This document shows, one piece after another, positions 1 to 64,000 of a stretch of 64,000 nt of DNA. The notes below the pieces were generated by a model. The model made no database searches. It saw only the letters and a list, made by a program, of their open reading frames with translations, and was not told where the DNA came from. Source of the stretch: Actinernus sp. WN-2022 (Eukaryota; Cnidaria; Anthozoa; Actiniaria; Actinernidae); the NCBI GenBank assembly GCA_030867875.1, contig JAOWCC010000064.1, forward strand, positions 35,672,802 to 35,736,801, read 5' to 3'. The position numbers and the translations under genes were made by a program. Positions within the stretch are counted from its first letter, which is position 1; every line of letters starts with the position of its first letter.

Positions 1-863
1 ATTCCGGAGAAAGGACCGAGACAGCGAGGCGAAGCGACTCGACAAATAATCCTTCAGCAGTCCACATTTTACTTTCTCTAGGTCTACAAGAGAACACTTG
101 TGGTTTAAAAGGACTACTACGTGAGTTTCCCGGGGATTTGCTGCACTAATGGACCGGCGGGCTTCGTTGGAAATACAAAGCATGCAACCACTTCTGGCAT
201 TAAGATCATTCGTATAATTATAATTTCACATGGCTAAGCTCCACTGAGGTGTTACGACTTATCTGTATCTGTATATGTTTTGCATTTTTATTAGCAGAGA
301 AAGCAATGCCTGTAACCTTTTTTTTCATCCTCCATTACGTCCAGAAAGTCTACGATCGCGGGTCAAAGTCCAATCTGCCGAGTTCAGCTGTTACTTCGCT
401 GTGAGTTTGACTCGAGTGCGAGTGCGAGTCGACATTTCATTTTACACTCAAAATATATCATTCGCAAGAAATGTAGAGATCTTCAAATACAGCTAAGCAA
501 TACTGGAAATATGAAAACAAGGTAGCAAGAGTATGTGTTTGCCTGTAGAGTTGTGAAAAGTCGCACTCGTAAACCTAATTAGAATCTAAAGACAGAACAA
601 CTGGCTTCCTGCCGAGTACTGTTAAAATCATATTCGAAGCATCCGGAGAAAATTCGTGGGCTCGATATGGTTTCTAATCTGGTAGAAATTATGAAATTCG
701 TTATCCAAAGTATATGGGTACTTCTTTTATGAAACTTATAAACAATCGAGAGCATTTTAGTTCGCCTAAAAGCTGGCCTTTAATTTATGCGGCCATTGAT
801 AAACAAACTAATCATAACATTGGCGCAAAGCACCATGGGCTCGGACACAGGGTCTTTAAGGTA
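1..863. other. No recognisable gene (left edge)
   Basis: I see no convincing coding exon, RNA gene or bounded mobile element. Short open frames here lack any family signature. Confidence 0.4.
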
Positions 864-1308
864 AGGTTTTGAGTACTTCTGGGAAGAAATTTTTGGCTTA
901 CAGAGAACATTCAATGTTCTAGGCTTGTTTGAAATGGTGAAAAATTGACCTTTCCCGACCCATGACCGCGTAAGGAAAAGCCTGGGTCGATTCTGGATCT
1001 TACGTCACCTCATTAATGCATTATTCTCCATGGCGTCTTTCTATCACAACAACATCGATATATAGAGAATTTATACAATCTGTGAGTTGTTAGTAAAGAA
1101 AACAGTTATTTTAGACAACATGCTAAACATTTATTCAACTTATTGCAAAGTCGAATGAATTAGATGACGTAGCTCCAGAATCGACCCAGGCTTTTACTTA
1201 CGCGGTCATGGGTCAGGAAAGGTCAAATTGTCACCATTTCAAACAAGCCTAGAACATTGAATATTCTCTGTAAGCCAAAAATTTCTTCGCAGAAGTACTC
1301 GAAACCTT
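864..1308. mobile_element. Palindromic MITE-like element, about 155-bp inverted arms
   Basis: The left arm (about 864-1020) is repeated in reverse complement at about 1148-1308 with scattered mismatches and small indels. Both arms contain GAGTACTTCTG, TTTTTGGCTTACAGAGAA and the GGTCGATTCTGGA block. The 127-bp spacer carries no ORF. The structure is that of a non-autonomous foldback element or MITE. No clear target duplication was identified, so the exact ends and superfamily are uncertain. Confidence 0.7.
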
Positions 1309-1558
1309 TCATAGATTCACAGGTATAAAAATCGCAAAAGGGGTTAGGTCACTTAGGTGCACTTTAAAGATTCTATATGTTCGCGTGAGTAGTTATGTAT
1401 CTCTCTCAGCCAATGTTGTTGTTCTATATCTTCTTTGTTTTATATTATTGATAGGTGCAGGGGTATTATTGATATTGTTGTCTTGATATAGCCAGATATT
1501 GCCGTAGCCGAGGCGAAATATTATTGCTTTTATCTTTTGCATGGGCCGAAACCATTGG

Positions 1559-1965
1559 CTTAGGCCATCCCAATAAAATGTTTCGACCCCCCCCCCCCCC
1601 CCCAACCCCCATACTCAGGTTAGCCTGATCGCCTTCTAGCTCTCTCGTGATGGTGGCCGGGATCGGTCGGGATGTCGAAAAATATATATAGGTGATCTGG
1701 AACCAAGTCGACTCGCGTAACAGTTTTCATGCATTCATGATCCTCGACTACTTTTCCTCTACTAGTTGTGGATTGACAATTTGTACGAGAAAGATAGCGT
1801 AGATAGCTCGGGAAAGAAGTGTAGTTTAAAAAAATATTCTTCAACAATTTTTTTTAACTTTTCCCCAAAAATGGATCGGTGTCAAGCTTTGAATTCTTTT
1901 ACTTTTCCCAAAAAATTGGGTCGGTTGGGCGATGGGAAACGAAACATTTTATTGGGATGGCCTTT
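1559..1965. mobile_element. Short TIR element with an internal C17 tract
   Basis: GGCCATCCCAATAAAATGTT at about 1562-1581 reappears in reverse complement at about 1943-1962, giving 24-bp terminal inverted repeats around about 360 bp. Just inside the left end is a run of 17 C (1587-1603). An internal stretch (about 1691-1885) is repeated divergently at 40918-41115. The right TIR directly abuts the 5' edge of the Penelope-like fragment. No target duplication was recognised. Confidence 0.55.
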
Positions 1966-1970
1966 CTATG

Positions 1971-3209
1971 AATATTTTTCATTTTAATAACAAACATTTT
2001 TTACAAACACACGGTACCGCCATGGGCACCAGAATGGCACCCTCTTATGCTAATCTCTTTCTAGCTAATTTTGAAGTTAACGCACTTTCTCACGCACCCC
2101 ACCAGCCCTACTGTTGGTGGAGATACATTGACGACATATTCATAATCTGGACCCACACGCTTGACCAACTTACAGAATTTGTCACTTATCTCAACGGCAT
2201 CCACGCCACCATTAAATTTACTTCCTCTCACTCTTCTTCTAACATTCCTTTTTTGGACGTGAATGTCGGCCTTCACAACGGTCACATCGCTACATATCTC
2301 TATACTAAACCTACTGATAAACATCAATATCTCTTGCACTCTTCATGCCATCCTAACCACACCAAACGCGCCATACCATTCAGCCTTGCTCTCAGACTTC
2401 GTCGCATCTGTTCTTCTAATGAAACTTTCATCTCACGCACTAATGAACTTAAATCGTATCTCAATAAACGAGGATATAACCGTAACTTTCTTAACAAAGA
2501 AATAGATCGTGTCAATAACATAACCCGCGCCGAAGCACTAGAGCCCAAACAAACTAACAACCAATCTAACCGAGTACCGCTCGTCATAACTTATAACCCT
2601 GCTTTACCTTCTTGTTCTCCTATCATGCACAAACATTTTAACATATTGTTGTCTTCTAATCGATGCAAAAATGTGTTTACATCTGTACCTCTAGTCGCTT
2701 ATCGACGTAATAATAACCTTCGTGATATTTTAGTCAGAGCTCAACTTACAACTAACAAACCTAATAACGATCCTCCCGGTTCTTTTCGTTGTGGCACTAA
2801 TTGTTTAACCTGTAAATACATTGACAATGGTCTAAATAATTACACTTTCCACTCTACTGGCGAATTAAGAGCTATTAAACACCACATTAACTGTAATTCC
2901 AAAAACCTAATTTACATGGTCCAATGTAAACGCTGTAACGTTCAATATATCGGAGAAACCAAACGCCGCCTTAAAGACCGCTTTAACGAACACCGCCGTA
3001 CAGTAGATAATCCTTCTAACACATCCAAGCCTACTACCGTTTCAGAACATTTTCTAACTAACAATCATTCACCTACTGATATGCAGCTAATTCCACTAGA
3101 ACTTGTTTTTTCTCAGCGAGACAGTATACGCAAAGCGCGAGAAGCGTATCTTATCGATAGAGGTCAAACTCTTGAACCTCTAGGTATGAATAAACGTGAT
3201 GAAACTTAA
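1971..3209 (+). pseudogene. Penelope-like RT (C-terminal half) with GIY-YIG endonuclease
   Basis: This is an uninterrupted frame of about 412 residues. The first part has the Penelope RT signature GTAMGTRMAPSYANLFLANF and the catalytic YIDDIFIIW box. The last part carries cysteines (CGTNCLTC, then C at the CNSK and CKRC positions) and the GIY-YIG core LIYMVQC...VQYIGETKRRLKDRFNEHR with its conserved R and E region. The N-terminal half of the RT (fingers and early palm motifs) is missing. The reading frame has run upstream into an unrelated TIR element, so the nominal first Met at 1932 is not the native start. In the family this protein copies its RNA at a nicked target. This copy cannot be autonomous. 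Confidence 0.85.
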
Positions 3210-3382
3210 CTCGTATTTCACAATCATCATCACGTCACTTATTATTTGTTTCATATTATATGTCACTCTCCACCTTCTTTTCATTGGTCTATATATGTTT
3301 TGTCATAAGATTGTGCAATTTATAATTCATGTATTATTTCGTAAAGGTTCTAGTTTATTAGATACATTGTAAGCCTCTTTCC

Positions 3383-3411
3383 CCGAAGAAGATCGGCCGT
3401 GCCGTTCGAAA
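3383..3411 (+). ncRNA. Degenerate hammerhead-ribozyme-like motif of the Penelope element
   Basis: CCGAAGA at 3383-3389 is one base from the hammerhead core CUGANGA. It is followed by a stem-II hairpin (GATCGGC, loop CGT, GCCGTTC; 6 of 7 pairs) and then GAAA at 3408-3411. Hammerhead motifs are known in Penelope-like elements, and this lies in the expected 3' region. The U-to-C change in the core and a poorly defined stem III suggest weak or no activity. Confidence 0.5.
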
Positions 3412-3499
3412 TTTTGGAAGAAACACTCTCTACCGTTGAATCAGCCTTTCCTTTCTTGTCTATTTATATATATATTGCTGATCAGATCCCTACACCCGA

Positions 3500-4119
3500 G
3501 GAGATCCGGTTTTTTATCATTTCGTCTGTGGTCCCTCCAATTTTCTTACTTAGATATATGCCTAGACTCGATAAGCGTTCTACAAAATTTTGTCGGTCTC
3601 CGAAGCAGGACTGAAGGCGGCGCTTTAGAAGATTGTCAGAGGTTGACAATATTTGGTAGGATTCGAAAAATGGTGTTCGCACTTGCAAAGAGACGACTGT
3701 TGACATATTTTTTGGCCGTAAAGTAAGTAAAGAAATACCTAGTGCGAACAGGGCCTTTAATTTTTGTGTTTTTATCTTTGTTTTCTTTATATGATTTATT
3801 GCTTTTTTTGGGTCGTTACCTCAGTCCAGATAATTGTGAAATCCACTTTTAGGCTTGGCTTAATATATATATTAAGGTTTTGTTACAGACCGGCTCACTA
3901 CTGAATTCGGGGACTAAGTTATATGACAAGCAATTAGCGGAATTCGTCGATAAAACTATGGTACTGATATTACTGCCTGTATCCAAAGATGAACGAGTCA
4001 TTAATCTAAAATTTCAGATCAGAAGGAGTAACGAGTTACATAAGATGTATGTTTTATTGATGTTTCAAATTGGCACAAGAACCAAGGCTGAAAGTGCCGA
4101 ATAACTTTTTCACATTTTC
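3500..4119. other. Intergenic, nothing recognised
   Basis: AT-rich sequence with no supported gene or bounded repeat. Confidence 0.35.
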
Positions 4120-4125
4120 CTTAAT

Positions 4126-4350
4126 GAGGGTCTAGATGGGCGTATACAAATGTCGGTTAAAATTTTGGCTGTTTGTCAGTTGTCAGTTAAGCGCCAATAA
4201 TACAATTTCAATACTAACATTGAGATCCATTCCAGCTTTGAAATTCAACAAAAAACTGAATGCTAGTTGTCAGTTAAAGCTCGGCTCTTTGTTAGTTGTC
4301 AGTTCAATTTTAAGGCGTCTTTCAGCTGTCAGTGACCCATTTACACCCTC
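4126..4350. mobile_element. MITE, GAGGGTCTGAATGGGG family, copy 1
   Basis: The divergent terminal inverted repeats are GAGGGTCTAGATGGG on the left and CCCATTTACACCCTC on the right. CTTAAT is duplicated on both sides (4120-4125 and 4351-4356), a 6-bp target duplication. The inside has repeated TGTCAGTTGTCAGTTA blocks in direct orientation near both ends. The related copies are at 44374-44829 and 55690-56001. Confidence 0.7.
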
Positions 4351-4356
4351 CTTAAT

Positions 4357-5050
4357 GATGTTAATCCTTATGTTACCACCTGTTGGCCCTTCTTAATATA
4401 TTGTGAATCAACTTCATACAGAAAAAGCGAGAAACGCCCCTTCACAGATGAACTCTTTAATTGCAAACTGTTCATCTTAGAGCCGTTCAGCAAAACACTT
4501 GGATCGTAGACTGTTTATCCAAGTTCAGTTATTGGCATTTTAGATGTATAAAAACATGAAAGCAAGGCTAGATCAAGGACTTTATTCATATATATGTAAT
4601 TTCAAACCATTGTCCTTTTATGCTACAACACTTATTATAAATTTATAAGGATAAGAGTAGCAAATTTTTACGAAAAGCGAAAGTTCTCCGAATACCTTCA
4701 GGTCTTATCACAATTAAACTGGCGACAACTTCCACATTTCGCAAGAGGGATATGTGCAAGATCGTTTCGAGGTATTCTAAGTTTAGATTAGTGGGAATAT
4801 GTCTCCAAAAACGTGTCCTAATTTTCTCGAATTTGAAAAAAGAATATTTCTCCTCCATGCATGTCTCGTGTACAGTTATAACGATTATATCTACATCATT
4901 GAACAATGAATAGTCTACTGTAGAACATGATCAGTTGCTTCATTGATGTTTTTACATCGCCCTTGGGCTCACTTCGGCTGTTCATGATTGCCTTTTCTCA
5001 TTGTATGACTAATTAGCATAATTTCATAGAGGTTTCAGCGGTCGACAGGT
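4357..5050. other. Intergenic, nothing recognised
   Basis: No gene or clear repeat boundary was found. The longest open frames have no family features. Confidence 0.35.
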
Positions 5051-5053
5051 TGT

Positions 5054-5250
5054 AGTATATACCACACCAGTGAATATCACTTTTCGCGCGCTCTGATTGG
5101 CTATTCAAACAGTGAATATGATTTCATATTCACCTCCGAGCAAAGCAGCGATCATCTCGCGCGAGTTTTTGTCTCAGATTTTGTCCATTTGATAAAAATA
5201 AAATAACAATTTGGTGCTGGCTATTCACCTGGAGAGTGGTATATACTAAA
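5054..5250. mobile_element. MITE with TAGTATATACCAC ends
   Basis: Inverted repeats resembling TAGTATATACCACACCAGTGAATA begin and end this about 200-bp element. It contains the phrases CGCTCTGATTGGC, CACCTCCGAGC and CAATTTGGTGCTGGCTATTC. All three recur in a related copy at 11339-11492 plus 12012-12040, which is split there by a 519-bp foldback element. This copy therefore serves as an uninterrupted reference for that insertion site. Confidence 0.65.
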
Positions 5251-5289
5251 ACAACTATTATTATTCACCTCTACTTCGGTGAATATTTA

Positions 5290-6455
5290 CTAATGTTTAA
5301 AAAGTTAGCAAGCACGATATATCAAATGTGTGCATGTCATCTCTGTAGCATTCGACAAAGTCTGATGCCCAAACTATATCAAGTCAAACATGGTCTGTTT
5401 TGTAGGCGCGGTCGTTGAACAGAGAACTGAATCAAATCAACTTGGCCATAATTTGTGCTGTCCAGTAAAATAACTGAGTGAATTCTGTTGGCTTGCTCAC
5501 TGTATTGGATTCTGCTTTTCGCTGTACATGCATACAGACTGACCAAAGATGACCTGGCTGAAGAGAAATCTAGGTCTGAGTTTTCTAGACACCCGTAATC
5601 GCCGAATCTTGTGTGAGTTGCGACACTGTGTACATCTTGGTTATACAAATATTCAACACTAACATATTCAGGCAGAGAGTTAATCTATAACGACATTTTG
5701 ATATACCAAGGAATTGAAAAATCAACACAGTACGAGGTGAGGGAAATTTAAAGTACTTAGTTCATTGCTGTGTTCCCTAATCGATTAATCTACACTGAAT
5801 TTCTGACGGGCCTGAAACAAGGCTGATCAAAGCCAGGACCCGGCTACCAACATTGACCATAAATTATTCTGCAGCTAACAGTGGGAGCCAACCTTGTTTT
5901 CACTTGAAAAAGGAACTGCATGGGGTGTATTTTATACACATGCATATATAGTTTATGTTCTACACTGGAATGTACTTAGTATTAATTGTGAATGCTAGGA
6001 ACTGGAATGTAGCTTATATACATGTGAATAGCCATAGCTAGCTAATAGGGTTGATTTGTGTTCTACACTGACTCCAATTATTGCTGTACACTGTATACCA
6101 CACAGCAAAATGTGCTATGAATGATCAAATGAATGCCATAACCATATAAAACACACATGTATACATATAGCCACATAAGCATTGCATCCAATGATTTAAC
6201 GTTACACAAAGATAATTACAGTTTTATACCCAGATGCATAATCCCTTGTATATTAACTTATAAGTCAAGACATCAACATTTTCACATTAGTTAAAAACAA
6301 GCATTATTTTTTATCAGGATTACTTACACCGTCAACATCATTGCAGCAATCTTTCAGCCTTTTGTGTTACCACAGTCCTTTCTCTTACAAAAAAACGATC
6401 GAACGCACTTTGATAATCTACGATTACTACATTGAAAAGTCTCTGGTCAAGGCTT
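5290..6455. other. Intergenic, nothing recognised
   Basis: AT-rich DNA with no supported gene, RNA or bounded repeat. Confidence 0.35.
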
Positions 6456-6462
6456 GTTGAAT

Positions 6463-9227
6463 TTCAAGTTATTCTATGCAGATAAAAGTTTACATAATCT
6501 TGAACAGACAATTAACAAACAGTTAAAACTTGTAAACACATGGCTGTGCTCAAACAAGCTCTCCTTAAGGTGGCCCGCGGCTATTTATTTTGGCAACGGG
6601 GATGTTTTTAAATTGCGTTTTTGAACAGCTAAACATTATCCGATTTCCGAGATTTTTTGAACTTTTAATAAAGAATCCTCGAATGTTATAAAAAGTACAA
6701 TTAGAAAGTGATTAACAGAGAATTGCTGAAGATATAAGCGATTTTCGAAAACGTTGTTTTTTAGGAAAGAGCGTATATTTCAAAACCCAAAAGATGGATT
6801 TGTTCCATTTTACTTTCAACGAGTGCCCAACCTCCAAGGTCTGTGACAGGCAAGTTTCAGGTTAATCGGCACCATACAAGTTTCTCAGCAAACGGCTGAT
6901 CAATTTTAACCTTAAATGTTATGCTCAGGCATCTGGTTCAACTGCCGGAGAAATATTACAGTAATAATTAAATCGTACATACCATATGGAAGTTCAATAC
7001 CACTTGAAACTTCTGTGTCAAAGTCAAGAAGATCGGAAAACTGCAACTAACGTTATGCGGCGAACGAAGTAAGATAAGTTATTGCTGAATATTTGCGAAA
7101 GTCGAGAAATTTGTATTCTTTCGGCATAAAAAAAATCACTAGTTTGTTTTTCTTAAGTTTCTAATATGACTTACAGTAGCATATTTTAAAGTACCTTACC
7201 GAGTTTCAGCGCGCTTTGACCATACGCTTTTGAGAAATAAAGGCTGTAAACTTCAGCTTGTGTGAGACTTCTAAAATCTAAATGCTTGGAAAACCCCTCA
7301 CGTTAGCTAATTTATTCAATGGGTTTGTTTTGAATTTCCGCACGGGTTCTGCCACTTGGGAATTGCGAGGCAAGGAATAATTAAAATTAATGTTGAAATT
7401 AAAATGAGGATTAATTTTGCAAGTTTGTAATAATAGTCCAGGCTGAGTAATGTTTTGGTGCCAAGGAGTATCAGAGCCGGTATCAAAAGCATAATACTGC
7501 TTTTTATTAAAAAAAATTCTCGACGGTACGGATCTTTTTTTACTTTTATTTTGAATAACTGTCCCTTATTTAAAACGAACACTATTTTAGCCAGGATTTG
7601 CGTGTTAGTTGTCACACTTTCATGGGTTACTGCACACAGTCGCATGAATTACAATGTAATCCTAATTTTAATTTCAACAATAATTTTAATTATTCCTTGC
7701 CTCGCGATTCCCAAGTGGCAGAACCCGTGCGGAAATTCAAAACAAACCCATTGAATAAATTAGCTAACATGAGGGGTTTTCCAAGCATTTAGATTTTAGA
7801 AGTCTCACACAAGCTGAAGTTTACAGCCTTTATTTCTCAAAAGCGTATGGTCAAAGCGCGCTGAAACTCGGTAAGGTACTTTAAAATATGCTACTGTAAG
7901 TCATATTAGAAACTTAAGAAAAACAAACTAGTGATTTTTTTTATGCCGAAAGAATACAAATTTCTCGACTTTCGCAAATATTCAGCAATAACCTATCTTA
8001 CTTCGTTCGCCGCATAACGTTAGTTGCAGTTTTCCGATCTTCTTGACTTTGGCACAGAAGTTTCAAGTGGTATTGAACTTCCATATGGTATGTACGATTT
8101 AATTATTACTGTAATATTTCTCCGGCATTTGAACCAGATGCCTGAGCATAACATTTTAAGGTTAAAATTGATCAGCCGTTTGCTGAGAAACTTGCATGGT
8201 GCCGATTAACCTGAAACTTGCCTGTCACAGACCTTGGAGGTTGGGCACTCGTTGAAAGTAAAATGGAACAAATCCATCTTTTGGGTTTTGAAATATACGC
8301 TCTTTCCTAAAAAACAACGTTTTCGAAAATCGCTTATATCTTCAGCAATTCTCTGTTAATCACTTTCTAATTGTACTTTTTATAACATTCGAGGATTCTT
8401 TATTAAAAGTTCAAAAAATCTCGGAAATCGGATAATGTTTAGCTGTTCAAAAACGCAATTTAAAAAGACCCCCGTTGCCAAAATAAATAGCCGCGGGCCA
8501 CCTTAAACATCACTAAAACAAATTTTGTTTTATTTCATCCTCACCAGAAAAAAAATTATTGCCCAGTTACTGGACCTAACCTTAAATAATAAACCCATTA
8601 AACAGGTTAAGTCAGTGAAATATCTAGGAGTACTCATTGATAGTAATCTAAGCTGGAAACCCTATGTAAATGAAATATGTAAAAAGGAAAACAGAAGCAT
8701 TGGCGTTCTTTCTAAATTACGTTATTATCTAAATTTATACATACTTACTAATCTGTATTATTCCCTTATATATCCTTACCTCACCTATGGTTTACTTGTC
8801 TGGGGGAATACATATCAGACTTCAACTCGTCCTTTATTTATTCTTCAGAAAAAAGCCCTTCGTATTATCACATTTTCTAAATATGATGCATATTCTACCC
8901 CTTTGTTCAAAAAATTGCAAATTTTAAAACTAAACGACTTAGTCCTCTCTCACACTGCTTTATTTATGTATCAATATCACGCAAATATCCTCCCAACTGT
9001 TTTTAGAGATTTCTTTAAACCTCTCTCTGCATGAAATCCATCATTATAACACTCGCCTAGCATCCACTTCTTCTTATTATCTTCCTGCTATTCGAACTAA
9101 TTATGGTCTATTTAATATTCGTTTTCAAGGTCCAAAAATATGGAATTCACTAGACAAAAACCTTAAATTCTTGACTAAATACAAATTCAAAAATTGTTTG
9201 AAAAAAGATCTTATAAGTAAATACTGA
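6463..9227 (+). pseudogene. LINE reverse transcriptase, C-terminal fragment, interrupted
   Basis: From 6463 the frame reads a typical post-YADD segment (FYADKSLHNLEQTINKQLK, then TWLCSNKLSL). It stops at the TTAA insertion site (6565-6568) and resumes at 8503. The next stretch has a one-base slip in an A-run near 8550. It then continues with the conserved VKYLGVLIDSNLSWKPYVNE block and, after another slip near 9030, the C-terminal block containing NTRLASTSSYYLPAIRTNYG and FQGPKIWNSL. It ends at TGA 9225-9227. Two frameshifts plus the insertion make it a clear pseudogene. Confidence 0.8.
6569..8502. mobile_element. 1.93-kb foldback transposon with TTAA target duplication
   Basis: The two arms, about 847 bp each (6569-7415 and 7657-8502), are near-perfect reverse complements starting GGTGGCCCGCGGCTATTTAT. 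The loop of about 240 bp has no transposase. TTAA flanks both ends (6565-6568 and 8503-8506). Removing the element and one TTAA restores the LINE frame exactly (..NKLSL/NITKT..). TTAA duplications are typical of the piggyBac and Kolobok superfamilies. With no transposase here I cannot choose between them. Open frames of about 100 codons inside the arms are by-products of the palindrome. Confidence 0.9.
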
Positions 9228-9551
9228 TAAAATATCTTTTCAATTCGCCTTTTCAATTTCAATTTAAAATATGTATTTTCAGCAGATTGTCTTTTATTCG
9301 TTGTCCCTGTTATGTTTACGTGTGTCCGTTTCTTGTATTTATTATATAACAAATTATGTACATTGTTTTCGTTCTGACCGCCATATCAAATTGCAATCTG
9401 AACTTTGTTCCGGTGGAGTCAGCTTAGTTTAGCTTTCTAGTTATTCTGAGCCTACCAGTACCAATTATTGAGCTTTTCATTTTTCCAGTAAACCTGTAAC
9501 TATTATTAATTCCAGTACGAAATAAAATTTGTTGTTGTTGTTGTTGTTGTT

Positions 9552-10078
9552 AGATCCAGTCCTCGTAACACCCGGCCAAGCTCGTCCCAGTCCTTTCGGT
9601 GATGAAAATCCAATATGGCGGCGATAAAGTTAGGCGATGCGGACGTGCGAAATTAAACTGAGAGCTTATACTTTACAAGTTGTCCCTTGTTCCTTTAATC
9701 CTGTATACTAATTTACTTGGGAATTGGTTGCTTAAGTTCAGTCTGTTAATATTTTGAAAACTACAATTAATTTATCCCTTTGCACGAATTCTTAGCAGAT
9801 AATCGGAAAGTTTCACGAAAGAAACATGTTTTAAATTTGCGATAGGAGCAATTGTTTCTAACAGAGGGGTAATCATTATCTGATAAAAGCCTAACTGGGA
9901 TTTGTTTTGTTGGTGGAGCCAAGGATTCAGTGCCTGCAACGTGGGAAGAAGGAAAGGATTTTTGAATTTTCAAAAAAGTGATCAACAAGATACAGAACTC
10001 ACTTCCTGTAATATGGTATAAAGAGGGCCTCAATATATCCTGTAAAAGTAGCGTCATTATTAGGCATAAATAGATTGT
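9552..10078. other. Intergenic, nothing recognised
   Basis: No gene or bounded repeat was recognised. Confidence 0.35.
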
Positions 10079-10590
10079 GCTCGGCAACTTTTGAGCAACT
10101 TTTAGCGTTTTGAGCAACTTTTTGTAGTGCGAGCAACCTAGAGCAACTTTTGCCTTCCTTGGCAACTTTTGAGCAACAAATCGGTGTAAAACTGATCCAA
10201 ACTATCAAAAAGGTCTTTATTTAGAAGGTTTTTATTAAAATTGGTCAAAACTAAGGATAGTTAATTGATAAATGATATACAAATAAAATAAAACTGGCTT
10301 TACGCGCGCCCACGCAAACTGGACAGCAGCTATCTATTTAATATCACCCGCGAATTATCCAGCGGTTATTCGCTCCATGGTCAATATCACATTAGAAAGT
10401 ACTACTATTGGTAGTTATGTTGAACTTTAAGATTATATTGAATTACACATCCAACATTCCATGTTTTAAGTTGTTATCTAGAATAAAATGGCTCGCCAAA
10501 GTGAGCAACTTTTTCAAATTTTGGTGGCAACTTTTTCAATTTTTGGCAACTTTTGAGCAACTTTTAGCCTTTTTTTGGAGCAACTTTGGC
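10079..10590. repeat. Two clusters of a GAGCAACTTTT minisatellite
   Basis: Around 10079-10177 there are seven imperfect copies of [GA/G]GCAACTTTT, and around 10502-10590 five more in the same orientation, separated by about 320 bp of other sequence. Units are 10-13 bp with variable linkers. This is irregular interspersed duplication, not a CRISPR: there are no constant-length spacers. Confidence 0.6.
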
Positions 10591-10650
10591 TGGATTTGCT
10601 AGCACAATCTATTCATGCCTAGTCATTATTAATGCAACGGCACCAACAAA

Positions 10651-10719
10651 ACCTGGATTGGACCGGATCGGATCGGTTGCGAACCGGATCGGATCGGCTC
10701 GGATCGGATCGGCTCGGAT
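10651..10719 (+). repeat. GGATC/GGCTC microsatellite-like tract
   Basis: The 5-bp unit GGATC is repeated about ten times with GGCTC and GGTTG variants and CCGGATC joints. Confidence 0.7.
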
Positions 10720-11338
10720 CACATTTACGTTGAATTATATTTTTCCCGCCACAACAATTACGACCCGTTTCGTTTATATATCACGTTTTATTTTTTTGCT
10801 TTGACAGCTAAGTATAAAATACATATGTTTATCTTTATATTTTGCCCTTTGACAGTCATTTCCTCCTGCATTTCCCCCGAATTTCAAGTGAAACCTTTCG
10901 TGGTGTGAGTCAGTAGTTCCGGCGTGTCGATTTCATTGACACAAAAATGCGACCTAAACATTTTTCGAAGGCTATGAAAGGGCTCCAAACAGCGTTGCAG
11001 ACCGAATTGACCAAAAATTCCCACATAAGCTAAGCCCCAAAACGCTGTCAATTCGAACAAAAAGCAATTTATTGTGTATTTTAAAGGTTAGCTATTGAAA
11101 TATTCAAAAGAGTGTTGAACTGTTGTGGTGACTACGAAAAAAACACCGACTTCTCATCGTCATGGACAATGACGCTGCCAGCAAATGTTGGAGGAAGAAA
11201 TTGATTAAATGAAAAATACTGAATGCAATTTCTAAGCACACTAAAGCTGCGAAGTTCGGTTTTTGTCGGAATAGATTGTTATGATCATGTTCTCCCGCGC
11301 CCATCTTTCACTAACGCACAGCATGTCTAGAAATATAA
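10720..11338. other. Intergenic, nothing recognised
   Basis: No supported gene or bounded repeat. Confidence 0.35.
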
Positions 11339-12040
11339 AAAAAGTGAATAGCTAGTGCTTTTCGCGCTCTCTGATTGGCCACTCCGGAGGTGAACATCCT
11401 TTGCTTTTCACCTCCGAGCGAAGCAGCGATCTTCGTCCATTTGACAGAAAATAAAATAGCAATTTGGTGCTGGCTATTCACTTGTGTTGTATCACAGGCT
11501 TCCCAGACTCGACGTATATTTCCCGCTTATTAGTCTGTTGGGTTACCTGTGGTTTATCGAATAGTTTCATAACGATCTCAGAAGAGTTTAAATAATTGCT
11601 TCGTGTGAACTTTCTTTTCCGATTCCTACGAAATGAATCTTCAATAATAAAAGATTGATACTTAATGAAGTTGTGTGAGTGGTTTTTTGGCGATTTGGGG
11701 CCTTCTAAAGCAATTTATTAGGATTCGAAATTTTGACCGTTGGCCGAGGCTCTAAGAAATCCAACGGTCAAAATTTCGAATCCTAATAAATTGCTTTAGA
11801 AGGCCCCAAATCGCCAAAAAACCACTCACACAACTTCATTAAGTATCAATCTTTTATTATTGAAGATTCATTTCGTAGGAATCGGAAAAGAAAGTTCACA
11901 CGAAGCAATTATTTAAACTCTTCTGAGATCGTTATGAAACTATTCGATAAACCACAGGTAACCCAACAGACTAATAAGCGGGAAATATACGTCGAGTCTG
12001 GGAAGCCTGTGGTTGTATATACTAAAATAATTATTCGCGG
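11339..12040. mobile_element. Second copy of the TAGTATATACC MITE, split by a foldback element
   Basis: Positions 11339-11492 and 12012-12040 align to the uninterrupted copy at 5054-5250 (CGCTCTCTGATTGG, CACCTCCGAGCGAAGCAGCGA, AATTTGGTGCTGGCTATTCA, then GTATATACTA). The split falls within its right terminal inverted repeat, so insertion order is clear: MITE first, foldback later. Confidence 0.65.
11493..12011. mobile_element. 519-bp foldback element (CACAGGCTTCCC family), copy 1
   Basis: Arms of about 250 bp are almost exact reverse complements beginning CACAGGCTTCCCAGACTC, with a centre of under 20 bp near 11750-11765. GTTGTAT occurs immediately outside both ends (11486-11492 and 12012-12018), a 7-bp target duplication. 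It has no coding capacity. The second copy is at 38879-40684. Confidence 0.88.
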
Positions 12041-12208
12041 CTCGGTAAATATCCGCCACTATTCACCTCCACTTCGATGAATAATTGTTCAATATGCACT
12101 GAGACTGCGATGAATAATTGTTTAATGTAAATTAAATCAGTTTCCCTTCACAATTCAAATACCGCCTGGCATACAGAGTCCTTGACTCGTGGATACGATG
12201 GGCCGTTT

Positions 12209-12612
12209 AGTAGTATAGAGGGTGAGGGTACCGGACCATTTTCCATCATATGGTTTCTGATCTCATACCCCCACCCTATTATTTATCGATCGTATTTTTT
12301 ATTCTTCTCAAGGTCAAGGTCAAGGTCGAATTCTCCATAACCGATTTAACCAGTTCAATCTTTGGATGTCAAATTCTTGGAAATCTCCATAACTGGTTTC
12401 AATCTTTGGATGTCTAAAGGCTTGATCTATAGTGATGTGTACGTATATTTTCGAAATGTGTTTGAACCAGCCGATTGATGGTTCTTCTCTTCGTTCTTCT
12501 CATACTATAGTATTCAACTTTTCATAGTTGCATTCTAGGCTATCCATTCTAATGGCTTCATTGCCTTGCCTGCTATCCGCTATTGCCATATATTGGCTTC
12601 TGCGAGTTTCTT
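12209..12612 (+). repeat. Polinton left terminal inverted repeat
   Basis: About 403 bp match the right terminus (32015-32417) with at most one difference that I can see. Internal features include a triple AAGGTC motif near 12312 and a repeated CAATCTTTGGATGTC. Past 12612, after about 65 bp present only on the left, the match resumes briefly (ATGGATGCTGGTG near 12680), so the original repeat was slightly longer. Confidence 0.95.
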
Positions 12613-12755
12613 CTATAGTATTTTCCTTTCTTTCTATTTCATAGTGCGTTCGAGGTATCCTGCATCTTCTCTATGTAATGGATGCTGGTGCGTGGTGAGA
12701 GTAGAGAGCGATGAATGGAGGAAGGATGGAGATCGATTTTAGTTGAAGTGTAAGT

Positions 12756-15700
12756 TTATTGTATTTTATAGTGTCCATATGCGAAACTCTCGATTCCATC
12801 TTCCAGTATGTATCTTTTATCGTCGTAGCATGATAGACTCGTCTTATTGATTTCGTAGCTCGCCAATTGATGATTCACACTCCGAATCGTCTTCATCGTA
12901 TGCGACATCTTAGTCCTATTTAGCAATGTATCTCTATAATTGATATGTTTGATTTGTTTATTGATGGTATTCTTCTTAATGCCCTTTGCCGTTTTCGAAT
13001 TCGAATTGTCGTCTTTCATATAGCTGTACATCTTTGATCTCAATCCTACGAATTCGGTTATGTGTTTGAAGCCATTAGCACATTCGTTCTTGAACTTACC
13101 GATTACTTTCTTGTTGTTCTTATCGTAGAATGGACAATCGACTGGATAGTCGCTGTTGTCGAATCTATCTTTGTCGATCTGGAAATCTCTATATACGTTC
13201 TTGGTTTCGATCTGATACATTAGGCTGTCTGTATCTGTGAACAGTAGTTGAGGATTTGCGTATTTCTTCTTAATGTAATTGTAGTGGAAGTCGTACATTA
13301 ACGTTTTGGATAGGTCTAGTATGCACATTCCAACATATATCGGTTTATCCAATGTTATCGTATTCTTGATTTGGTGGACAGCTACTAGGTCTTCATTGAA
13401 GATCCTACTGCTCACATATGTTGGTTTGCTAGCTAGTTCCAATAGCTTCTTCTTGTCGGTTATTAGTTTTACGTTGCATCGTTTGCGAATATTTTCCATG
13501 GTCTTACCGAATATACTGTTATTTTGAAGTTTATAGTAGTCTTTTTCGAATTGATTCTTAGCTATGGTTCTCTTCTGAGTGTTGAAATCGATGTATTCTC
13601 TTAGCCATGGACTTTGGTTAAACTCTAAAACTCGATGGACTTTTTTAATTTTCATTCCTAGGCTGGTGTATAATCGTAGATTTCTATAATGAAGCACGTA
13701 TTTAGTCTTGTCGTTTAGATTCGGAACGAGCTTGCGCGTAGTACCAATTGACATATTGTGCTTCTTTTGGATGTCTTTGCAATAGTCTGATAGCATGTCG
13801 TTATCTATGCACATCTTTTCTACTGCTAATGGATAGTCGTTATGATCGTCATGTATAGATTTAGGGTATTCTAAATCAACCTCAATTATGAGTCCTTTTT
13901 TGCTATGCTCATCATACTTAGCTAGATTTGTATTTTCGATCTCTTTTATGGTTAGCCATCGGAATCCACCAGTAGGTAGGTATTCGCTCATGGCGTAGCC
14001 GTAGAGGTTATTAGCATCGAGGTAGATTATATGGCTATTTGGAGCGTCTTTATCGTAATCTTTTAGGTATTCGTGATTTGCTTTAGCGTATCTATGGGCT
14101 ATGTAACTAGTGCCACCTCTCATGCCCTTCTCAATAAACTGGTAGATATCGATGTCAGTGATCAACTCTAATTCGACTTTAGTCATTTTGAGCATCGCAT
14201 CAAAACTTAAACCAGGAGTCGTAAAATAATGACATGGGTCGAGGCCGTAATTCGAAATCGACATAGATCTGAAATTTTCGAAGACGTCTGTCAAGAGAAG
14301 TACGTCGATTGTTAGGTAAAGGTCATGGTAATCACCCATAGAAGTCATTTCGAAGGTATCGTATACTTTTAATGCATGCTCGTAGTCAGCATTCGATATG
14401 TGCTCATCATTGATGATGCTATAGAAGTCTTCTTTCTTAGGAAGGCATTCGTAGTCGAATTTTTCGAAGTCATCCATGAAGTCGTATGGATAGACTCCTT
14501 TCCTTTTTGCTAATTCGAATTGCTCGTCGTTTGCGAAGTCTTTCTTGGTGTATATGAATTTGTCTTCTGGAAGATTAGTTGCTAATGTGCTAAGTGATCG
14601 ACCCATAAATTGGAAACTGTCGATAAATGTGAGGTTATTGCCTATCATGAATGCCATGTACTTCTCCATATTATTAGGGATTACGTTGAGCTTATGGTAT
14701 TTTGTATTACCATTCTTGTCTATGTATGGATGATTCTTGATGACTTTGCCGATCTGTTGCATAATTAGATGAGAGTCATATCCTCGAAGATTGTGAAAGA
14801 AGACTGGGATCTTAATTTCTTCAGCTTTTATGTCGAAGTTGAGATTGCATATTTGATGAGCTGATCCTCTGTATTTTCCAGTGATATGGCAGTGATCTCG
14901 AACTCTGATGTCATTTACTAGGTATTCGATATCGCATATATGGCATTTGGTAGCATCTTTGAAGTCTAGTTTGTCTTTCTTAGTCAGCACCATGTCTTTA
15001 TTGAAATGGCTCTTTATCGTATCTTGACACCATTTTACTTCATTGAGCATTTCTTCGAGGAATTTGTATGCACTGTTCTCTCCTCGATACGTTTTCAATG
15101 GCTTGCTGTATCGATCATCATAACGGCAAACTAGTTTGTATCCATAACTACAGTCGATATGCTGTTGATATGCTTCAGTATATGAGTTGTTATTGTTAGG
15201 CATGCATCCATCGATTTTGCGTGTTATGCTTTCGAAGTCTGCATAGATAACGAATATAGCTGGTAGTTGCTTGTTGTAGTTCTTAAATCGTAGCATATTA
15301 TTTGATTTGGTAGGCATTTGGATTGCTTGCTCACCATTTACTTCGATACATACTTCTTTATGGTTGATTAGGACTCTTTCAGATCCAAAGCATTGTAAGC
15401 AATGTCTACAGAAGTGCTTTCTATTCTTGTGCTTCGTTTGGTTGTACATGAATTTATTGAAGTCTTTTATTAGAACGTAATGTTTGTTCGTATCTTCAGT
15501 AATCAATAACAGATCCATATGATCATCGTACTTTTCTTTCGATACGAATAGTGGATATGGCTTCTTATTTTCGTATCCAAATACGTTGATGCTTATGTTA
15601 TTTTGCTTCTCGATTTTATTGTAATGCTTGGTAGTCACTGGAAATTCGATATTTGAATAGTCTAGGTCCTTTGCGGATTTTCTATCACTCTTCTTGATTC

Positions 15701-16595
15701 TCTGAGGATATTTTTCCTGTGGATTCAAGTGCCTTACGTGGCACCATCTGAAGCATTCGTCGTCGATGTTTTTCATGTTGATCAAGCCTTTAGCTGAATT
15801 TTGAAGTTCTGATGGTAGTTCAATGTAGCTGCTTCCTTTCATAGGCTCATACTTGACTATGTTGATATAATGTTTGTTGATTGTCTCTATAGTCCATCCT
15901 GAACCCTCTGAGATCCATTGCGCTATTTTATTTAGTATTTGTTGTTTGGATGATTGTAGTCCTTCCACGATGTTGGTTTCATTGATTACTGTGAATGCAG
16001 TGCTATTGAAATAAGCCGTTTTGATTGTTGTCTTGTCTTCATCTAATTGCTTTTCGAATGTAACCCTTATTGTTTCGACGAATTTATAGCCGTTAGTCTC
16101 AATTAGTAGTGTTTTGAATTGATTCTGAATGCCTTTTCTCGTAGTGGCTAGTTGTACTAGTGGGTCTTTATTGTTCTTAATGGCGACTTCAAATGATCTG
16201 ATTGAACCCTTCATAGCTCTATCTAGTTGCGTGATCTTAGTTCTTGGAGCAGGAACCGGTCTTTTGGTTGTATTCTTAATGGTCCTCTGAGCTGGGATTG
16301 GTTTGTAGTCATCTCTGAATCGGGTTGGTGGTAGGATGATGTTTTCCTCGTAGCGTTCAATCATGTCCTTAACGCTTCTTCGTGGAGTAGGAACTGGTTT
16401 GTAGTCATCTACGATTTCAATTTTTGGACGTCTTATAGTATTTCGTTTCAATAGCAATTCGATAAGTTTCGATTTAGACAATTTCTTAAGATCGCTAGCA
16501 TTCATATTACTATTAGTTGAGATAATAATTTCATTCGTTTTCATCTGATTTTCAGGCATACTACAATATGTCGTCATACGTTTAAGTGTCGTCAT
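12756..16595 (-). CDS. PolB: Protein-primed family B DNA polymerase
   Basis: Replicates the element DNA, by analogy with adenoviruses and other Polintons using a terminal protein as primer. The 1279-residue protein shows exonuclease motifs IYADFESI (about residue 448), FFHNLRGYDSHL (about 598) and YLTIDVLLL (about 765). Polymerase motif A is YLDANNLYG (about 860), motif B KLQNNSIFGK (about 1028) and motif C FTDTDSLM (about 1120). The N-terminal third holds a CRHC...C zinc-finger-like segment (about 395). A CHICDIEY...HCHITG...CNLN treble-clef or HNH-like block lies at about 552-582. Its start lies within an 18-bp tandem repeat, so residues 1-6 and 7-12 are near copies and M7 is an alternative start. 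It is the leftmost gene, transcribed toward the left TIR. Confidence 0.96.
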   Translation of the reverse strand: MTTLKRMTTYCSMPENQMKTNEIIISTNSNMNASDLKKLSKSKLIELLLKRNTIRRPKIEIVDDYKPVPTPRRSVKDMIERYEENIILPPTRFRDDYKPIPAQRTIKNTTKRPVPAPRTKITQLDRAMKGSIRSFEVAIKNNKDPLVQLATTRKGIQNQFKTLLIETNGYKFVETIRVTFEKQLDEDKTTIKTAYFNSTAFTVINETNIVEGLQSSKQQILNKIAQWISEGSGWTIETINKHYINIVKYEPMKGSSYIELPSELQNSAKGLINMKNIDDECFRWCHVRHLNPQEKYPQRIKKSDRKSAKDLDYSNIEFPVTTKHYNKIEKQNNISINVFGYENKKPYPLFVSKEKYDDHMDLLLITEDTNKHYVLIKDFNKFMYNQTKHKNRKHFCRHCLQCFGSERVLINHKEVCIEVNGEQAIQMPTKSNNMLRFKNYNKQLPAIFVIYADFESITRKIDGCMPNNNNSYTEAYQQHIDCSYGYKLVCRYDDRYSKPLKTYRGENSAYKFLEEMLNEVKWCQDTIKSHFNKDMVLTKKDKLDFKDATKCHICDIEYLVNDIRVRDHCHITGKYRGSAHQICNLNFDIKAEEIKIPVFFHNLRGYDSHLIMQQIGKVIKNHPYIDKNGNTKYHKLNVIPNNMEKYMAFMIGNNLTFIDSFQFMGRSLSTLATNLPEDKFIYTKKDFANDEQFELAKRKGVYPYDFMDDFEKFDYECLPKKEDFYSIINDEHISNADYEHALKVYDTFEMTSMGDYHDLYLTIDVLLLTDVFENFRSMSISNYGLDPCHYFTTPGLSFDAMLKMTKVELELITDIDIYQFIEKGMRGGTSYIAHRYAKANHEYLKDYDKDAPNSHIIYLDANNLYGYAMSEYLPTGGFRWLTIKEIENTNLAKYDEHSKKGLIIEVDLEYPKSIHDDHNDYPLAVEKMCIDNDMLSDYCKDIQKKHNMSIGTTRKLVPNLNDKTKYVLHYRNLRLYTSLGMKIKKVHRVLEFNQSPWLREYIDFNTQKRTIAKNQFEKDYYKLQNNSIFGKTMENIRKRCNVKLITDKKKLLELASKPTYVSSRIFNEDLVAVHQIKNTITLDKPIYVGMCILDLSKTLMYDFHYNYIKKKYANPQLLFTDTDSLMYQIETKNVYRDFQIDKDRFDNSDYPVDCPFYDKNNKKVIGKFKNECANGFKHITEFVGLRSKMYSYMKDDNSNSKTAKGIKKNTINKQIKHINYRDTLLNRTKMSHTMKTIRSVNHQLASYEINKTSLSCYDDKRYILEDGIESFAYGHYKIQ

Positions 16596-16621
16596 ACGTT
16601 TAAGTGTCGTCGTACGTTTAA
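16574..16621. repeat. 18-bp tandem repeat at the PolB start
   Basis: About 2.7 copies of GTCATACGTTTAAGTGTC. The repeat spans the polymerase start codon and duplicates its first six codons. Confidence 0.75.
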
Positions 16622-16638
16622 TCGAATCAATATGTTTT

Positions 16639-16827
16639 TTATTTTCGATGTGCGTTTATGTGCTTCTTAGATTTCAGATGTGTATATTTCGAAGCTGGAT
16701 GCATCTCTTTCTCACATAATAGGCAATATAATTTATGGGTATTGAACCACGCCTTAACTCGGTCATTGCTACATTCATATATTTTGTCACATCTAGTCTT
16801 CCTTTTATCGTTATTCAGTTCTACCAT
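16639..16827 (-). CDS. Small C2H2-like zinc-finger protein
   Basis: A 62-residue basic protein with CLLCEKEMHPASKYTHLKSK followed by KH, giving one C-x2-C...H-x5-H type finger preceded by a lysine- and arginine-rich N-terminus. It lies between integrase and polymerase on the same strand. The start follows an AT-rich ACGTATAT box, like other genes of this element. A DNA-binding or packaging role is plausible but inferred. I do not recognise a named family. Small zinc-finger ORFs are common in Polintons. Confidence 0.65.
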   Translation of the reverse strand: MVELNNDKRKTRCDKIYECSNDRVKAWFNTHKLYCLLCEKEMHPASKYTHLKSKKHINAHRK

Positions 16828-16957
16828 ATATACGTATAGAAGACAATATACGTTTAAATCTTTTCAGTAGTACTTCGCAAGTATCGATTACTTTTCTTAT
16901 GCTATCAAGTAATTTGATTAATTTAGCATGCATCTATATTGTATGCTTATATTATTT

Positions 16958-17929
16958 TCATATCGCATCTAGATTCTTGAATGGCACCCAACTATTGAAT
17001 TCGTCGCTGTACCCTTTCCACGATACTAGAGCTTGCTTCTTTTTGTAGTTCCTTCTGATGACTCTGTTGATTCTGAAGATTTCTTGAACCGCTTTCGATA
17101 GTTCAGGTTCGTAGAAAGAACCTTGTATTTCTTCACCATTCAAGTCCTTCAATTTGTAAGTAATAGGGTTCGTATACTGGATTTTATCAATCGTAAACAC
17201 TTCTTCAGTCCAATTCGGAGTATAACCTTTGTCGAATACCTTGCGCTTGTACTTGCTTATTCGAACCTTATCGCTAACCTTAAATTTTGGTTTCGATTGT
17301 AATGACTCCATATTGCCATATAGATTAAAGTACACAGTTCCTTCGTTCTTCTTCTTAGATGCTTCAATAGGAGGCATTTTGATGCTTGAATGTTTCATAC
17401 TATTGTACTGTTTCAATATTCTAGGCAGCATATCTAAATACTGCGTATTACCTTGGACAGTAAATTGTTTCCACATCTTCGTCTTTATCGTACGGTTCCA
17501 TCTCTCGCAAACAGAAGACTTTTCTTCATTCTCAGTTGAATACATTTGTATACTATGCTTGTCCAATAGCTCTTTCACATGCTTATTATAGTACTCCTTA
17601 CCCTTATCGACCCATAGATATTTTGGTATTCTTCCTTCCTCGAAGATAGTTTGGAAAGCTTTCATAACTGTTTCGCCTTTCTTATCTTTCAAAGGTACGA
17701 TCCAACCATATTTGCTAAAGACGTCTAGAACCATGAGAAGGTATCGATGGCCCTTATTCCATTTGCTAAACTGTTGCATCTCAACGAGATCAGAACACCA
17801 TATTTCATCAATGTGATTAGCTATAACACGCCGCCGAGTAAATTTACGTCTTATTGGTCTATGCAATTCATCTGCTAGTTTTACTTGCCAGTTTTCTTCA
17901 CTCGACGGCTTTTTTCGTTTTTTGGCTTC
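16958..17929 (-). CDS. INT: Retroviral-type integrase with chromodomain; frame lacks an ATG
   Basis: Inserts the element into host DNA. The rve core is seen as IDEIWCSDLVEM (first Asp), YLWVDKGKEYYN (second Asp) and SSVCERWNRTI (Glu), a DDE triad. The C-terminus has a chromodomain-like segment (INRVIRRNYKKKQALVSWKGY, then NSWVP) that may read histone marks. The frame is open from 17929, just after an in-frame stop at 17932-17930, but has no ATG before the catalytic core; a TTG at 17866 is the first near-start. It overlaps the last 49 bases of the PLA2 gene in the -1 frame, immediately downstream of an A AAA AAC heptamer. Expression as a frameshift fusion, a non-AUG start, or loss of the start codon are the alternatives. 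The visible domain is otherwise intact. Confidence 0.9.
   Translation of the reverse strand, partial: EAKKRKKPSSEENWQVKLADELHRPIRRKFTRRRVIANHIDEIWCSDLVEMQQFSKWNKGHRYLLMVLDVFSKYGWIVPLKDKKGETVMKAFQTIFEEGRIPKYLWVDKGKEYYNKHVKELLDKHSIQMYSTENEEKSSVCERWNRTIKTKMWKQFTVQGNTQYLDMLPRILKQYNSMKHSSIKMPPIEASKKKNEGTVYFNLYGNMESLQSKPKFKVSDKVRISKYKRKVFDKGYTPNWTEEVFTIDKIQYTNPITYKLKDLNGEEIQGSFYEPELSKAVQEIFRINRVIRRNYKKKQALVSWKGYSDEFNSWVPFKNLDAI
17830..17923 (-). promoter_or_regulatory. Candidate -1 ribosomal frameshift signal
   Basis: On the minus strand A AAA AAC (17923-17917) is in the correct phase of the PLA2 frame (CCA AAA AAC). A 7-nt spacer GAAAAAA follows. Then GCCGTCGAG (17909-17901) can pair with CTCGGCGGC (17838-17830) over 9 bp including one G.U, with a 62-nt loop. 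A -1 slip at the heptamer continues exactly into the integrase frame without a stop. Confidence 0.55.
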
Positions 17930-18741
17930 TTAGCACCCATTCCAAGCTTTGCTTTAGTCGCGATAGCATTCCTTGCTAAGGCATGACCCCATTGGCGATC
18001 CTTCCATGGAATTTCGTCTAATGATTTGACCATTTTTCGATCAGCTTCATTTTTGCATTTGACGTCATCATCACAGATAGAATAATCGACATCATGTTGC
18101 ATACTCACAGCATCAGTTTTGCCAGTTGGCTTATCGTAAATCTCTAATATTCGACCTGTCTTATCATAAGTCAATTGATTTTCTAAGGGATTCCCAGGTC
18201 CTGTATAATGATGACCTGGTAGCGTGAATCCCTTTTTTGGTGCAACCTTTAATATTGCTTTATGAATGTCTAACTTACCTCCTTTCTTAATAGTTTTCAT
18301 ATGATCATCATAGAATTCGGATGTTGGATCTGTTACGTCAGTATACATACTCATTGGATGTTGTATCTGGCCACCACGAACTTTCTTAGATGCTAGATTC
18401 AATATGGTTCGACCTTCTTTTTGGATGAAATCGGCAGCTTTGCTTCTTATCTTCTTACCTATTGCCTGTGTAGCACCCTTAGCAAGTGTCGAAAATAGCT
18501 TTCCACTACCTGGAACCATTGATAATGCGGCGGCTCCAGCAAGAAGTGGTATTCCAGCTGAAATAGCTAGTGCTCCTGGCAACATACTACCGCCTTGTGT
18601 AGATTTCACGAATTTCGACTTTTGACTTCCGCATTCTACACATGCACCTACCAGACGAGTCCTTCCATTTTGAGTCTTTACGATATGCTCATCTTTCGTC
18701 TCAGTTTGTTTCTTTTGTCTTAGACAATATATCTTAGTCAT
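17881..18741 (-). CDS. PLA2-domain virion protein (parvovirus VP1u-like)
   Basis: Probably helps particles cross a membrane, the role of the related parvoviral domain. From the in-frame Met at 18741 the protein has 286 residues. The N-terminal 45 residues resemble a zinc ribbon (GACVECGS) in which an expected cysteine is a glutamine (YCLRQKK). Next come hydrophobic Gly/Ala/Leu-rich segments around AGIPLLAGAAALSMVPG. The PLA2 region follows, with calcium loop YTGPGNPLE and catalytic QHDVDYS. The C-terminus is very basic. The open frame extends 19 codons upstream to 18798, but that part overlaps the protease gene and contains no family signal. With the 18741 start the gap to the protease is 16 bases. 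Its 3' end overlaps the integrase frame and carries the slippery heptamer. Confidence 0.85.
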   Translation of the reverse strand: MTKIYCLRQKKQTETKDEHIVKTQNGRTRLVGACVECGSQKSKFVKSTQGGSMLPGALAISAGIPLLAGAAALSMVPGSGKLFSTLAKGATQAIGKKIRSKAADFIQKEGRTILNLASKKVRGGQIQHPMSMYTDVTDPTSEFYDDHMKTIKKGGKLDIHKAILKVAPKKGFTLPGHHYTGPGNPLENQLTYDKTGRILEIYDKPTGKTDAVSMQHDVDYSICDDDVKCKNEADRKMVKSLDEIPWKDRQWGHALARNAIATKAKLGMGAKKPKNEKSRRVKKTGK

Positions 18742-18757
18742 TTCGTATACAATATCG

Positions 18758-19177
18758 TTACATAATATCGTAAGCGAAGTGCTGTATAAGCAATTCATTG
18801 AACATAGATGGTTTGAACTGAAAGTCTAGCAAGATGTCGATAGGTTTTCTACCCTTTGAGCGTTCTAGAATGTAGAATATGCAATAATAACCACACATAA
18901 TGCTATCCATATCTTGAATCTGCGAGCTATTGTACTCTATTTGTTTGTTGCTTGTTTCCATAAGCTCTATTACCTCTTCTGCTGGCAATAGGCCGAATGA
19001 ATCGAAGTGTTCGATGTAGTTATTATCATGATTGTTATATACGGCAACCCAGTGAGTACCATCGCCTTTAAAATAGTCTTGAATATTGATTACTACACAC
19101 CCGTCATTATTGATCCTATCAGGTAGCATATCTTTACTGTAAGCACCAATGTAGTTGGCGATCTTTAGTTTTTTCAT
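18758..19177 (-). CDS. PRO: Adenain-like cysteine protease
   Basis: Processes virion proteins during maturation in adenoviruses and, by inference, here. The 139-residue protein has the catalytic order His-Asp-Cys: GDGTHWVAVYNN (His), EHFDSFG (Asp), then MCGYYCIFYI (Cys), with Gln in the SSQIQDMDS segment before the cysteine as the oxyanion candidate. Length is short for the family but the whole core is present. It sits between the PLA2 gene and the basic core-like proteins. Confidence 0.92.
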   Translation of the reverse strand: MKKLKIANYIGAYSKDMLPDRINNDGCVVINIQDYFKGDGTHWVAVYNNHDNNYIEHFDSFGLLPAEEVIELMETSNKQIEYNSSQIQDMDSIMCGYYCIFYILERSKGRKPIDILLDFQFKPSMFNELLIQHFAYDIM

Positions 19178-19209
19178 AATGCTATCGATATCGATGTTGC
19201 TCAGTGGTC

Positions 19210-19725
19210 TTAGCGCGTTCCGTAATATGGACGCTTTAGGATTGTCCCTGGAAGCACGAGGCCTTTGGCTGTTTTCTTTCTTGCGATCTTTTTTTTTACT
19301 CCATAACCAATCGTACCATCAGAATTCCAAGATCCAATAAACGGTGGCGGTCGTAGGGCTGAAAGATTTAATCCTCTTCCACTTGACTTTGGATTAGTAC
19401 CTGGTAGAGCGATTCCTTTACCGAAGATACCGCCTAAGAGATTGGGAAGCAGGCTTGCCGCTAAGCCACCAAGCAAAGCCCCAATGAACCCGCCTTGCTT
19501 ACTTAACTGCGTCTTACTGAGTTTAATATCTACTCCGACGTTTTTCGATTTAGCTTTATGGATTCTATCGATTTGCTGCTTAGTCAATTTAATCTTATCG
19601 CTACCATGATAGTCGCTAGATGATAGTCTAATGGTAGTCGATGTCTTGTTTTGAACAGCTGAAGCTATCTTACGTTTCTGTGCCTCAGACAACTTTAATG
19701 ATGTTTCTACATAATTCGTTGGCAT
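19210..19725 (-). CDS. Basic virion-core-like protein, paralogue A
   Basis: A 171-residue protein counted from the Met at 19725 (the open frame runs to 19749). Three short LSEAQKRKI / LTKQQIDRI / LSKTQLSKQ segments share an L-[ST]-x-x-Q pattern. A strongly hydrophobic glycine-rich stretch (FIGALLGGLAASLLPNLLGG) and a basic C-terminus follow. It is a paralogue of the next gene (19764-20231), with the same segments in the same order. The position between protease and major capsid protein, and the composition, suggest a core or membrane-active minor virion component comparable to adenoviral core or pVI proteins. That is inference. The upstream sequence GATATCATATATAGAATG is the shared AT-rich start context. 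Confidence 0.7.
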   Translation of the reverse strand: MPTNYVETSLKLSEAQKRKIASAVQNKTSTTIRLSSSDYHGSDKIKLTKQQIDRIHKAKSKNVGVDIKLSKTQLSKQGGFIGALLGGLAASLLPNLLGGIFGKGIALPGTNPKSSGRGLNLSALRPPPFIGSWNSDGTIGYGVKKKIARKKTAKGLVLPGTILKRPYYGTR

Positions 19726-19763
19726 TCTATATATGATATCGTTAGACAATAATTTGAATATGA

Positions 19764-20231
19764 TTAGAGAATTGCTCCAAGTAATGGTATGCCCTTAAAA
19801 GGTGAATTCGGTCCAAGTATGAGTCCTTTGCCCTTCTTTTTTGGTCTACCTCTCTTTTTCTTAATGCCTTTTCCTTGTACAGCCTTAGAGACAGAACCAG
19901 ATATTGCTCCAGTTGCAGCAGCCATTCCAAGAGCTGGTAGGATTTTCTTCAAGAACATAGGAGCAATCATTTTCAATAAATTACCCAATCCACCTAAAAA
20001 TCCGCCTTGTTTTGAGACTTGCGTCTTACTAAGTTTTAGTTGGACTCCAGACATTCCTCTTTTAGCTTCAACCACCTTCTTACGTTGCGCTTTAGTCAGT
20101 CCTAGAAAGTCGCTTCCTGTTAGTTGATTGTTGTTCAATCTCAAGCTAACTGTTTTCTTATTGATGTAAGCATTCTTAATTGATTCTTTTTGAGATTCGC
20201 TTAGACTCAATCCTGTTCTAATATAGCTCAT
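19764..20231 (-). CDS. Basic virion-core-like protein with AT-hook, paralogue B
   Basis: A 155-residue protein with LSESQKESIKNAY, LTKAQRKKVVEAK and LSKTQVSKQGGFLGGL, colinear with paralogue A. A hydrophobic segment (about residues 85-115) is followed by KKKRGRPKKKGKG, an AT-hook-type minor-groove-binding motif that A lacks. A DNA-condensing core function is therefore plausible. The pair is a tandem duplication on the minus strand, with 14 bases between the stop of B's neighbour A and B. Confidence 0.75.
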   Translation of the reverse strand: MSYIRTGLSLSESQKESIKNAYINKKTVSLRLNNNQLTGSDFLGLTKAQRKKVVEAKRGMSGVQLKLSKTQVSKQGGFLGGLGNLLKMIAPMFLKKILPALGMAAATGAISGSVSKAVQGKGIKKKRGRPKKKGKGLILGPNSPFKGIPLLGAIL

Positions 20232-20260
20232 TTCGTATATGTAGTATAATTAGATAAAAT

Positions 20261-21679
20261 TTACACGATTACATTCATTCTACCAGACAAGCCTTGTAGT
20301 TGTAAGTGCCTATCGGATAGGATTACGGCATAAACATAATAAGGTATATCAGCATTGTTAGCTATGTTTCTGAAGTTCCCACCTAGGGTAAATCGGACTT
20401 CAATATCAGCCATGCTTGTTTTCAGCTGCTCTGAATGCTTACTAACGTCAAAATGATGTATTGGATACAATGATGCCCAATCCTCAACACTAAGCTGACT
20501 ACCAGTATCGGTATCTTGGTATTTGTTGACTGCATCCATGAACATCATATACGATCTGTTATAGTTACGATTCGCTGGAGTGAAGTTACATTCTACTTCG
20601 CGTTCTGGGTGTTGTACACTATTGATTCGGACGCTGATTCTTGTTAGATTCCCATTGTCAAAGATCATATTATTGACGTCCTGCGCATTAGCTGCTGGAT
20701 GGCGATCACTAGACTGTAGCGCAATGAAAACATGTCTAGGTAGCTCCGATCCTGGTTGTGTTGTAATCCTCCATGTAGGATTAGTTTCAACAGCTTGGAA
20801 CATCGTTCTGTATACACGTACCTGCTCGAAATATAGGTCCTTTATGTAACCACTTACTAGTTTGGCATCAATGTATGATTGAATTTCTAGTGAAGGAACG
20901 ACTTTAGGCATCCATAGTGAAAGATGCGTGATCTTGAATTTACCAACACCTGTAGCATTAGCTTTCATGATATACTGGTTTGCTGTTGCTCTGTTTAGGA
21001 TAAGCGTATGTTTGACGCTCCGAAACACAGTATCTACGTCCTTGCAAAACCCAAAGACTTGTGATAGTGGTAAAAGCAGAGACACTTGCTTAGCTCCTGT
21101 CGTGATAGCCTGTCGAGCAGTGAAACCTAGATTAGCTGTTTGGTCTTGTGTGTATGCAACGACTAGGGCTTGCGTTCCTGTTCGAACGGCAGCAGCATTA
21201 TCAGCATCATCGATTGCACCAATTGCAGTCGTGTACTTCAAAGTAGGTGTACCTGTCGACGTATCTCGAAACCAAAGCATATTACTAGCAGTACTACGGC
21301 TATAGTCGTCAGAAAACATGACTGTGTTTAGAATCGTGCTTGCTTCTGGTAGGTAGTCATTCACACTTTCTACTATTTGGTTGTTGATCTGGTATTGAGC
21401 ACTTGAAAATAGACTCCACGCATTATTCACAAGTGATATTATGTCTGCCTCACCAAAATCAGCATTAGCTGCCGTTTGCAACTTACCACGTACCTCCAGC
21501 ATAGCCTTGTGTGGGAGCAGGTATACGTCTTCATCTCTTGTTTCGATGATTCGTTGACCGTCTTTATCCATGTTATTAGAGTCTCTTGGAAGGTATTCGA
21601 TATATTCGAATTTCGTAGTTGAGTTATCGATAATGTTCGATTCATCGAATTGGAAATACTGGCTAATTACTTCTGTCAT
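20261..21679 (-). CDS. MCP: Double jelly-roll major capsid protein
   Basis: Forms the hexon-like capsomers. The 472-residue length fits Polinton capsid proteins. Recognisable parts are an N-terminal LLPHKAMLEVRGKLQ strand, ALVNN-like SLVNNAWSLFSSAQYQINN, and the C-terminal block WASLYPIHHFDVSKHSEQLK followed by VRFTLGGNF and YYVYAVILSDR. The start is preceded by CATATAATATATG. It lies next to the penton-like gene once the inserted LINE and the small split gene are removed. No frame damage is seen. Confidence 0.93.
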   Translation of the reverse strand: MTEVISQYFQFDESNIIDNSTTKFEYIEYLPRDSNNMDKDGQRIIETRDEDVYLLPHKAMLEVRGKLQTAANADFGEADIISLVNNAWSLFSSAQYQINNQIVESVNDYLPEASTILNTVMFSDDYSRSTASNMLWFRDTSTGTPTLKYTTAIGAIDDADNAAAVRTGTQALVVAYTQDQTANLGFTARQAITTGAKQVSLLLPLSQVFGFCKDVDTVFRSVKHTLILNRATANQYIMKANATGVGKFKITHLSLWMPKVVPSLEIQSYIDAKLVSGYIKDLYFEQVRVYRTMFQAVETNPTWRITTQPGSELPRHVFIALQSSDRHPAANAQDVNNMIFDNGNLTRISVRINSVQHPEREVECNFTPANRNYNRSYMMFMDAVNKYQDTDTGSQLSVEDWASLYPIHHFDVSKHSEQLKTSMADIEVRFTLGGNFRNIANNADIPYYVYAVILSDRHLQLQGLSGRMNVIV

Positions 21680-21704
21680 ATATTATATGATTATACAAAA
21701 GTCA

Positions 21705-21920
21705 CTACAATCGTTTCATACCACTTCCAGCAATAAGATTCGATAAGATAGCTCTCGACCTGTCATTCAAGACTTTCCTAACTTCTGGATTTGATGAAAC
21801 GTCTCTAACGCCCTGCTTTACTTTTTGAAGGATCGCTTTAGTGCCAACATTGATGGCTTTCTGTTTAACGTATGGAAGAGCCTTAGTAATAATGGGTTTT
21901 AGCAATCTATTTTTTAAGGC
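21705..21920 (-). pseudogene. Small virion-type protein, C-terminal part (cut by LINE)
   Basis: The C-terminal part, about 68 residues, starts LLKPIITKALPYVKQKAINV and ends GSGMKRL. Its upstream half lies about 3.9 kb away at 25825-25933 on the far side of the inserted L2-type LINE. Combined native length would be about 105 residues. It contains basic amphipathic helices. It is located between MCP and penton, so it is probably a minor structural protein, but I do not recognise the family. Confidence 0.7.
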
Positions 21921-21924
21921 ATTA

Positions 21925-24900
21925 ATGGGTCTCGTTATTGGTGACGAGATGGCGGGTCATGCAATTTTGTTCTCTCTAGTTTTGCTCTGTTTTTGCCTTC
22001 AAAACCACTCCATTTTCCAAAGTAATGGCCCTCAGGTGTGTGTAACCATCGAAGGGTCTTGGATGCTAAGTTTTCCTGGGCATATTACCAGCCACCTTGA
22101 TGGAATTGGACGTTTTCTGGTTGCTGATTTCTTCCCAAGGCCAAGAAGTGAAATTTGCATCGAAGGAGTCGACATCTTCCCTGGAGACTGGTCAAGCACA
22201 ATGGGAAACACCAACAACTGTGAGCGCCTCTATTGTGTTAAACATCAGAGACTGCAAGAATGTTCGATCAAACGAAAATGGTTCAAAAGCAACATTCCGT
22301 ATTATTCTAACTCGGTTGCAGCGTTTAATTTCATGGCTCTATCCATAGAACTTAGCGGTGATGTGCACCCGATGCCAGGCCCAACTTCTCCTGTTGCGTC
22401 AAGGATTGCTGTACGCATTACAAATCGAAGCCCAGCGAATTGTCGACGTGACGAAACTAATCATATCTGGCGTGATGCTTCTAATTACATGACAGCTGCA
22501 TGTTACGCTAATTGCCCATTTATAAATCCAAACAGTTGTTTGGGCTTCAACTGTCTTTCTGCGCAAAATAATGGAACGCGTTTACAACCCATTCCCGTGA
22601 GAATTACTCCACGTCATGAGCTTGTCACGCAGCGCTACAAAAAAAGCTCGACCAAATGCATTACAGCCTCTCCAAATTTGATAAACATTAATCGCTCGCC
22701 TTTAACTCCAACATTCAAGCCGAGTAAGGCGTTCGATTTTTGTCTACTAAATGTAAGGTCAATCAAGAACAAGACTACATTAATACATGAATTTATCATT
22801 GAAAACAATGTAGATGTGATGGCGTTGACAGAAACATGGCTTCAACCAGGTGACCAGGATAGAGTTATTATCAGTGACATTACACCCAGAGGCTACGTCT
22901 TTAGGCACGTTCCAAGGCAAGGTCGTGGAGGCGGAGTGGCTTTGATGTTCAAAAAGACTCTTGATCTAAAACTGAATCCTACTAAAAAGTTCAAGTCATT
23001 TGAACACGTTGACATGGTAATGAAATCACCCAAGCCACTTCGGATTGTTGTGGTTTATCGCCCACCGCCCAGTAAAGTAAATGGGTTGACGTATGAAATG
23101 TTCTTCACTGAATTTTCAACTTTTCTTGAACAACTGGCTACTGATCGCTGTGAATTGCTCATAACGGGAGATTTTAACTTTCATGTTGATGATGAAAATA
23201 ATGCTCCTGCGAAACGTTTTATTCAAATGCTACAATCATTCGACTATGAACAGCATGTGAAAGACGTAACACACAAATGTAACCATACCTTGGATCTGGT
23301 AATTACTCGAACTCAAGACAAATTTATACATAACACACATGTATCAGATCCTGTTTTGTCAGATCACTGTGCGGTACATTGCAAGCTCTTGTTGTCCAAG
23401 CCGCCCTTAGAGAAGAAGCATATCACTTACAGGAGCCTAAAGGGTATCGACTCGTCCCGTTTCTGTAGCGACGTAGTGAGCTCAAGTCTGTTGAGTTGTT
23501 ACGAACACCGATCCCTGGACGACTTGGTTGACCAATACAATATGACCCTAACGTCGATATTAGATAACCACGCCCCTGTCAAGACAAAGGTTGTCACTAT
23601 CCGTCCTACGTCTCCCTGGTTTACTCACGAGATCCAAAAGGAAAAGGTCGAGAGAAGGCGACATGAACGTCGATGGCGGAAATCTGGGCTGATGATTGAC
23701 CGCGAGTTATACCAAAAGCAATGTCGTACCGTTCACCAACTTATTTGCAATGGTAAGAAGGAGTATTATTCCGAATTAATTAGTGGCCTGCAGAATGATC
23801 AAAGGCAGTTGTTTAAGACAATGGAACCCTTGCTCAAAGGTCGGACTGAGAGAGAATATCCTACTTGCAACTCTAACGAAGATCTTGCAAATCAATTCGC
23901 TGATTATTTTGAACAGAAAATAGCCATCATCAGGAGTGATCTGGTCTCAAGGAGTTCAGACATGCGCAACCCGTTCCCAGACTCCGACCTGCAGCAATGT
24001 GAGGTGCAACTTCGAGAGTTTACTCCTGTAACTGATGTTGAGTTAGCGGGACTAATTGGTAAGATTTCCAAGAAGTCTTGCGTCCTCGACCCCATCCCTG
24101 CATCGGTGCTAAAATGGTGTCTGAGTGACCTACTTCCAGTGCTTACGAAGATGGTAAATTTGTCATTGGCCAATTCTGTTCTTCCACCGAGTCTAAAAGC
24201 TGCCTCATTGAATCCTCGCCTCAAGAAAGCCCAGTTGTGCTGCAAAGAGTTCAGTAGTTTTCGACCAGTTTCCAACTTAACATTTGTGTCCAAGTGCACT
24301 GAAAAAGTCGTTGCTTCCCAAACATGCTGCTATGTCGATAATAATAACATGGGTGAAATACTCCAATCAGCGTACAAACAATATCATAGCACAGAGACGG
24401 CTTTAGTTAAAGTGCATGATGATATCTTACGAGCTATGGATAACAACTGTTCAGTCATTCTGTTGCTATTAGACATGTCAGCGGCGTTTGATACCGTGGA
24501 CCATGATGTTCTCCTTACCCGTCTTTCGCAGAGATTTGGAATTGTTGACAAGGCGTTAGAGTGGTTTCGATCTTACCTCACCGATCGTAAACAAGTTGTC
24601 AATGTTTCTGGTGGTTGTTCATCTGAGCGCATGCTTCGCTGTGGAGTTCCACAGGGAAGTGTTCTTGGGCCAGTACTATTCCTGTTATACATATCACCCC
24701 TTGGAGATATCATGAGGAAGCATAATATTAATTTTCACCTGTATGCGGACGATGTCCAACTATATGTGACTTTTAAATCGTCAATTGCAGGGCAAGTGGA
24801 CCAAGAACGATCGAGGTTGGAGAAATGTGTTCAAGATATTGATGCCTGGATGACGGTCAACAAATTAAAATTGAGCAGAGACAAGACAGAACTGATTGTT

Positions 24901-25602
24901 CTAAATGCAAGCCATCGACCACAACCTACACTGGACTCAATACTAGTTTGTGACGAGACAATTAATCCTTCATCCAAGGCCAGAAATATCGGTGTCATTC
25001 ATGACATGACTATGTCGATGGAGCAGAATGTAATCAGTATGTGTAAATCGGCGTTCTACTATCTTAGAAATATCGGGCGAATAAGGAAGTACATAAGCTT
25101 ACAAACAGCGGAAATTCTAATGCATGCGTTCGTCACATCAAGACTTGATTTCTGCAACTCTCTTCTCTACGGACTACCTAAACACGTTACCAAGCGGCTA
25201 CAGAGCGTACAGAATGCAGCAGCAAGAATTGTTACTTTAAGTAGAAAATCTGAACATATTACCCCTGTTTTATATAACTTACATTGGCTTCCTATCGAAG
25301 AACGGATTGTTTTTAAGATTCTTTTGCTGACATTCAAGTCCCTTCATGGTTTGGCACCTCCGTATATTGCTGATTTGGTCACTCGATATGTACCTACGCG
25401 TTCTTTGAGATCTGCCACCAGCGATAGGCTGGTTCAGGTGCCATATAAATTAAGTTCATATGGTTGTAGGGCATTTTCAACTGCTGCACCTGCCCTATGG
25501 AACGGCCTTCCACAAGACATTAGAAATTGTTTAACAATAAATGAATTTAAGAGTAAAGTAAAAACTTACCTTTTCAGGAAGGCTTATTCAGGACATTTTT
25601 AA
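21925..25602 (+). CDS. LINE ORF2: apurinic-type endonuclease plus reverse transcriptase
   Basis: About 1226 residues without interruption. The endonuclease covers roughly residues 270-500: LLNVRSIKNK, ALTETWL, LLITGDFNFHVDD, LDLVITR and DPVLSDHCAVHC. The RT has FRPVSNLTFVSK, SAYKQYHSTETAL, LLLDMSAAFDTVDHDVLL, CGVPQGSVLGPVLF and the catalytic FHLYADDVQLY. The C-terminal domain ends with ALWNGLPQDIR...FKSKVKTYLF. These features fit the L2/CR1 group. Near residue 145 a GDVHPMPGP sequence resembles the 2A peptide found in this group but departs from the DxExNPGP consensus at two sites. The upstream part of the open frame (21841-21924) belongs to the Polinton, so the Met at 21925 is preferred. All catalytic motifs are intact. 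Confidence 0.9.
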   Translation: MGLVIGDEMAGHAILFSLVLLCFCLQNHSIFQSNGPQVCVTIEGSWMLSFPGHITSHLDGIGRFLVADFFPRPRSEICIEGVDIFPGDWSSTMGNTNNCERLYCVKHQRLQECSIKRKWFKSNIPYYSNSVAAFNFMALSIELSGDVHPMPGPTSPVASRIAVRITNRSPANCRRDETNHIWRDASNYMTAACYANCPFINPNSCLGFNCLSAQNNGTRLQPIPVRITPRHELVTQRYKKSSTKCITASPNLININRSPLTPTFKPSKAFDFCLLNVRSIKNKTTLIHEFIIENNVDVMALTETWLQPGDQDRVIISDITPRGYVFRHVPRQGRGGGVALMFKKTLDLKLNPTKKFKSFEHVDMVMKSPKPLRIVVVYRPPPSKVNGLTYEMFFTEFSTFLEQLATDRCELLITGDFNFHVDDENNAPAKRFIQMLQSFDYEQHVKDVTHKCNHTLDLVITRTQDKFIHNTHVSDPVLSDHCAVHCKLLLSKPPLEKKHITYRSLKGIDSSRFCSDVVSSSLLSCYEHRSLDDLVDQYNMTLTSILDNHAPVKTKVVTIRPTSPWFTHEIQKEKVERRRHERRWRKSGLMIDRELYQKQCRTVHQLICNGKKEYYSELISGLQNDQRQLFKTMEPLLKGRTEREYPTCNSNEDLANQFADYFEQKIAIIRSDLVSRSSDMRNPFPDSDLQQCEVQLREFTPVTDVELAGLIGKISKKSCVLDPIPASVLKWCLSDLLPVLTKMVNLSLANSVLPPSLKAASLNPRLKKAQLCCKEFSSFRPVSNLTFVSKCTEKVVASQTCCYVDNNNMGEILQSAYKQYHSTETALVKVHDDILRAMDNNCSVILLLLDMSAAFDTVDHDVLLTRLSQRFGIVDKALEWFRSYLTDRKQVVNVSGGCSSERMLRCGVPQGSVLGPVLFLLYISPLGDIMRKHNINFHLYADDVQLYVTFKSSIAGQVDQERSRLEKCVQDIDAWMTVNKLKLSRDKTELIVLNASHRPQPTLDSILVCDETINPSSKARNIGVIHDMTMSMEQNVISMCKSAFYYLRNIGRIRKYISLQTAEILMHAFVTSRLDFCNSLLYGLPKHVTKRLQSVQNAAARIVTLSRKSEHITPVLYNLHWLPIEERIVFKILLLTFKSLHGLAPPYIADLVTRYVPTRSLRSATSDRLVQVPYKLSSYGCRAFSTAAPALWNGLPQDIRNCLTINEFKSKVKTYLFRKAYSGHF

Positions 25603-25797
25603 TTTTTCGTAGTACTTTTTATCACATATTTTTAGATCAGATTTAAGGATAGTTTTAATTTCTCTTAATGCTTTTTATCATATACATATTTATTCGCTAT
25701 GATATTTTCGTTCTTTTAATATTAGATATGTGTATTTAAACCTATTGTAAAGCGCCATTGGACAGAGATGGAAATGGCGCTATATAAGAACTGTATA

Positions 25798-25822
25798 TTA
25801 TTATTATTATTATTATTATTAT
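25798..25822 (+). repeat. (ATT)n tail of the LINE
   Basis: About eight ATT units mark the 3' end of the LINE at its junction with the Polinton gene. Confidence 0.85.
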
Positions 25823-25824
25823 TT

Positions 25825-25933
25825 TGCTAGCTGTTGAAAGCGTACTCTTCGCTTTGTCGAATACGTTCCCAATGAGGTTTCCACCAATGACTTTTCTTTT
25901 GGTATATCGTTCTCTTGTTAATAGCATATACAT
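25825..25933 (-). pseudogene. Small virion-type protein, N-terminal part (cut by LINE)
   Basis: The N-terminal 37 residues (MYMLLTRERYTKRKVIGGNL, then IGNVFDKAKSTL...ASK) of the protein whose remainder is at 21705-21920. After ASK the frame runs into the LINE (ATT)n tail as poly-isoleucine, which marks the junction. VIGGN resembles a Gly-Gly protease site, but cleavage is speculative. Confidence 0.7.
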
Positions 25934-25938
25934 ATTGG

Positions 25939-26679
25939 TTACACAATCTCGCTAAGATGGATGTAATACGTCACTCGTTCATTATTCATTTTTATCGAAT
26001 TACCACTTTGATCTCTAAGCGAGAATGATATACTGTTGATCGATCTTTTCGATATGTTCATATCAAATCGTTGGTTAGGATGGATGTTGATCAAGTAACC
26101 TGGCGGAACTGATGGAACGAATGAGTAGATGACCGAACTTGTACTGCCATTTATGTAAGAATCAGTCACTAGATCGCAGTGTACTTGAATCGTATCAACC
26201 TCCGTGATTTGCACGATCTTATCGCTATCGTGAAAGCCGTTGCCTTGAACTATCTTAGATTCGAAACCAAGTATCGTTCTAAAACTTTCATCAATAGTGA
26301 AATCTACTTTATAATCATTTCGTATCTCAATCATAGACTTCAGCGTATTGTAATTAGGTTTAATATCGACATAATACTTACTGTTAGCAGCATCCCAATC
26401 GCTATTTTGCTTCATATGGTGCTTCATAGTGTCATTTATGTCGATTACGTTGTATGCTCCTGGCGATAATGTTATCGTCTTCCAAGCTGTACCATTATAG
26501 TATTTGAACTTGTTATTTACACTCGTTATGTTATACCAAGAGTACCACATTGATGCATTGATTAACGAGATTTGATAGTTTTTCGTACTGTCTAGCTCCA
26601 ATGGAGGATTGAAGTCTGTCGTGAAGTTTTCAGATGAACCGAATCCTTTCTTACTATCGAAGAATAGCGTAGTTTGCAT
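25939..26679 (-). CDS. Penton-like minor capsid protein (single jelly roll)
   Basis: Expected to form capsid vertices. A 246-residue protein starting MQTTLFFDSKKGFGSSENFT, with beta-rich composition and the C-terminal block SINSISFSLRDQSGNSIKMN then NERVTYYIHLSEIV typical of Polinton minor capsid proteins. The start lies in CTGTATAATG. It is followed, on the same strand upstream, by two fibre-like genes, an order that recalls adenoviral penton and fibre. Confidence 0.85.
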   Translation of the reverse strand: MQTTLFFDSKKGFGSSENFTTDFNPPLELDSTKNYQISLINASMWYSWYNITSVNNKFKYYNGTAWKTITLSPGAYNVIDINDTMKHHMKQNSDWDAANSKYYVDIKPNYNTLKSMIEIRNDYKVDFTIDESFRTILGFESKIVQGNGFHDSDKIVQITEVDTIQVHCDLVTDSYINGSTSSVIYSFVPSVPPGYLINIHPNQRFDMNISKRSINSISFSLRDQSGNSIKMNNERVTYYIHLSEIV

Positions 26680-26699
26680 TATACAGTTTGGTTAGATTA

Positions 26700-28199
26700 T
26701 TATCCAATTATTATATTATCGGAGGAATCGTGTACGACATTCAGGCCATCCCATTTTTCAGCTGTTATGTAAGATTGTTGTGAATTCCAATTGACGTTAA
26801 CGACGGCTCCAGATTGAGTTTGTATCATCATATAATATGTTGTATCCACATCTCTTTGAAACAAATAATATACGTTGTTCAATGGAACATCGGCATATGC
26901 CCCTCTTTTTATACGCATATTGAATACGTTGACGTACGTACCATTTTTTCTGTTTGTGAAAACTATATCTGTGTCGTCTCTACTCGATCTAATATATAAG
27001 CAACATTGTATTCGATATAGCACGTTCCCACCAGGTAATGTGACTGTCAACTTAGGGATTTCTGTAAGTGCACTTCTTGTTTGATATCTTAACCGTTCGT
27101 TAACGACATTGCCATATATGGTTGGTCTAATTGGTACAATATCCTTAATTTGAGTTGGTATAATAAGTGAGACGTCGTCGAATGATGCTGGATTCACAAA
27201 GGTGTTTGCATTTAATGCTCCAGCAACGATTGCAACATAGATTACTATTAGCTGGTTGGATGACTGATTATGACTCAATGTAAATGATAATTTACCTGTG
27301 TCATTAGTAGATGTTGTTATGCTTAGCTCTTGGAAAGCTGTGTTTGTAGATCCTATCCTTCCATTTTTCATCGTGTTCGATATGAAACTTAAATTCTGTT
27401 CAATTGATATAGAGTTTAGTGTTATGGATCCAACGTTTGCATAAGCTTCGACCCGAACTGCGTAGTCACTGTTGCCTTTTAACCCTAAGGCTGGATTATC
27501 ATTTTTTGGTATAGTCATAGTCAACTTCTCCGTCGAGTTTGGTTTAAATGTCTCTAGGATTCTAAAACCTTGATGTTCTGGAGCGATGTTATTCATAGAG
27601 TATGCATTATTTATGATTATGAATGAACTTACACTGCTTGATGACGCCCAATTACTAGAATCCATAAGGAAATTACCACAATTGAATGTTTGACTACCAT
27701 ACATAACACCAGGCCCAGGAATGGTTGAGTCCCTTCCACGTGGGCCAGGAACGGTTGAGTCCCTTCCACGTGGGCCAGGAACAGTCGAATCCTTACCTGC
27801 TGGGCCAGGAACGGTTGAGTCCCTTCCACGTGGGCCAGGAACGGTTGAGTCCCTTCCACGTGGGCCAGGAACAGTCGAATCCTTACCTGCTGGGCCAGGA
27901 ACGGTTGAGTCCCTTCCACGTGGGCCAGGAACAGTTGAATCCCTTCCAGGTGGGCCAGGAACAGTTGAATCCCTTCCAGGTGGGCCAGGAACGGTTGAGT
28001 CCCTTCCACGTGGGCCAGGAATGGTTGAGTCCCTTCCAGATGGTCCAGGAACAGTTGAGTCCTTACCTGCTGGGCCAGGAACAGTTGAGTCCCTTCCACG
28101 TGGGCCAGGAACGGTTGAATCCCTTCCAGGTGGTCCGCGCTTACCTTCCTTTTGCTCTATCGTACCATTGTAAAGCGTTCCAAATATTGAGTAACTCAT
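26700..28199 (-). CDS. Collagen-repeat fibre-like protein
   Basis: A 499-residue protein with three parts. The N-terminal tail is MSYSIFGTLYNGTIEQKEGK. About residues 20-160 are an array of about 14 collagen-like decapeptides GP[RAPS]G[RK]DST[VI]P, which would form a trimeric stalk. The last about 330 residues form a beta-rich head with no recognised domain. The tail resembles the beginning of the next gene (MSFTKFGTIRTG), suggesting a shared attachment peptide. The design parallels viral fibres: tail, rod, knob. The role in attachment is inferred. It has a TATAATAT box before the ATG. Confidence 0.75.
   Translation of the reverse strand: MSYSIFGTLYNGTIEQKEGKRGPPGRDSTVPGPRGRDSTVPGPAGKDSTVPGPSGRDSTIPGPRGRDSTVPGPPGRDSTVPGPPGRDSTVPGPRGRDSTVPGPAGKDSTVPGPRGRDSTVPGPRGRDSTVPGPAGKDSTVPGPRGRDSTVPGPRGRDSTIPGPGVMYGSQTFNCGNFLMDSSNWASSSSVSSFIIINNAYSMNNIAPEHQGFRILETFKPNSTEKLTMTIPKNDNPALGLKGNSDYAVRVEAYANVGSITLNSISIEQNLSFISNTMKNGRIGSTNTAFQELSITTSTNDTGKLSFTLSHNQSSNQLIVIYVAIVAGALNANTFVNPASFDDVSLIIPTQIKDIVPIRPTIYGNVVNERLRYQTRSALTEIPKLTVTLPGGNVLYRIQCCLYIRSSRDDTDIVFTNRKNGTYVNVFNMRIKRGAYADVPLNNVYYLFQRDVDTTYYMMIQTQSGAVVNVNWNSQQSYITAEKWDGLNVVHDSSDNIIIG
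27718..28137 (-). repeat. 30-bp minisatellite encoding the collagen stalk
   Basis: Fourteen 30-bp units alternate among a few variants (CCACGTGGGCCAGGA, CCTGCTGGGCCAGGA, CCAGGTGGGCCAGGA). A higher-order run of three variants appears twice, showing recent unequal exchange. Long open frames on both strands here are a consequence of the unit length. Confidence 0.92.
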
Positions 28200-28220
28200 C
28201 TTTTATATTATATGATTACA

Positions 28221-28838
28221 TTAGTTTGATGCGTATTCGTTGATCCCCATTTGAGCAGTTTTTGTGATTCCAGTGATTTCCTCAACCATTATCGATGATT
28301 TCACGTATCCATTCCATGTTGCATTAGTGCCATTATACAGTCTATTCAATACCATCGTTCCCGTATCAGTGATCTTACACTGCAGCTTATACGTGTGTAG
28401 GAAGCCGTTACCGAAATTCTCATGGAAAGAAACGTCTGAAACACAAACTAATGTCTCTGGATCTCTTGGTGGCTGTGATGCAAATGCACATCTGTTTCTC
28501 AAGCCAATTGCTGCATCTGGTAAATTACTTACACCAATAATCGTTTGTAAATGATGCCCTGGAACTGGTGTTGGCGTTAATAGGACCCATCGAAACCAAA
28601 AATTACCTCCTCCAGTGTTGTTTGAGATGTATAGGCGGCATGATAGTCTCATCATATTCGTACCTTTGGGTATTAGCTGTATTTCGTAATTGGGTATATC
28701 CATCCAATCTGTATCGCGTTGAAGCCATAAGAGTGAAATCTCTTTCGCATTAATACTAACTATTCTTACTGGTGTTTGCTCATGCATGCACTCATTGCGG
28801 CTTCCAGTTCGAATCGTTCCAAATTTCGTAAAACTCAT
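28221..28838 (-). CDS. Second fibre-like protein sharing the MS[YF]xxFGT tail
   Basis: A 205-residue protein from the Met at 28838 (five extra codons are open upstream to 28853). It begins MSFTKFGTIRTGSRN, matching the tail of the collagen-repeat gene, and continues directly into a beta-rich domain without a stalk. The head has no family I recognise. The upstream box ATATAATATATATG is shared with neighbours. Only about 27 bases separate this ATG from that of the ATPase on the other strand, so the two share a divergent promoter. A vertex attachment role is inferred. Confidence 0.65.
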   Translation of the reverse strand: MSFTKFGTIRTGSRNECMHEQTPVRIVSINAKEISLLWLQRDTDWMDIPNYEIQLIPKGTNMMRLSCRLYISNNTGGGNFWFRWVLLTPTPVPGHHLQTIIGVSNLPDAAIGLRNRCAFASQPPRDPETLVCVSDVSFHENFGNGFLHTYKLQCKITDTGTMVLNRLYNGTNATWNGYVKSSIMVEEITGITKTAQMGINEYASN

Positions 28839-28865
28839 ATATATTATATCCATACATTATAGTAG
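28839..28865. promoter_or_regulatory. Divergent AT-rich promoter region between fibre-like gene and ATPase
   Basis: Twenty-seven bases between two opposed start codons contain TATATTATATCC and CATTATAG. The minus-strand side gives TATAATATAT directly before ATG, similar to boxes before MCP and the collagen-repeat gene. Confidence 0.45.
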
Positions 28866-29552
28866 ATGAATATAATCAACTTTGACGATACTGAAAAAAT
28901 AAGTCAGAAACCAAAACATCACTTCTTGCTTCCTGATTGCCATTTTATGCTAATTGGTAGTACGGGTCAAGGTAAAACGAATCTGCTTACCAATATGCTT
29001 TTAAAATGGATGAAGTACGATTCTTGTAAGATACATACTCTAAATCCTCATCAGGATAAGTACAGTCTAATAAAAGAATTCCATGATATCATTAACGAGG
29101 AACTAGATGACGACAATGATGCGTGCAATGTTGAATTATGCAATCCAGAAGACATCATACCAGTCGAAGATTTAGATGATGACGCTAATAAGGTTATCGT
29201 ATTCGATGACATTAAGATCGACAATAAAAATATGAATAACGTTAAGGAATACTTTTCACTGTCTAGAAATAAGAACTGTAACTGCATTTACTTGTGTCAA
29301 AGCTATTATGACGTACCAAAATACATTCGACGCAATACTAAGTGCTTCGTTTTGTTTGGCGGATTAGATAATAAGGATATTAGACACATTGCTGACGATA
29401 ACTGCAAAAACATAAGTCGGAAGCAATTTGAAGACATATATCGAGAAGCTACGATAGAACCATTCGATTTCATGGTATTGGATAAGACTTCTAAGCATAT
29501 CCCCGAGATGTATAGAAAGAACTTCGATGGTTTATATGTGCCTAATATGTAG
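28866..29552 (+). CDS. ATP: FtsK/HerA-type genome packaging ATPase
   Basis: Pumps DNA into the capsid in related viruses. The 228-residue protein has Walker A at IGSTGQGKTNLL (about residue 38), Walker B KVIVFDDIKID (about 115), and the sensor-like CIYLCQSYYDVPKYIRRNTK. The C-terminus (PEMYRKNFDGLYV) is typical of the Polinton and adintovirus group. It is the first gene of the plus-strand block. Confidence 0.94.
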   Translation: MNIINFDDTEKISQKPKHHFLLPDCHFMLIGSTGQGKTNLLTNMLLKWMKYDSCKIHTLNPHQDKYSLIKEFHDIINEELDDDNDACNVELCNPEDIIPVEDLDDDANKVIVFDDIKIDNKNMNNVKEYFSLSRNKNCNCIYLCQSYYDVPKYIRRNTKCFVLFGGLDNKDIRHIADDNCKNISRKQFEDIYREATIEPFDFMVLDKTSKHIPEMYRKNFDGLYVPNM

Positions 29553-29652
29553 TTAGAGAATGAGACTTCGATGGTTTTCACATGGCTTACGCACGATTTC
29601 AAATAGCTATGATAAGTTAGAGTAAAGGATTATATAACTAATATGTATACGT

Positions 29653-30813
29653 ATGTCGTTCAGAACTGTTCAATCAGTAGAAGAAAGAGCAAGCTTAATT
29701 AACGAATTCTTGAAAAATAGGCAAATATTAAAGAAACGATTACTCAATAAAAAGTTAGGTGATCAATCATTACGAGAAGCTGGCGAAAAGCTATACCAAC
29801 CCGTAACAGCTTCAGTCGAAAAGGCGCAGAAAGCGGCTGATAAGAAACAGGACGAAATGATAGAACAGCTACAAGAAAACCAAGAGAACATCACTGGAGC
29901 AATCGATACATTAAGTGAAGCCATATCAACGCAAGGATCTACTAAAGGTTTAGAATCATGGATTGGTAAACTGCCATCACATTACGAGGAAGATGAAGAC
30001 GAAGAGAACGACAAAGGAGCCGTTGGTGGCATAAAACCAATTTTTGGAGCACAAGAATCTAAACGACTAGAAAAACTAGGGTTCGACCCAAGCTTAACAG
30101 ACATACCTTCAGAACACTTAATAAAGAATGCCATAACGATACTGAACAAGCAAATCAAATCATCTAAATCACCCACGACAATAAAGATACTAGGCAATCA
30201 AAAATTAGCAGCAAACAAGTACTTGAAGGAAGTGCAAAAACTAAAGACACCAGAGAAAGAAGTCGTATTTGTACCAGATGAGGACGTCATAGAAACGCCA
30301 AAGTCATCTAAGACTAAGAAAACGACTGGCACAGGTCTAAAAATAGGATCCGACTATACGTTCGGAAACTTGTTTATCGATCCAGCTAAACTACTAGAGA
30401 TGAGATTAGAGGCCTACAATGGTAGTGGTAAGAAGGTACTAAGCCATAAGGTCGATCATTCATTCATGGAGTTGCTAACGAAACGGTATAATCCTAGAAG
30501 ACTGTACACTGATAATGCACAAACGATCTTCAACAAGCTGATTGAGCTATCAGGCATATCCCCATATGCCTCTAAAAGTGGTAAGATCGGTTTAGGAATG
30601 AAAAAATCAGGTGGTTGTAACAAAAGTCGAATAAAGTACTATAGCAATCCAGATCAACTATGTGAAAGACTAGAACTAATAATAGCTAGCCAAAATGCAG
30701 GGAACAATAGTAAAGAGCTTTCGAATGAAGCCGTTGAGATACTCGATAAGCTTTCTAACGATGGTTTGATCAATAATGGCGAATACAAACAGATACACCA
30801 ACAATTTATGTAA
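29653..30813 (+). CDS. Conserved Polinton protein with coiled-coil N-terminus
   Basis: A 386-residue protein. The N-terminal about 100 residues are charged and heptad-like (coiled coil), then an acidic run EEDEDEENDKG. The C-terminal 150 residues contain TFGNLFIDPAKLLEMRLEAY, FMELLTKRYNPRRLY and a final block LIIASQNAGNNS...EAVEILDKLSNDG, a pattern I associate with uncharacterised proteins of other Polintons. GTATACGT precedes the ATG. It is followed 15 bases later by the membrane-protein gene. Its function is unknown. Confidence 0.75.
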   Translation: MSFRTVQSVEERASLINEFLKNRQILKKRLLNKKLGDQSLREAGEKLYQPVTASVEKAQKAADKKQDEMIEQLQENQENITGAIDTLSEAISTQGSTKGLESWIGKLPSHYEEDEDEENDKGAVGGIKPIFGAQESKRLEKLGFDPSLTDIPSEHLIKNAITILNKQIKSSKSPTTIKILGNQKLAANKYLKEVQKLKTPEKEVVFVPDEDVIETPKSSKTKKTTGTGLKIGSDYTFGNLFIDPAKLLEMRLEAYNGSGKKVLSHKVDHSFMELLTKRYNPRRLYTDNAQTIFNKLIELSGISPYASKSGKIGLGMKKSGGCNKSRIKYYSNPDQLCERLELIIASQNAGNNSKELSNEAVEILDKLSNDGLINNGEYKQIHQQFM

Positions 30814-30828
30814 CGTATCAATATAGCA

Positions 30829-31323
30829 ATGGCAATAACGAAGATTACGATCTTCAACTTCAATCATATAGACAGTAGCATAAGCGAAGTCGATGTCGAA
30901 ATGCTAAAAAAGCTATATGCACACTACCACAAAAAATGCTTCTGTCACAAGCAAGCATACAAACGATTCAAAAAGATCAATACAATTCTGCATGCAACAT
31001 CAATTGGACTCACTAGCACTGGCGTAATCGTTGGATCCGTAACGCTAAATCCAATCATTCTTGGCACTATTTCAGGTGCTGGATTGGTGCTCCAAGGAAT
31101 ACTAAAATCGAAAAACTACAATAGGAAGACAGAAATGAGTAAATTCGCTTACACTTCATATCAAAAGATTCTAAATAAAATAAGGGCATATCTACGTGGA
31201 GAAGAACTAGACATCGAAAAATTCACATTAGAGTTGAACTGGTTGGATGATCAAGTATCAGACCTATGTCCACTAGTTGATTGCTTCAAAGCTAAATACG
31301 ATAACAAGTATACGATTACCTAA
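30829..31323 (+). CDS. Two-helix membrane protein of Polinton type
   Basis: A 164-residue protein with a basic, cysteine- and histidine-containing N-terminal part (HKKCFCHKQAYKRFKKI). A hydrophobic Gly/Thr/Ser-rich hairpin (about residues 53-88, including GVIVGSVTLNPIILGTISG) follows, then a helical C-terminus. It is similar in design to a small membrane protein of other Polintons. A role in the virion or host membranes is inferred. Confidence 0.7.
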   Translation: MAITKITIFNFNHIDSSISEVDVEMLKKLYAHYHKKCFCHKQAYKRFKKINTILHATSIGLTSTGVIVGSVTLNPIILGTISGAGLVLQGILKSKNYNRKTEMSKFAYTSYQKILNKIRAYLRGEELDIEKFTLELNWLDDQVSDLCPLVDCFKAKYDNKYTIT

Positions 31324-31353
31324 ACTATAACGATATCTTTCTCGAGTTCCTTC

Positions 31354-31956
31354 TCAAACCTTCCCGTCAACTCTTTTTGCGAAAACATCATTATTAGTCT
31401 TTATACGACGCCAATTATTCATTTTGCAAACTCTCCTCCATAAGATCTTATATCGTTTAACAGTACTCTTCGATATATACCTAGTACACCTTTGCATATG
31501 AATGCAATAGTTATCGATTCCAGATTCGTGAAACTTCATTTCGAACAACTTATAGAATACGAAATCAAGTATTGGATACCTCTTCCCTTTCAATATAACA
31601 TCAATAGCACTTTCGAATTCATTGAACAACCTACGAATATCAATGTACTCACCATATCGTAAATCGAATCTCATAATGAATATATTGTCAATATGGTATT
31701 TCCTATGGTAGATAGACTTACGTCTCATTCGATACATATTCTCGTAGTAATCGATATATTCATTCGCCACACCATATCTATGAACTACACCACAGCTTTG
31801 ACAGACATACATACCATTATCATTAATTATATCTGTATTGCCACAACACGACTCACTCTCTTTCTCGCGTACGTAATCTATCAATTGCTCATTGCAGAAA
31901 GGACATGACTCTCCAAAGTCTTTCATCTCATCATGGATTTCTGAATTGCAGTTCAT
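31354..31956 (-). CDS. VLTF3-like zinc-binding transcription factor
   Basis: A 200-residue protein with cysteine pairs CPFC and CC near the N-terminus and CQSCGVVH, forming one or two zinc ribbons. The block KSIYHRKYHIDNIFIMRFDL matches the core of poxvirus/NCLDV late transcription factor 3 relatives. The remainder is helical and ends in KMNNWRRIK. It would direct late transcription of virion genes if the homology holds. It is transcribed toward the plus-strand block and placed next to the right TIR. The family assignment is from motif recall and is less certain than the capsid genes. Confidence 0.7.
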   Translation of the reverse strand: MNCNSEIHDEMKDFGESCPFCNEQLIDYVREKESESCCGNTDIINDNGMYVCQSCGVVHRYGVANEYIDYYENMYRMRRKSIYHRKYHIDNIFIMRFDLRYGEYIDIRRLFNEFESAIDVILKGKRYPILDFVFYKLFEMKFHESGIDNYCIHMQRCTRYISKSTVKRYKILWRRVCKMNNWRRIKTNNDVFAKRVDGKV

Positions 31957-32014
31957 CCTATACTACTATATTAGATATAAAATCTCTATAAATGCACCAG
32001 CATCCATTGCATAA

Positions 32015-32417
32015 AGAAACTCGCAGAAGCCAATATATGGCAATAGCGGATAGCAGGCAAGGCAATGAAGCCATTAGAATGGATAGCCTAGAATGCAACT
32101 ATGAAAAGTTGAATACTATAGTATGAGAAGAACGAAGAGAAGAACCATCAATCGGCTGGTTCAAACACATTTCGAAAATATACGTACACATCACTATAGA
32201 TCAAGCCTTTAGACATCCAAAGATTGAAACCAGTTATGGAGATTTCCAAGAATTTGACATCCAAAGATTGAACTGGTTAAATCGGTTATGGAGAATTCGA
32301 CCTTGACCTTGACCTTGAGAAGAATAAAAAATACGATCGATAAATAATAGGGTGGGGGTATGAGATCAGAAACCATATGATGGAAAATGGTCCGGTACCC
32401 TCACCCTCTATACTACT
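32015..32417 (-). repeat. Polinton right terminal inverted repeat
   Basis: Reverse complement of 12209-12612, ending CTATACTACT before the CCGTTT duplication at 32418-32423. Confidence 0.95.
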
Positions 32418-32495
32418 CCGTTTCCATCTTGGCTTGCTCATCACCCATATATGGGCCTAAGTAAAGTGAAGTAAAGTCACCTTTATTTATAGAGG

Positions 32496-32908
32496 GTTTA
32501 AACCCCGGGGGGGGGGGGGGGGGTACTCTACCTAAAGTTGGGTAGGGGTGTGCCGCTGGGGCTCTGAAACCCTTACCCTGTTTAAGACAAAAAAACTCAA
32601 ATTTCCATACCCTGTTCAAGACAAAGTGTTAAAATTTTCCCTCTATAAGACAAATAACAAATTATCTATACTTGGATGTCAGTGTTTATTGTCAGTTTAT
32701 TGTTTAGTGTCATAACTAAATAAGTCTTCAGCAAGCACTAGACTAAATAACGGCACTAGATAAATACCATACCCTGTTCAAGATCTGTCGATGTGAAAAT
32801 GGATACCCTGTCTAAGATCAGAAACTCGAAAAACCATACCCTGTCCAGCGGATCATCCCCGTATAGTCCATATATGGGAGTACCCCCCCCCCCCCCCGGG
32901 GTTTAAAC
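32496..32908. mobile_element. MITE with G17/C15 homopolymer ends
   Basis: The ends are GTTTAAACCCC then G17 (32507-32523) TAC, mirrored by GTAC15 (32883-32897) GGGGTTTAAAC. The inside repeats ATACCCTGTTCAAGAC-like phrases. GTTTAAAC may be part of the TIR or an 8-bp palindromic target duplication. It begins 73 bases after the Polinton duplication. Confidence 0.65.
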
Positions 32909-33236
32909 ACGTTAACCGGCTAGTAACAGTTATCTAACACGTGGCCCTCTCTTTACTTTAGTCCTGCGGTTTAACGTCCTTATCCGAGAAGACGAGAAGG
33001 TCTAACCGTTTACTGTTCGACTGATTATGTAAAAGCAGCACCTGGCCTGGTTAAATTGTTCGAAGCAAGGGTCACTCAGGGGTCACTCAGTTTATCCCTA
33101 GGATAGCGCTAAATCTGTAATTATGATCTGTACAATTTAACCTCGATTTTGCGATTTAGTAGCGCTTACCCTTGCTTGAACAACCGGGCCCTGAAAAAAG
33201 AATTAACAAAAAGGAAGTAAATGTATTAATAGAGTG
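32909..33236. other. Intergenic, nothing recognised
   Basis: No gene; short tandem GGTCACTCAG duplication near 33070 only. Confidence 0.35.
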
Positions 33237-35032
33237 GAGAGGAACGGGTAGTGAAATCTCACTCCTCCCTATTTTTTTCCCGACATTTCTCCCTCCTCCC
33301 TAGTGATTTAAAAAAATTCTCTCTAGAGCATGTATGTAGATCCCATTTTCTTCCTCCTCCCTGTATGCTAAATTCTTCCTCCTCCCTAGTTTTTCTGGAC
33401 ATTTCACCCTCCTCCCTGATTTTTTTTGCCAATTCTCCCTCCTCCCTGTTCTGTACCTCCGCCCTCTTAATAAAGGTTCCGGGGTGGCACATGTGATAAT
33501 AATAATAATAATATTTTATGAGGAAGCTCTCACGGACGTGATTTTCAGAGAGCGTGTCCTGAAAGCGCTTCGCCTCTCACCTCGACTGATCTCTGTGGCC
33601 CTAAAAAAAGGTTCGATTCCCGATCGCCTCGCCATATGTGAGTTGAGTTTATTGGTATCTCGCCCTTGTTCCGAGGTATCTGTGGTTTAGACGGATCAAA
33701 AATCAACCGTGAGTCGAGTGTAGTGTGTCCAAAATAGTTAATGTAGTGGGAGTGTGTGAGGAGTAAAAGCAGACCCCCACCAGCTTTAAGTTGTACTGAC
33801 TCAGCCTGCTATAACAAATAAAATATTTTTATTTATTTTTATTTTTTTATCCTGACTTTGATCAGCCCTGTCCCTATAGTTGTTTCAGGTTCCTTTAAAA
33901 TTCAGAGTAATACATCCCATTCTAATGTGGGGACATCTGATATTGAATGAATTAATAATTAAATGGGAAAAGGAAAGGAGGGAGGGATCAGTGATGGTGA
34001 GGTATTTCTTGGACAAGTTTCGTTCCGAGTCTTCAGCTTGTGGTGTTGCTTTTATAGTAGTTTTTCAAAATGTTAAATTGTTAAGTCACACAAGTTGGCC
34101 TGCTAATGTACTTAATTATATAATAACTTTTTGTGAAAGAATTATGTAAGAATTTCGAGTGGATCAAGCCACGCTTATTATCTTGTCACATTCGCCATGC
34201 AGCCAGGCCTTTACGTTTGCTAATGAGCCTCTCTGGCGATCATGCTGTACCATTAAATATTAGGACTAGTTAATTAACAATTGGTGGTTTCTCTGTTCAA
34301 CTTTCTACAGATTAGCGTCATTATGTCTTCTCCGTTACCATTAAAACAATTTTGTTTCATAAAACTGCGAAGCAGGGCTTTTCACCAAGATGTAACATGG
34401 TCAGCTTATGAAACCTTTCCGCGTTGCAGTTTCACAAAAAAAGTAGAATTGCACCCCTGAAACCCTCCCCTGGCTACTCTCCTGCTTGTATCCTACAGCA
34501 GACCGATAGCCAGACCAAATGCTTACCCAAGGCATTTGTGTATATTAGATTAACCGAGGCATTTTCTATATTAGATCATAAATATTATATTTATTTTCTA
34601 ATGCAGTCTCACAAAGTGACAGATGGGCTAAATTTTAACCTAGACAACTGACTAGCCACAGTAATGTCCAAACATTGAAATTTTAAATACGAATTAAGTT
34701 CTCTTCAATATAATTTTCATTTATTCGCTTCTTCTTCAGGCAAACTACACTGTACATGTTATTTGTGAACGTTTCTCTTTCAATTTTAATAGAAAGTCAT
34801 CGGGCAAACAGGTCTGGAGCGGAATGGTGTAGGGAGGAGGGAAAAGGCTAAAAATATTAACTAGGGAGGAGGGAGAAATGTCCAGAAAAACTAGGGAGAA
34901 TACAGAGAGGAGGATAAAATAGGATCTACATGCTCTAGCTAGGGGAAAATGTTTAAAACTCGCTAGGAAGGAGGCTGGGAGAAACATTCTAAAAAACTAG
35001 GGAGGAGGGAGACTTTACTACCCGTTCCTCTC
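33237..35032. mobile_element. Candidate TIR element with CCTCCCT-rich ends
   Basis: GAGAGGAACGGGTAGT at 33237 is mirrored at 35032. The inward about 230 bp on each side are inverted relatives rich in CTCCCTCCTCCCTAG. Between them lie a SINE and about 1 kb without recognised genes. No target duplication is visible, so a single element is plausible but two inverted copies of a repeat would look the same. Confidence 0.5.
33525..33850 (+). mobile_element. tRNA-derived SINE
   Basis: A perfect RNA polymerase III B box GGTTCGATTCC (33611-33621) is followed by CGATCGCCTCGCCATATGTG and GAGTTGAGTTTATTGGTATCTCG, a body I associate with cnidarian SINEs. The 3' end is a run of TTTTTATTTA-type sequence near 33815-33850. 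The A box is degenerate. An (ATA)n tract at 33496-33512 precedes it. Confidence 0.6.
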
Positions 35033-35039
35033 ATGCAGC

Positions 35040-35820
35040 TCAAACAGGGAGACACAAGGCAAGTCTTAGGGCTTGTTAAATATCTCTTAGTCTGGTGTAG
35101 CGAGACAAATGGATTGCTTCCATGTTTTCTTTATAAGGAAAACAGCTAGGGCATATTTAGAAATGTATCCGAAGAAATTAGATCAAGGGGACGAAATCGA
35201 ACGGCAAGTTTACTAGCTTGTATGCTAATCATTTTCGAAGGAACAGCGAACAAACTTAGACCACCTGTCCCTTGAATAATTTGACGATCGCTCGATCAAA
35301 AATTTATTACGTATTGGTGGTTCAATACGAAGAAGCGCTACAGGTAAAGCTTAAAAGTATTTCTAGAGTATATATGTACGATGGTGAATAATTTCTTAAA
35401 ATTTAGACATTTTAATTCCTCCTATAAAACCAGGTGGTATTTCAGGAAAGCGTGTTCAATAATTACTACACGCTTCTTAACATTTAGGGCAAAGTATTAA
35501 AAGGGAAAATAATGATCGGGAATTATACAACAAAATATATTGGCGATGGTTGCGTTTCATAATTGGAGAGAGTCCGCCCTTTCCAAGCGGAGAAATTGAA
35601 CCATGAACTTTTCCATATATATGTATGATTTTTTAATACCCTGTTAATGACAAAATACACTTTAAAACAGTGTAATTAACAGCAGTTGACATCACTATCG
35701 TCTTCCCTTGCAACAGGTGTAGATTATCAGTTCAGTTTTTTGTAATCCAAAGTTTTCACGCGTTCATGGTTAATTATAATTTACTTTACTTTTTTGTAAA
35801 TTTCGTCTTAATTTTTACTA
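35040..35820. other. Intergenic, nothing recognised
   Basis: AT-rich, no supported gene. It lies directly downstream of the three-exon cysteine-rich gene. Confidence 0.35.
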
Positions 35821-37302
35821 TTAACAGTTCATAGATCTCGCTGCCATGCAAATAGAATCTCTTGCTCTCTTGCTAATCGCGTGATCCATCTGATATCGCT
35901 TTTCTTTCTTGCGGCACTGTAATAGAACAAGCAAAACAAAACATCAACTCAGTTGAAAACGAAAAACAAGATAAGAGTTTCTTATGGGTGTACAGGATAC
36001 CGTTGTTGAATATAAATTGATTTATCCTAACAGTTCTGAAAGAGCTGCTGGTGCTGTAACCCTGATATCGAACTCTCGGTATATACTTCATGGTAGTGTT
36101 TCGTTCCATATAGTCTCCCTGCATTTTCTTTACTGTTTTACTGTATTATGCAGGGAGACTATATGGAACGAAACACTACCATGAAGTGTATACCAAACTC
36201 TCTGTATCAGTGGACATTGTGTCAAGGGGCTGTCAGCTCCCTGACAAATATACCAGCATTATTGGGGGAGGGGTAGGGGATTGTAGAGCTACAAGACGTT
36301 TAGAAACATTAATAGATTAACAATACTTTATATGCGTTTGCATACCGTTTTACCACATGGCCATGGATCCCCACCGCAGCGACAATTGCTAGCTATGTCG
36401 TGTTCGAGATCCACTTGATCTTGCTTTTTGACACACTGAAATACAACAAGCCAAACAGGACAACTCATTTTAAAGCAAACTTTTGAAAATAACTGATCTC
36501 GTTGCATTGCATTGGTGAAAACCGATCATAAACTTCAGTGCTCCTCATTAGTGATTGTTAAAACCAATAGCAACAACGATAACGAACAAGAACATACTCC
36601 TTTAAGGAGTAAAACTAAACTGATTAAGAGTGCCTCACAAAGTGATTAAGAATATAACTTATATTCTCTCAAAGTAAACTTAAGGCGTTATGGCGCAGAC
36701 TAAGACTTGGCTAAGTTTACTAAAATGCTAGTGTTTAAAATGGGAATTAATCTTAACAAAAGGGATGTAAGAGTTAATCATCTCCTTCTAAAGTCCATGG
36801 GTTATACTGTGAGTTATGACTGTAAAATTCTGGACCATCTCTTTCAGTTTAGTTCACTTATTGAGATTCTGTGTGTTTAGTGTTTGGAGATTTTGTAGCG
36901 AACATTGCATTTAGTACTGTAAAAGTTGTTTTTAGAATTGGGTGATCATTTTTGTGGGAGGCTGACATGATTTCGATTCCCTAGAACTACTTATTAACCA
37001 GCTATGTTGGAAGGTCTTCACCGGAAACCCCTACCACATACAATGTACTAAATTTGAAACTTTCAACACCCTGGACATTCGACATGTAAGTCCCGAACGG
37101 ACTCGTACAGCTGAGTCTAACTTAGACAATAACTAAGAACATTAATAATAGCTGTTTCCTAGAGTTTACATACAGCTTTTCCACAAAGTTGATATCTCCC
37201 ATTGGCTGGGCAGTAACAAGAAAAGGGATCCGTCCAAACCACTTCGCATGCACTGAGAAGAACAACAGCACCAATAAGACAGGTAGTGGCAAGATTCATC
37301 AT
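35821..37302 (-). CDS. Three-exon gene for a small secreted cysteine-rich protein
   Basis: Exon 1 (37302-37174) encodes a hydrophobic signal peptide (TTCLIGAVVLLSA) and a C-x-C...C-G-K end, with donor GTATGT. Exon 2 (36435-36346) follows an acceptor TTTCAG. It begins with Cys, contains C-x-C and C-G-K near its end, and has donor GTATGC. Exon 3 (35916-35821) follows an acceptor TTACAG, begins with Cys, is strongly basic and ends in Cys before TAA. All introns are phase 0, and exons 1 and 2 end with the same C-G-K-x pattern, so the gene looks built from a repeated cysteine module. The predicted product is about 104 residues. I do not recognise the family; antimicrobial, toxin-like or matrix roles are all possible. 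An in-frame upstream Met at 37362 is less likely because it would bury the signal peptide. Confidence 0.7.
36070..36202. repeat. Hairpin in intron 2 of the cysteine-rich gene
   Basis: Arms of about 55 bp (36070-36124 and 36148-36202) around a 23-bp loop, sharing CATGGTAGTGTTTCGTTCCA. Few mismatches suggest a young foldback insertion or local inverted duplication. Confidence 0.75.
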
Positions 37303-37362
37303 GCACTTCACACTCCGACGATGGACGATGGATCTTAGTCTGTTGCTCTTCTCTGGAATCAA

Positions 37363-38335
37363 GAACTAACAGTGATCGAAACTCTCTGTTATATTATAGT
37401 CATATTTTGGAGAATTTAAATATGAATAGGATTTTAATTATCTGGAAAATGCCAATCACATTTGAAGTAACCGAGTGGCTCTTATTAAACTTCATGAACT
37501 AATTAACAAAGACAAATGTCGAAGCGGAACACTTTGCTCTTCGGTTAGGTTAAACTATTACAAGGGCACCCATGGAAGTTTTCGGTTAAAAAGCTGTTCG
37601 GGCGAGTAAATTAGCCTAAAACTTTCGGATTTGAAAAAAATGTCCCTAGAAAATTGTTTTCTGTAATACTGGCTAGAAAATTTGTTTTCAACCCCTAGAA
37701 AATTATAGAAGAAAAGGGAGACTAAAAGGTTTTCCCTAAAATATTCGTACGTCCCAATTCGTCTGATAAATAGAGTCAGAACAGGAAAAAAGAATCCCTA
37801 AAAAATTCGTACCTCCACAAAACTTTGCAACATGAAGTTACTTGGGCTAGAAAATTATTGTTATGTTCTAGACTACTAACAAATTCGTAGGCCGGGAATA
37901 TTTTGCCATAGTATTTTCGGTTGACGCGATTTCCACCTAGAAAATCCGAACAGCTAATAGCTTTCTAGAATACGTCAAAAGACATAGTAGGCGCCTTAAA
38001 ATGGCTAGATGCATGAGCTGCAGACAACTGGTTTCAAACGAATTTCAAAAAGTACTCGTTGGGTGCCCTTGACTATAAAGCTAAAGGTAATTGGCAGAAG
38101 CTAATTGAAGAAAAGAAAATGAATAAGTTGCTTCAGCAAAAACTAATTGTTTTCTCTTGAATTGGCTTCAAACATATTTTCCTCAGTGATATCTTGACAA
38201 ATAAAGATAGACTGGCTTCCGAATCTAGTGTTGGTATTTGTAATCTGATGTTCTTGGGCCTCTCTGTGAAGCTGTTCAACTGAACTGCTGTTCAAAAAAA
38301 TGACTGAAAAAGTTTGTCTATATCCGATGAATATA
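37363..38335. other. Upstream region of the cysteine-rich gene
   Basis: No coding exon recognised. CTAGAAAATT-type phrases recur around 37600-37940. Positions 38160-38290 match 63895-64000 in reverse complement, suggesting that another copy of this gene begins beyond the right edge. Confidence 0.45.
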
Positions 38336-38341
38336 AAGAGC

Positions 38342-38468
38342 TTATTACACGGAAAGTTGTGTAATACGGCTGGGTATTTTTACGAGTCAGTTTTATTTTT
38401 TCAAGCCTGAAAGGCGAGAAAAAATAAAATTGACGAGTAAAAATTCCCAGCCGTATTACACAACTCTT
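38342..38468. repeat. Inverted repeat, about 60-bp arms
   Basis: The arms share TTGTGTAATACGGCTGGG and TTTTACGAGTCA in opposite orientation around a 13-bp loop. A 15-bp direct repeat GAGAGAAGAAATCTC (three copies) follows at about 38562-38605. Confidence 0.7.
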
Positions 38469-39208
38469 CGTGTAATAAATTGTTTATTATACGACAGCTA
38501 ACACGAACAAAACATGTTTGTTTTCGCTTACCTTACTGCTCTGTTTGAAGAAAATCTTGAGAGAAGAAATCTCGAGAGAAGAAATCTCGAGAGAAGAAAT
38601 CTCTCAGCCCAATGTCGGGGGCGGGCGCGCACTGAAAAGTTTTTTTCGCGCGCTAAAAGCTGATTGGCTGTTACTCAAACAGCTCCATTTCGATTGGCTC
38701 GCGCGCTTACAAAACCTTTTAAGTGTTGAATAAACCTGTGCAAACCGGTTTGTGACCCGTGTAATACCGTCTCATATTTGCACTCGTTTTAGCCCGTATT
38801 TGCACTCGAAAACGCCAAGTCGTATAATAATGAGCATAATCTTTCAGATGTAAAATTCTTATCTATTCAAAATAAATCCACAGGCTTCCCAGACTCGACG
38901 TATATTTCCCGCTTATTATGAGTGTTGGGTTACCTGTGGTTTATCGATTACTTTCGTAACGATCTCAGAAGAGTTTATATAATTGCTCCGTGTGAATTCT
39001 CTTTTCCGATTCCTACGAAATAAATATTCAATAATAAAAGATTGATACTTAACAGGTAATGGGCTCCTGTACTTAATGAAGTTGGTTGTTTGAGTGTTTT
39101 TTTTTGGCGATTTTGGTCCTTCTAAAGCAATTTATTAGGATTAAAAATTTTGAACGTTAAGTATCAATCTTTTATTATTGAAGATTTATTTCGTAGGAAT
39201 CGGAAAAG

Positions 39209-40478
39209 CGGACGGAGTAATACGCAGGGTGCAGGGCATGCAGGGTGCGCAGGGTTATTTTATTTTAGATATCAATTCTACATCAAGTGAATAGTAGAAT
39301 GGTACAATGTATCTTGCTTTGAATGCTGTGCCGCTAAGTTAAGGACGTTTTAATATCCAAAATGCTAATTACATGACGTCAAGGGAGGCATCAATTATTA
39401 TACAATTTTTTTTGTTATAATTTTTTTTATTATTTTTATTATCAGTGTTATACCCATGGTTGAAATAAAATGATGTTAGAAATTTGTTTTCTTTTGTCAG
39501 TAGAAACGCCCATTCACAACCACTAAGAAGTGATTGCAGATGCCTCCCCTGACGTCATGTAATTAGCATTTTGGATATTAAAACCTCCTTAACCCAGCGG
39601 CACAGCATTCAAAGCAAAATATATTTTACCATTCTACTATTCACTTGATTTAGAATTGATATCTAAAATAAAAAAATAAGCTTCATAGGCACTTTAAAGG
39701 ATTTCAGGATTCCTGTGACACATAAGATCAAGCGGCTAGTGTGAGCCAGTCCAAGATGGATGGCGGGATTGATTTCGTCAAACAACACGATTAGTGACAA
39801 GGCGAACGCAATAAAAGACACAACTTTTATATCTTTGAGGAAATTCTGACATGAAAAGACACAAAAACACGAGAATATTGTGTATCATCTGATACTCTGG
39901 CGTCTTGTTTTGTTCCGTAAAATTTTAGGCGGGAGCGTTTCTAAGTTGGTGTCAACTAAATAAATTGTGTCTGCCAACATTTTTTTATCTGCTTTTGTTA
40001 ATTTCCGTAAAAGCGGGTCCCGCTGTGAACGTTCTGCATGTTATGTCTTAAAATGCCATATGCGTGACAGCATTGCAATTAGTTTCAAATTCAAGGATTA
40101 AAATGTTTGTGTACATTCCTTGGGAAATCAGTAAAATATACGACACGTATAATATAGGCGAGAACGGCTTCACGTAGGCTAGACACGTATTTGAGAAAAG
40201 CTTACAGGAAAGCAACTAAAAACATTGATAAATAAATACACTTTTACTTTCACTCTAAAATTAGCATAATATTTGCCATTTGAACATTTGACCTTTGCAA
40301 TCTGATATTCCAAAGGCACTAAATTGTGTAACTTTATTTTTTTTACTTTGAACACCCTGCGTACTTTTTTAGAGTAATCTTTGTATTTTGTTATTTCCAA
40401 TCCTTTTTGTTAGGGCCACAAGGGAGAATACGGTACTGATTTACTGTAATTGTGCACCCTCTTTAAATAAAGTGTTAT

Positions 40479-40509
<31 letters not shown>

Positions 40510-40555
40510 CCCTGCATGCCCTGCGCGCGCTGCACCCTGCGTATTACTCCGTCCG
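39209..40555. mobile_element. 1.35-kb TIR element (CGGACGGAGTAATACG) nested in a foldback
   Basis: The terminal repeat CGGACGGAGTAATACGCAGG is mirrored at the right end. TCGGAAAA is duplicated at 39200-39207 and 40556-40563 (8 bp, possibly 9 with one mismatch). The host arm reads through when it is removed. It contains another foldback and an (ATCT)n tract near 40477-40508. No transposase ORF is present. Confidence 0.85.
39256..39677. mobile_element. Innermost foldback element
   Basis: Arms 39256-39392 and 39539-39677 are inverted copies containing AGATATCAATTCTA, GTGCCGCT and ATTACATGACGTCA. The centre is about 146 bp of T-rich DNA. This is the third level of nesting. Confidence 0.8.
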
Positions 40556-40917
40556 TCGGAAAAAAGAATTCACACGACTCTTCTGAGATCGTTATGAAAG
40601 TAATCGATAAACCACAGGTAACCCAACAGACTCCTAATAAGCGGGAAATATACGTCGAGTCACGTCGAGTCTGGGAAGCCTGTGATAAAACAAGGCCTTG
40701 CCTGATTGCCTCGAAGCAAAGATATGTGATACTAACCAGAAATAACCCGGCACTTTGTGCCGCAATTTAATACCAAAATAATGCGGTTCAAACACTAAAC
40801 TTGCATTGGAAAAATACTGGGATATGGCAGCTCTACAATCGGCACTATCGACTAAATTGATCGGTGAAAACAGTTCGTACCCGACTGTGATGGTGGGTCG
40901 GTCGGTAAAAAACAATT

Positions 40918-41115
40918 AGGGGATCTGGAACCAAGTCGGCTTGAAGACTCATGTAAACATTTTCATGTATTACTCGACTATATTTTCCTCAACTAGTTGT
41001 GGATTGACAATTTGCATGAGGAAGGCAAGAAACTAATACTTAGAGAGCTCGGAAAAGAGGTATAGTTAAAACAAAATATTCCTCAATCTTTTTTTTACTT
41101 TTCCCAAAAGAATTG
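40918..41115 (+). repeat. Dispersed repeat related to 1691-1885
   Basis: Shares GATCTGGAACCAAGTCG, CAACTAGTTGTGGATTGAC and TTTACTTTTCCC in the same order and orientation as the interior of the TIR element at 1559-1965. Confidence 0.6.
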
Positions 41116-41119
41116 GGTC

Positions 41120-42200
41120 CGTCTTAAACCTAGCGAAATCTTATATACATTCTGGTGACCCGTGATCCGTTAAAATGTGAACTAAAACGCTTTCAACGGA
41201 AATTACTTATAAATCTGTGCTTACCTGCAGGGTCGAACTTTACTAGAAGAATTCTTGAATATATGCATAGCCGGCGATTGATCGAACTTCATCGCCGAAT
41301 CCAACCCCATACACTGACAATGCTTCTTCCCATATGTTTATCTCAACATATGGTCGTAAAGTCAATTGATAAAAGTCATTCAAAATGAAAACTTTGTGGT
41401 TAATTTACACGAATTAGAGTTAAATAAAGACTTTAAGTTATTAAATTGCAAGAATTAGAGTAAAATAAAGATCCATACCTTGCGAACTCCGCTCAACTAA
41501 TCCCCCTAGACCCTCCCTAGAGCGTTGGCAGTTGACACAAAAGTACCACGAACACGAAGAACAGTTCTCGCATGAACTATATACTTTATTTGAAAGAAAT
41601 CCCATCCCTCACGGAGAACGCGGGAAATGGGGGGGGGTTAAAGTTTAAGTGCTTTTTTGGGGTCATGAAAGATTTTACCTACTCCCTGGGGGGGGGGGGG
41701 GGGGGGGGGTTTGACATACCTGTCATGTAAAATGAAATTGCTCTTGTAATTCTAAGCCAATGTTTAGTCTCCAGAACGCAGGAAACCAGTGTTTTAGAGA
41801 GCAGTAAAATCTCAAACGTATTCTACATTTTTACTTTATACACAGGAAGGTATTCTCTAGGCTCATGATCAAAGGCACATCCCCATAGGAGGGATAATGC
41901 ATTGGTGTTCAGGAGATCAATTAGTTTAATGCCAATGCTGAGCTCTTTTTCATTTATTTGAGACTACGGAACAATGCAATATGATGCACCAGAATGCAAT
42001 ATAATGCACAAATTAACAGTACAATTTCAAGTTCCCATCCGGGAAGGATGGTGAGGTAGAGATTTTCAGAAGAATACATGTATATATGTGTTTTCTACTG
42101 AACAAAGGAAAATACCATAAATCTAGAAACATTAATAGTAAATTTAATAGATTACGTGTATATGCAGTTTGCATTCTTTTTTGCACATCCATATTTTTGT
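41120..42200. other. Intergenic with a G22 tract
   Basis: No gene was seen. A run of 22 G lies at 41688-41709 and a shorter G9 near 41630. Confidence 0.4.
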
Positions 42201-42201
42201 C

Positions 42202-42336
42202 GGGGGGGGGGGGGGGGGGGGGGTCAATAAAGTTTTGAGCAATTGTACATCTAAATTTTAATTCATTCACAGGGGGATCATAAAAGTTTTAACAAGAGAA
42301 GCAGATGAAATGCCGACCCCCCCCCCCCCCCCCCCC
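42202..42336. repeat. G22 and C20 homopolymers in inverted arrangement
   Basis: G at 42202-42223 and C at 42317-42336 flank about 93 bp. The arrangement resembles the other poly-G-ended elements, but no longer TIR is visible. Confidence 0.45.
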
Positions 42337-42339
42337 TCC

Positions 42340-44367
42340 CCATGCCATAAACAATGAAGACTCCCTAATACCCGAAAACCTTGAACCTGCCGGTGTCTGA
42401 TACGACTTCGAAGGAGCAGCGATCAGCAGCCTCCTCCGCAGGCGTCTCCTAGTTGTTATCTTCCTGTCTTTCTTTCTTTATCTTGGTGGTATTCCTGTGG
42501 CGATTGTTACCAGACCGAGACAGACCCCACTTTTTGCCTCCCCAGTAGAGAGGGCACGAGACCAAACACTGTCGCTACCCAGTGCCCCGCGCTGATCGAA
42601 CCTTAATTCAAGCCACATCCGCGAAGCAGATTCAGATTCATTTTATTCGCACTATTTTCATAATTGTACAAAAAGTTGTTACAGCCGGTAGAAAAAATTA
42701 TAGATTGCAGAACATAATTATTTTAATTTGAGATGATTTGAGTGGCCAAAGTAGCTGAAGCTTTCGTGTTGGCCGCTACCACAGTGAAAATAGATAGTCG
42801 AGGAAAAGAATCAATATTATAAATTATGAAACTCATTAATAATTCATGAAGCAAAAACAAGCGTGGAGGGATCTGTAAATCTGATACAGATTCACTTTGG
42901 CGTCCTGATTTACATAAACTTTGGCTTCGATTTTCTCGGCCAAAATAAGTCGTATCGCCAAAATAACTGAAAACATGACTCTCTACATCTAGACGCAGCT
43001 CGAGTTTGTAAATCGGATAAAGATCGGACGCGAATTCTTTATCTAACACGTAGAGAGGAACTGAAAGGTGAGAAAATATTGTACATACAATATTGGTTAA
43101 TATGCTATTACTGCTTCAGATAGAATTTGGGTATGCCATACATGGTTAGTTCTGGTTATCAAGTAACAGTATTTTGTATTTGTTTTTAAAGCTATTGTAG
43201 GGGAGGCGTTTAAATGCTTGTGGGATTTTCCCCCACCCTTAATGAAATGGCTTTAAATCTAGCTAGCCCATGATTTGTTCGGGATGCTGGTCTGTATAGG
43301 TTTTGATTGGTGGAATATCTAGTGTTATAATTGTGAATATCAGAAGCGGATGGTATGAGGTCAAGGAAAGCTGATGGGATATTAACTTTAACATACTTAA
43401 TTTTGTAGACAAGAGAAGATATTTTAAGGTTGAAGACATTTTCCAATTCAAGGACTTCTAAGAGCTTATAGTATATTGTTGCACTTTCTCCGCTGTTGGC
43501 AAATAAAATGGATCTATTTAGCCTAGACTGGCAAGCAGTGCCCCAGCTCATTAACCCACAATGTAAATAAGGGTAAGATGACCCCTGTAATTTTTGCTAA
43601 CTTATTATTGCGCATCCCATTTTAGACTTTCATCAATGAAAACTCCCAGATACTTAATTTGTGCTTTCTGTTCGATGTTGCATACAGTTATTGATATACT
43701 AGGTTTTTTTCTAGGAGATGTTATTAGCCGTTATGTACTTGAAACTTCGTCGAAAACAATCGCTTCTTGTGATATTAGACTCATATTTTTAGCTACAAAG
43801 GTAGTTCGGTTCGATTCGGTTATTGGTTTATTGTTGTGTTGTTGGAAGTTTGTTGGAGGTTTATTTAGTATTAGCAGAAGTCCATAACCCATGGTCCCAG
43901 AACGGGTAAAGTTGGCACGGGTAAAAGTAGGGTACGGATCGTTTACACCAATGAAATTATCCGAGCCGTTCTAGTTTTTATCCGAGCCGTGCCATTTTTT
44001 TCCAGTCGTGTAAACGGCCCTTCACTATGAATGATTCAGTTTGGATTTCAATTGCCCACTTATTACTCTGGCTGCCTGTGAGTCTAAATTAGGCTATGTA
44101 TGTTTCACAAGTGGGAATTCCATAACAGATGCATTACCGTGCTATCGATGTGTGATGAATTAGTCGTAAGATGGCTACTGCGCCGACGCGTTAGACTTCG
44201 ATTCGCTATCTGCAGACTTCGAAACTCTATTTATCTTTTCGCTTCAGTATTCTAACTAGGTATAAACGAAAGAGCGCTCCGCTCTCTCGTTTTCTTTGTA
44301 GCGCCCTCTCGTTTTTCTGTAGCACTCTTTCGTTTTCCTAGTGCCATTTTTCAGGTTTCGACTAAAA
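42340..44367. other. Intergenic, nothing recognised
   Basis: No exon with supporting features. Around 44266-44340 there is a CTCTCGTTTTC-type short repeat. Confidence 0.35.
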
Positions 44368-44373
44368 TTAGAG

Positions 44374-44829
44374 GAGGGGCTGAATGGGGGGGTACCAATA
44401 TCAGTTAACAGCTAAATTTTTAGCTATTTATCAGTTAGCAGTTAAATTTTGCTGTTATCAGTTAAGTTATATAAAAAGACTACCCTAACCTGATTTGAAT
44501 ACATATTTGCTGGTATGAAATGAATAATAACCGCTAATTCAACATCAAACACTACATTTTGTCTATTCAATAGATTTTTCTAGTATCAGATAACTCTGAT
44601 GTGTCATGTTTAATATTTGACTATTATCAACTGGATCAAATCTGTCGAAAACCATCCGAAAAGCCAATAATAGCATGTGACGTTACGTCATTTTAATAAC
44701 AAATAATGAAATATCAGGTAACAGCTATCTCACAAATATCAGCTAACAGCTAAAAAAAGGTAAAATTCTCAGTTAACAGTAATATTTTTGGCCATTTCTC
44801 AGTTATCAGTTAACCCCATTCAGCCCCTC
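44374..44829. mobile_element. MITE, GAGGG[T/G]CTGAATGGGG family, copy 2
   Basis: The ends are GAGGGGCTGAATGGGG and CCCCATTCAGCCCCTC, flanked by TTAGAG on both sides (44368-44373, 44830-44835). Internal TCAGTTAACAG and TCAGTTATCAG blocks flank a unique centre. Confidence 0.8.
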
Positions 44830-44835
44830 TTAGAG

Positions 44836-46224
44836 AACATAAGACTAGTTATCGAACTTGTAAATAATGTATATTTAAACTTCCTATCTTTAAATCACTA
44901 CAGAAATAAAAGTAGTTACTTGTAAGCAAAACATCGGTTAGGTAAAGAGACCAATGTGAATTACATGTTCTGCACCCAAACATTCGCGCGACCGCGTGCA
45001 ATAATAGCGCTGCGCCGCCGGGCTAAATATAGATTAGCCGACCTTTGGACCCCCCGCATGACTCGGACAAACACAGGCGGCTGTTTACAGTATTTCAGTG
45101 ACTTTGAGAGTCGTGTTAGGACATGATTCATAGGTTTTTCGATCAAAAAAAGAAGAAATACCTGAAATAAGATTCCCAGTCATATCAGTAATGGTAACTA
45201 CCAAGAACTGTTGCTGGGGGATATATAAGAGTTACTCTAGATGTATAAAAACCTTCATAAATCGCTCAAAGAGATATCCTCTCAGAGATGGAAGCATCGA
45301 TTGGTAACCGCTAGCAGAGTTTCTCATCTTTTCTCAGTGCTTTTCCGTTCCAAAACTCAGTGAGAAATGTCAGCGTTGGATAAATGTTTGTACAGGAGAC
45401 TTCAAAAACACAGAATAATAACGAGACAAGTGCATTGAAATGCAAGGGGGAGTTTGTCTGAACTATACACTACCCGCCAGTAAACATAGCGAGAAGGAAT
45501 TACAGTTCAACCATAGTTTACTTGAATTTATGGATTTGAAGTAAAGTTTTGAAGCGAACTGACTCATGTTCGTCATCTACAATGGTTTGATTTATTTTAC
45601 GAACACAAATGAAGTTTTAAAATTTCTTTTCGAAATGTCGCACGGAATGGGTATCTTGCAGGTAATTTGAAAACTCGACAAATGCAAAACATAATATAAT
45701 AGCTTGAAAGAGCACACCAACATATAAAGCAAGACTGCTTAATTTTAGGGTAATTTTTTTTTCTTACAAAGCTATAAATTTGCAAACAAAAATATCATTT
45801 GTACAGAGAAATATAACAGAGAAAATATAATTCCGGGGCACATTTGTCTGTGAAGATTTGTCGAACCATAAATGATTAGCTCGTACTTTTGTTAGTCTGT
45901 TCAAAATCTTGCACAGTTGGTATCTATTTTCCACCCATCACATTAGCTTTGGTCTCCGATGAATTTAATTTTAAAGAATTTCAAATATTAAGTTACTTGC
46001 TGGCTACAATATATAGTCAATATTCGCATTCGCCGATGAATCTCTTACGGAAAACCTGACTTTTCAAAGTTTAGGTGAAGTCTTACAACGATATTCAATG
46101 GGAAAAGATAAGTTTGGGATTCAGTTAGAGCTTGACTATATTAAACGTGGTTTACGGCAACGAATAGGCCAGTCCAAGATAATTTCCACTGACCACTCTA
46201 GGCTTGTAGGAGCCGGGGAAACAT
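44836..46224. other. Intergenic, nothing recognised
   Basis: No supported gene or bounded repeat. Confidence 0.35.
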
Positions 46225-46640
46225 GGCGCGAAATACAGTGTTTGTATGGGAATCCGATGCCAAATAATTTTCGTAAAATCGAATTTCTGAAATATTCACT
46301 GTCTGAAAACTTAAGATACCAGTTAAAAGATTAACTGATTCAAATTTGAGGGATGTAGCTATGATGGAAAGCGTGCAATCGTGTTTTCAGTTTCCAATTC
46401 CAACCTTTATCTGTACATTTTCCCGCGGACATCGACTCCTTGTTACAGCCGAAATATGGGAAACTGAAAACACGATTGCACGCTTCCCAGTACAACTACA
46501 TCCCTCACATTTTGATCAGTTAATCTCTTACCTGGTATCTTAAGTTTGCAGACAGTGAATATTTCCGAAATTCGATTTGACGGAAATTATTTGGCATCGG
46601 ATTCCCATACAAACACTGTATTTCACGCCATCTTTGCACC
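46225..46640. mobile_element. Foldback element, about 175-bp arms
   Basis: The arms share TGGGAATCCGATGCCAAATA, TATTCACTGTCTG and GGGAAACTGAAAACACGATT in opposite orientation around a spacer of about 60 bp. Ends are approximate. Confidence 0.75.
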
Positions 46641-46801
46641 CCCACTCCCCAGACTCGAAACTCGCTTGATAAGATCGCCGTTTGTCGCTTTGTTTCAATC
46701 CTCTGTATTTTAGCCAACGTTTAAGCTGTTCGACAGTACAATCATCAGGTTTTCTTTCGAAATATATTGCAGGAAAGCCGTCATTTCTGGTAGAATAGCC
46801 C

Positions 46802-47366
46802 GGGGGGGGGTACTCCTGTTTGTGACGTATTATGTATGTGCCGCCCGGGTGGGTCAGGGTTTTGAGCTTGGTTTGGGCAGGTAGGGTCAGGGTTTTGACC
46901 TGATTTGGGCAGATCAGGGTCAGAATTTGAGTATAATTTGGGTTCAGTCAGGGTCGGGGTTCAGGTTTTTCTAGGCAGTTAGGGTTCAGTTTTTTTAGCT
47001 ACTATGTCAAAAAAAGACATTCTGTTGCCGCATTTTGATCGCCTGCCCACATGCAAGCACTGAGGTTCCCATACATCGTGACGCCGCTAATTCGTACTTC
47101 AATACTTATCTATGTACTTCATCTGCTGATTTGTTTACCCAATGACACGTCCCGACTTGAAATGTTCCGTATTTTGCATGCAATCCCGGTACGCGGTATA
47201 CCAGCCGGGGTATATAATCCGACCGTGTTTTGAAAACAAATTAAAGAAGGGGCAATCAGGGTTTTTTTTCCCCAAAAAGGAGGCAATCAGGGTTTTGGAG
47301 CTCGGATTGGGTCAAACAGGGTCAGGGTTTGAGCCTCTTGGCCTCACATACATACCCATTTTTCAT
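46802..47366 (+). repeat. Poly-G/TACT repeat with GGGTCAGGGTTT units
   Basis: Begins G9-TACTC. It continues with imperfect repeats of GGTCAGGGTTTTGA and GGCAATCAGGGTTTT and ends in ACATACATACCC. It is related to 58173-58357. Confidence 0.55.
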
Positions 47367-47479
47367 GAATAGTCAGACGACGAACTGAAGTGCTGGTCAA
47401 TTCTTGTAAGTTCTAACGCGAAAAGTGGTAAATTTGTCTGAGTCTTGGCGGGGGGTCTACATTTTGTGACGTCATCTGT

Positions 47480-47620
47480 GCGCAACGCTATTTGGCAGCT
47501 GCCAATTCGGCTTTTAGAAGTTTCAAACGCGGAAACTGGCTCTTCATATGCGACGGCATAGGTATCCATCAACAAGCTCACTGCCAAAAGTGCGCTCTTT
47601 TTCTTCAAAACAACACCCAT
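47480..47620 (-). other. Signal-peptide-like ORF, copy 1
   Basis: An ATG at 47620 opens a frame with a basic start and hydrophobic stretch (MGVVLKKKSALLAVSLLMDT). The same frame, with few changes, is repeated at 57389-57568. In each copy an array of about 177-bp tandem repeats lies immediately upstream of the ATG. Similarity between the copies stops soon after the GSC motif, so the downstream codons of the open frame are not conserved. Whether it is an exon, a captured gene piece or chance is unresolved. Confidence 0.4.
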
Positions 47621-47682
47621 TTAGGTCAACAAAAACATATCAGATGTCTCATGTCCTCACTAAAACACAGTACCAAAAATTA

Positions 47683-48420
47683 AAACTTGAATAACTCCTT
47701 CTAAACAACCAGAGTAACTCCTGTCGCAACTTCTTATTTAAGGGGGGTAGGGTAAAAACCTAGTTTCCCTTATCCTGGTCATATTTACGTTTTCAAACTT
47801 GAATAACTCTTTCTAAACAAACACCCTGATCAAGCTCTTTTGCAGAATTGAAGACCTTTGGTCATAGACTCCAGACCAGAGTAAATGAGAGTCACTCCTG
47901 TCGCGACTTCTTATTTAAGAGGGGTAGGGTAAAAACCTAGTTTGCCTTATCCTGGTCATATTTACGTTTTCAAACTTGAATAAATCTTTCTAAACAAACA
48001 CCCTGATCAAGATCTTTTGCAGGATTGAAGATCTTCGGTAATACACCCCAGACCAGAGTCAATGAGAGTCACTCCTGTCGCGCCTTCTTATTTAACAGGG
48101 GTAGGGTAAAAACCTAGTTTGTCTTATCCTGGTCATATTTACGTTTTCAAACTTGAATAACTCTTTCTAAACAAACACCCTGATCAAGCTCTTTTACAGG
48201 ATTGAAGATCTTCGGTCATAGACCCCAGACCAGAGTAAATGAGAGTCACTCCTGTCCCGACTTCTTATTTAAGGGGGATAGGGTAAAAACCTAGTTTGCC
48301 TTATCCTGGTCATATTTACGTTTTCAAACTTGAATAACTCTTTCTAAGCAAACACACTGATCACGCACTTTTGCAGGATTGAAGATCTTCTGTCATAGAC
48401 CCCAGACCTTTTGAAGTGCA
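47683..48420 (+). repeat. Tandem array, about 177-bp unit, copy 1
   Basis: CAAACTTGAATAA-type landmarks occur at about 47795, 47971, 48148 and 48325, plus a truncated first unit. Each unit also has CTTATCCTGGTCATATTTAC and GAGTCACTCCTGTCG. Confidence 0.88.
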
Positions 48421-48429
48421 TTTGAATAT

Positions 48430-50950
48430 ATTCATATTGAATTTGTGCTATATATACAAAATGAGACTATTGTGGAGTGATAACGCGTAACCCAGCTCCC
48501 CACCCCCACCCCATCCAAATAAAACTACTGCAGGGGAAGTGACAGGGCTTACTGGCCTGCGACGGGAAAGGTACTCAAAACAGTAATAGCATTAAACCTA
48601 CCTTGACACTTCTTGTTTACTATAACATTTTGATTTAATTAGGCATTCAAGCATAAAACAGTACGATAACGAACGTAACGTCGTTCTAGAAAGGGCTTAT
48701 AGTCAAGAAAGGACCTTTACCAGAATGGCGGATGACTTATAAGCGGAATATTGGGTTATCGTCTGACGCTTACCTTAGGCTTTTCACTCTCCCTATATTT
48801 ACAAGAGCCATCTTCGGCATAAATCTTGGGCATAAATCTCAATCTGCGGTCTCTCGAATACCATTAATATTCCTGACCAATAATTATAGCAAGCACGAAC
48901 ATATTTCTTAAAGCGACCAGTTGAAATATCACGATTAGCACCCAAGTAAGCATTGTTTACATGCCACCAATAACCTCCTGTCACCAAAAGAACCTCCAAT
49001 TGGATGAAGAGGACTCTGCGATGATATGGCATGCAAAAACCTTTCCCTTCAATGTTATAGAGAACACGCTTCTGTTGAACGTAAACAGTACGAACAATTG
49101 AGATTTATCACGCCCAGATATGATTATCATTTTATAAGAGAGTGGAATAGCCGTTTCACAAAGAACCGCAAAACAAACGTTTTCCAATTTCTCAATGAGG
49201 GCCTAAGAAAAACGTGGAACAACTGCAGAAAACTGCCTGTGATTGGAGTGAAAGTTATCTGTTATCTCGATTTCCATTGGCCGAAAAAAACGAGACCAGT
49301 AAACCGTTGTAGATTTCAGATTGTTCATTCCTATTGTTAACGGCAAGAGACAAGAAGACGCTACTAAGCGAGAAAATAAAATAAATTCCCTTCTTCGATG
49401 GTAAAGATCAAAGCTTTCTTTAGTTTAAATTAAGGTCGATTTAATTGAACGGTAATTTCAAGGTCTTCTGTGCAGTTGAAACCAGAGATTTGAAACCGAG
49501 ACCGTGTCAATATTTTGAATCAACGGTAATCTTTACTTCGACAGCATGACTGAAGGCGGATACAAGCAGAGACGTAAATTCGAGTGTTTGATACGTATCA
49601 TTTTGTGGAATTTGTTTGTACAAAGTCCACTACATAATATTGTTTCATATTGTTTCATTTCTGTGATTTTTGAATTGTACTGTAACGGGCCAAAGTAAAT
49701 TTCCTACTGGCATGCGCAGTTTCAATGTCCTAGAATTTCTTATCAGAGCCTCCGATTTTTCAGTTAGTCGAGGAGGTACTGGGAACGTAATTAAGGCGCA
49801 TGCGCCAGCATTTGTTTCTTGTGAAATGTGTTCAGCTTGAAATATCATACAGATAATATACACGTGGCCCTCAACATAAAGAAAATAAATAAATAGATAA
49901 TTAATAACAGTAATAACTTCTTGTTAAATGTGTCTTGTTTGTCGGTTCAGCCAGGCAGCAAAATCCGCTCGTTTGCTCACCCAAGACACATTATCAGCAT
50001 CAATGTTTCCGCAACAATGTTTTCTTGTTTGCGCATGTCTTAACAACAATTTTTCATGCAGCATTCTTGCGCGTACAGTCAACATTGCGTAACATGGCGC
50101 GCTCGCAATCTACGTTAAGGCAACATTGTTGGTGTTACTTCGAGTGACACCCTAGCCGTTAACTTTTCGCACCACGTCGTCCCAGAAACCTGTTCGCTGC
50201 GCACAGGGAAACGAGACTACACCAACCAACAAACACCAGCCGGCTCACCCAATTTTATTATTTAACGAGGGTCTACGTGCCTAAGTGCCTACGTGCTAGC
50301 TATGTTGCGCCAAAATGGTCCCGTGTAACATACCTGATGCCGCATCAATGTTGCGCTAAAAGTTGTGTCAATTGCGAATTTGTCTCATGCAACATCACCT
50401 CTACTTTTTCGCTTTTGCAAAAGCGCATGAGCTTATTGTTATTTTACTGTATGTGATTAACAGGTTATCGTACGGTATCTTGTTCAATGTTGAATTAATT
50501 CACACCCGTGTGCATTTCAAAGATTTGAAATTTCGTTCGCTGTACGGAGTGCACCCAGTTGTAAAGCTCTTTGGCAAACCTATTTATGCGCAGTAATCCG
50601 AAACTGACTTAGAAAGCGACATATGTGTGTACAAAGTACTGTTGTAGTTGATAAACATGCCCTATGTATGTGTTACATAACATATACAACGAATTTCTTA
50701 TAATTATTTTAGAAAAGGTCGCTAAATGTTATTTTGTTCTACAAAGAAGAAACGGTGTGAACGTTCGAAGGAAAAACAACGGATAGATCAGATCAAATAA
50801 TTTCGACGTATCTTTTATAACCTCTTGTATTGAAAAGGTAAAACTTGATAAGAATAAAATGAACTTTATGCCCTTAGACATTTGCTATATTGCTAAATCC
50901 GTTTTTAACATACGGCGTTTCAAAAGCTGGAGGACGCGCGTACCTTTTTA
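48430..50950. other. Intergenic with one possible orphan exon
   Basis: Nothing certain. On the minus strand 48977-48862 is bounded by an acceptor-like GGTGACAG and donor-like GTATTC and is open in one frame (GGYWWHVNNAYLGANRDIS). It has no partner exons or family I recognise. The rest shows no gene. Confidence 0.3.
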
Positions 50951-50965
50951 CGAACCATTCTTGTA

Positions 50966-52164
50966 TAGCCTGCGTTGTGGCTCTGGAGTATCGGAGCGCA
51001 GCGAGCGGAGATTAGGGGGATTGGGGCGAGGAAAACAAGAGAGGGGGAAGGGGGTGGGGAGGAGAGGAAGAGAGAGCCTGCCGGCAACCCTTGGTTATTT
51101 TGATATCCACCCACTAATTAAAATGCATAAAATTAGTAAGTCATTCGACCGATTCATCCAATCATCATGCGGCGGAAGTGTCTGTCAAACTCACGCGTGA
51201 AATATCAAGGAATATAAAATTCAAAACAAAAAATATACGAACTTAATTGGAGAATGTCAGCTGAAACTCCGAAAAAACATATTAAGACAGGGCCTAAACC
51301 CAAACCTGTAAATGTCAACGACTTTTGCAGGATATGTAATGTATGTCAGTAAGCTAGCGTTTGGGAATTCAAATATTTCCACGGCGAGAATCTGTTCAAG
51401 ACTTCAGAAAGAAGAGAGAGCCGAAGCTTTAAATAATTCTAGCTGGTACCTGCAAAAGTATTGGTCTTCATATTCCGAAATCTGCTGCTCTATCAGAGCG
51501 AGTCTGTCGTTCCTGAGGAAGGAAGATTCGAAATGCAGTAGAGAACTACACCTATGTTCGTGGTTTGCAGGATAAAGATAACTAAGATAAAGAGAACTCG
51601 TTGCCGCTGAATATAAAGTCGCCACCAAATCAGTAAAGAACACTGCCGACACAATAACATAACGAAGTTCTGCCAAAAGAAGCGCTAAAAACCATCCACG
51701 CAGCGGTACGAAATCATCAAAGCAGCTCGTATTTTCGGAAGCACAAGCGAGCATGGTGAGCATATTCCTCGAACACACCGGTCCATGTTTCAACCGTGTG
51801 TGTTTCGTCGAGCAAGACGCTTGTGGAGTTCCGATACATGGTTCTAATTCGATCTCATTATAAAAGATCTGTAATTCTTTCTTGAAATTCATCGCTGAAG
51901 GAATTCTCGGTATGTTTGTCGCCATACTAATTGCTTTCTGCTCTTATCGCATGCCAATGATTTCTGTCAATCACGCATTTTAGCCAATAGCAATACGCGG
52001 CCTTCTGAGGCCGAGAGTTATGAAAATAACCATGGGTTGCCGGCAGGCTCTCTCTTCCTCTCCTTCCCACCCCCTCCCCCCTCCCCCTCCCTTTTTTTCC
52101 TCGCCCCAATCCCCCTAATCTCCGCTCGCTGCGCTCCGATACTCCAGAGCCGCAACGCAGGCTA
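50966..52164. mobile_element. Mutator-like non-autonomous element with 9-bp duplication
   Basis: About 140-bp terminal inverted repeats begin TAGCCTGCGTTGTGGCTCTG. ATTCTTGTA is duplicated at 50957-50965 and 52165-52173. A 9-bp duplication with long TIRs is characteristic of the Mutator superfamily. The interior has no transposase but does hold one 173-codon frame. Confidence 0.85.
51404..51925 (-). CDS. Hypothetical ORF inside the Mutator-like element
   Basis: A 173-codon frame with ATG at 51925, soon after the right TIR. It has a hydrophobic segment (GWFLALLLAEL, then VIVSAVFFTDLVATLY) and cysteines in the first half. No family is recognised. Non-autonomous Mutator elements can carry captured host gene pieces, so this may be a transduplicated fragment, or a chance frame. 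I see no splice signals that would decide. Confidence 0.3.
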   Translation of the reverse strand: MATNIPRIPSAMNFKKELQIFYNEIELEPCIGTPQASCSTKHTRLKHGPVCSRNMLTMLACASENTSCFDDFVPLRGWFLALLLAELRYVIVSAVFFTDLVATLYSAATSSLYLSYLYPANHEHRCSSLLHFESSFLRNDRLALIEQQISEYEDQYFCRYQLELFKASALSSF

Positions 52165-52401
52165 ATTCTTGTACGTCTATGAAGTTCAGATCAATCCGGG
52201 CTCCGCGACATTATAAATGAAACTTTTCAAGTGTTACTGTGTTTATACACTTGTGAATGCAGTCGCAGGTTTTGCAATAACACTGTTGCTAAACCAGAAT
52301 AATAGTTCAACAAAGGCACAAATTGCAAACCCATAGAGGACGTTAAATACAGTCATACACGCTTTGGTTTATATATTTTAATTCTACCGTATATATACCC
52401 T

Positions 52402-52530
52402 TTAGTTCACGAAGGCGTTTCCATTACAGGAACACCATTTTAAGTATTTGAGAACATATCCTGCGCACTCTTTCAATTGAGCACATTCTATACACTTGCT
52501 GCACGTAATTCTCTTATCGCTCTTATCGTA
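52402..52530 (-). CDS. Terminal exon of a cysteine-rich secreted-type protein
   Basis: After an acceptor CTGTGCAG the exon reads 42 codons to TAA. It contains six cysteines in a C-x2-C-x2-C-x5-C-x10-C-x-C pattern and basic residues at its start. The compact cysteine framework is what a small secreted peptide would show. No matching signal-peptide exon is recognised upstream on the minus strand within the window; the L1-like insertion at 53741-54948 may have separated it. Family and role are unknown. Confidence 0.45.
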   Translation of the reverse strand, partial: YDKSDKRITCSKCIECAQLKECAGYVLKYLKWCSCNGNAFVN

Positions 52531-53264
52531 CTGCACAGATCACGTTCAACACAATATAGCATGCAGGGACAACAGACACGATCAACCTATTGGCTTCAGT
52601 TCATGATTTGTACACTGTCTTGTCTAGAGAACATTAACTGACTCTGGAAGTTTATGTTGTCATAGTATATCATTGACAAATGCTACATTCATCCTCGAAC
52701 CCAGGCATTTCACATTAATTGGGCATTACCCTAAATAGAGTTTACACGTTTTCGGAAAGGAAGTCCCTTATCGCCCTCACGAAAGCAAGTTCACCCCGGA
52801 AGTTCGCATCATGGAGTTCACTTTAATACGCCAAAGCTTTGAGGAAAGTAAGAGAAAGGAACGTAAGAGTGACAGGAGGGATCAAATTCATATATTTAAC
52901 ACGGCCACGAACACTGGACCTATTTGGAAAAAATGATTTATTACAGATGACAAAGTATTTCTTGATCTAGGCGCTTATCTCCCATCTCAACCGATTACTT
53001 GTTAGCGTCCTTTTACAATCACGTCCTATGTCAAACACAAACCGTAACATGACCTCATATGGGATAGACGGGGTGAATGAGTATATGAGCATATGAGGTC
53101 ACGCTAATAAAGCCGGGCAAGCTAGGCTGCTAGGGCCAGGCCAAGTTGGATAAACTTTATACTAATATCAAAACACGCTGGAACTACAGTCATAACTTCT
53201 CAAAAAGGTGCAGGATTTTGACATTCAACATTGATGCATGGATGTTGGGTTAATCATTTGCAGC

Positions 53265-53515
53265 AGTTAATTACTCAGGCTGCCTATGGCAGCAACGAGT
53301 CTTAAAATGCAAGTCGTTTTTTTTATTCCGTGTAGCAAGCGTTCTGCGCATGCGTTAAAGGTCAAATTCACACCAATCAGATTGCACTGTGCTGGTCACG
53401 CAACAATCGCCAGGTTAAGTTATTTACATAATTGAATACAGTAAATCAAATGGTCGACCCGCGAGGGCGAAAGCCTTCCAACAGGCTCAGGATATTTCAA
53501 CTGGCGCTCTTGTTG
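53265..53515 (+). repeat. Dispersed repeat, inverted relative at 62800-63125
   Basis: Shares GCATGCGTTAAAGGTCAAAT, GCACTGTGCTGGTCACG and CCTTCCAACAGGCTCAGGAT with the reverse complement of 62800-63125. Confidence 0.7.
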
Positions 53516-53740
53516 ACCATAAAAATACACGAACAACCAGGAGCCGTAAACATCTGTCTGGACAGATCCAATGTACATTTAGAAACGTAAGCGAAATACA
53601 ATATCCAAACACGTTTGGATATCAACGGTATCGAATTATAATCAAAGGTTAGATTTCGTCAGGCGCGCTCAGATAAGAAAGTTCAAAGCTCTCAGACTAG
53701 GCGAGACAAGGAGATATCAATTTCAATGAGTCATTGTCAG

Positions 53741-54948
53741 TCATTGTCAGTCATTGCTGAATGTGTTTCTCGTCTTTCCCAAAAGTGTCCTCGCGAACTG
53801 GGCTCAAATTGCCACCATTGAGGTAGTAGATAATCATTTACTGGTCTTAGAACAATATCTTTGGAATAATAAGCATATTAAAATTGACAATAAGGCGGTA
53901 TTTTACAAAGAATTTTCTAAATGCAATATAAATAAAGTCGGTGACCTTTGTACAGACAACTCAATATTTGATTGGACATTTGCTCAATGTAAAGGATTAC
54001 AAGCAAAAGACTACATTCGATGGGCTAGTATTATAGATTCAATACCTTTGAAATGGAAAACTTTACTAAAACAAAATAAAGATAAGGTTGATAAGGAAAG
54101 ATCATCGTCGAGATATTTATATCTGAGTAAGGATGGAATTGAAATTGACAAGGTTAAAACTAAACAGATTTATCAGTGGTTAATTAACGTGAAATTTCGA
54201 TTACCATCTTCTCAGAGACATATATGTAGACGGATAAATCTGATGTCCCCACCGGACTGGGGTGCAGTTTATAGTAGAATATACAAAACTACAAACGATA
54301 CGTATACGAGATGTTTTCAGTATAAAATATTAAACAACTGCCTCTATCTCAATCGTGATCTTTATCGGTTTAAATTGCTGGAGTCCCCTAGTTGCTCATT
54401 TTGTCATTTGTATTCAGAAACGATAGATCATCTATTTGTTGAATGCATAGAATCTAAAAATCTATATTTTGAAATAAGGGACTGGCTGGAAGAGTTTGAT
54501 ATATTTTTACCTGAATCGAATATAGTGAATATTATTTTGGGAGTAGAGGCAGAAACACCAATAAATTACATTATTCTGAGTTATAAATTGATATTGTATA
54601 AGGCTAGAAAAAGCAAACATATTCCTTCTCTGTCTCTTTTTAAAAACCATTTAAGATATTCTGAGAAAGTCGAACTAAGAGTGGCAAAATCTAAGAACAA
54701 TATTATCGTGCATCTTCGGAAGTGGGAAAAATTAAATATTGCTTTATTGGATTAAATTAAATTCAATATTGTCGATTATATATACAGCTGGCAAGGGTGT
54801 TATGTTATGTTATGTTATTATATTTTATTATAGTATTTGTTATTTATTCAGGGTTATGGTCGTTGTATGAGTATGTGCAACATATATATGTGTGTTTTTG
54901 TATATTGTATAAAATAAAATAAAAAGATGTTAAGAGAAAAAAAAAAAA
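53741..54948 (+). mobile_element. 5'-truncated L1/Tx1-like LINE with 13-bp duplication
   Basis: GAGTCATTGTCAG occurs at 53728-53740 and again at 54949-54961 directly after an A-rich tail. At the 5' junction TCATTGTCAG is repeated once more and then partially, so extra target copies were added during integration. Confidence 0.88.
53754..54755 (+). pseudogene. L1/Tx1-like ORF2, C-terminal domain only
   Basis: A frame of about 333 codons without native ATG. It has the C-terminal zinc-finger region of L1-type LINEs: FQYKILNNCLYLNRDLYRFK, then CSFCHLYSETIDHLFVEC. The endonuclease and reverse-transcriptase domains are missing by 5' truncation. The frame remains open to TAA 54753-54755, followed by a short AT-rich 3' region with TTATG repeats and a poly-A tail. 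It is recent enough to keep an open frame, but not functional. Confidence 0.85.
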
Positions 54949-55689
54949 GAGTCATTGTCAGAAATCTATTCCATCGTGGGCAATTATGCAATACAACCTA
55001 AATTTGGGTCAGGTCTTGCACAGCTAAGGCATGTTTTACATGCCTTAGCTGTTTTTGTGAACAGTCTGTGAATTTGAGAAGCGGACTTAGAAGAGCTTTC
55101 TCATTAGGAATTCCAATTTTTTTCTTGCTATGAAATTTATGTTTCATTTCACATTTATTCATACAGTTTTAGCCGGACATTTCCCCGAGTTTTTGATCTA
55201 TTTTCAATCAAATTCAAAGTCTGATTATGTCATTGTATTGCATTTATACACTTGAATTGCCAGTATTCTGTTGTTCAAATCCTGCGTTATCATAGTCATG
55301 TCATAAAAGCAATTAATAGACCAGACGTTTTTATGACGTTCTCACTGGCGAATTAAAGCACGACTTGTTACTAAGAGGATTTCAAATGAAAGTGTATTTC
55401 ATCTTCAATCTCATGTGACCCGAGTGAAAGCCCAGATGGGCTCTTGTTTGCTTAATGCCCCGCGATGTATAGTGATAACCTTACCGTTTTACAAACACGA
55501 ATACGTTCACATATATTCCGTACTAATAAATGGATAGACGTTTTGTAACTGCAATGTTTATTAAATGCAACCTTAAATAGTCATTCAACCGCAAGTTGAG
55601 ATACAAGGTGGTTTTGTGTGTGTGCTATTAAGAGAACGTGTTGGAGCAAGCTAGGCGTACTTACCATTTATATTGGTAAACACTAACAG

Positions 55690-56001
55690 AGGGTCTGAAT
55701 GGGGGAGTCTACATGTCAGTTGTCAGTTAAAATTTTGGCCATTTGTCAGTTAGCCCTAGTTAATCATTACTAGAGAAAATTTACAATGTTTGACCCACAA
55801 AACCCAAATTTGTCAGTTGTCAGTTATTTTTCGGTTGTCAGTTATTTTTAAGGCCGTTTGTCAGTAGTCAGTTAACCCCTAGCCTCCTTTACAGACGTTT
55901 TTAGTTTCGGTCCCATTCTCCCTACACACTAGTGTGTAGGGAGAATGGGACCGAAACTAAAAACGTCTGCAAAGGAGGCTAGTTAACCCCATTCAGACCC
56001 T
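55690..56001. mobile_element. MITE, GAGGGTCTGAATGGGG family, copy 3
   Basis: The ends are AGGGTCTGAATGGGG and CCCCATTCAGACCCT with internal TGTCAGTTGTCAGTTA. It contains a 102-bp palindromic insertion at 55880-55981. No target duplication is visible here, unlike copies 1 and 2. Confidence 0.8.
55880..55981. mobile_element. 102-bp full palindrome with 9-bp duplication
   Basis: Two 51-bp arms with one mismatch and no spacer (centre 55930/55931), starting TAGCCTCC. GTTAACCCC is present at 55871-55879 and 55982-55990. The ends and duplication length match the Mutator-like element at 50966-52164. Confidence 0.88.
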
Positions 56002-56535
56002 GGTACTCGTCATTTTGTTCAACCGCAAGTTGAGATACAAGGTGGTTTTGTGTGTGTGTTATTTAAAGAGAACGTGTTAGTAGGAGCAAGCTAGGGGTTC
56101 TTACCATTTATATTGGAAAACATTAACACATGCATGGTACGCATCATTTCGTTCGGAGATATATATATTCACTTTCCCCGCTCTTTTCGGTCGTTCCATT
56201 GAACGTGCGTATCATTGTTATGTTTAAATATATTTTATTTCCCATTTCTATGTTTTTCTTAAATTTTCAACCAGATCGTTTGATGTTAAATAGTAAGCAG
56301 CCAAGTTCTATGGTATTCAGACCCACGCCACCTCCCAATTTCATGACCACGTACTTTTATTCTCACAACAAGTAGATAGTCAGAACAACATTAGGAATAC
56401 AAATAGCCATCCTATCAGAAGTCTCTATGCATGCTTACGATTATTTTTTGGGAGCGAAATATATTTGCTTTGACGTTAGTTTTGAAAGAGTTATTAACGG
56501 CGTTTTAAGTTCTAAATATGCTTAGAATATTGCAA

Positions 56536-57340
56536 AATATGTGTTTACCCTACCCCAGTCAAATCAAAAGTTGCCACTATAATACTAGCATGAGGCAAAC
56601 TAGGGTGTTTGTTTAGAGTTTGAAAACGTAAATTCGACTAGGATAAGGCAAACTAGGTTTTTACCCTACCCCCCTTAAATAAGAAGGCGCGACAGGAGTG
56701 ACTCTCGTTTACTCTGGTCTGGCATATATGACAGAAGGTCTTCCATCCTGCAAAAGATCTTGATCAGGGTGTTTGTTTAGAAAGAGTTATTCAAGTTTGA
56801 AAACGTAAATACGACTAGGATAAGGCAAACTAGGTTTTTACCCTACCCCCTTAAATAAGAAGGCGCGACAGGAGTGACTCTCGTTTACTCTTGTCTGGCA
56901 TCTACGACAGAAGGTCTTCCATCCTGCAAAAGATCTTGATCAGGGTGTTTGTTTAGAAAGAGTTATTCAAGTTTGAAAACGTAAATATGACCAGGATAAG
57001 GGAAACTAGGTTTTTTACCCTACCCCCTTAAATAAGAGGTCGCGACAGGAGTGACTCTCATTTACTCTGGTCTGGGGTCTATGACCGAAGATCTTCAAAC
57101 CTGCAAAAGAGCTTGATCAGGATGTTTGTTTAGAAAGAGTTATTCAAGTTTGAAAACGTAAATATGACCAGGATAAGACAAACTAGGTTTTTACCCTACC
57201 CCTCTTAAATAAGAAGGCGCGACAGGAGTGATTCTCATTTACTCTGGTCTGGGGTGTATGGCCGAAGATCTTCAATCCTGCAAAAGAGCTTGATCAGGGT
57301 GTTTGTTTATAAGGAGTTATTCAAGTTTTAATTTTTGGTA
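56536..57340 (-). repeat. Tandem array, about 177-bp unit, copy 2 (inverted)
   Basis: Reverse complement of the array at 47683-48420, about 4.5 units. Landmarks such as TTCAAGTTTGAAAACGT recur every about 176 bp. Confidence 0.88.
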
Positions 57341-57388
57341 CTGTGTTTTAGTGAGGACATGAGACATCTGATGTTTTTGTTGACCTAA

Positions 57389-57568
57389 ATGGGTGTTGTT
57401 TTGAAGAAAAAGTACGCACTTTTGGCAGTGAGCTTGTTGATGGATACCTATGCCGTCGCACACGAAGAGCCAGTTTCCGCGTTTGAAACTTCGAATTGGC
57501 AGTTAACTTCTAAAAGCCGAATTGGCAGCTGCCAATTCGATTTGAATTACTTCAGCCCAGTGAAATAA
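57389..57568 (+). other. Signal-peptide-like ORF, copy 2
   Basis: A 59-codon frame starting MGVVLKKKYALLAVSLLMDT. It differs from copy 1 by a few substitutions and an in-frame 18-bp insertion. The tandem array is upstream of the ATG in both copies. Maintenance of the frame with an in-frame indel hints at coding constraint, but two copies are not enough to show it. Confidence 0.4.
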
Positions 57569-58172
57569 ATTCAGTATCTCTGCATGCCTGATGTCCTATT
57601 TACAATATTATTTATGGCACTTAAATAATTAATTAAATCTGAATGTTATGACCAAACTCTTTGAACACTCTTTTCCTACCTGGTTATCATAGATAAAGTA
57701 AAAATCACTACAACTATGCACCACATGCATTCCCAATTCATGAAATAATTCAGTACTAATATTATTGTATGATCTAGATCTCCATTTTATTTTTTTAAAT
57801 ATTGGTGTGTTGAACTAGTATATACATTTGTACATGTTAAAGCATTAATGCTACTTCAGGAGGGACTCAATAAATTAACAAATTGGAAATTATAACTTGT
57901 ATGGAAGTTCTACTGAAAGTTATTGCTAGAATGGATAGCACTGGGTAATTGGGCCACAACACAGTACAAATAGATTACTGATTTTGTGGGGAAAAAGCAA
58001 GCTCGTGTAGTTACAAAGAACCTGCAACATAGCTGGATTTGATGCATAAGCATTGCCCAGTAATGAAAGTAATGTAGATGTTGTGCAAGTTCTTTAGCAA
58101 GCAGTCTACACATTCAAGATGAACACAAAATATATGGGTACATCTAAGTCAGGACTCTATTAAATTGCACTT
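57569..58172. other. Intergenic, nothing recognised
   Basis: No supported gene or bounded repeat. Confidence 0.35.
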
Positions 58173-58357
58173 GGGGGGGGGGGGGGGGGGGGGGTACTGT
58201 TTAGGATATAGCAAATATGTGCAGGTCAGGGTTTGAGCCTGATTTGAGCTATAAGGGTCACAAAAAGTAGGGCAATCAGTGTTTTGGAGCTCCCTTTTGG
58301 GGTCCAACAGGGTCAGGGTTTGAACATACCTCCCATTCATCACATAAGTACCCCCCC
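58173..58357 (+). mobile_element. Short element with G22TACT start and AGTAC7 end
   Basis: A run of G at 58173-58194 followed by TACT is mirrored by AGTACCCCCCC at 58348-58357. The body has GGTCAGGGTTTGAGCC and GGCAATCAGTGTTTTGGAGC, related to 46802-47366. No clear target duplication. Confidence 0.6.
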
Positions 58358-58558
58358 AGGTAACTGCAATTCGAAACAGAAGGGAGGGAGGAAAACCAGA
58401 GAATCTTGAAGAAAATTATCTGAGCAATGTAAGAAAGCATTGCCAGTCTTGCAATCACAGCTATAGTAATAGCTTTATTAGTAGAGCTTTAGACTTGGTA
58501 GTCGTATACTAATCGTTCAAGGTGCACATGAAATATTACATGATGATGGTGACAAGTA

Positions 58559-58930
58559 GCCTGCTATGTAGACGTATTTTTCACCCATAAATTCGAAGAA
58601 AAAAGTAACGTCTGCTTACCTGAGCGCTTAATTAGTTTCCAATATGCAAGTATGACATCAGCACATTTGTTTTATTTTTCCACCCACCATCCAATGAAAG
58701 AATTTTAGTGAATTGGCATGCCAGTGAACACTCTCCTATGATTGGTCAATGGCAAATTCCTTTTAAATGTAACATTACGTCACTTTCCAGGATATGGAAG
58801 GTAAAATCTGATTGGTCCATAACACAATGAGGTGTGCACATTGGAAACTAATTTTAAAAGCGCTCGGGTAAGCAGACGTTACTTTTTTATTTCAAATTTA
58901 CGAAAGTGAAAAATATGTCTGCATAGGTGA
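58559..58930. mobile_element. Mutator-like MITE, 9-10-bp duplication
   Basis: Inverted ends TATG[TC]AGAC[GA]TATTTTTCAC plus AGTAACGTCTGCTTACC. GGTGACAAGT flanks both sides (about 58549-58558 and 58930-58939). The left end reads TAGCCTGCTATGTAGACG, sharing TAGCCTGC with the element at 50966; the matching outermost bases are missing on the right. Confidence 0.65.
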
Positions 58931-58939
58931 CAAGTTGCT

Positions 58940-59868
58940 AAAGATGAAAGAAAAACTTATGTTTACTAATTACCATTTACTAAAGGTTGGGCCTGGGTAC
59001 ACAACAAAAGGGACCAATACATGAAATGGTAGCTGTAATCAGAAATCCCCAGAAATACATCGGTGATATGTTTATTAATTAATTTTGATTTTTTAACTTA
59101 TGAATAAATCAAAATTTCTCTTGTCTCTTTTCACTCGTAGAACTTGCTTCTCCTCTGTTTTTTGCAGGCTTTTTCCTGAACAGGACATACACACATTAGT
59201 AACCTTACTCAGTAATACAGGAAATATCTACAACGTACGGAAAATGTTCACGAAACGAAAATTTCAACTCTTATTGGCATTTGAAAAGACGAAGCACTCG
59301 GTTCATTTGAATGCAAAACGGACTATCTGTTATATATTGTCGCAATCCTTATGATCCTTCGATTTGAAATAAACGTTGAATTAGCCAAATAATACTTCAT
59401 GAATGTGTAACAACGAGCTGGGATACCTTTGCATTCTTTACACGAGTTTCATTTTTAACAAGGCATTTTTCATCATTTTGTTCGTGCTCATGGATCAATA
59501 AAACGTGGGTTTCTTAGGGTTTCTTCGCAGTTTACGTGACATGAAGGGTTTATATTTCTGTTAATATGCAATGTTAAAAACTCCAATAATAGATTAGATA
59601 AAAGCAATTCCCTGCACCACCACTTCAATTAGCCCGTCACGAAAAGCCACTTGAAGCGTGAAGACCCTTCCCACTAACGTGTCAGAACAGGTTTCGAGGA
59701 AACATGTACCCCTAAAAATTATTACAGTCGTTCACTCTGTCCTTGGACTTGGTCCTTGGGCTCTCCATCGGCCGCCATGTTTACTTTTTGTCACGAGTCG
59801 AAGAACAGAGCGAGCAGAGCATCATGGGAAGACATGAATATCCTCCTTTGACAACCCCTAAAAATACT
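58940..59868. other. Intergenic, nothing recognised
   Basis: No supported gene. A C27 tract follows at 59869-59895. Confidence 0.35.
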
Positions 59869-59895
59869 CCCCCCCCCCCCCCCCCCCCCCCCCCC
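59869..59895 (+). repeat. C27 homopolymer
   Basis: The longest of the window's C/G runs, preceded by AATACT and followed by GGGAATC, the same TACT(C)n context as other runs. Confidence 0.9.
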
Positions 59896-59940
59896 GGGAA
59901 TCTTCAAAGTAACTCAATAGACCCTTTGCACGTGACGTCA

Positions 59941-60036
59941 TAGCCGCCATGTTGGTGTACAGTTAACAATAGATTCTTCGTTAGCTTCTTTTGTTCTGTA
60001 CACCAACATGGCCGCCATGCCCTTTGTCATTTGAAT
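59941..60036. repeat. Short inverted repeat, GCCGCCATGTTGGTGTACAG
   Basis: The arms around 59943-59964 and 59996-60017 share CCGCCATGTTGGTGTACAG in opposite orientation. Confidence 0.6.
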
Positions 60037-60520
60037 CTCTGGGATTGAGTGCAAACCATCTATAAGTCAACCAAAACTACTAGTAACTGTGCCGTAATAA
60101 CCCTTGGACTTTAGAAGGAGATCGGACTATATAGCTTTTACATCCCTTTTGCAAAGATTAATATATTCCCATTTTAAACACGTTGGTAAACTTCGTCAAG
60201 TAAGTTTATGCGTAACGCCTTTACCTTGAGAGAACTGATATAAGTTATATTTTTAATCACTTTGTGACGGCATACTTTTAATTTCGTTGATTCTTAAGGT
60301 TGCTTTTAAGATGCCCTGTCAGGGTCCCTGTGCTTCATTGGCATCGCAGTATGTTCTTGTTTGCTGTCGTTGATGCTATCATGATAATAATTGTTCTTAG
60401 CATAAGATTGTAATGTGAAACATCAGGAGCAAGTTTATGATCGGTTTTCACCAACGAGATTCCGCCGATAAATTCTTTTCAAAAGTGAGTTGATGTCCTA
60501 TTTTGATTGTCGTATTACAG

Positions 60521-61628
60521 TGGAAAAAAGAAAAGAGAGATCAAGTGGATCACTATTATAGCCAACAAATGTTACTGCGCTGGCAGTCCATGGCCAGGTA
60601 TGAAAACTTTAGAAATTAAACGAATGTTAAGTATTGTTAATCTATGTTTCTAAGCGTCTTTTAACTCTACAACGTCCCCCTCCCCCAGGAACTAATGTTG
60701 GTATTTTTGTCAGGGAGGGGCGTTGATAATTATCCTGAAGATTTAACCTATTGTAGTTTACCTTATTATAGGAAATTAACAATGCACGTTGACAACGCGA
60801 AAAAAATTAACGTTACACTAAATTAACGCGAATTTTTCAAAAGTTAGGTTTACATGCATTAAATTAACGCGAATTTTTCGATAAGCATCTTGCTTTATTT
60901 ACTGCGATTTTCATAATTCTGCAAACTCGCACTTTACATTTCTGACGCCAAACTGCGTTTTGGCTTCCGTCAATAAAACCTTCCAAGACAAGTGCACGGA
61001 TGTTTCTAAGTTTTTTTTAAAGCCGAAAATTTGGGTTTGAAGCCTAACTAGACCCTATCAATTCAAAAGATCTTTCAAAGCCTCACGGTGAAATCACCAA
61101 GAGCTGCTCACTCGTTTGATTGACGGAAACCAAACCGCAATAGTGACTCTGAAGAGCCAATAGAGGAGTCATGAACTAATAAGGTTTTGAAATGAAATAA
61201 AGGTGCTTTAAAATAACAATGTTGTAAAATAGCGTGCATTAAATTTACATCGACATTAATTAAGATACATTAAATTAACGCGAATTTTGTAAAATCGCGT
61301 TAATAAAGTGCATTGTTAATTTCCTATAATAAGGTAGTGCATAAAGATCTCCGCGCGCAATGATTATCCCTAAACAGAATGTCCATACAGAGAGTTCGAT
61401 ATCAGGGTTAAAGCACCGGCAGCCACATCAGAACAGTTACAAAATAGTTAATAAAACTATTTTAAACAACGGGATCTTGTGCATCCCAAAAAACTGCTAT
61501 CTTGGTCAGTTCGTTTGTAAAGTTTACTATTACAGTGTGGCAGAAAGCGAGATCAAACGGATCATCGCATTAGCAAGAGAGCAAGAGATTCTATTTGCCT
61601 GGCAGCGAGATCTATGAACTGTTATTAG
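60521..61628 (+). pseudogene. Damaged inverted paralogue of the cysteine-rich gene
   Basis: The exon-2 equivalent (60521-60597) has an acceptor ATTACAG and donor GTATGA. It is 77 bases long instead of 90 and shifts frame, so its cysteine segment lies in a different frame from its start. The exon-3 equivalent (61536-61628) has an acceptor ATTACAG, stays open to TAG and keeps the basic segment and cysteines. No exon-1 equivalent is recognised. Flanking intron DNA also matches 35930-36300 in reverse complement, showing a segmental inverted duplication. Confidence 0.6.
60761..61334. mobile_element. MITE in the intron of the paralogue, TA duplication
   Basis: The ends are CCTTATTATAGGAAATTAAC and its reverse complement, flanked by TA on both sides. 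TTAAATTAACGCGAATTTT is repeated internally near both ends. TA duplication fits the Tc1/mariner group, without proof. Confidence 0.75.
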
Positions 61629-61639
61629 CTATCATTTAC

Positions 61640-62799
61640 TTTTAACCAAATAAACAAGAGCCCATCTGGGCTTTCACTCGGGCCACATGAGATTGAAGAT
61701 GAAATACACTTTCATTTGAGATCCTTTTAGCAATAACCGAAGGGAAGAATTATTAGCTGAATTTAGCAGTCTTTAGGAGTGGCCGGTAGCGCGGTGACAT
61801 GCATTCTCTGCTCCCCTAGTATATATATTTCTCGTGTATGCAAATTAAAGAAGTTGACCTCTACTTATTCATGTACCGCACGCTTACATGAGTGTCTCAA
61901 ATATATGTTTATATTTGTCCCATATTATAAGTCGTATTCCTGTCCACCTATGATGGAGCTATCAAATGATATATTTCTCTACTGTTCATTCTACCCTGCG
62001 GCTCTTTATCGCAGCTCGCGTCCATATCAGGTATTTATTAACTGAAATGGCTGTTGGTTATATACCCTCATTCCCAAAACTGATCTGCTCATTATATTAC
62101 AGAACTATAAAGGGAACTGTTGGAAGCCTTTAATTTCTCGAACCAAAACCTCGGCCGTGAGAGGATTCTTGTTTAAGTTGATATTGCTTCGCTCATCATA
62201 AATTCTGACAGCCAAAAACACGCTCAATATTATTTTAGTGCATGTTGGCCTACAGATCACGGTGTTTGAGCTGGTATGTATTATGACCGAGAGGGCATAA
62301 AACCTACGAAATGTACCTCAAACAAGAATACCGTCCGATGGCAAAATCTATCAGCGCCACGAGGTCAACAAATCGACAAAGAAATGCATATCTATATAAA
62401 CACGCAATGATTTCAACCTCACCGTACCTTAATTCATGACCTGACAAGACACTGTTCAGTTTCACTTTCACTCTCAGCTTTGCTCTTGAGTTTGAGTTCG
62501 GCTTTGTTAAAGACTTCTTATTCAGTTGTATGGTATTGTGCAGTATATTTGAGTATACCAATCCACAGAGATTCCAATAACAAAGCCGTGGCGAAAGAGA
62601 AGCTTAAACGAGAAATATTTTGTCCTCCTAGAAAAACACAACATATTGCCCTTTCTATCGAAGAAGCCTTGGTTTCAGCAGAAAGGAAAACGCTAAATTC
62701 CAATTCGATATGTGTGGATCTTTGAGTCCTTCAGGTCCGGCGTCGTGTCGTACATCTATATAAAATCACAGGCCATCTGGGTAAAAAACGCGGTCCTTC
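61640..62799. other. Intergenic
   Basis: 61650-61740 matches 55360-55440 in reverse complement (GAGCCCATCTGGGCTTTCAC), a dispersed repeat. An open frame at 62480-62725 has no supporting features. Confidence 0.4.
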
Positions 62800-63125
62800 G
62801 GCTCCGACAAGAGCGCCAGTTGCAATATCCTGAGCCTGTTGGAAGGCTTTCGCACGAGTGAAGTTAAATAAAACATTAAACTGCTTACATTTGAGAGATG
62901 GGACTCCAAATTTGAGAGAGATTTGCTCGCGGATCCACCATTTTGATTTACTGTATTAAATTGTGTAAATAAATTAACCTGGCGAGTGTTACGTGACCAG
63001 CACAGTGCGATCTGATTGGTTTGAATTTGACCTTTAACGCATGCGCAGAAGCCGTCTGACATGAAATAAAAAATAATAACGACTTGCATTTTAAGACTCG
63101 GTGCTGCCACAGGCAGCCCGAGTAA
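62800..63125 (-). repeat. Dispersed repeat, inverted relative of 53265-53515
   Basis: Same landmarks as 53265-53515 on the opposite strand, with an additional about 70 bp in the middle. Confidence 0.7.
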
Positions 63126-63129
63126 TAAG

Positions 63130-64000
63130 AGCTATCCATGAAGACGAGGAACTACTGGATCAAAAATAGACATCGAATAAATAGCACCTGTTGACAATGA
63201 TGACTGCTGTTAATTAGAAAGTTCTAGTTCTCATGTCAATTGTACGCTGGCGTTTACTAATGTAAGTTTCTGTCATTAAACAAGATATCGATATTAAACT
63301 ATTATACATACACGGCTATTTCAACTGATTAATGTTGTCTGGGAGATGGGGCATTAGGGAATAGGGTATCAGAGCGTAAGTCATTTTTAAAATGTCGTAC
63401 GGCTGAACACAGGCTAAAAATGGACAAATAAACGGTAAACTAAGTCTTCTATAACTCGTAACCATAATTCACTTCGGTCCAGTGGGAATACCCCAATGAT
63501 CTATTCCCTAATGTCAGAAGATATTATCTGTTTCTAGAAGCGAACAGTTTCCGTACTTAGCACCGTAGATATTTATTCTTCGGCTGTAAAAATGGTTAAG
63601 GAACCTTATTTTTATTATTTAGACGTCTACCGTTCAGCGCTCTGATAGGTCAACGAAACTCAAAAACGTTCGATTCAAGTTTAGCTGTGTTTCTTATTCA
63701 GTTCTCTTCTAAGGCTTAAAAATCCGCTTTAGACTGTAAATTATCCGCTTTTTCTCTGCCATTTACCTCGGCACTAATATGATCTGGATGATTATAAAGT
63801 ACCTTCTCGATAAAACATTTTCTAACGTCACAAAAAAAAACACAGAAAAGCTGTTCTCACTTGAGAGAACATGTGTTAAGATCAATTTCCTGAACAACAG
63901 TTCAATTAAACAGCTTCACATAATTTTTGTGAGAGGCCCAAGGACACCGCCATTAGAAGCTTCCAGAAGTTGGTTTATAGTTATCTTTATCTGTCAAGAA
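63130..64000. other. Right edge, possible upstream region of a further paralogue
   Basis: 63895-64000 matches the region upstream of the cysteine-rich gene (38160-38290) in reverse complement. No exon is visible before the window ends. Confidence 0.4.

Follow-up and report, generated by a model that had tools for sequence, protein, structure and literature searches.

Introduction

Retroviruses make gag-pro/pol by -1 frameshifting, and the bacterial IS3-family transposase is produced in a comparable way, by a -1 frameshift from orfA into orfB. Polintons have long been suspected to be viruses, but have seldom been shown to make particles. Among viral recoding sites, the heptamer A AAA AAC occurs in all five astroviruses in Recode, and the spacer of -1 frameshift signals typically measures 6-9 nt, according to the accessible text of PMC3835772; general rules for such signals are also given in the accessible part of PMC3500957. 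For adintoviruses, the available text of a preprint describes slippery sequences near the 3' end of Penton genes, proposed by KnotInFrame as sites of -1 frameshifting (PMC11071296). A frameshift between a PLA2-domain gene and an integrase was not found in a search of the mostly open-access literature, which included the accessible parts of PMC11071296, PMC8097293, PMC11071308 and PMC10120064. Here we analyse a 64-kb stretch of cnidarian DNA, referred to throughout as the window, and a Polinton within it. Judged from its sequence and that of its relatives, this element very probably uses programmed -1 ribosomal frameshifting to make a fusion of a PLA2-domain protein (PLA2) with its integrase (INT). 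The signal would thus be of a known kind, in an element where none has been described so far as the accessible literature goes.

Results

Element and gene order

The Polinton spans positions 12209-32417 of the window. Its 404-nt terminal inverted repeats (TIRs) are 100% identical, its ends read AGTAGT, and the 6-bp target duplication is CCGTTT. AGT repeated twice is the commonest end motif of vertebrate Mavericks in the accessible text of PMC8097293. The element shows the traits of the Polinton/Maverick (adintovirus-like) group, namely an rve integrase with C-terminal chromodomain, a double jelly-roll capsid protein, TIRs and a 6-bp duplication. Named relatives include the coral Oculina patagonica and Corynactis coral adintovirus; scans of viral contigs with INT gave no relative. 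The gene order on the minus strand is penton-like, capsid, two small proteins, protease, PLA2, INT and PolB-like (Table 1). We take the first of these ORFs to be penton-like, and the last (12756-16595) to be a putative protein-primed PolB from its motifs; no PolB family matched it in Pfam at E 0.01. ORF 28866-29552 is presumably the packaging ATPase.

Table 1. Features of the junction and of the surrounding element (feature; positions in the window; strand; basis or remark)
PLA2-domain gene, 0 frame	17881..18741	-	ORF; PF08398 and PF18930 above curated cut-offs
INT frame, rve core and C-terminal chromodomain	16958..17929	-	PF00665 and PF00385 above cut-offs
Slippery heptamer A AAA AAC, PLA2 phase	17917..17923	-	slippery in 58/64 junction rows (A AAA AAC 57, A AAA AAU 1)
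7-nt spacer, purine-rich	17910..17916	-	length 7 in 64/64 rows, letters variable
Stem 5' arm, 13 bp	17897..17909	-	pairing and covariation
Stem 3' arm	17830..17842	-	beyond the PLA2 stop
Left TIR	12209..12612	+	404 nt, 100% complementary to 32014-32417; CCGTTT before it
Right TIR	32014..32417	-	CCGTTT after it
Major capsid protein, double jelly-roll	20261..21679	-	PF21738, E 1.3e-22
Candidate Ulp1/adenain-like protease gene	18758..19177	-	PF02902, E 0.003, 17.9 bits, below the cut-off of 20.7
PolB-like gene	12756..16595	-	motifs; in Pfam a sub-threshold Endonuclease_7 match only

Several further ORFs and repeats lie in or near the element. An ORF of 1249 aa (21853-25602, plus strand), presumably a CR1-like LINE, sits in the opposite orientation between the capsid and penton-like genes. 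A collagen-like protein (26700-28199, minus strand) with many GPRGRDSTVP repeats holds a position like that of a fibre protein, and a 150-aa ORF on the opposite strand (27721-28173) is a shadow of this repeat. The two small proteins (19210-19725 and 19764-20231, minus strand) are similar to each other and have in common a QGG motif, at residues 77 and 75, which also occurs in PLA2 (residue 68) and is perhaps a common processing site. The 200-aa ORF 31354-31956 (minus strand) has an N-terminal zinc ribbon that we take to be TFIIB-like or late-transcription-factor-like. Just outside the left TIR lies an inverted repeat (11493-12011) whose perfectly matching 251-nt arms are 17 nt apart, with related pieces at 38872-39208, and ORF 1932-3209 (plus strand, 425 aa) resembles what we assume to be the end of a Penelope-like reverse transcriptase with a GIY-YIG domain.

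PLA2 and INT overlap in the -1 frame

The PLA2 gene stops at TAA 17883-17881 and probably starts at ATG 18741, where we placed its start because most of 14 aligned homologues begin there; an earlier in-frame ATG at 18798 would give 294 PLA2 residues up to the slip. The N-terminus of PLA2 (18600-18741, minus strand) matches DUF5679 (PF18930, E 5e-9), a region whose cysteines look zinc-ribbon-like and which some homologues lack.

INT is open from 17929, behind an upstream in-frame stop (TAA 17932-17930), down to its own stop at 16958. Its first in-frame ATG (17779-17777, minus strand) is located downstream of the codon for the catalytic Asp D47 (17791-17789). D47, D108 and E142 are invariant across 12 aligned integrases, so that an INT started at this ATG would be without the first of its three acidic residues. 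The predicted INT structure (pLDDT 57.6) was too weak for use beyond strand 43-50 around D47. INT is placed exactly -1 relative to PLA2, in which the codons CCA AAA AAC occupy 17925-17917. An earlier sequence-only reading of this DNA had described an integrase open from 17929 without ATG before its catalytic core, overlapping the end of PLA2 in exactly the -1 frame, and both points are borne out here; its figure of about 594 residues for the fusion (275 from PLA2 and 319 from INT) holds if PLA2 starts at ATG 18741.

The probable slip signal in the window

The heptamer lies in the right phase and is followed by a 7-nt spacer, as the same reading had it (Table 1). It had further proposed a stem of 9 bp; a stem is indeed present after the spacer, but its length is 13 bp (17909-17897 with 17842-17830), with U.G at pair 5, G.U at pair 11 and a loop of 54 nt. 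Its 3' arm, beyond the PLA2 stop, codes for INT alone. Canonical in-phase heptamers occur once in the 306 codons of the PLA2 gene, and none is present in the penton-like ORF of the window. The heptamer alone is unremarkable in such A-rich sequence: when the 49-nt overlap was shuffled with dinucleotides preserved, a canonical one in phase turned up in 2713 of 5000 shuffles; a stem of at least 13 bp beginning 5-9 nt downstream arose in 1 of 3000 shuffles. Folding downstream of the heptamer, suggested earlier as a check, gave no signal: the 129 nt from 17908 fold in an ordinary manner (z +0.30), their energy being equalled or bettered by 121 of 200 shuffles. The pairing probability of the stem core is 0.73-1.00 in all 34 junctions of our smaller alignment (A2, see below). 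A conserved complement between the loop and the 3' flank, indicative of a pseudoknot, was not found.

Copies in the host genome

Copies of the junction were found via similarity to the INT or PLA2 protein, or to the INT DNA behind the 5' arm, and never via the heptamer. In the host genome, the INT search gave 6540 candidates at first look and 124 scored copies, whose open frames measure 323-331 residues; in two of these copies a stop interrupts the match. A relative used as query led to 125 scored copies, including one whose frame is 622 residues long, and with a second relative, which gave 124 copies, this frame was again the only long one. In the 80 loci L001-L080, INT has no in-frame ATG as far as D47. 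PLA2 could be placed in 54 of them with one parser and in 51 with another, INT being -1 in every placed locus, and the heptamer is A AAA AAC in 79 and A AAA AAU in the remaining one (L053).

For the junction itself we used an alignment of 64 rows from the host genome (A4), along with the smaller set of 34 junctions (A2). Each set of identical junctions contributes one row (L084, L097, L098, L102 and L123 duplicate retained rows), L021 and L085 were entered by coordinates, and L087, which has a deletion in the 5' arm, was excluded from both sets. A4 comprises 63 distinct junctions over common columns, because L108 equals L072 over the columns that both have. The heptamer is A AAA AAC in 57 rows, A AAA AAU in one and different in six (L100, L107, L112, L114, L116, L117), in one of which INT is also closed at the site. 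The spacer measures 7 nt in 64/64 rows, the stem has 13 pairs in 39 rows, 12 in 20 and 11 in five, and INT is open across the junction in 57. Counted over the 63 distinct junctions, the heptamer is present in 57, the stem has 13, 12 or 11 pairs in 38, 20 and 5, and INT is open in 56. Aligning related junctions for heptamer, frame and stem, as had been proposed, therefore came out in favour of the signal, with a slippery heptamer in 58/64 rows, 11-13 pairs in 64/64 and INT at -1 wherever PLA2 was placed in L001-L080.

Covariation of the stem and coding constraint

Stem cells of A4 are paired in 96.5% of cases versus 91.0% in shuffled alignments, cells with both sides changed number 49 versus 17.9, and the covariation score is 0.244 versus 0.146; for each of these three measures, 0 of 500 shuffles reached the observed value. 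Slid control structures pair at 32-48% in A4. Neither the number of pairs with a change on both sides nor that of further pair types beats the shuffles: 99 of 500 were as high in A4 for either count, and in the smaller earlier set 227 and 498 of 500, respectively. The double changes fall on pairs 2, 6 and 11, plus one cell at pair 10, and because they are inherited within clades they represent about four independent events, not 49. The RNAalifold consensus fold recovers 11 of the 13 stem pairs unasked.

The arms also encode the INT residues KPSSE and FTRRR, and we asked how often the 3' arm would pair as well by chance when the protein sequence, the codon usage and the 5' arm are all kept. The resulting P was 0.0086 for the window, 0.080 for L051 and 0.0044 for L081, and 2.9e-4 when the three were combined, in families that had been picked after their stems had been seen; outside the combination, L027 (P 0.0086) and L086 (P 0.025) are both close to the window. 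Randomising the 5' arm instead gave P 0.0014 for the window, 0.0055 for L051 and 0.00046 for L081, but the 3'-arm test is the fairer one, as the 5' arm has to encode PLA2 as well.

Divergent families and decayed copies

L051-type PLA2 stops directly behind the slip site (KPKNGRRR and stop), unlike the window PLA2, and its stem is perfect (GGCGUUGAGUGAA/UUCACUCAACGCC, versus GCCGUCGAGUGAA/UUUACUCGGCGGC in the window). The L081-type PLA2 is about 70% identical, has KPVKNGKGRRVIVV as its tail and keeps heptamer, spacer and stem, while L091 carries yet another PLA2, with TCA AAA AAC and 13/13 pairs. Across these families the PLA2 tails differ in sequence and in the place of the stop (ending in KPKNEKSRRVKKTGK, KPKNGRRR or KPVKNGKGRRVIVV), and the slip site is constant. 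Synonymous divergence was computed for the L051-type family. Between the window and L051, INT has a dS of about 2.4, which is saturated, and a dN/dS of 0.038; two other window-type copies gave dS 1.7-2.0 and dN/dS 0.049-0.054 against L051. For the part of INT before its ATG, dN is 0.095 versus a dS of 1.04 (window and L051). These comparisons indicate purifying selection on INT (dN/dS about 0.04), which extends to the stretch ahead of its first ATG. Among six copies, 7 of the 8 degenerate codons that encode a conserved residue in INT alignment columns 1-20 are unchanged, and the remaining complete 20-column blocks of INT have between 4/16 and 13/18 such codons unchanged.

Because bias was to be avoided, we also used the DNA behind the 5' arm as query, which returned 40 places, 33 of them new and seven already in the set. 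In L081-L124 the PLA2 side was judged by eye from three-frame prints, and 10 of these 44 pieces reach D47. The PLA2 stop lies ahead of the slip site in L082 and L105, and L089 has a PLA2 stop together with a shift. An A-run that is one longer places PLA2 and INT in one frame in L090 and accompanies an unrecognised upstream frame in L092. Upstream shifts leave PLA2 and INT out of the -1 relation in L110 and L115, L087 carries its deletion, and L107 has no PLA2 upstream. INT stops or shifts are present in L085, L093, L095-L098, L104, L114 and L123. As many of these copies have decayed at or near the junction, part of its conservation reflects plain descent. A separate integrase started at an ATG, named earlier as evidence that would speak against the frameshift, is absent from L001-L080. 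Among the 44 later, more decayed loci, L088 carries an ATG in frame, a short way ahead of D47, and four more (L085, L087, L090, L092) have one in a broken or shifted frame, upstream of D47 or within a piece that stops short of it; relatives elsewhere may have an ATG-started integrase too.

Relatives in other assemblies

From 115 new proteins of the PLA2 search, six were set aside by script for INT motifs, and P0202 was dropped as a seventh since its match lay in an integrase part, leaving 108 PLA2 proteins without INT. A tail with the motif xKN is present in 92 of them, x being S in 39, P in 32, T in 15, K in five and Q in one; S, P or T in 86/92 fits NCA AAA AAC, and the codon was seen as DNA in L091 (TCA) and L037 (ACA). 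Of the 16 proteins without xKN, four (P0210, P0218, P0230, P0234) are gene models whose end is not a PLA2 tail.

Among the best 120 of 4814 INT matches, 35 clusters (214 of 4527 members) have PLA2 and INT in one protein, 31 of them recognised by script and P0004, P0020, P0028 and P0087 by eye. These fused clusters seem to be mostly single open frames, while at least P0019 and P0085 are named gene models that may be spliced. INT-only clusters start with M where relatives have L (MSEEENWQ in P0014 versus KPLSEEENWQ), which suggests that a gene caller took TTG as the start. In some clusters (P0024, P0056, P0065, P0068 and others) the -1 INT ORF opens inside the PLA2-coding stretch, probably at an ATG, and at least P0056 and P0068 are without the KKR that the heptamer encodes; a switch from frameshift to separate start is possible in such relatives. 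The lineage seems to have three states, namely slip, one-frame fusion and perhaps separate start, and a comparable flux of gag-pol arrangements is known from retroelements.

Discussion

The -1 frame, the heptamer, the constant spacer and the covarying stem, found also across a family pair with saturated synonymous sites, uphold the central claim of the sequence-only reading, namely that PLA2 and INT are linked through a -1 frameshift signal. Separate starts, splicing, reinitiation, polymerase slippage and dead split genes are less likely because of the evidence against each. Reinitiation after the PLA2 stop was rejected since the next ATG (17871) past TAA 17883-17881 is out of the INT frame. 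A separate integrase, whether initiated at a non-AUG codon or translated from a transcript that an internal promoter or splicing provides, appears unlikely. The -1 ORF of some relatives (P0024, P0056, P0065) does begin at an apparent ATG inside PLA2, so that sister lineages may have gained starts of their own, and L088 shows an in-frame ATG within the host genome as well. In the window, however, TAA stops block the route through an ATG inside PLA2, and the AGs upstream are preceded by at most 52% pyrimidine, so that splicing to INT would lack a pyrimidine-rich acceptor. Neither does a near-cognate start offer itself, as no CTG, GTG, TTG or ACG is common to the 34 A2 junctions, of which L034 and L083 have none of these codons and no ATG. 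A separate start would, moreover, leave the constant spacer and the covarying stem unexplained.

One could also conceive of PLA2-INT as a single gene, with split copies broken by a change in A-run length or by assembly error and mobilised by fused copies. This is very improbable: fused relatives exist in other assemblies, with 35 of the best 120 clusters, and L090 is a rare fused host copy, yet a fused-length frame was seen in one of 125 scored host copies (the same place recurring among 124), and the split form is always -1 where PLA2 was placed in L001-L080. The split form is also recent, given 100% identical TIRs and an INT protein that is 100% identical on four contigs, and purifying selection on it is seen between families whose synonymous sites are saturated. 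Slippage of the RNA polymerase on the A-run, which would yield edited mRNAs encoding the fusion, is to us the least probable of these alternatives. The slip site is a run of six A, and run-length variants occur (L074, L090, L092, L110), but six A is a short run for RNA polymerase slippage, and such slippage would not call for a stem downstream or for a spacer kept at 7 nt.

Under programmed -1 frameshifting, ribosomes would begin PLA2 at its own ATG and, on meeting A AAA AAC with the 13-bp stem 7 nt ahead, a fraction of them would slip one base back, from AAA AAC to AAA AAA, and read on in the INT frame to give a PLA2-INT protein of about 594 residues. Ribosomes that do not slip would produce PLA2 alone, ending 11 codons after the slip site. 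PLA2 would then be the main product, with a minority of PLA2-INT fusion supplying the integrase, which would owe its N-terminus, including the first catalytic Asp, to the slip. What the sequences show is the two frames, the absent start and the conserved heptamer, spacer and covarying stem; the slipping itself, its rate and the carriage of integrase into particles are what we infer. Parvovirus PLA2 has a known role in the virion, and by analogy with it, and from the gene order, the PLA2 protein described here is likely a virion protein. Tentatively, a lineage of cnidarian Polintons may hang its integrase on a PLA2 virion protein by a retrovirus-like -1 frameshift, so that the particle would carry the integrase and deliver it to the cell along with PLA2, although we consider this somewhat less than an even chance. 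The integrase might then be cut free by the candidate protease, as the sequence-only reading proposed. An adenain-type consensus, from which the specificity of the window's protease may differ, is absent near the PLA2/INT junction; INT has no match to such patterns, and PLA2 has two, at residues 95 and 140, each a long way from the junction.

If the frameshift is real, Polintons would possess a gag-pol-like expression rule, and one would understand how integrases of this kind of element may be overlooked or cut short in gene calling. Were a PLA2 fusion, furthermore, the only form in which the integrase is produced, one could measure where it sits in the particle and in what ratio.

A close parallel in gene logic is retroviral gag-pro/pol, where an enzyme is likewise reached by a -1 slip from a likely particle protein. 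The IS3-family transposase resembles Polinton INT in being an rve-type DDE enzyme obtained via a -1 slip on an A-rich heptamer, but it belongs to a small bacterial element, and its front protein is the DNA-binding OrfA. In the make-up of the signal, astrovirus ORF1a/1b is alike, with the heptamer A AAA AAC and a downstream stem, and the 7-nt spacer of the window falls within the 6-9 nt given in the accessible text of PMC3835772. The Polinton differs from both retroviruses and astroviruses in that it is a DNA transposon or virus with a PLA2-domain front protein, that no pseudoknot was found, and that the window signal is known from sequence alone. Adintovirus Penton genes belong to the same wide virus group, but there, in the accessible text of PMC11071296, the slip concerns an alternate Penton C-terminus rather than PLA2 and INT. 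Also close is P0167, 'PLA2X [Corynactis coral adintovirus]', which has been entered as a separate protein and was compared by protein sequence alone: its PLA2 is homologous to that of the window, and its tail, KPKNGKSRRVKKSGKKN, fits the same slip site.
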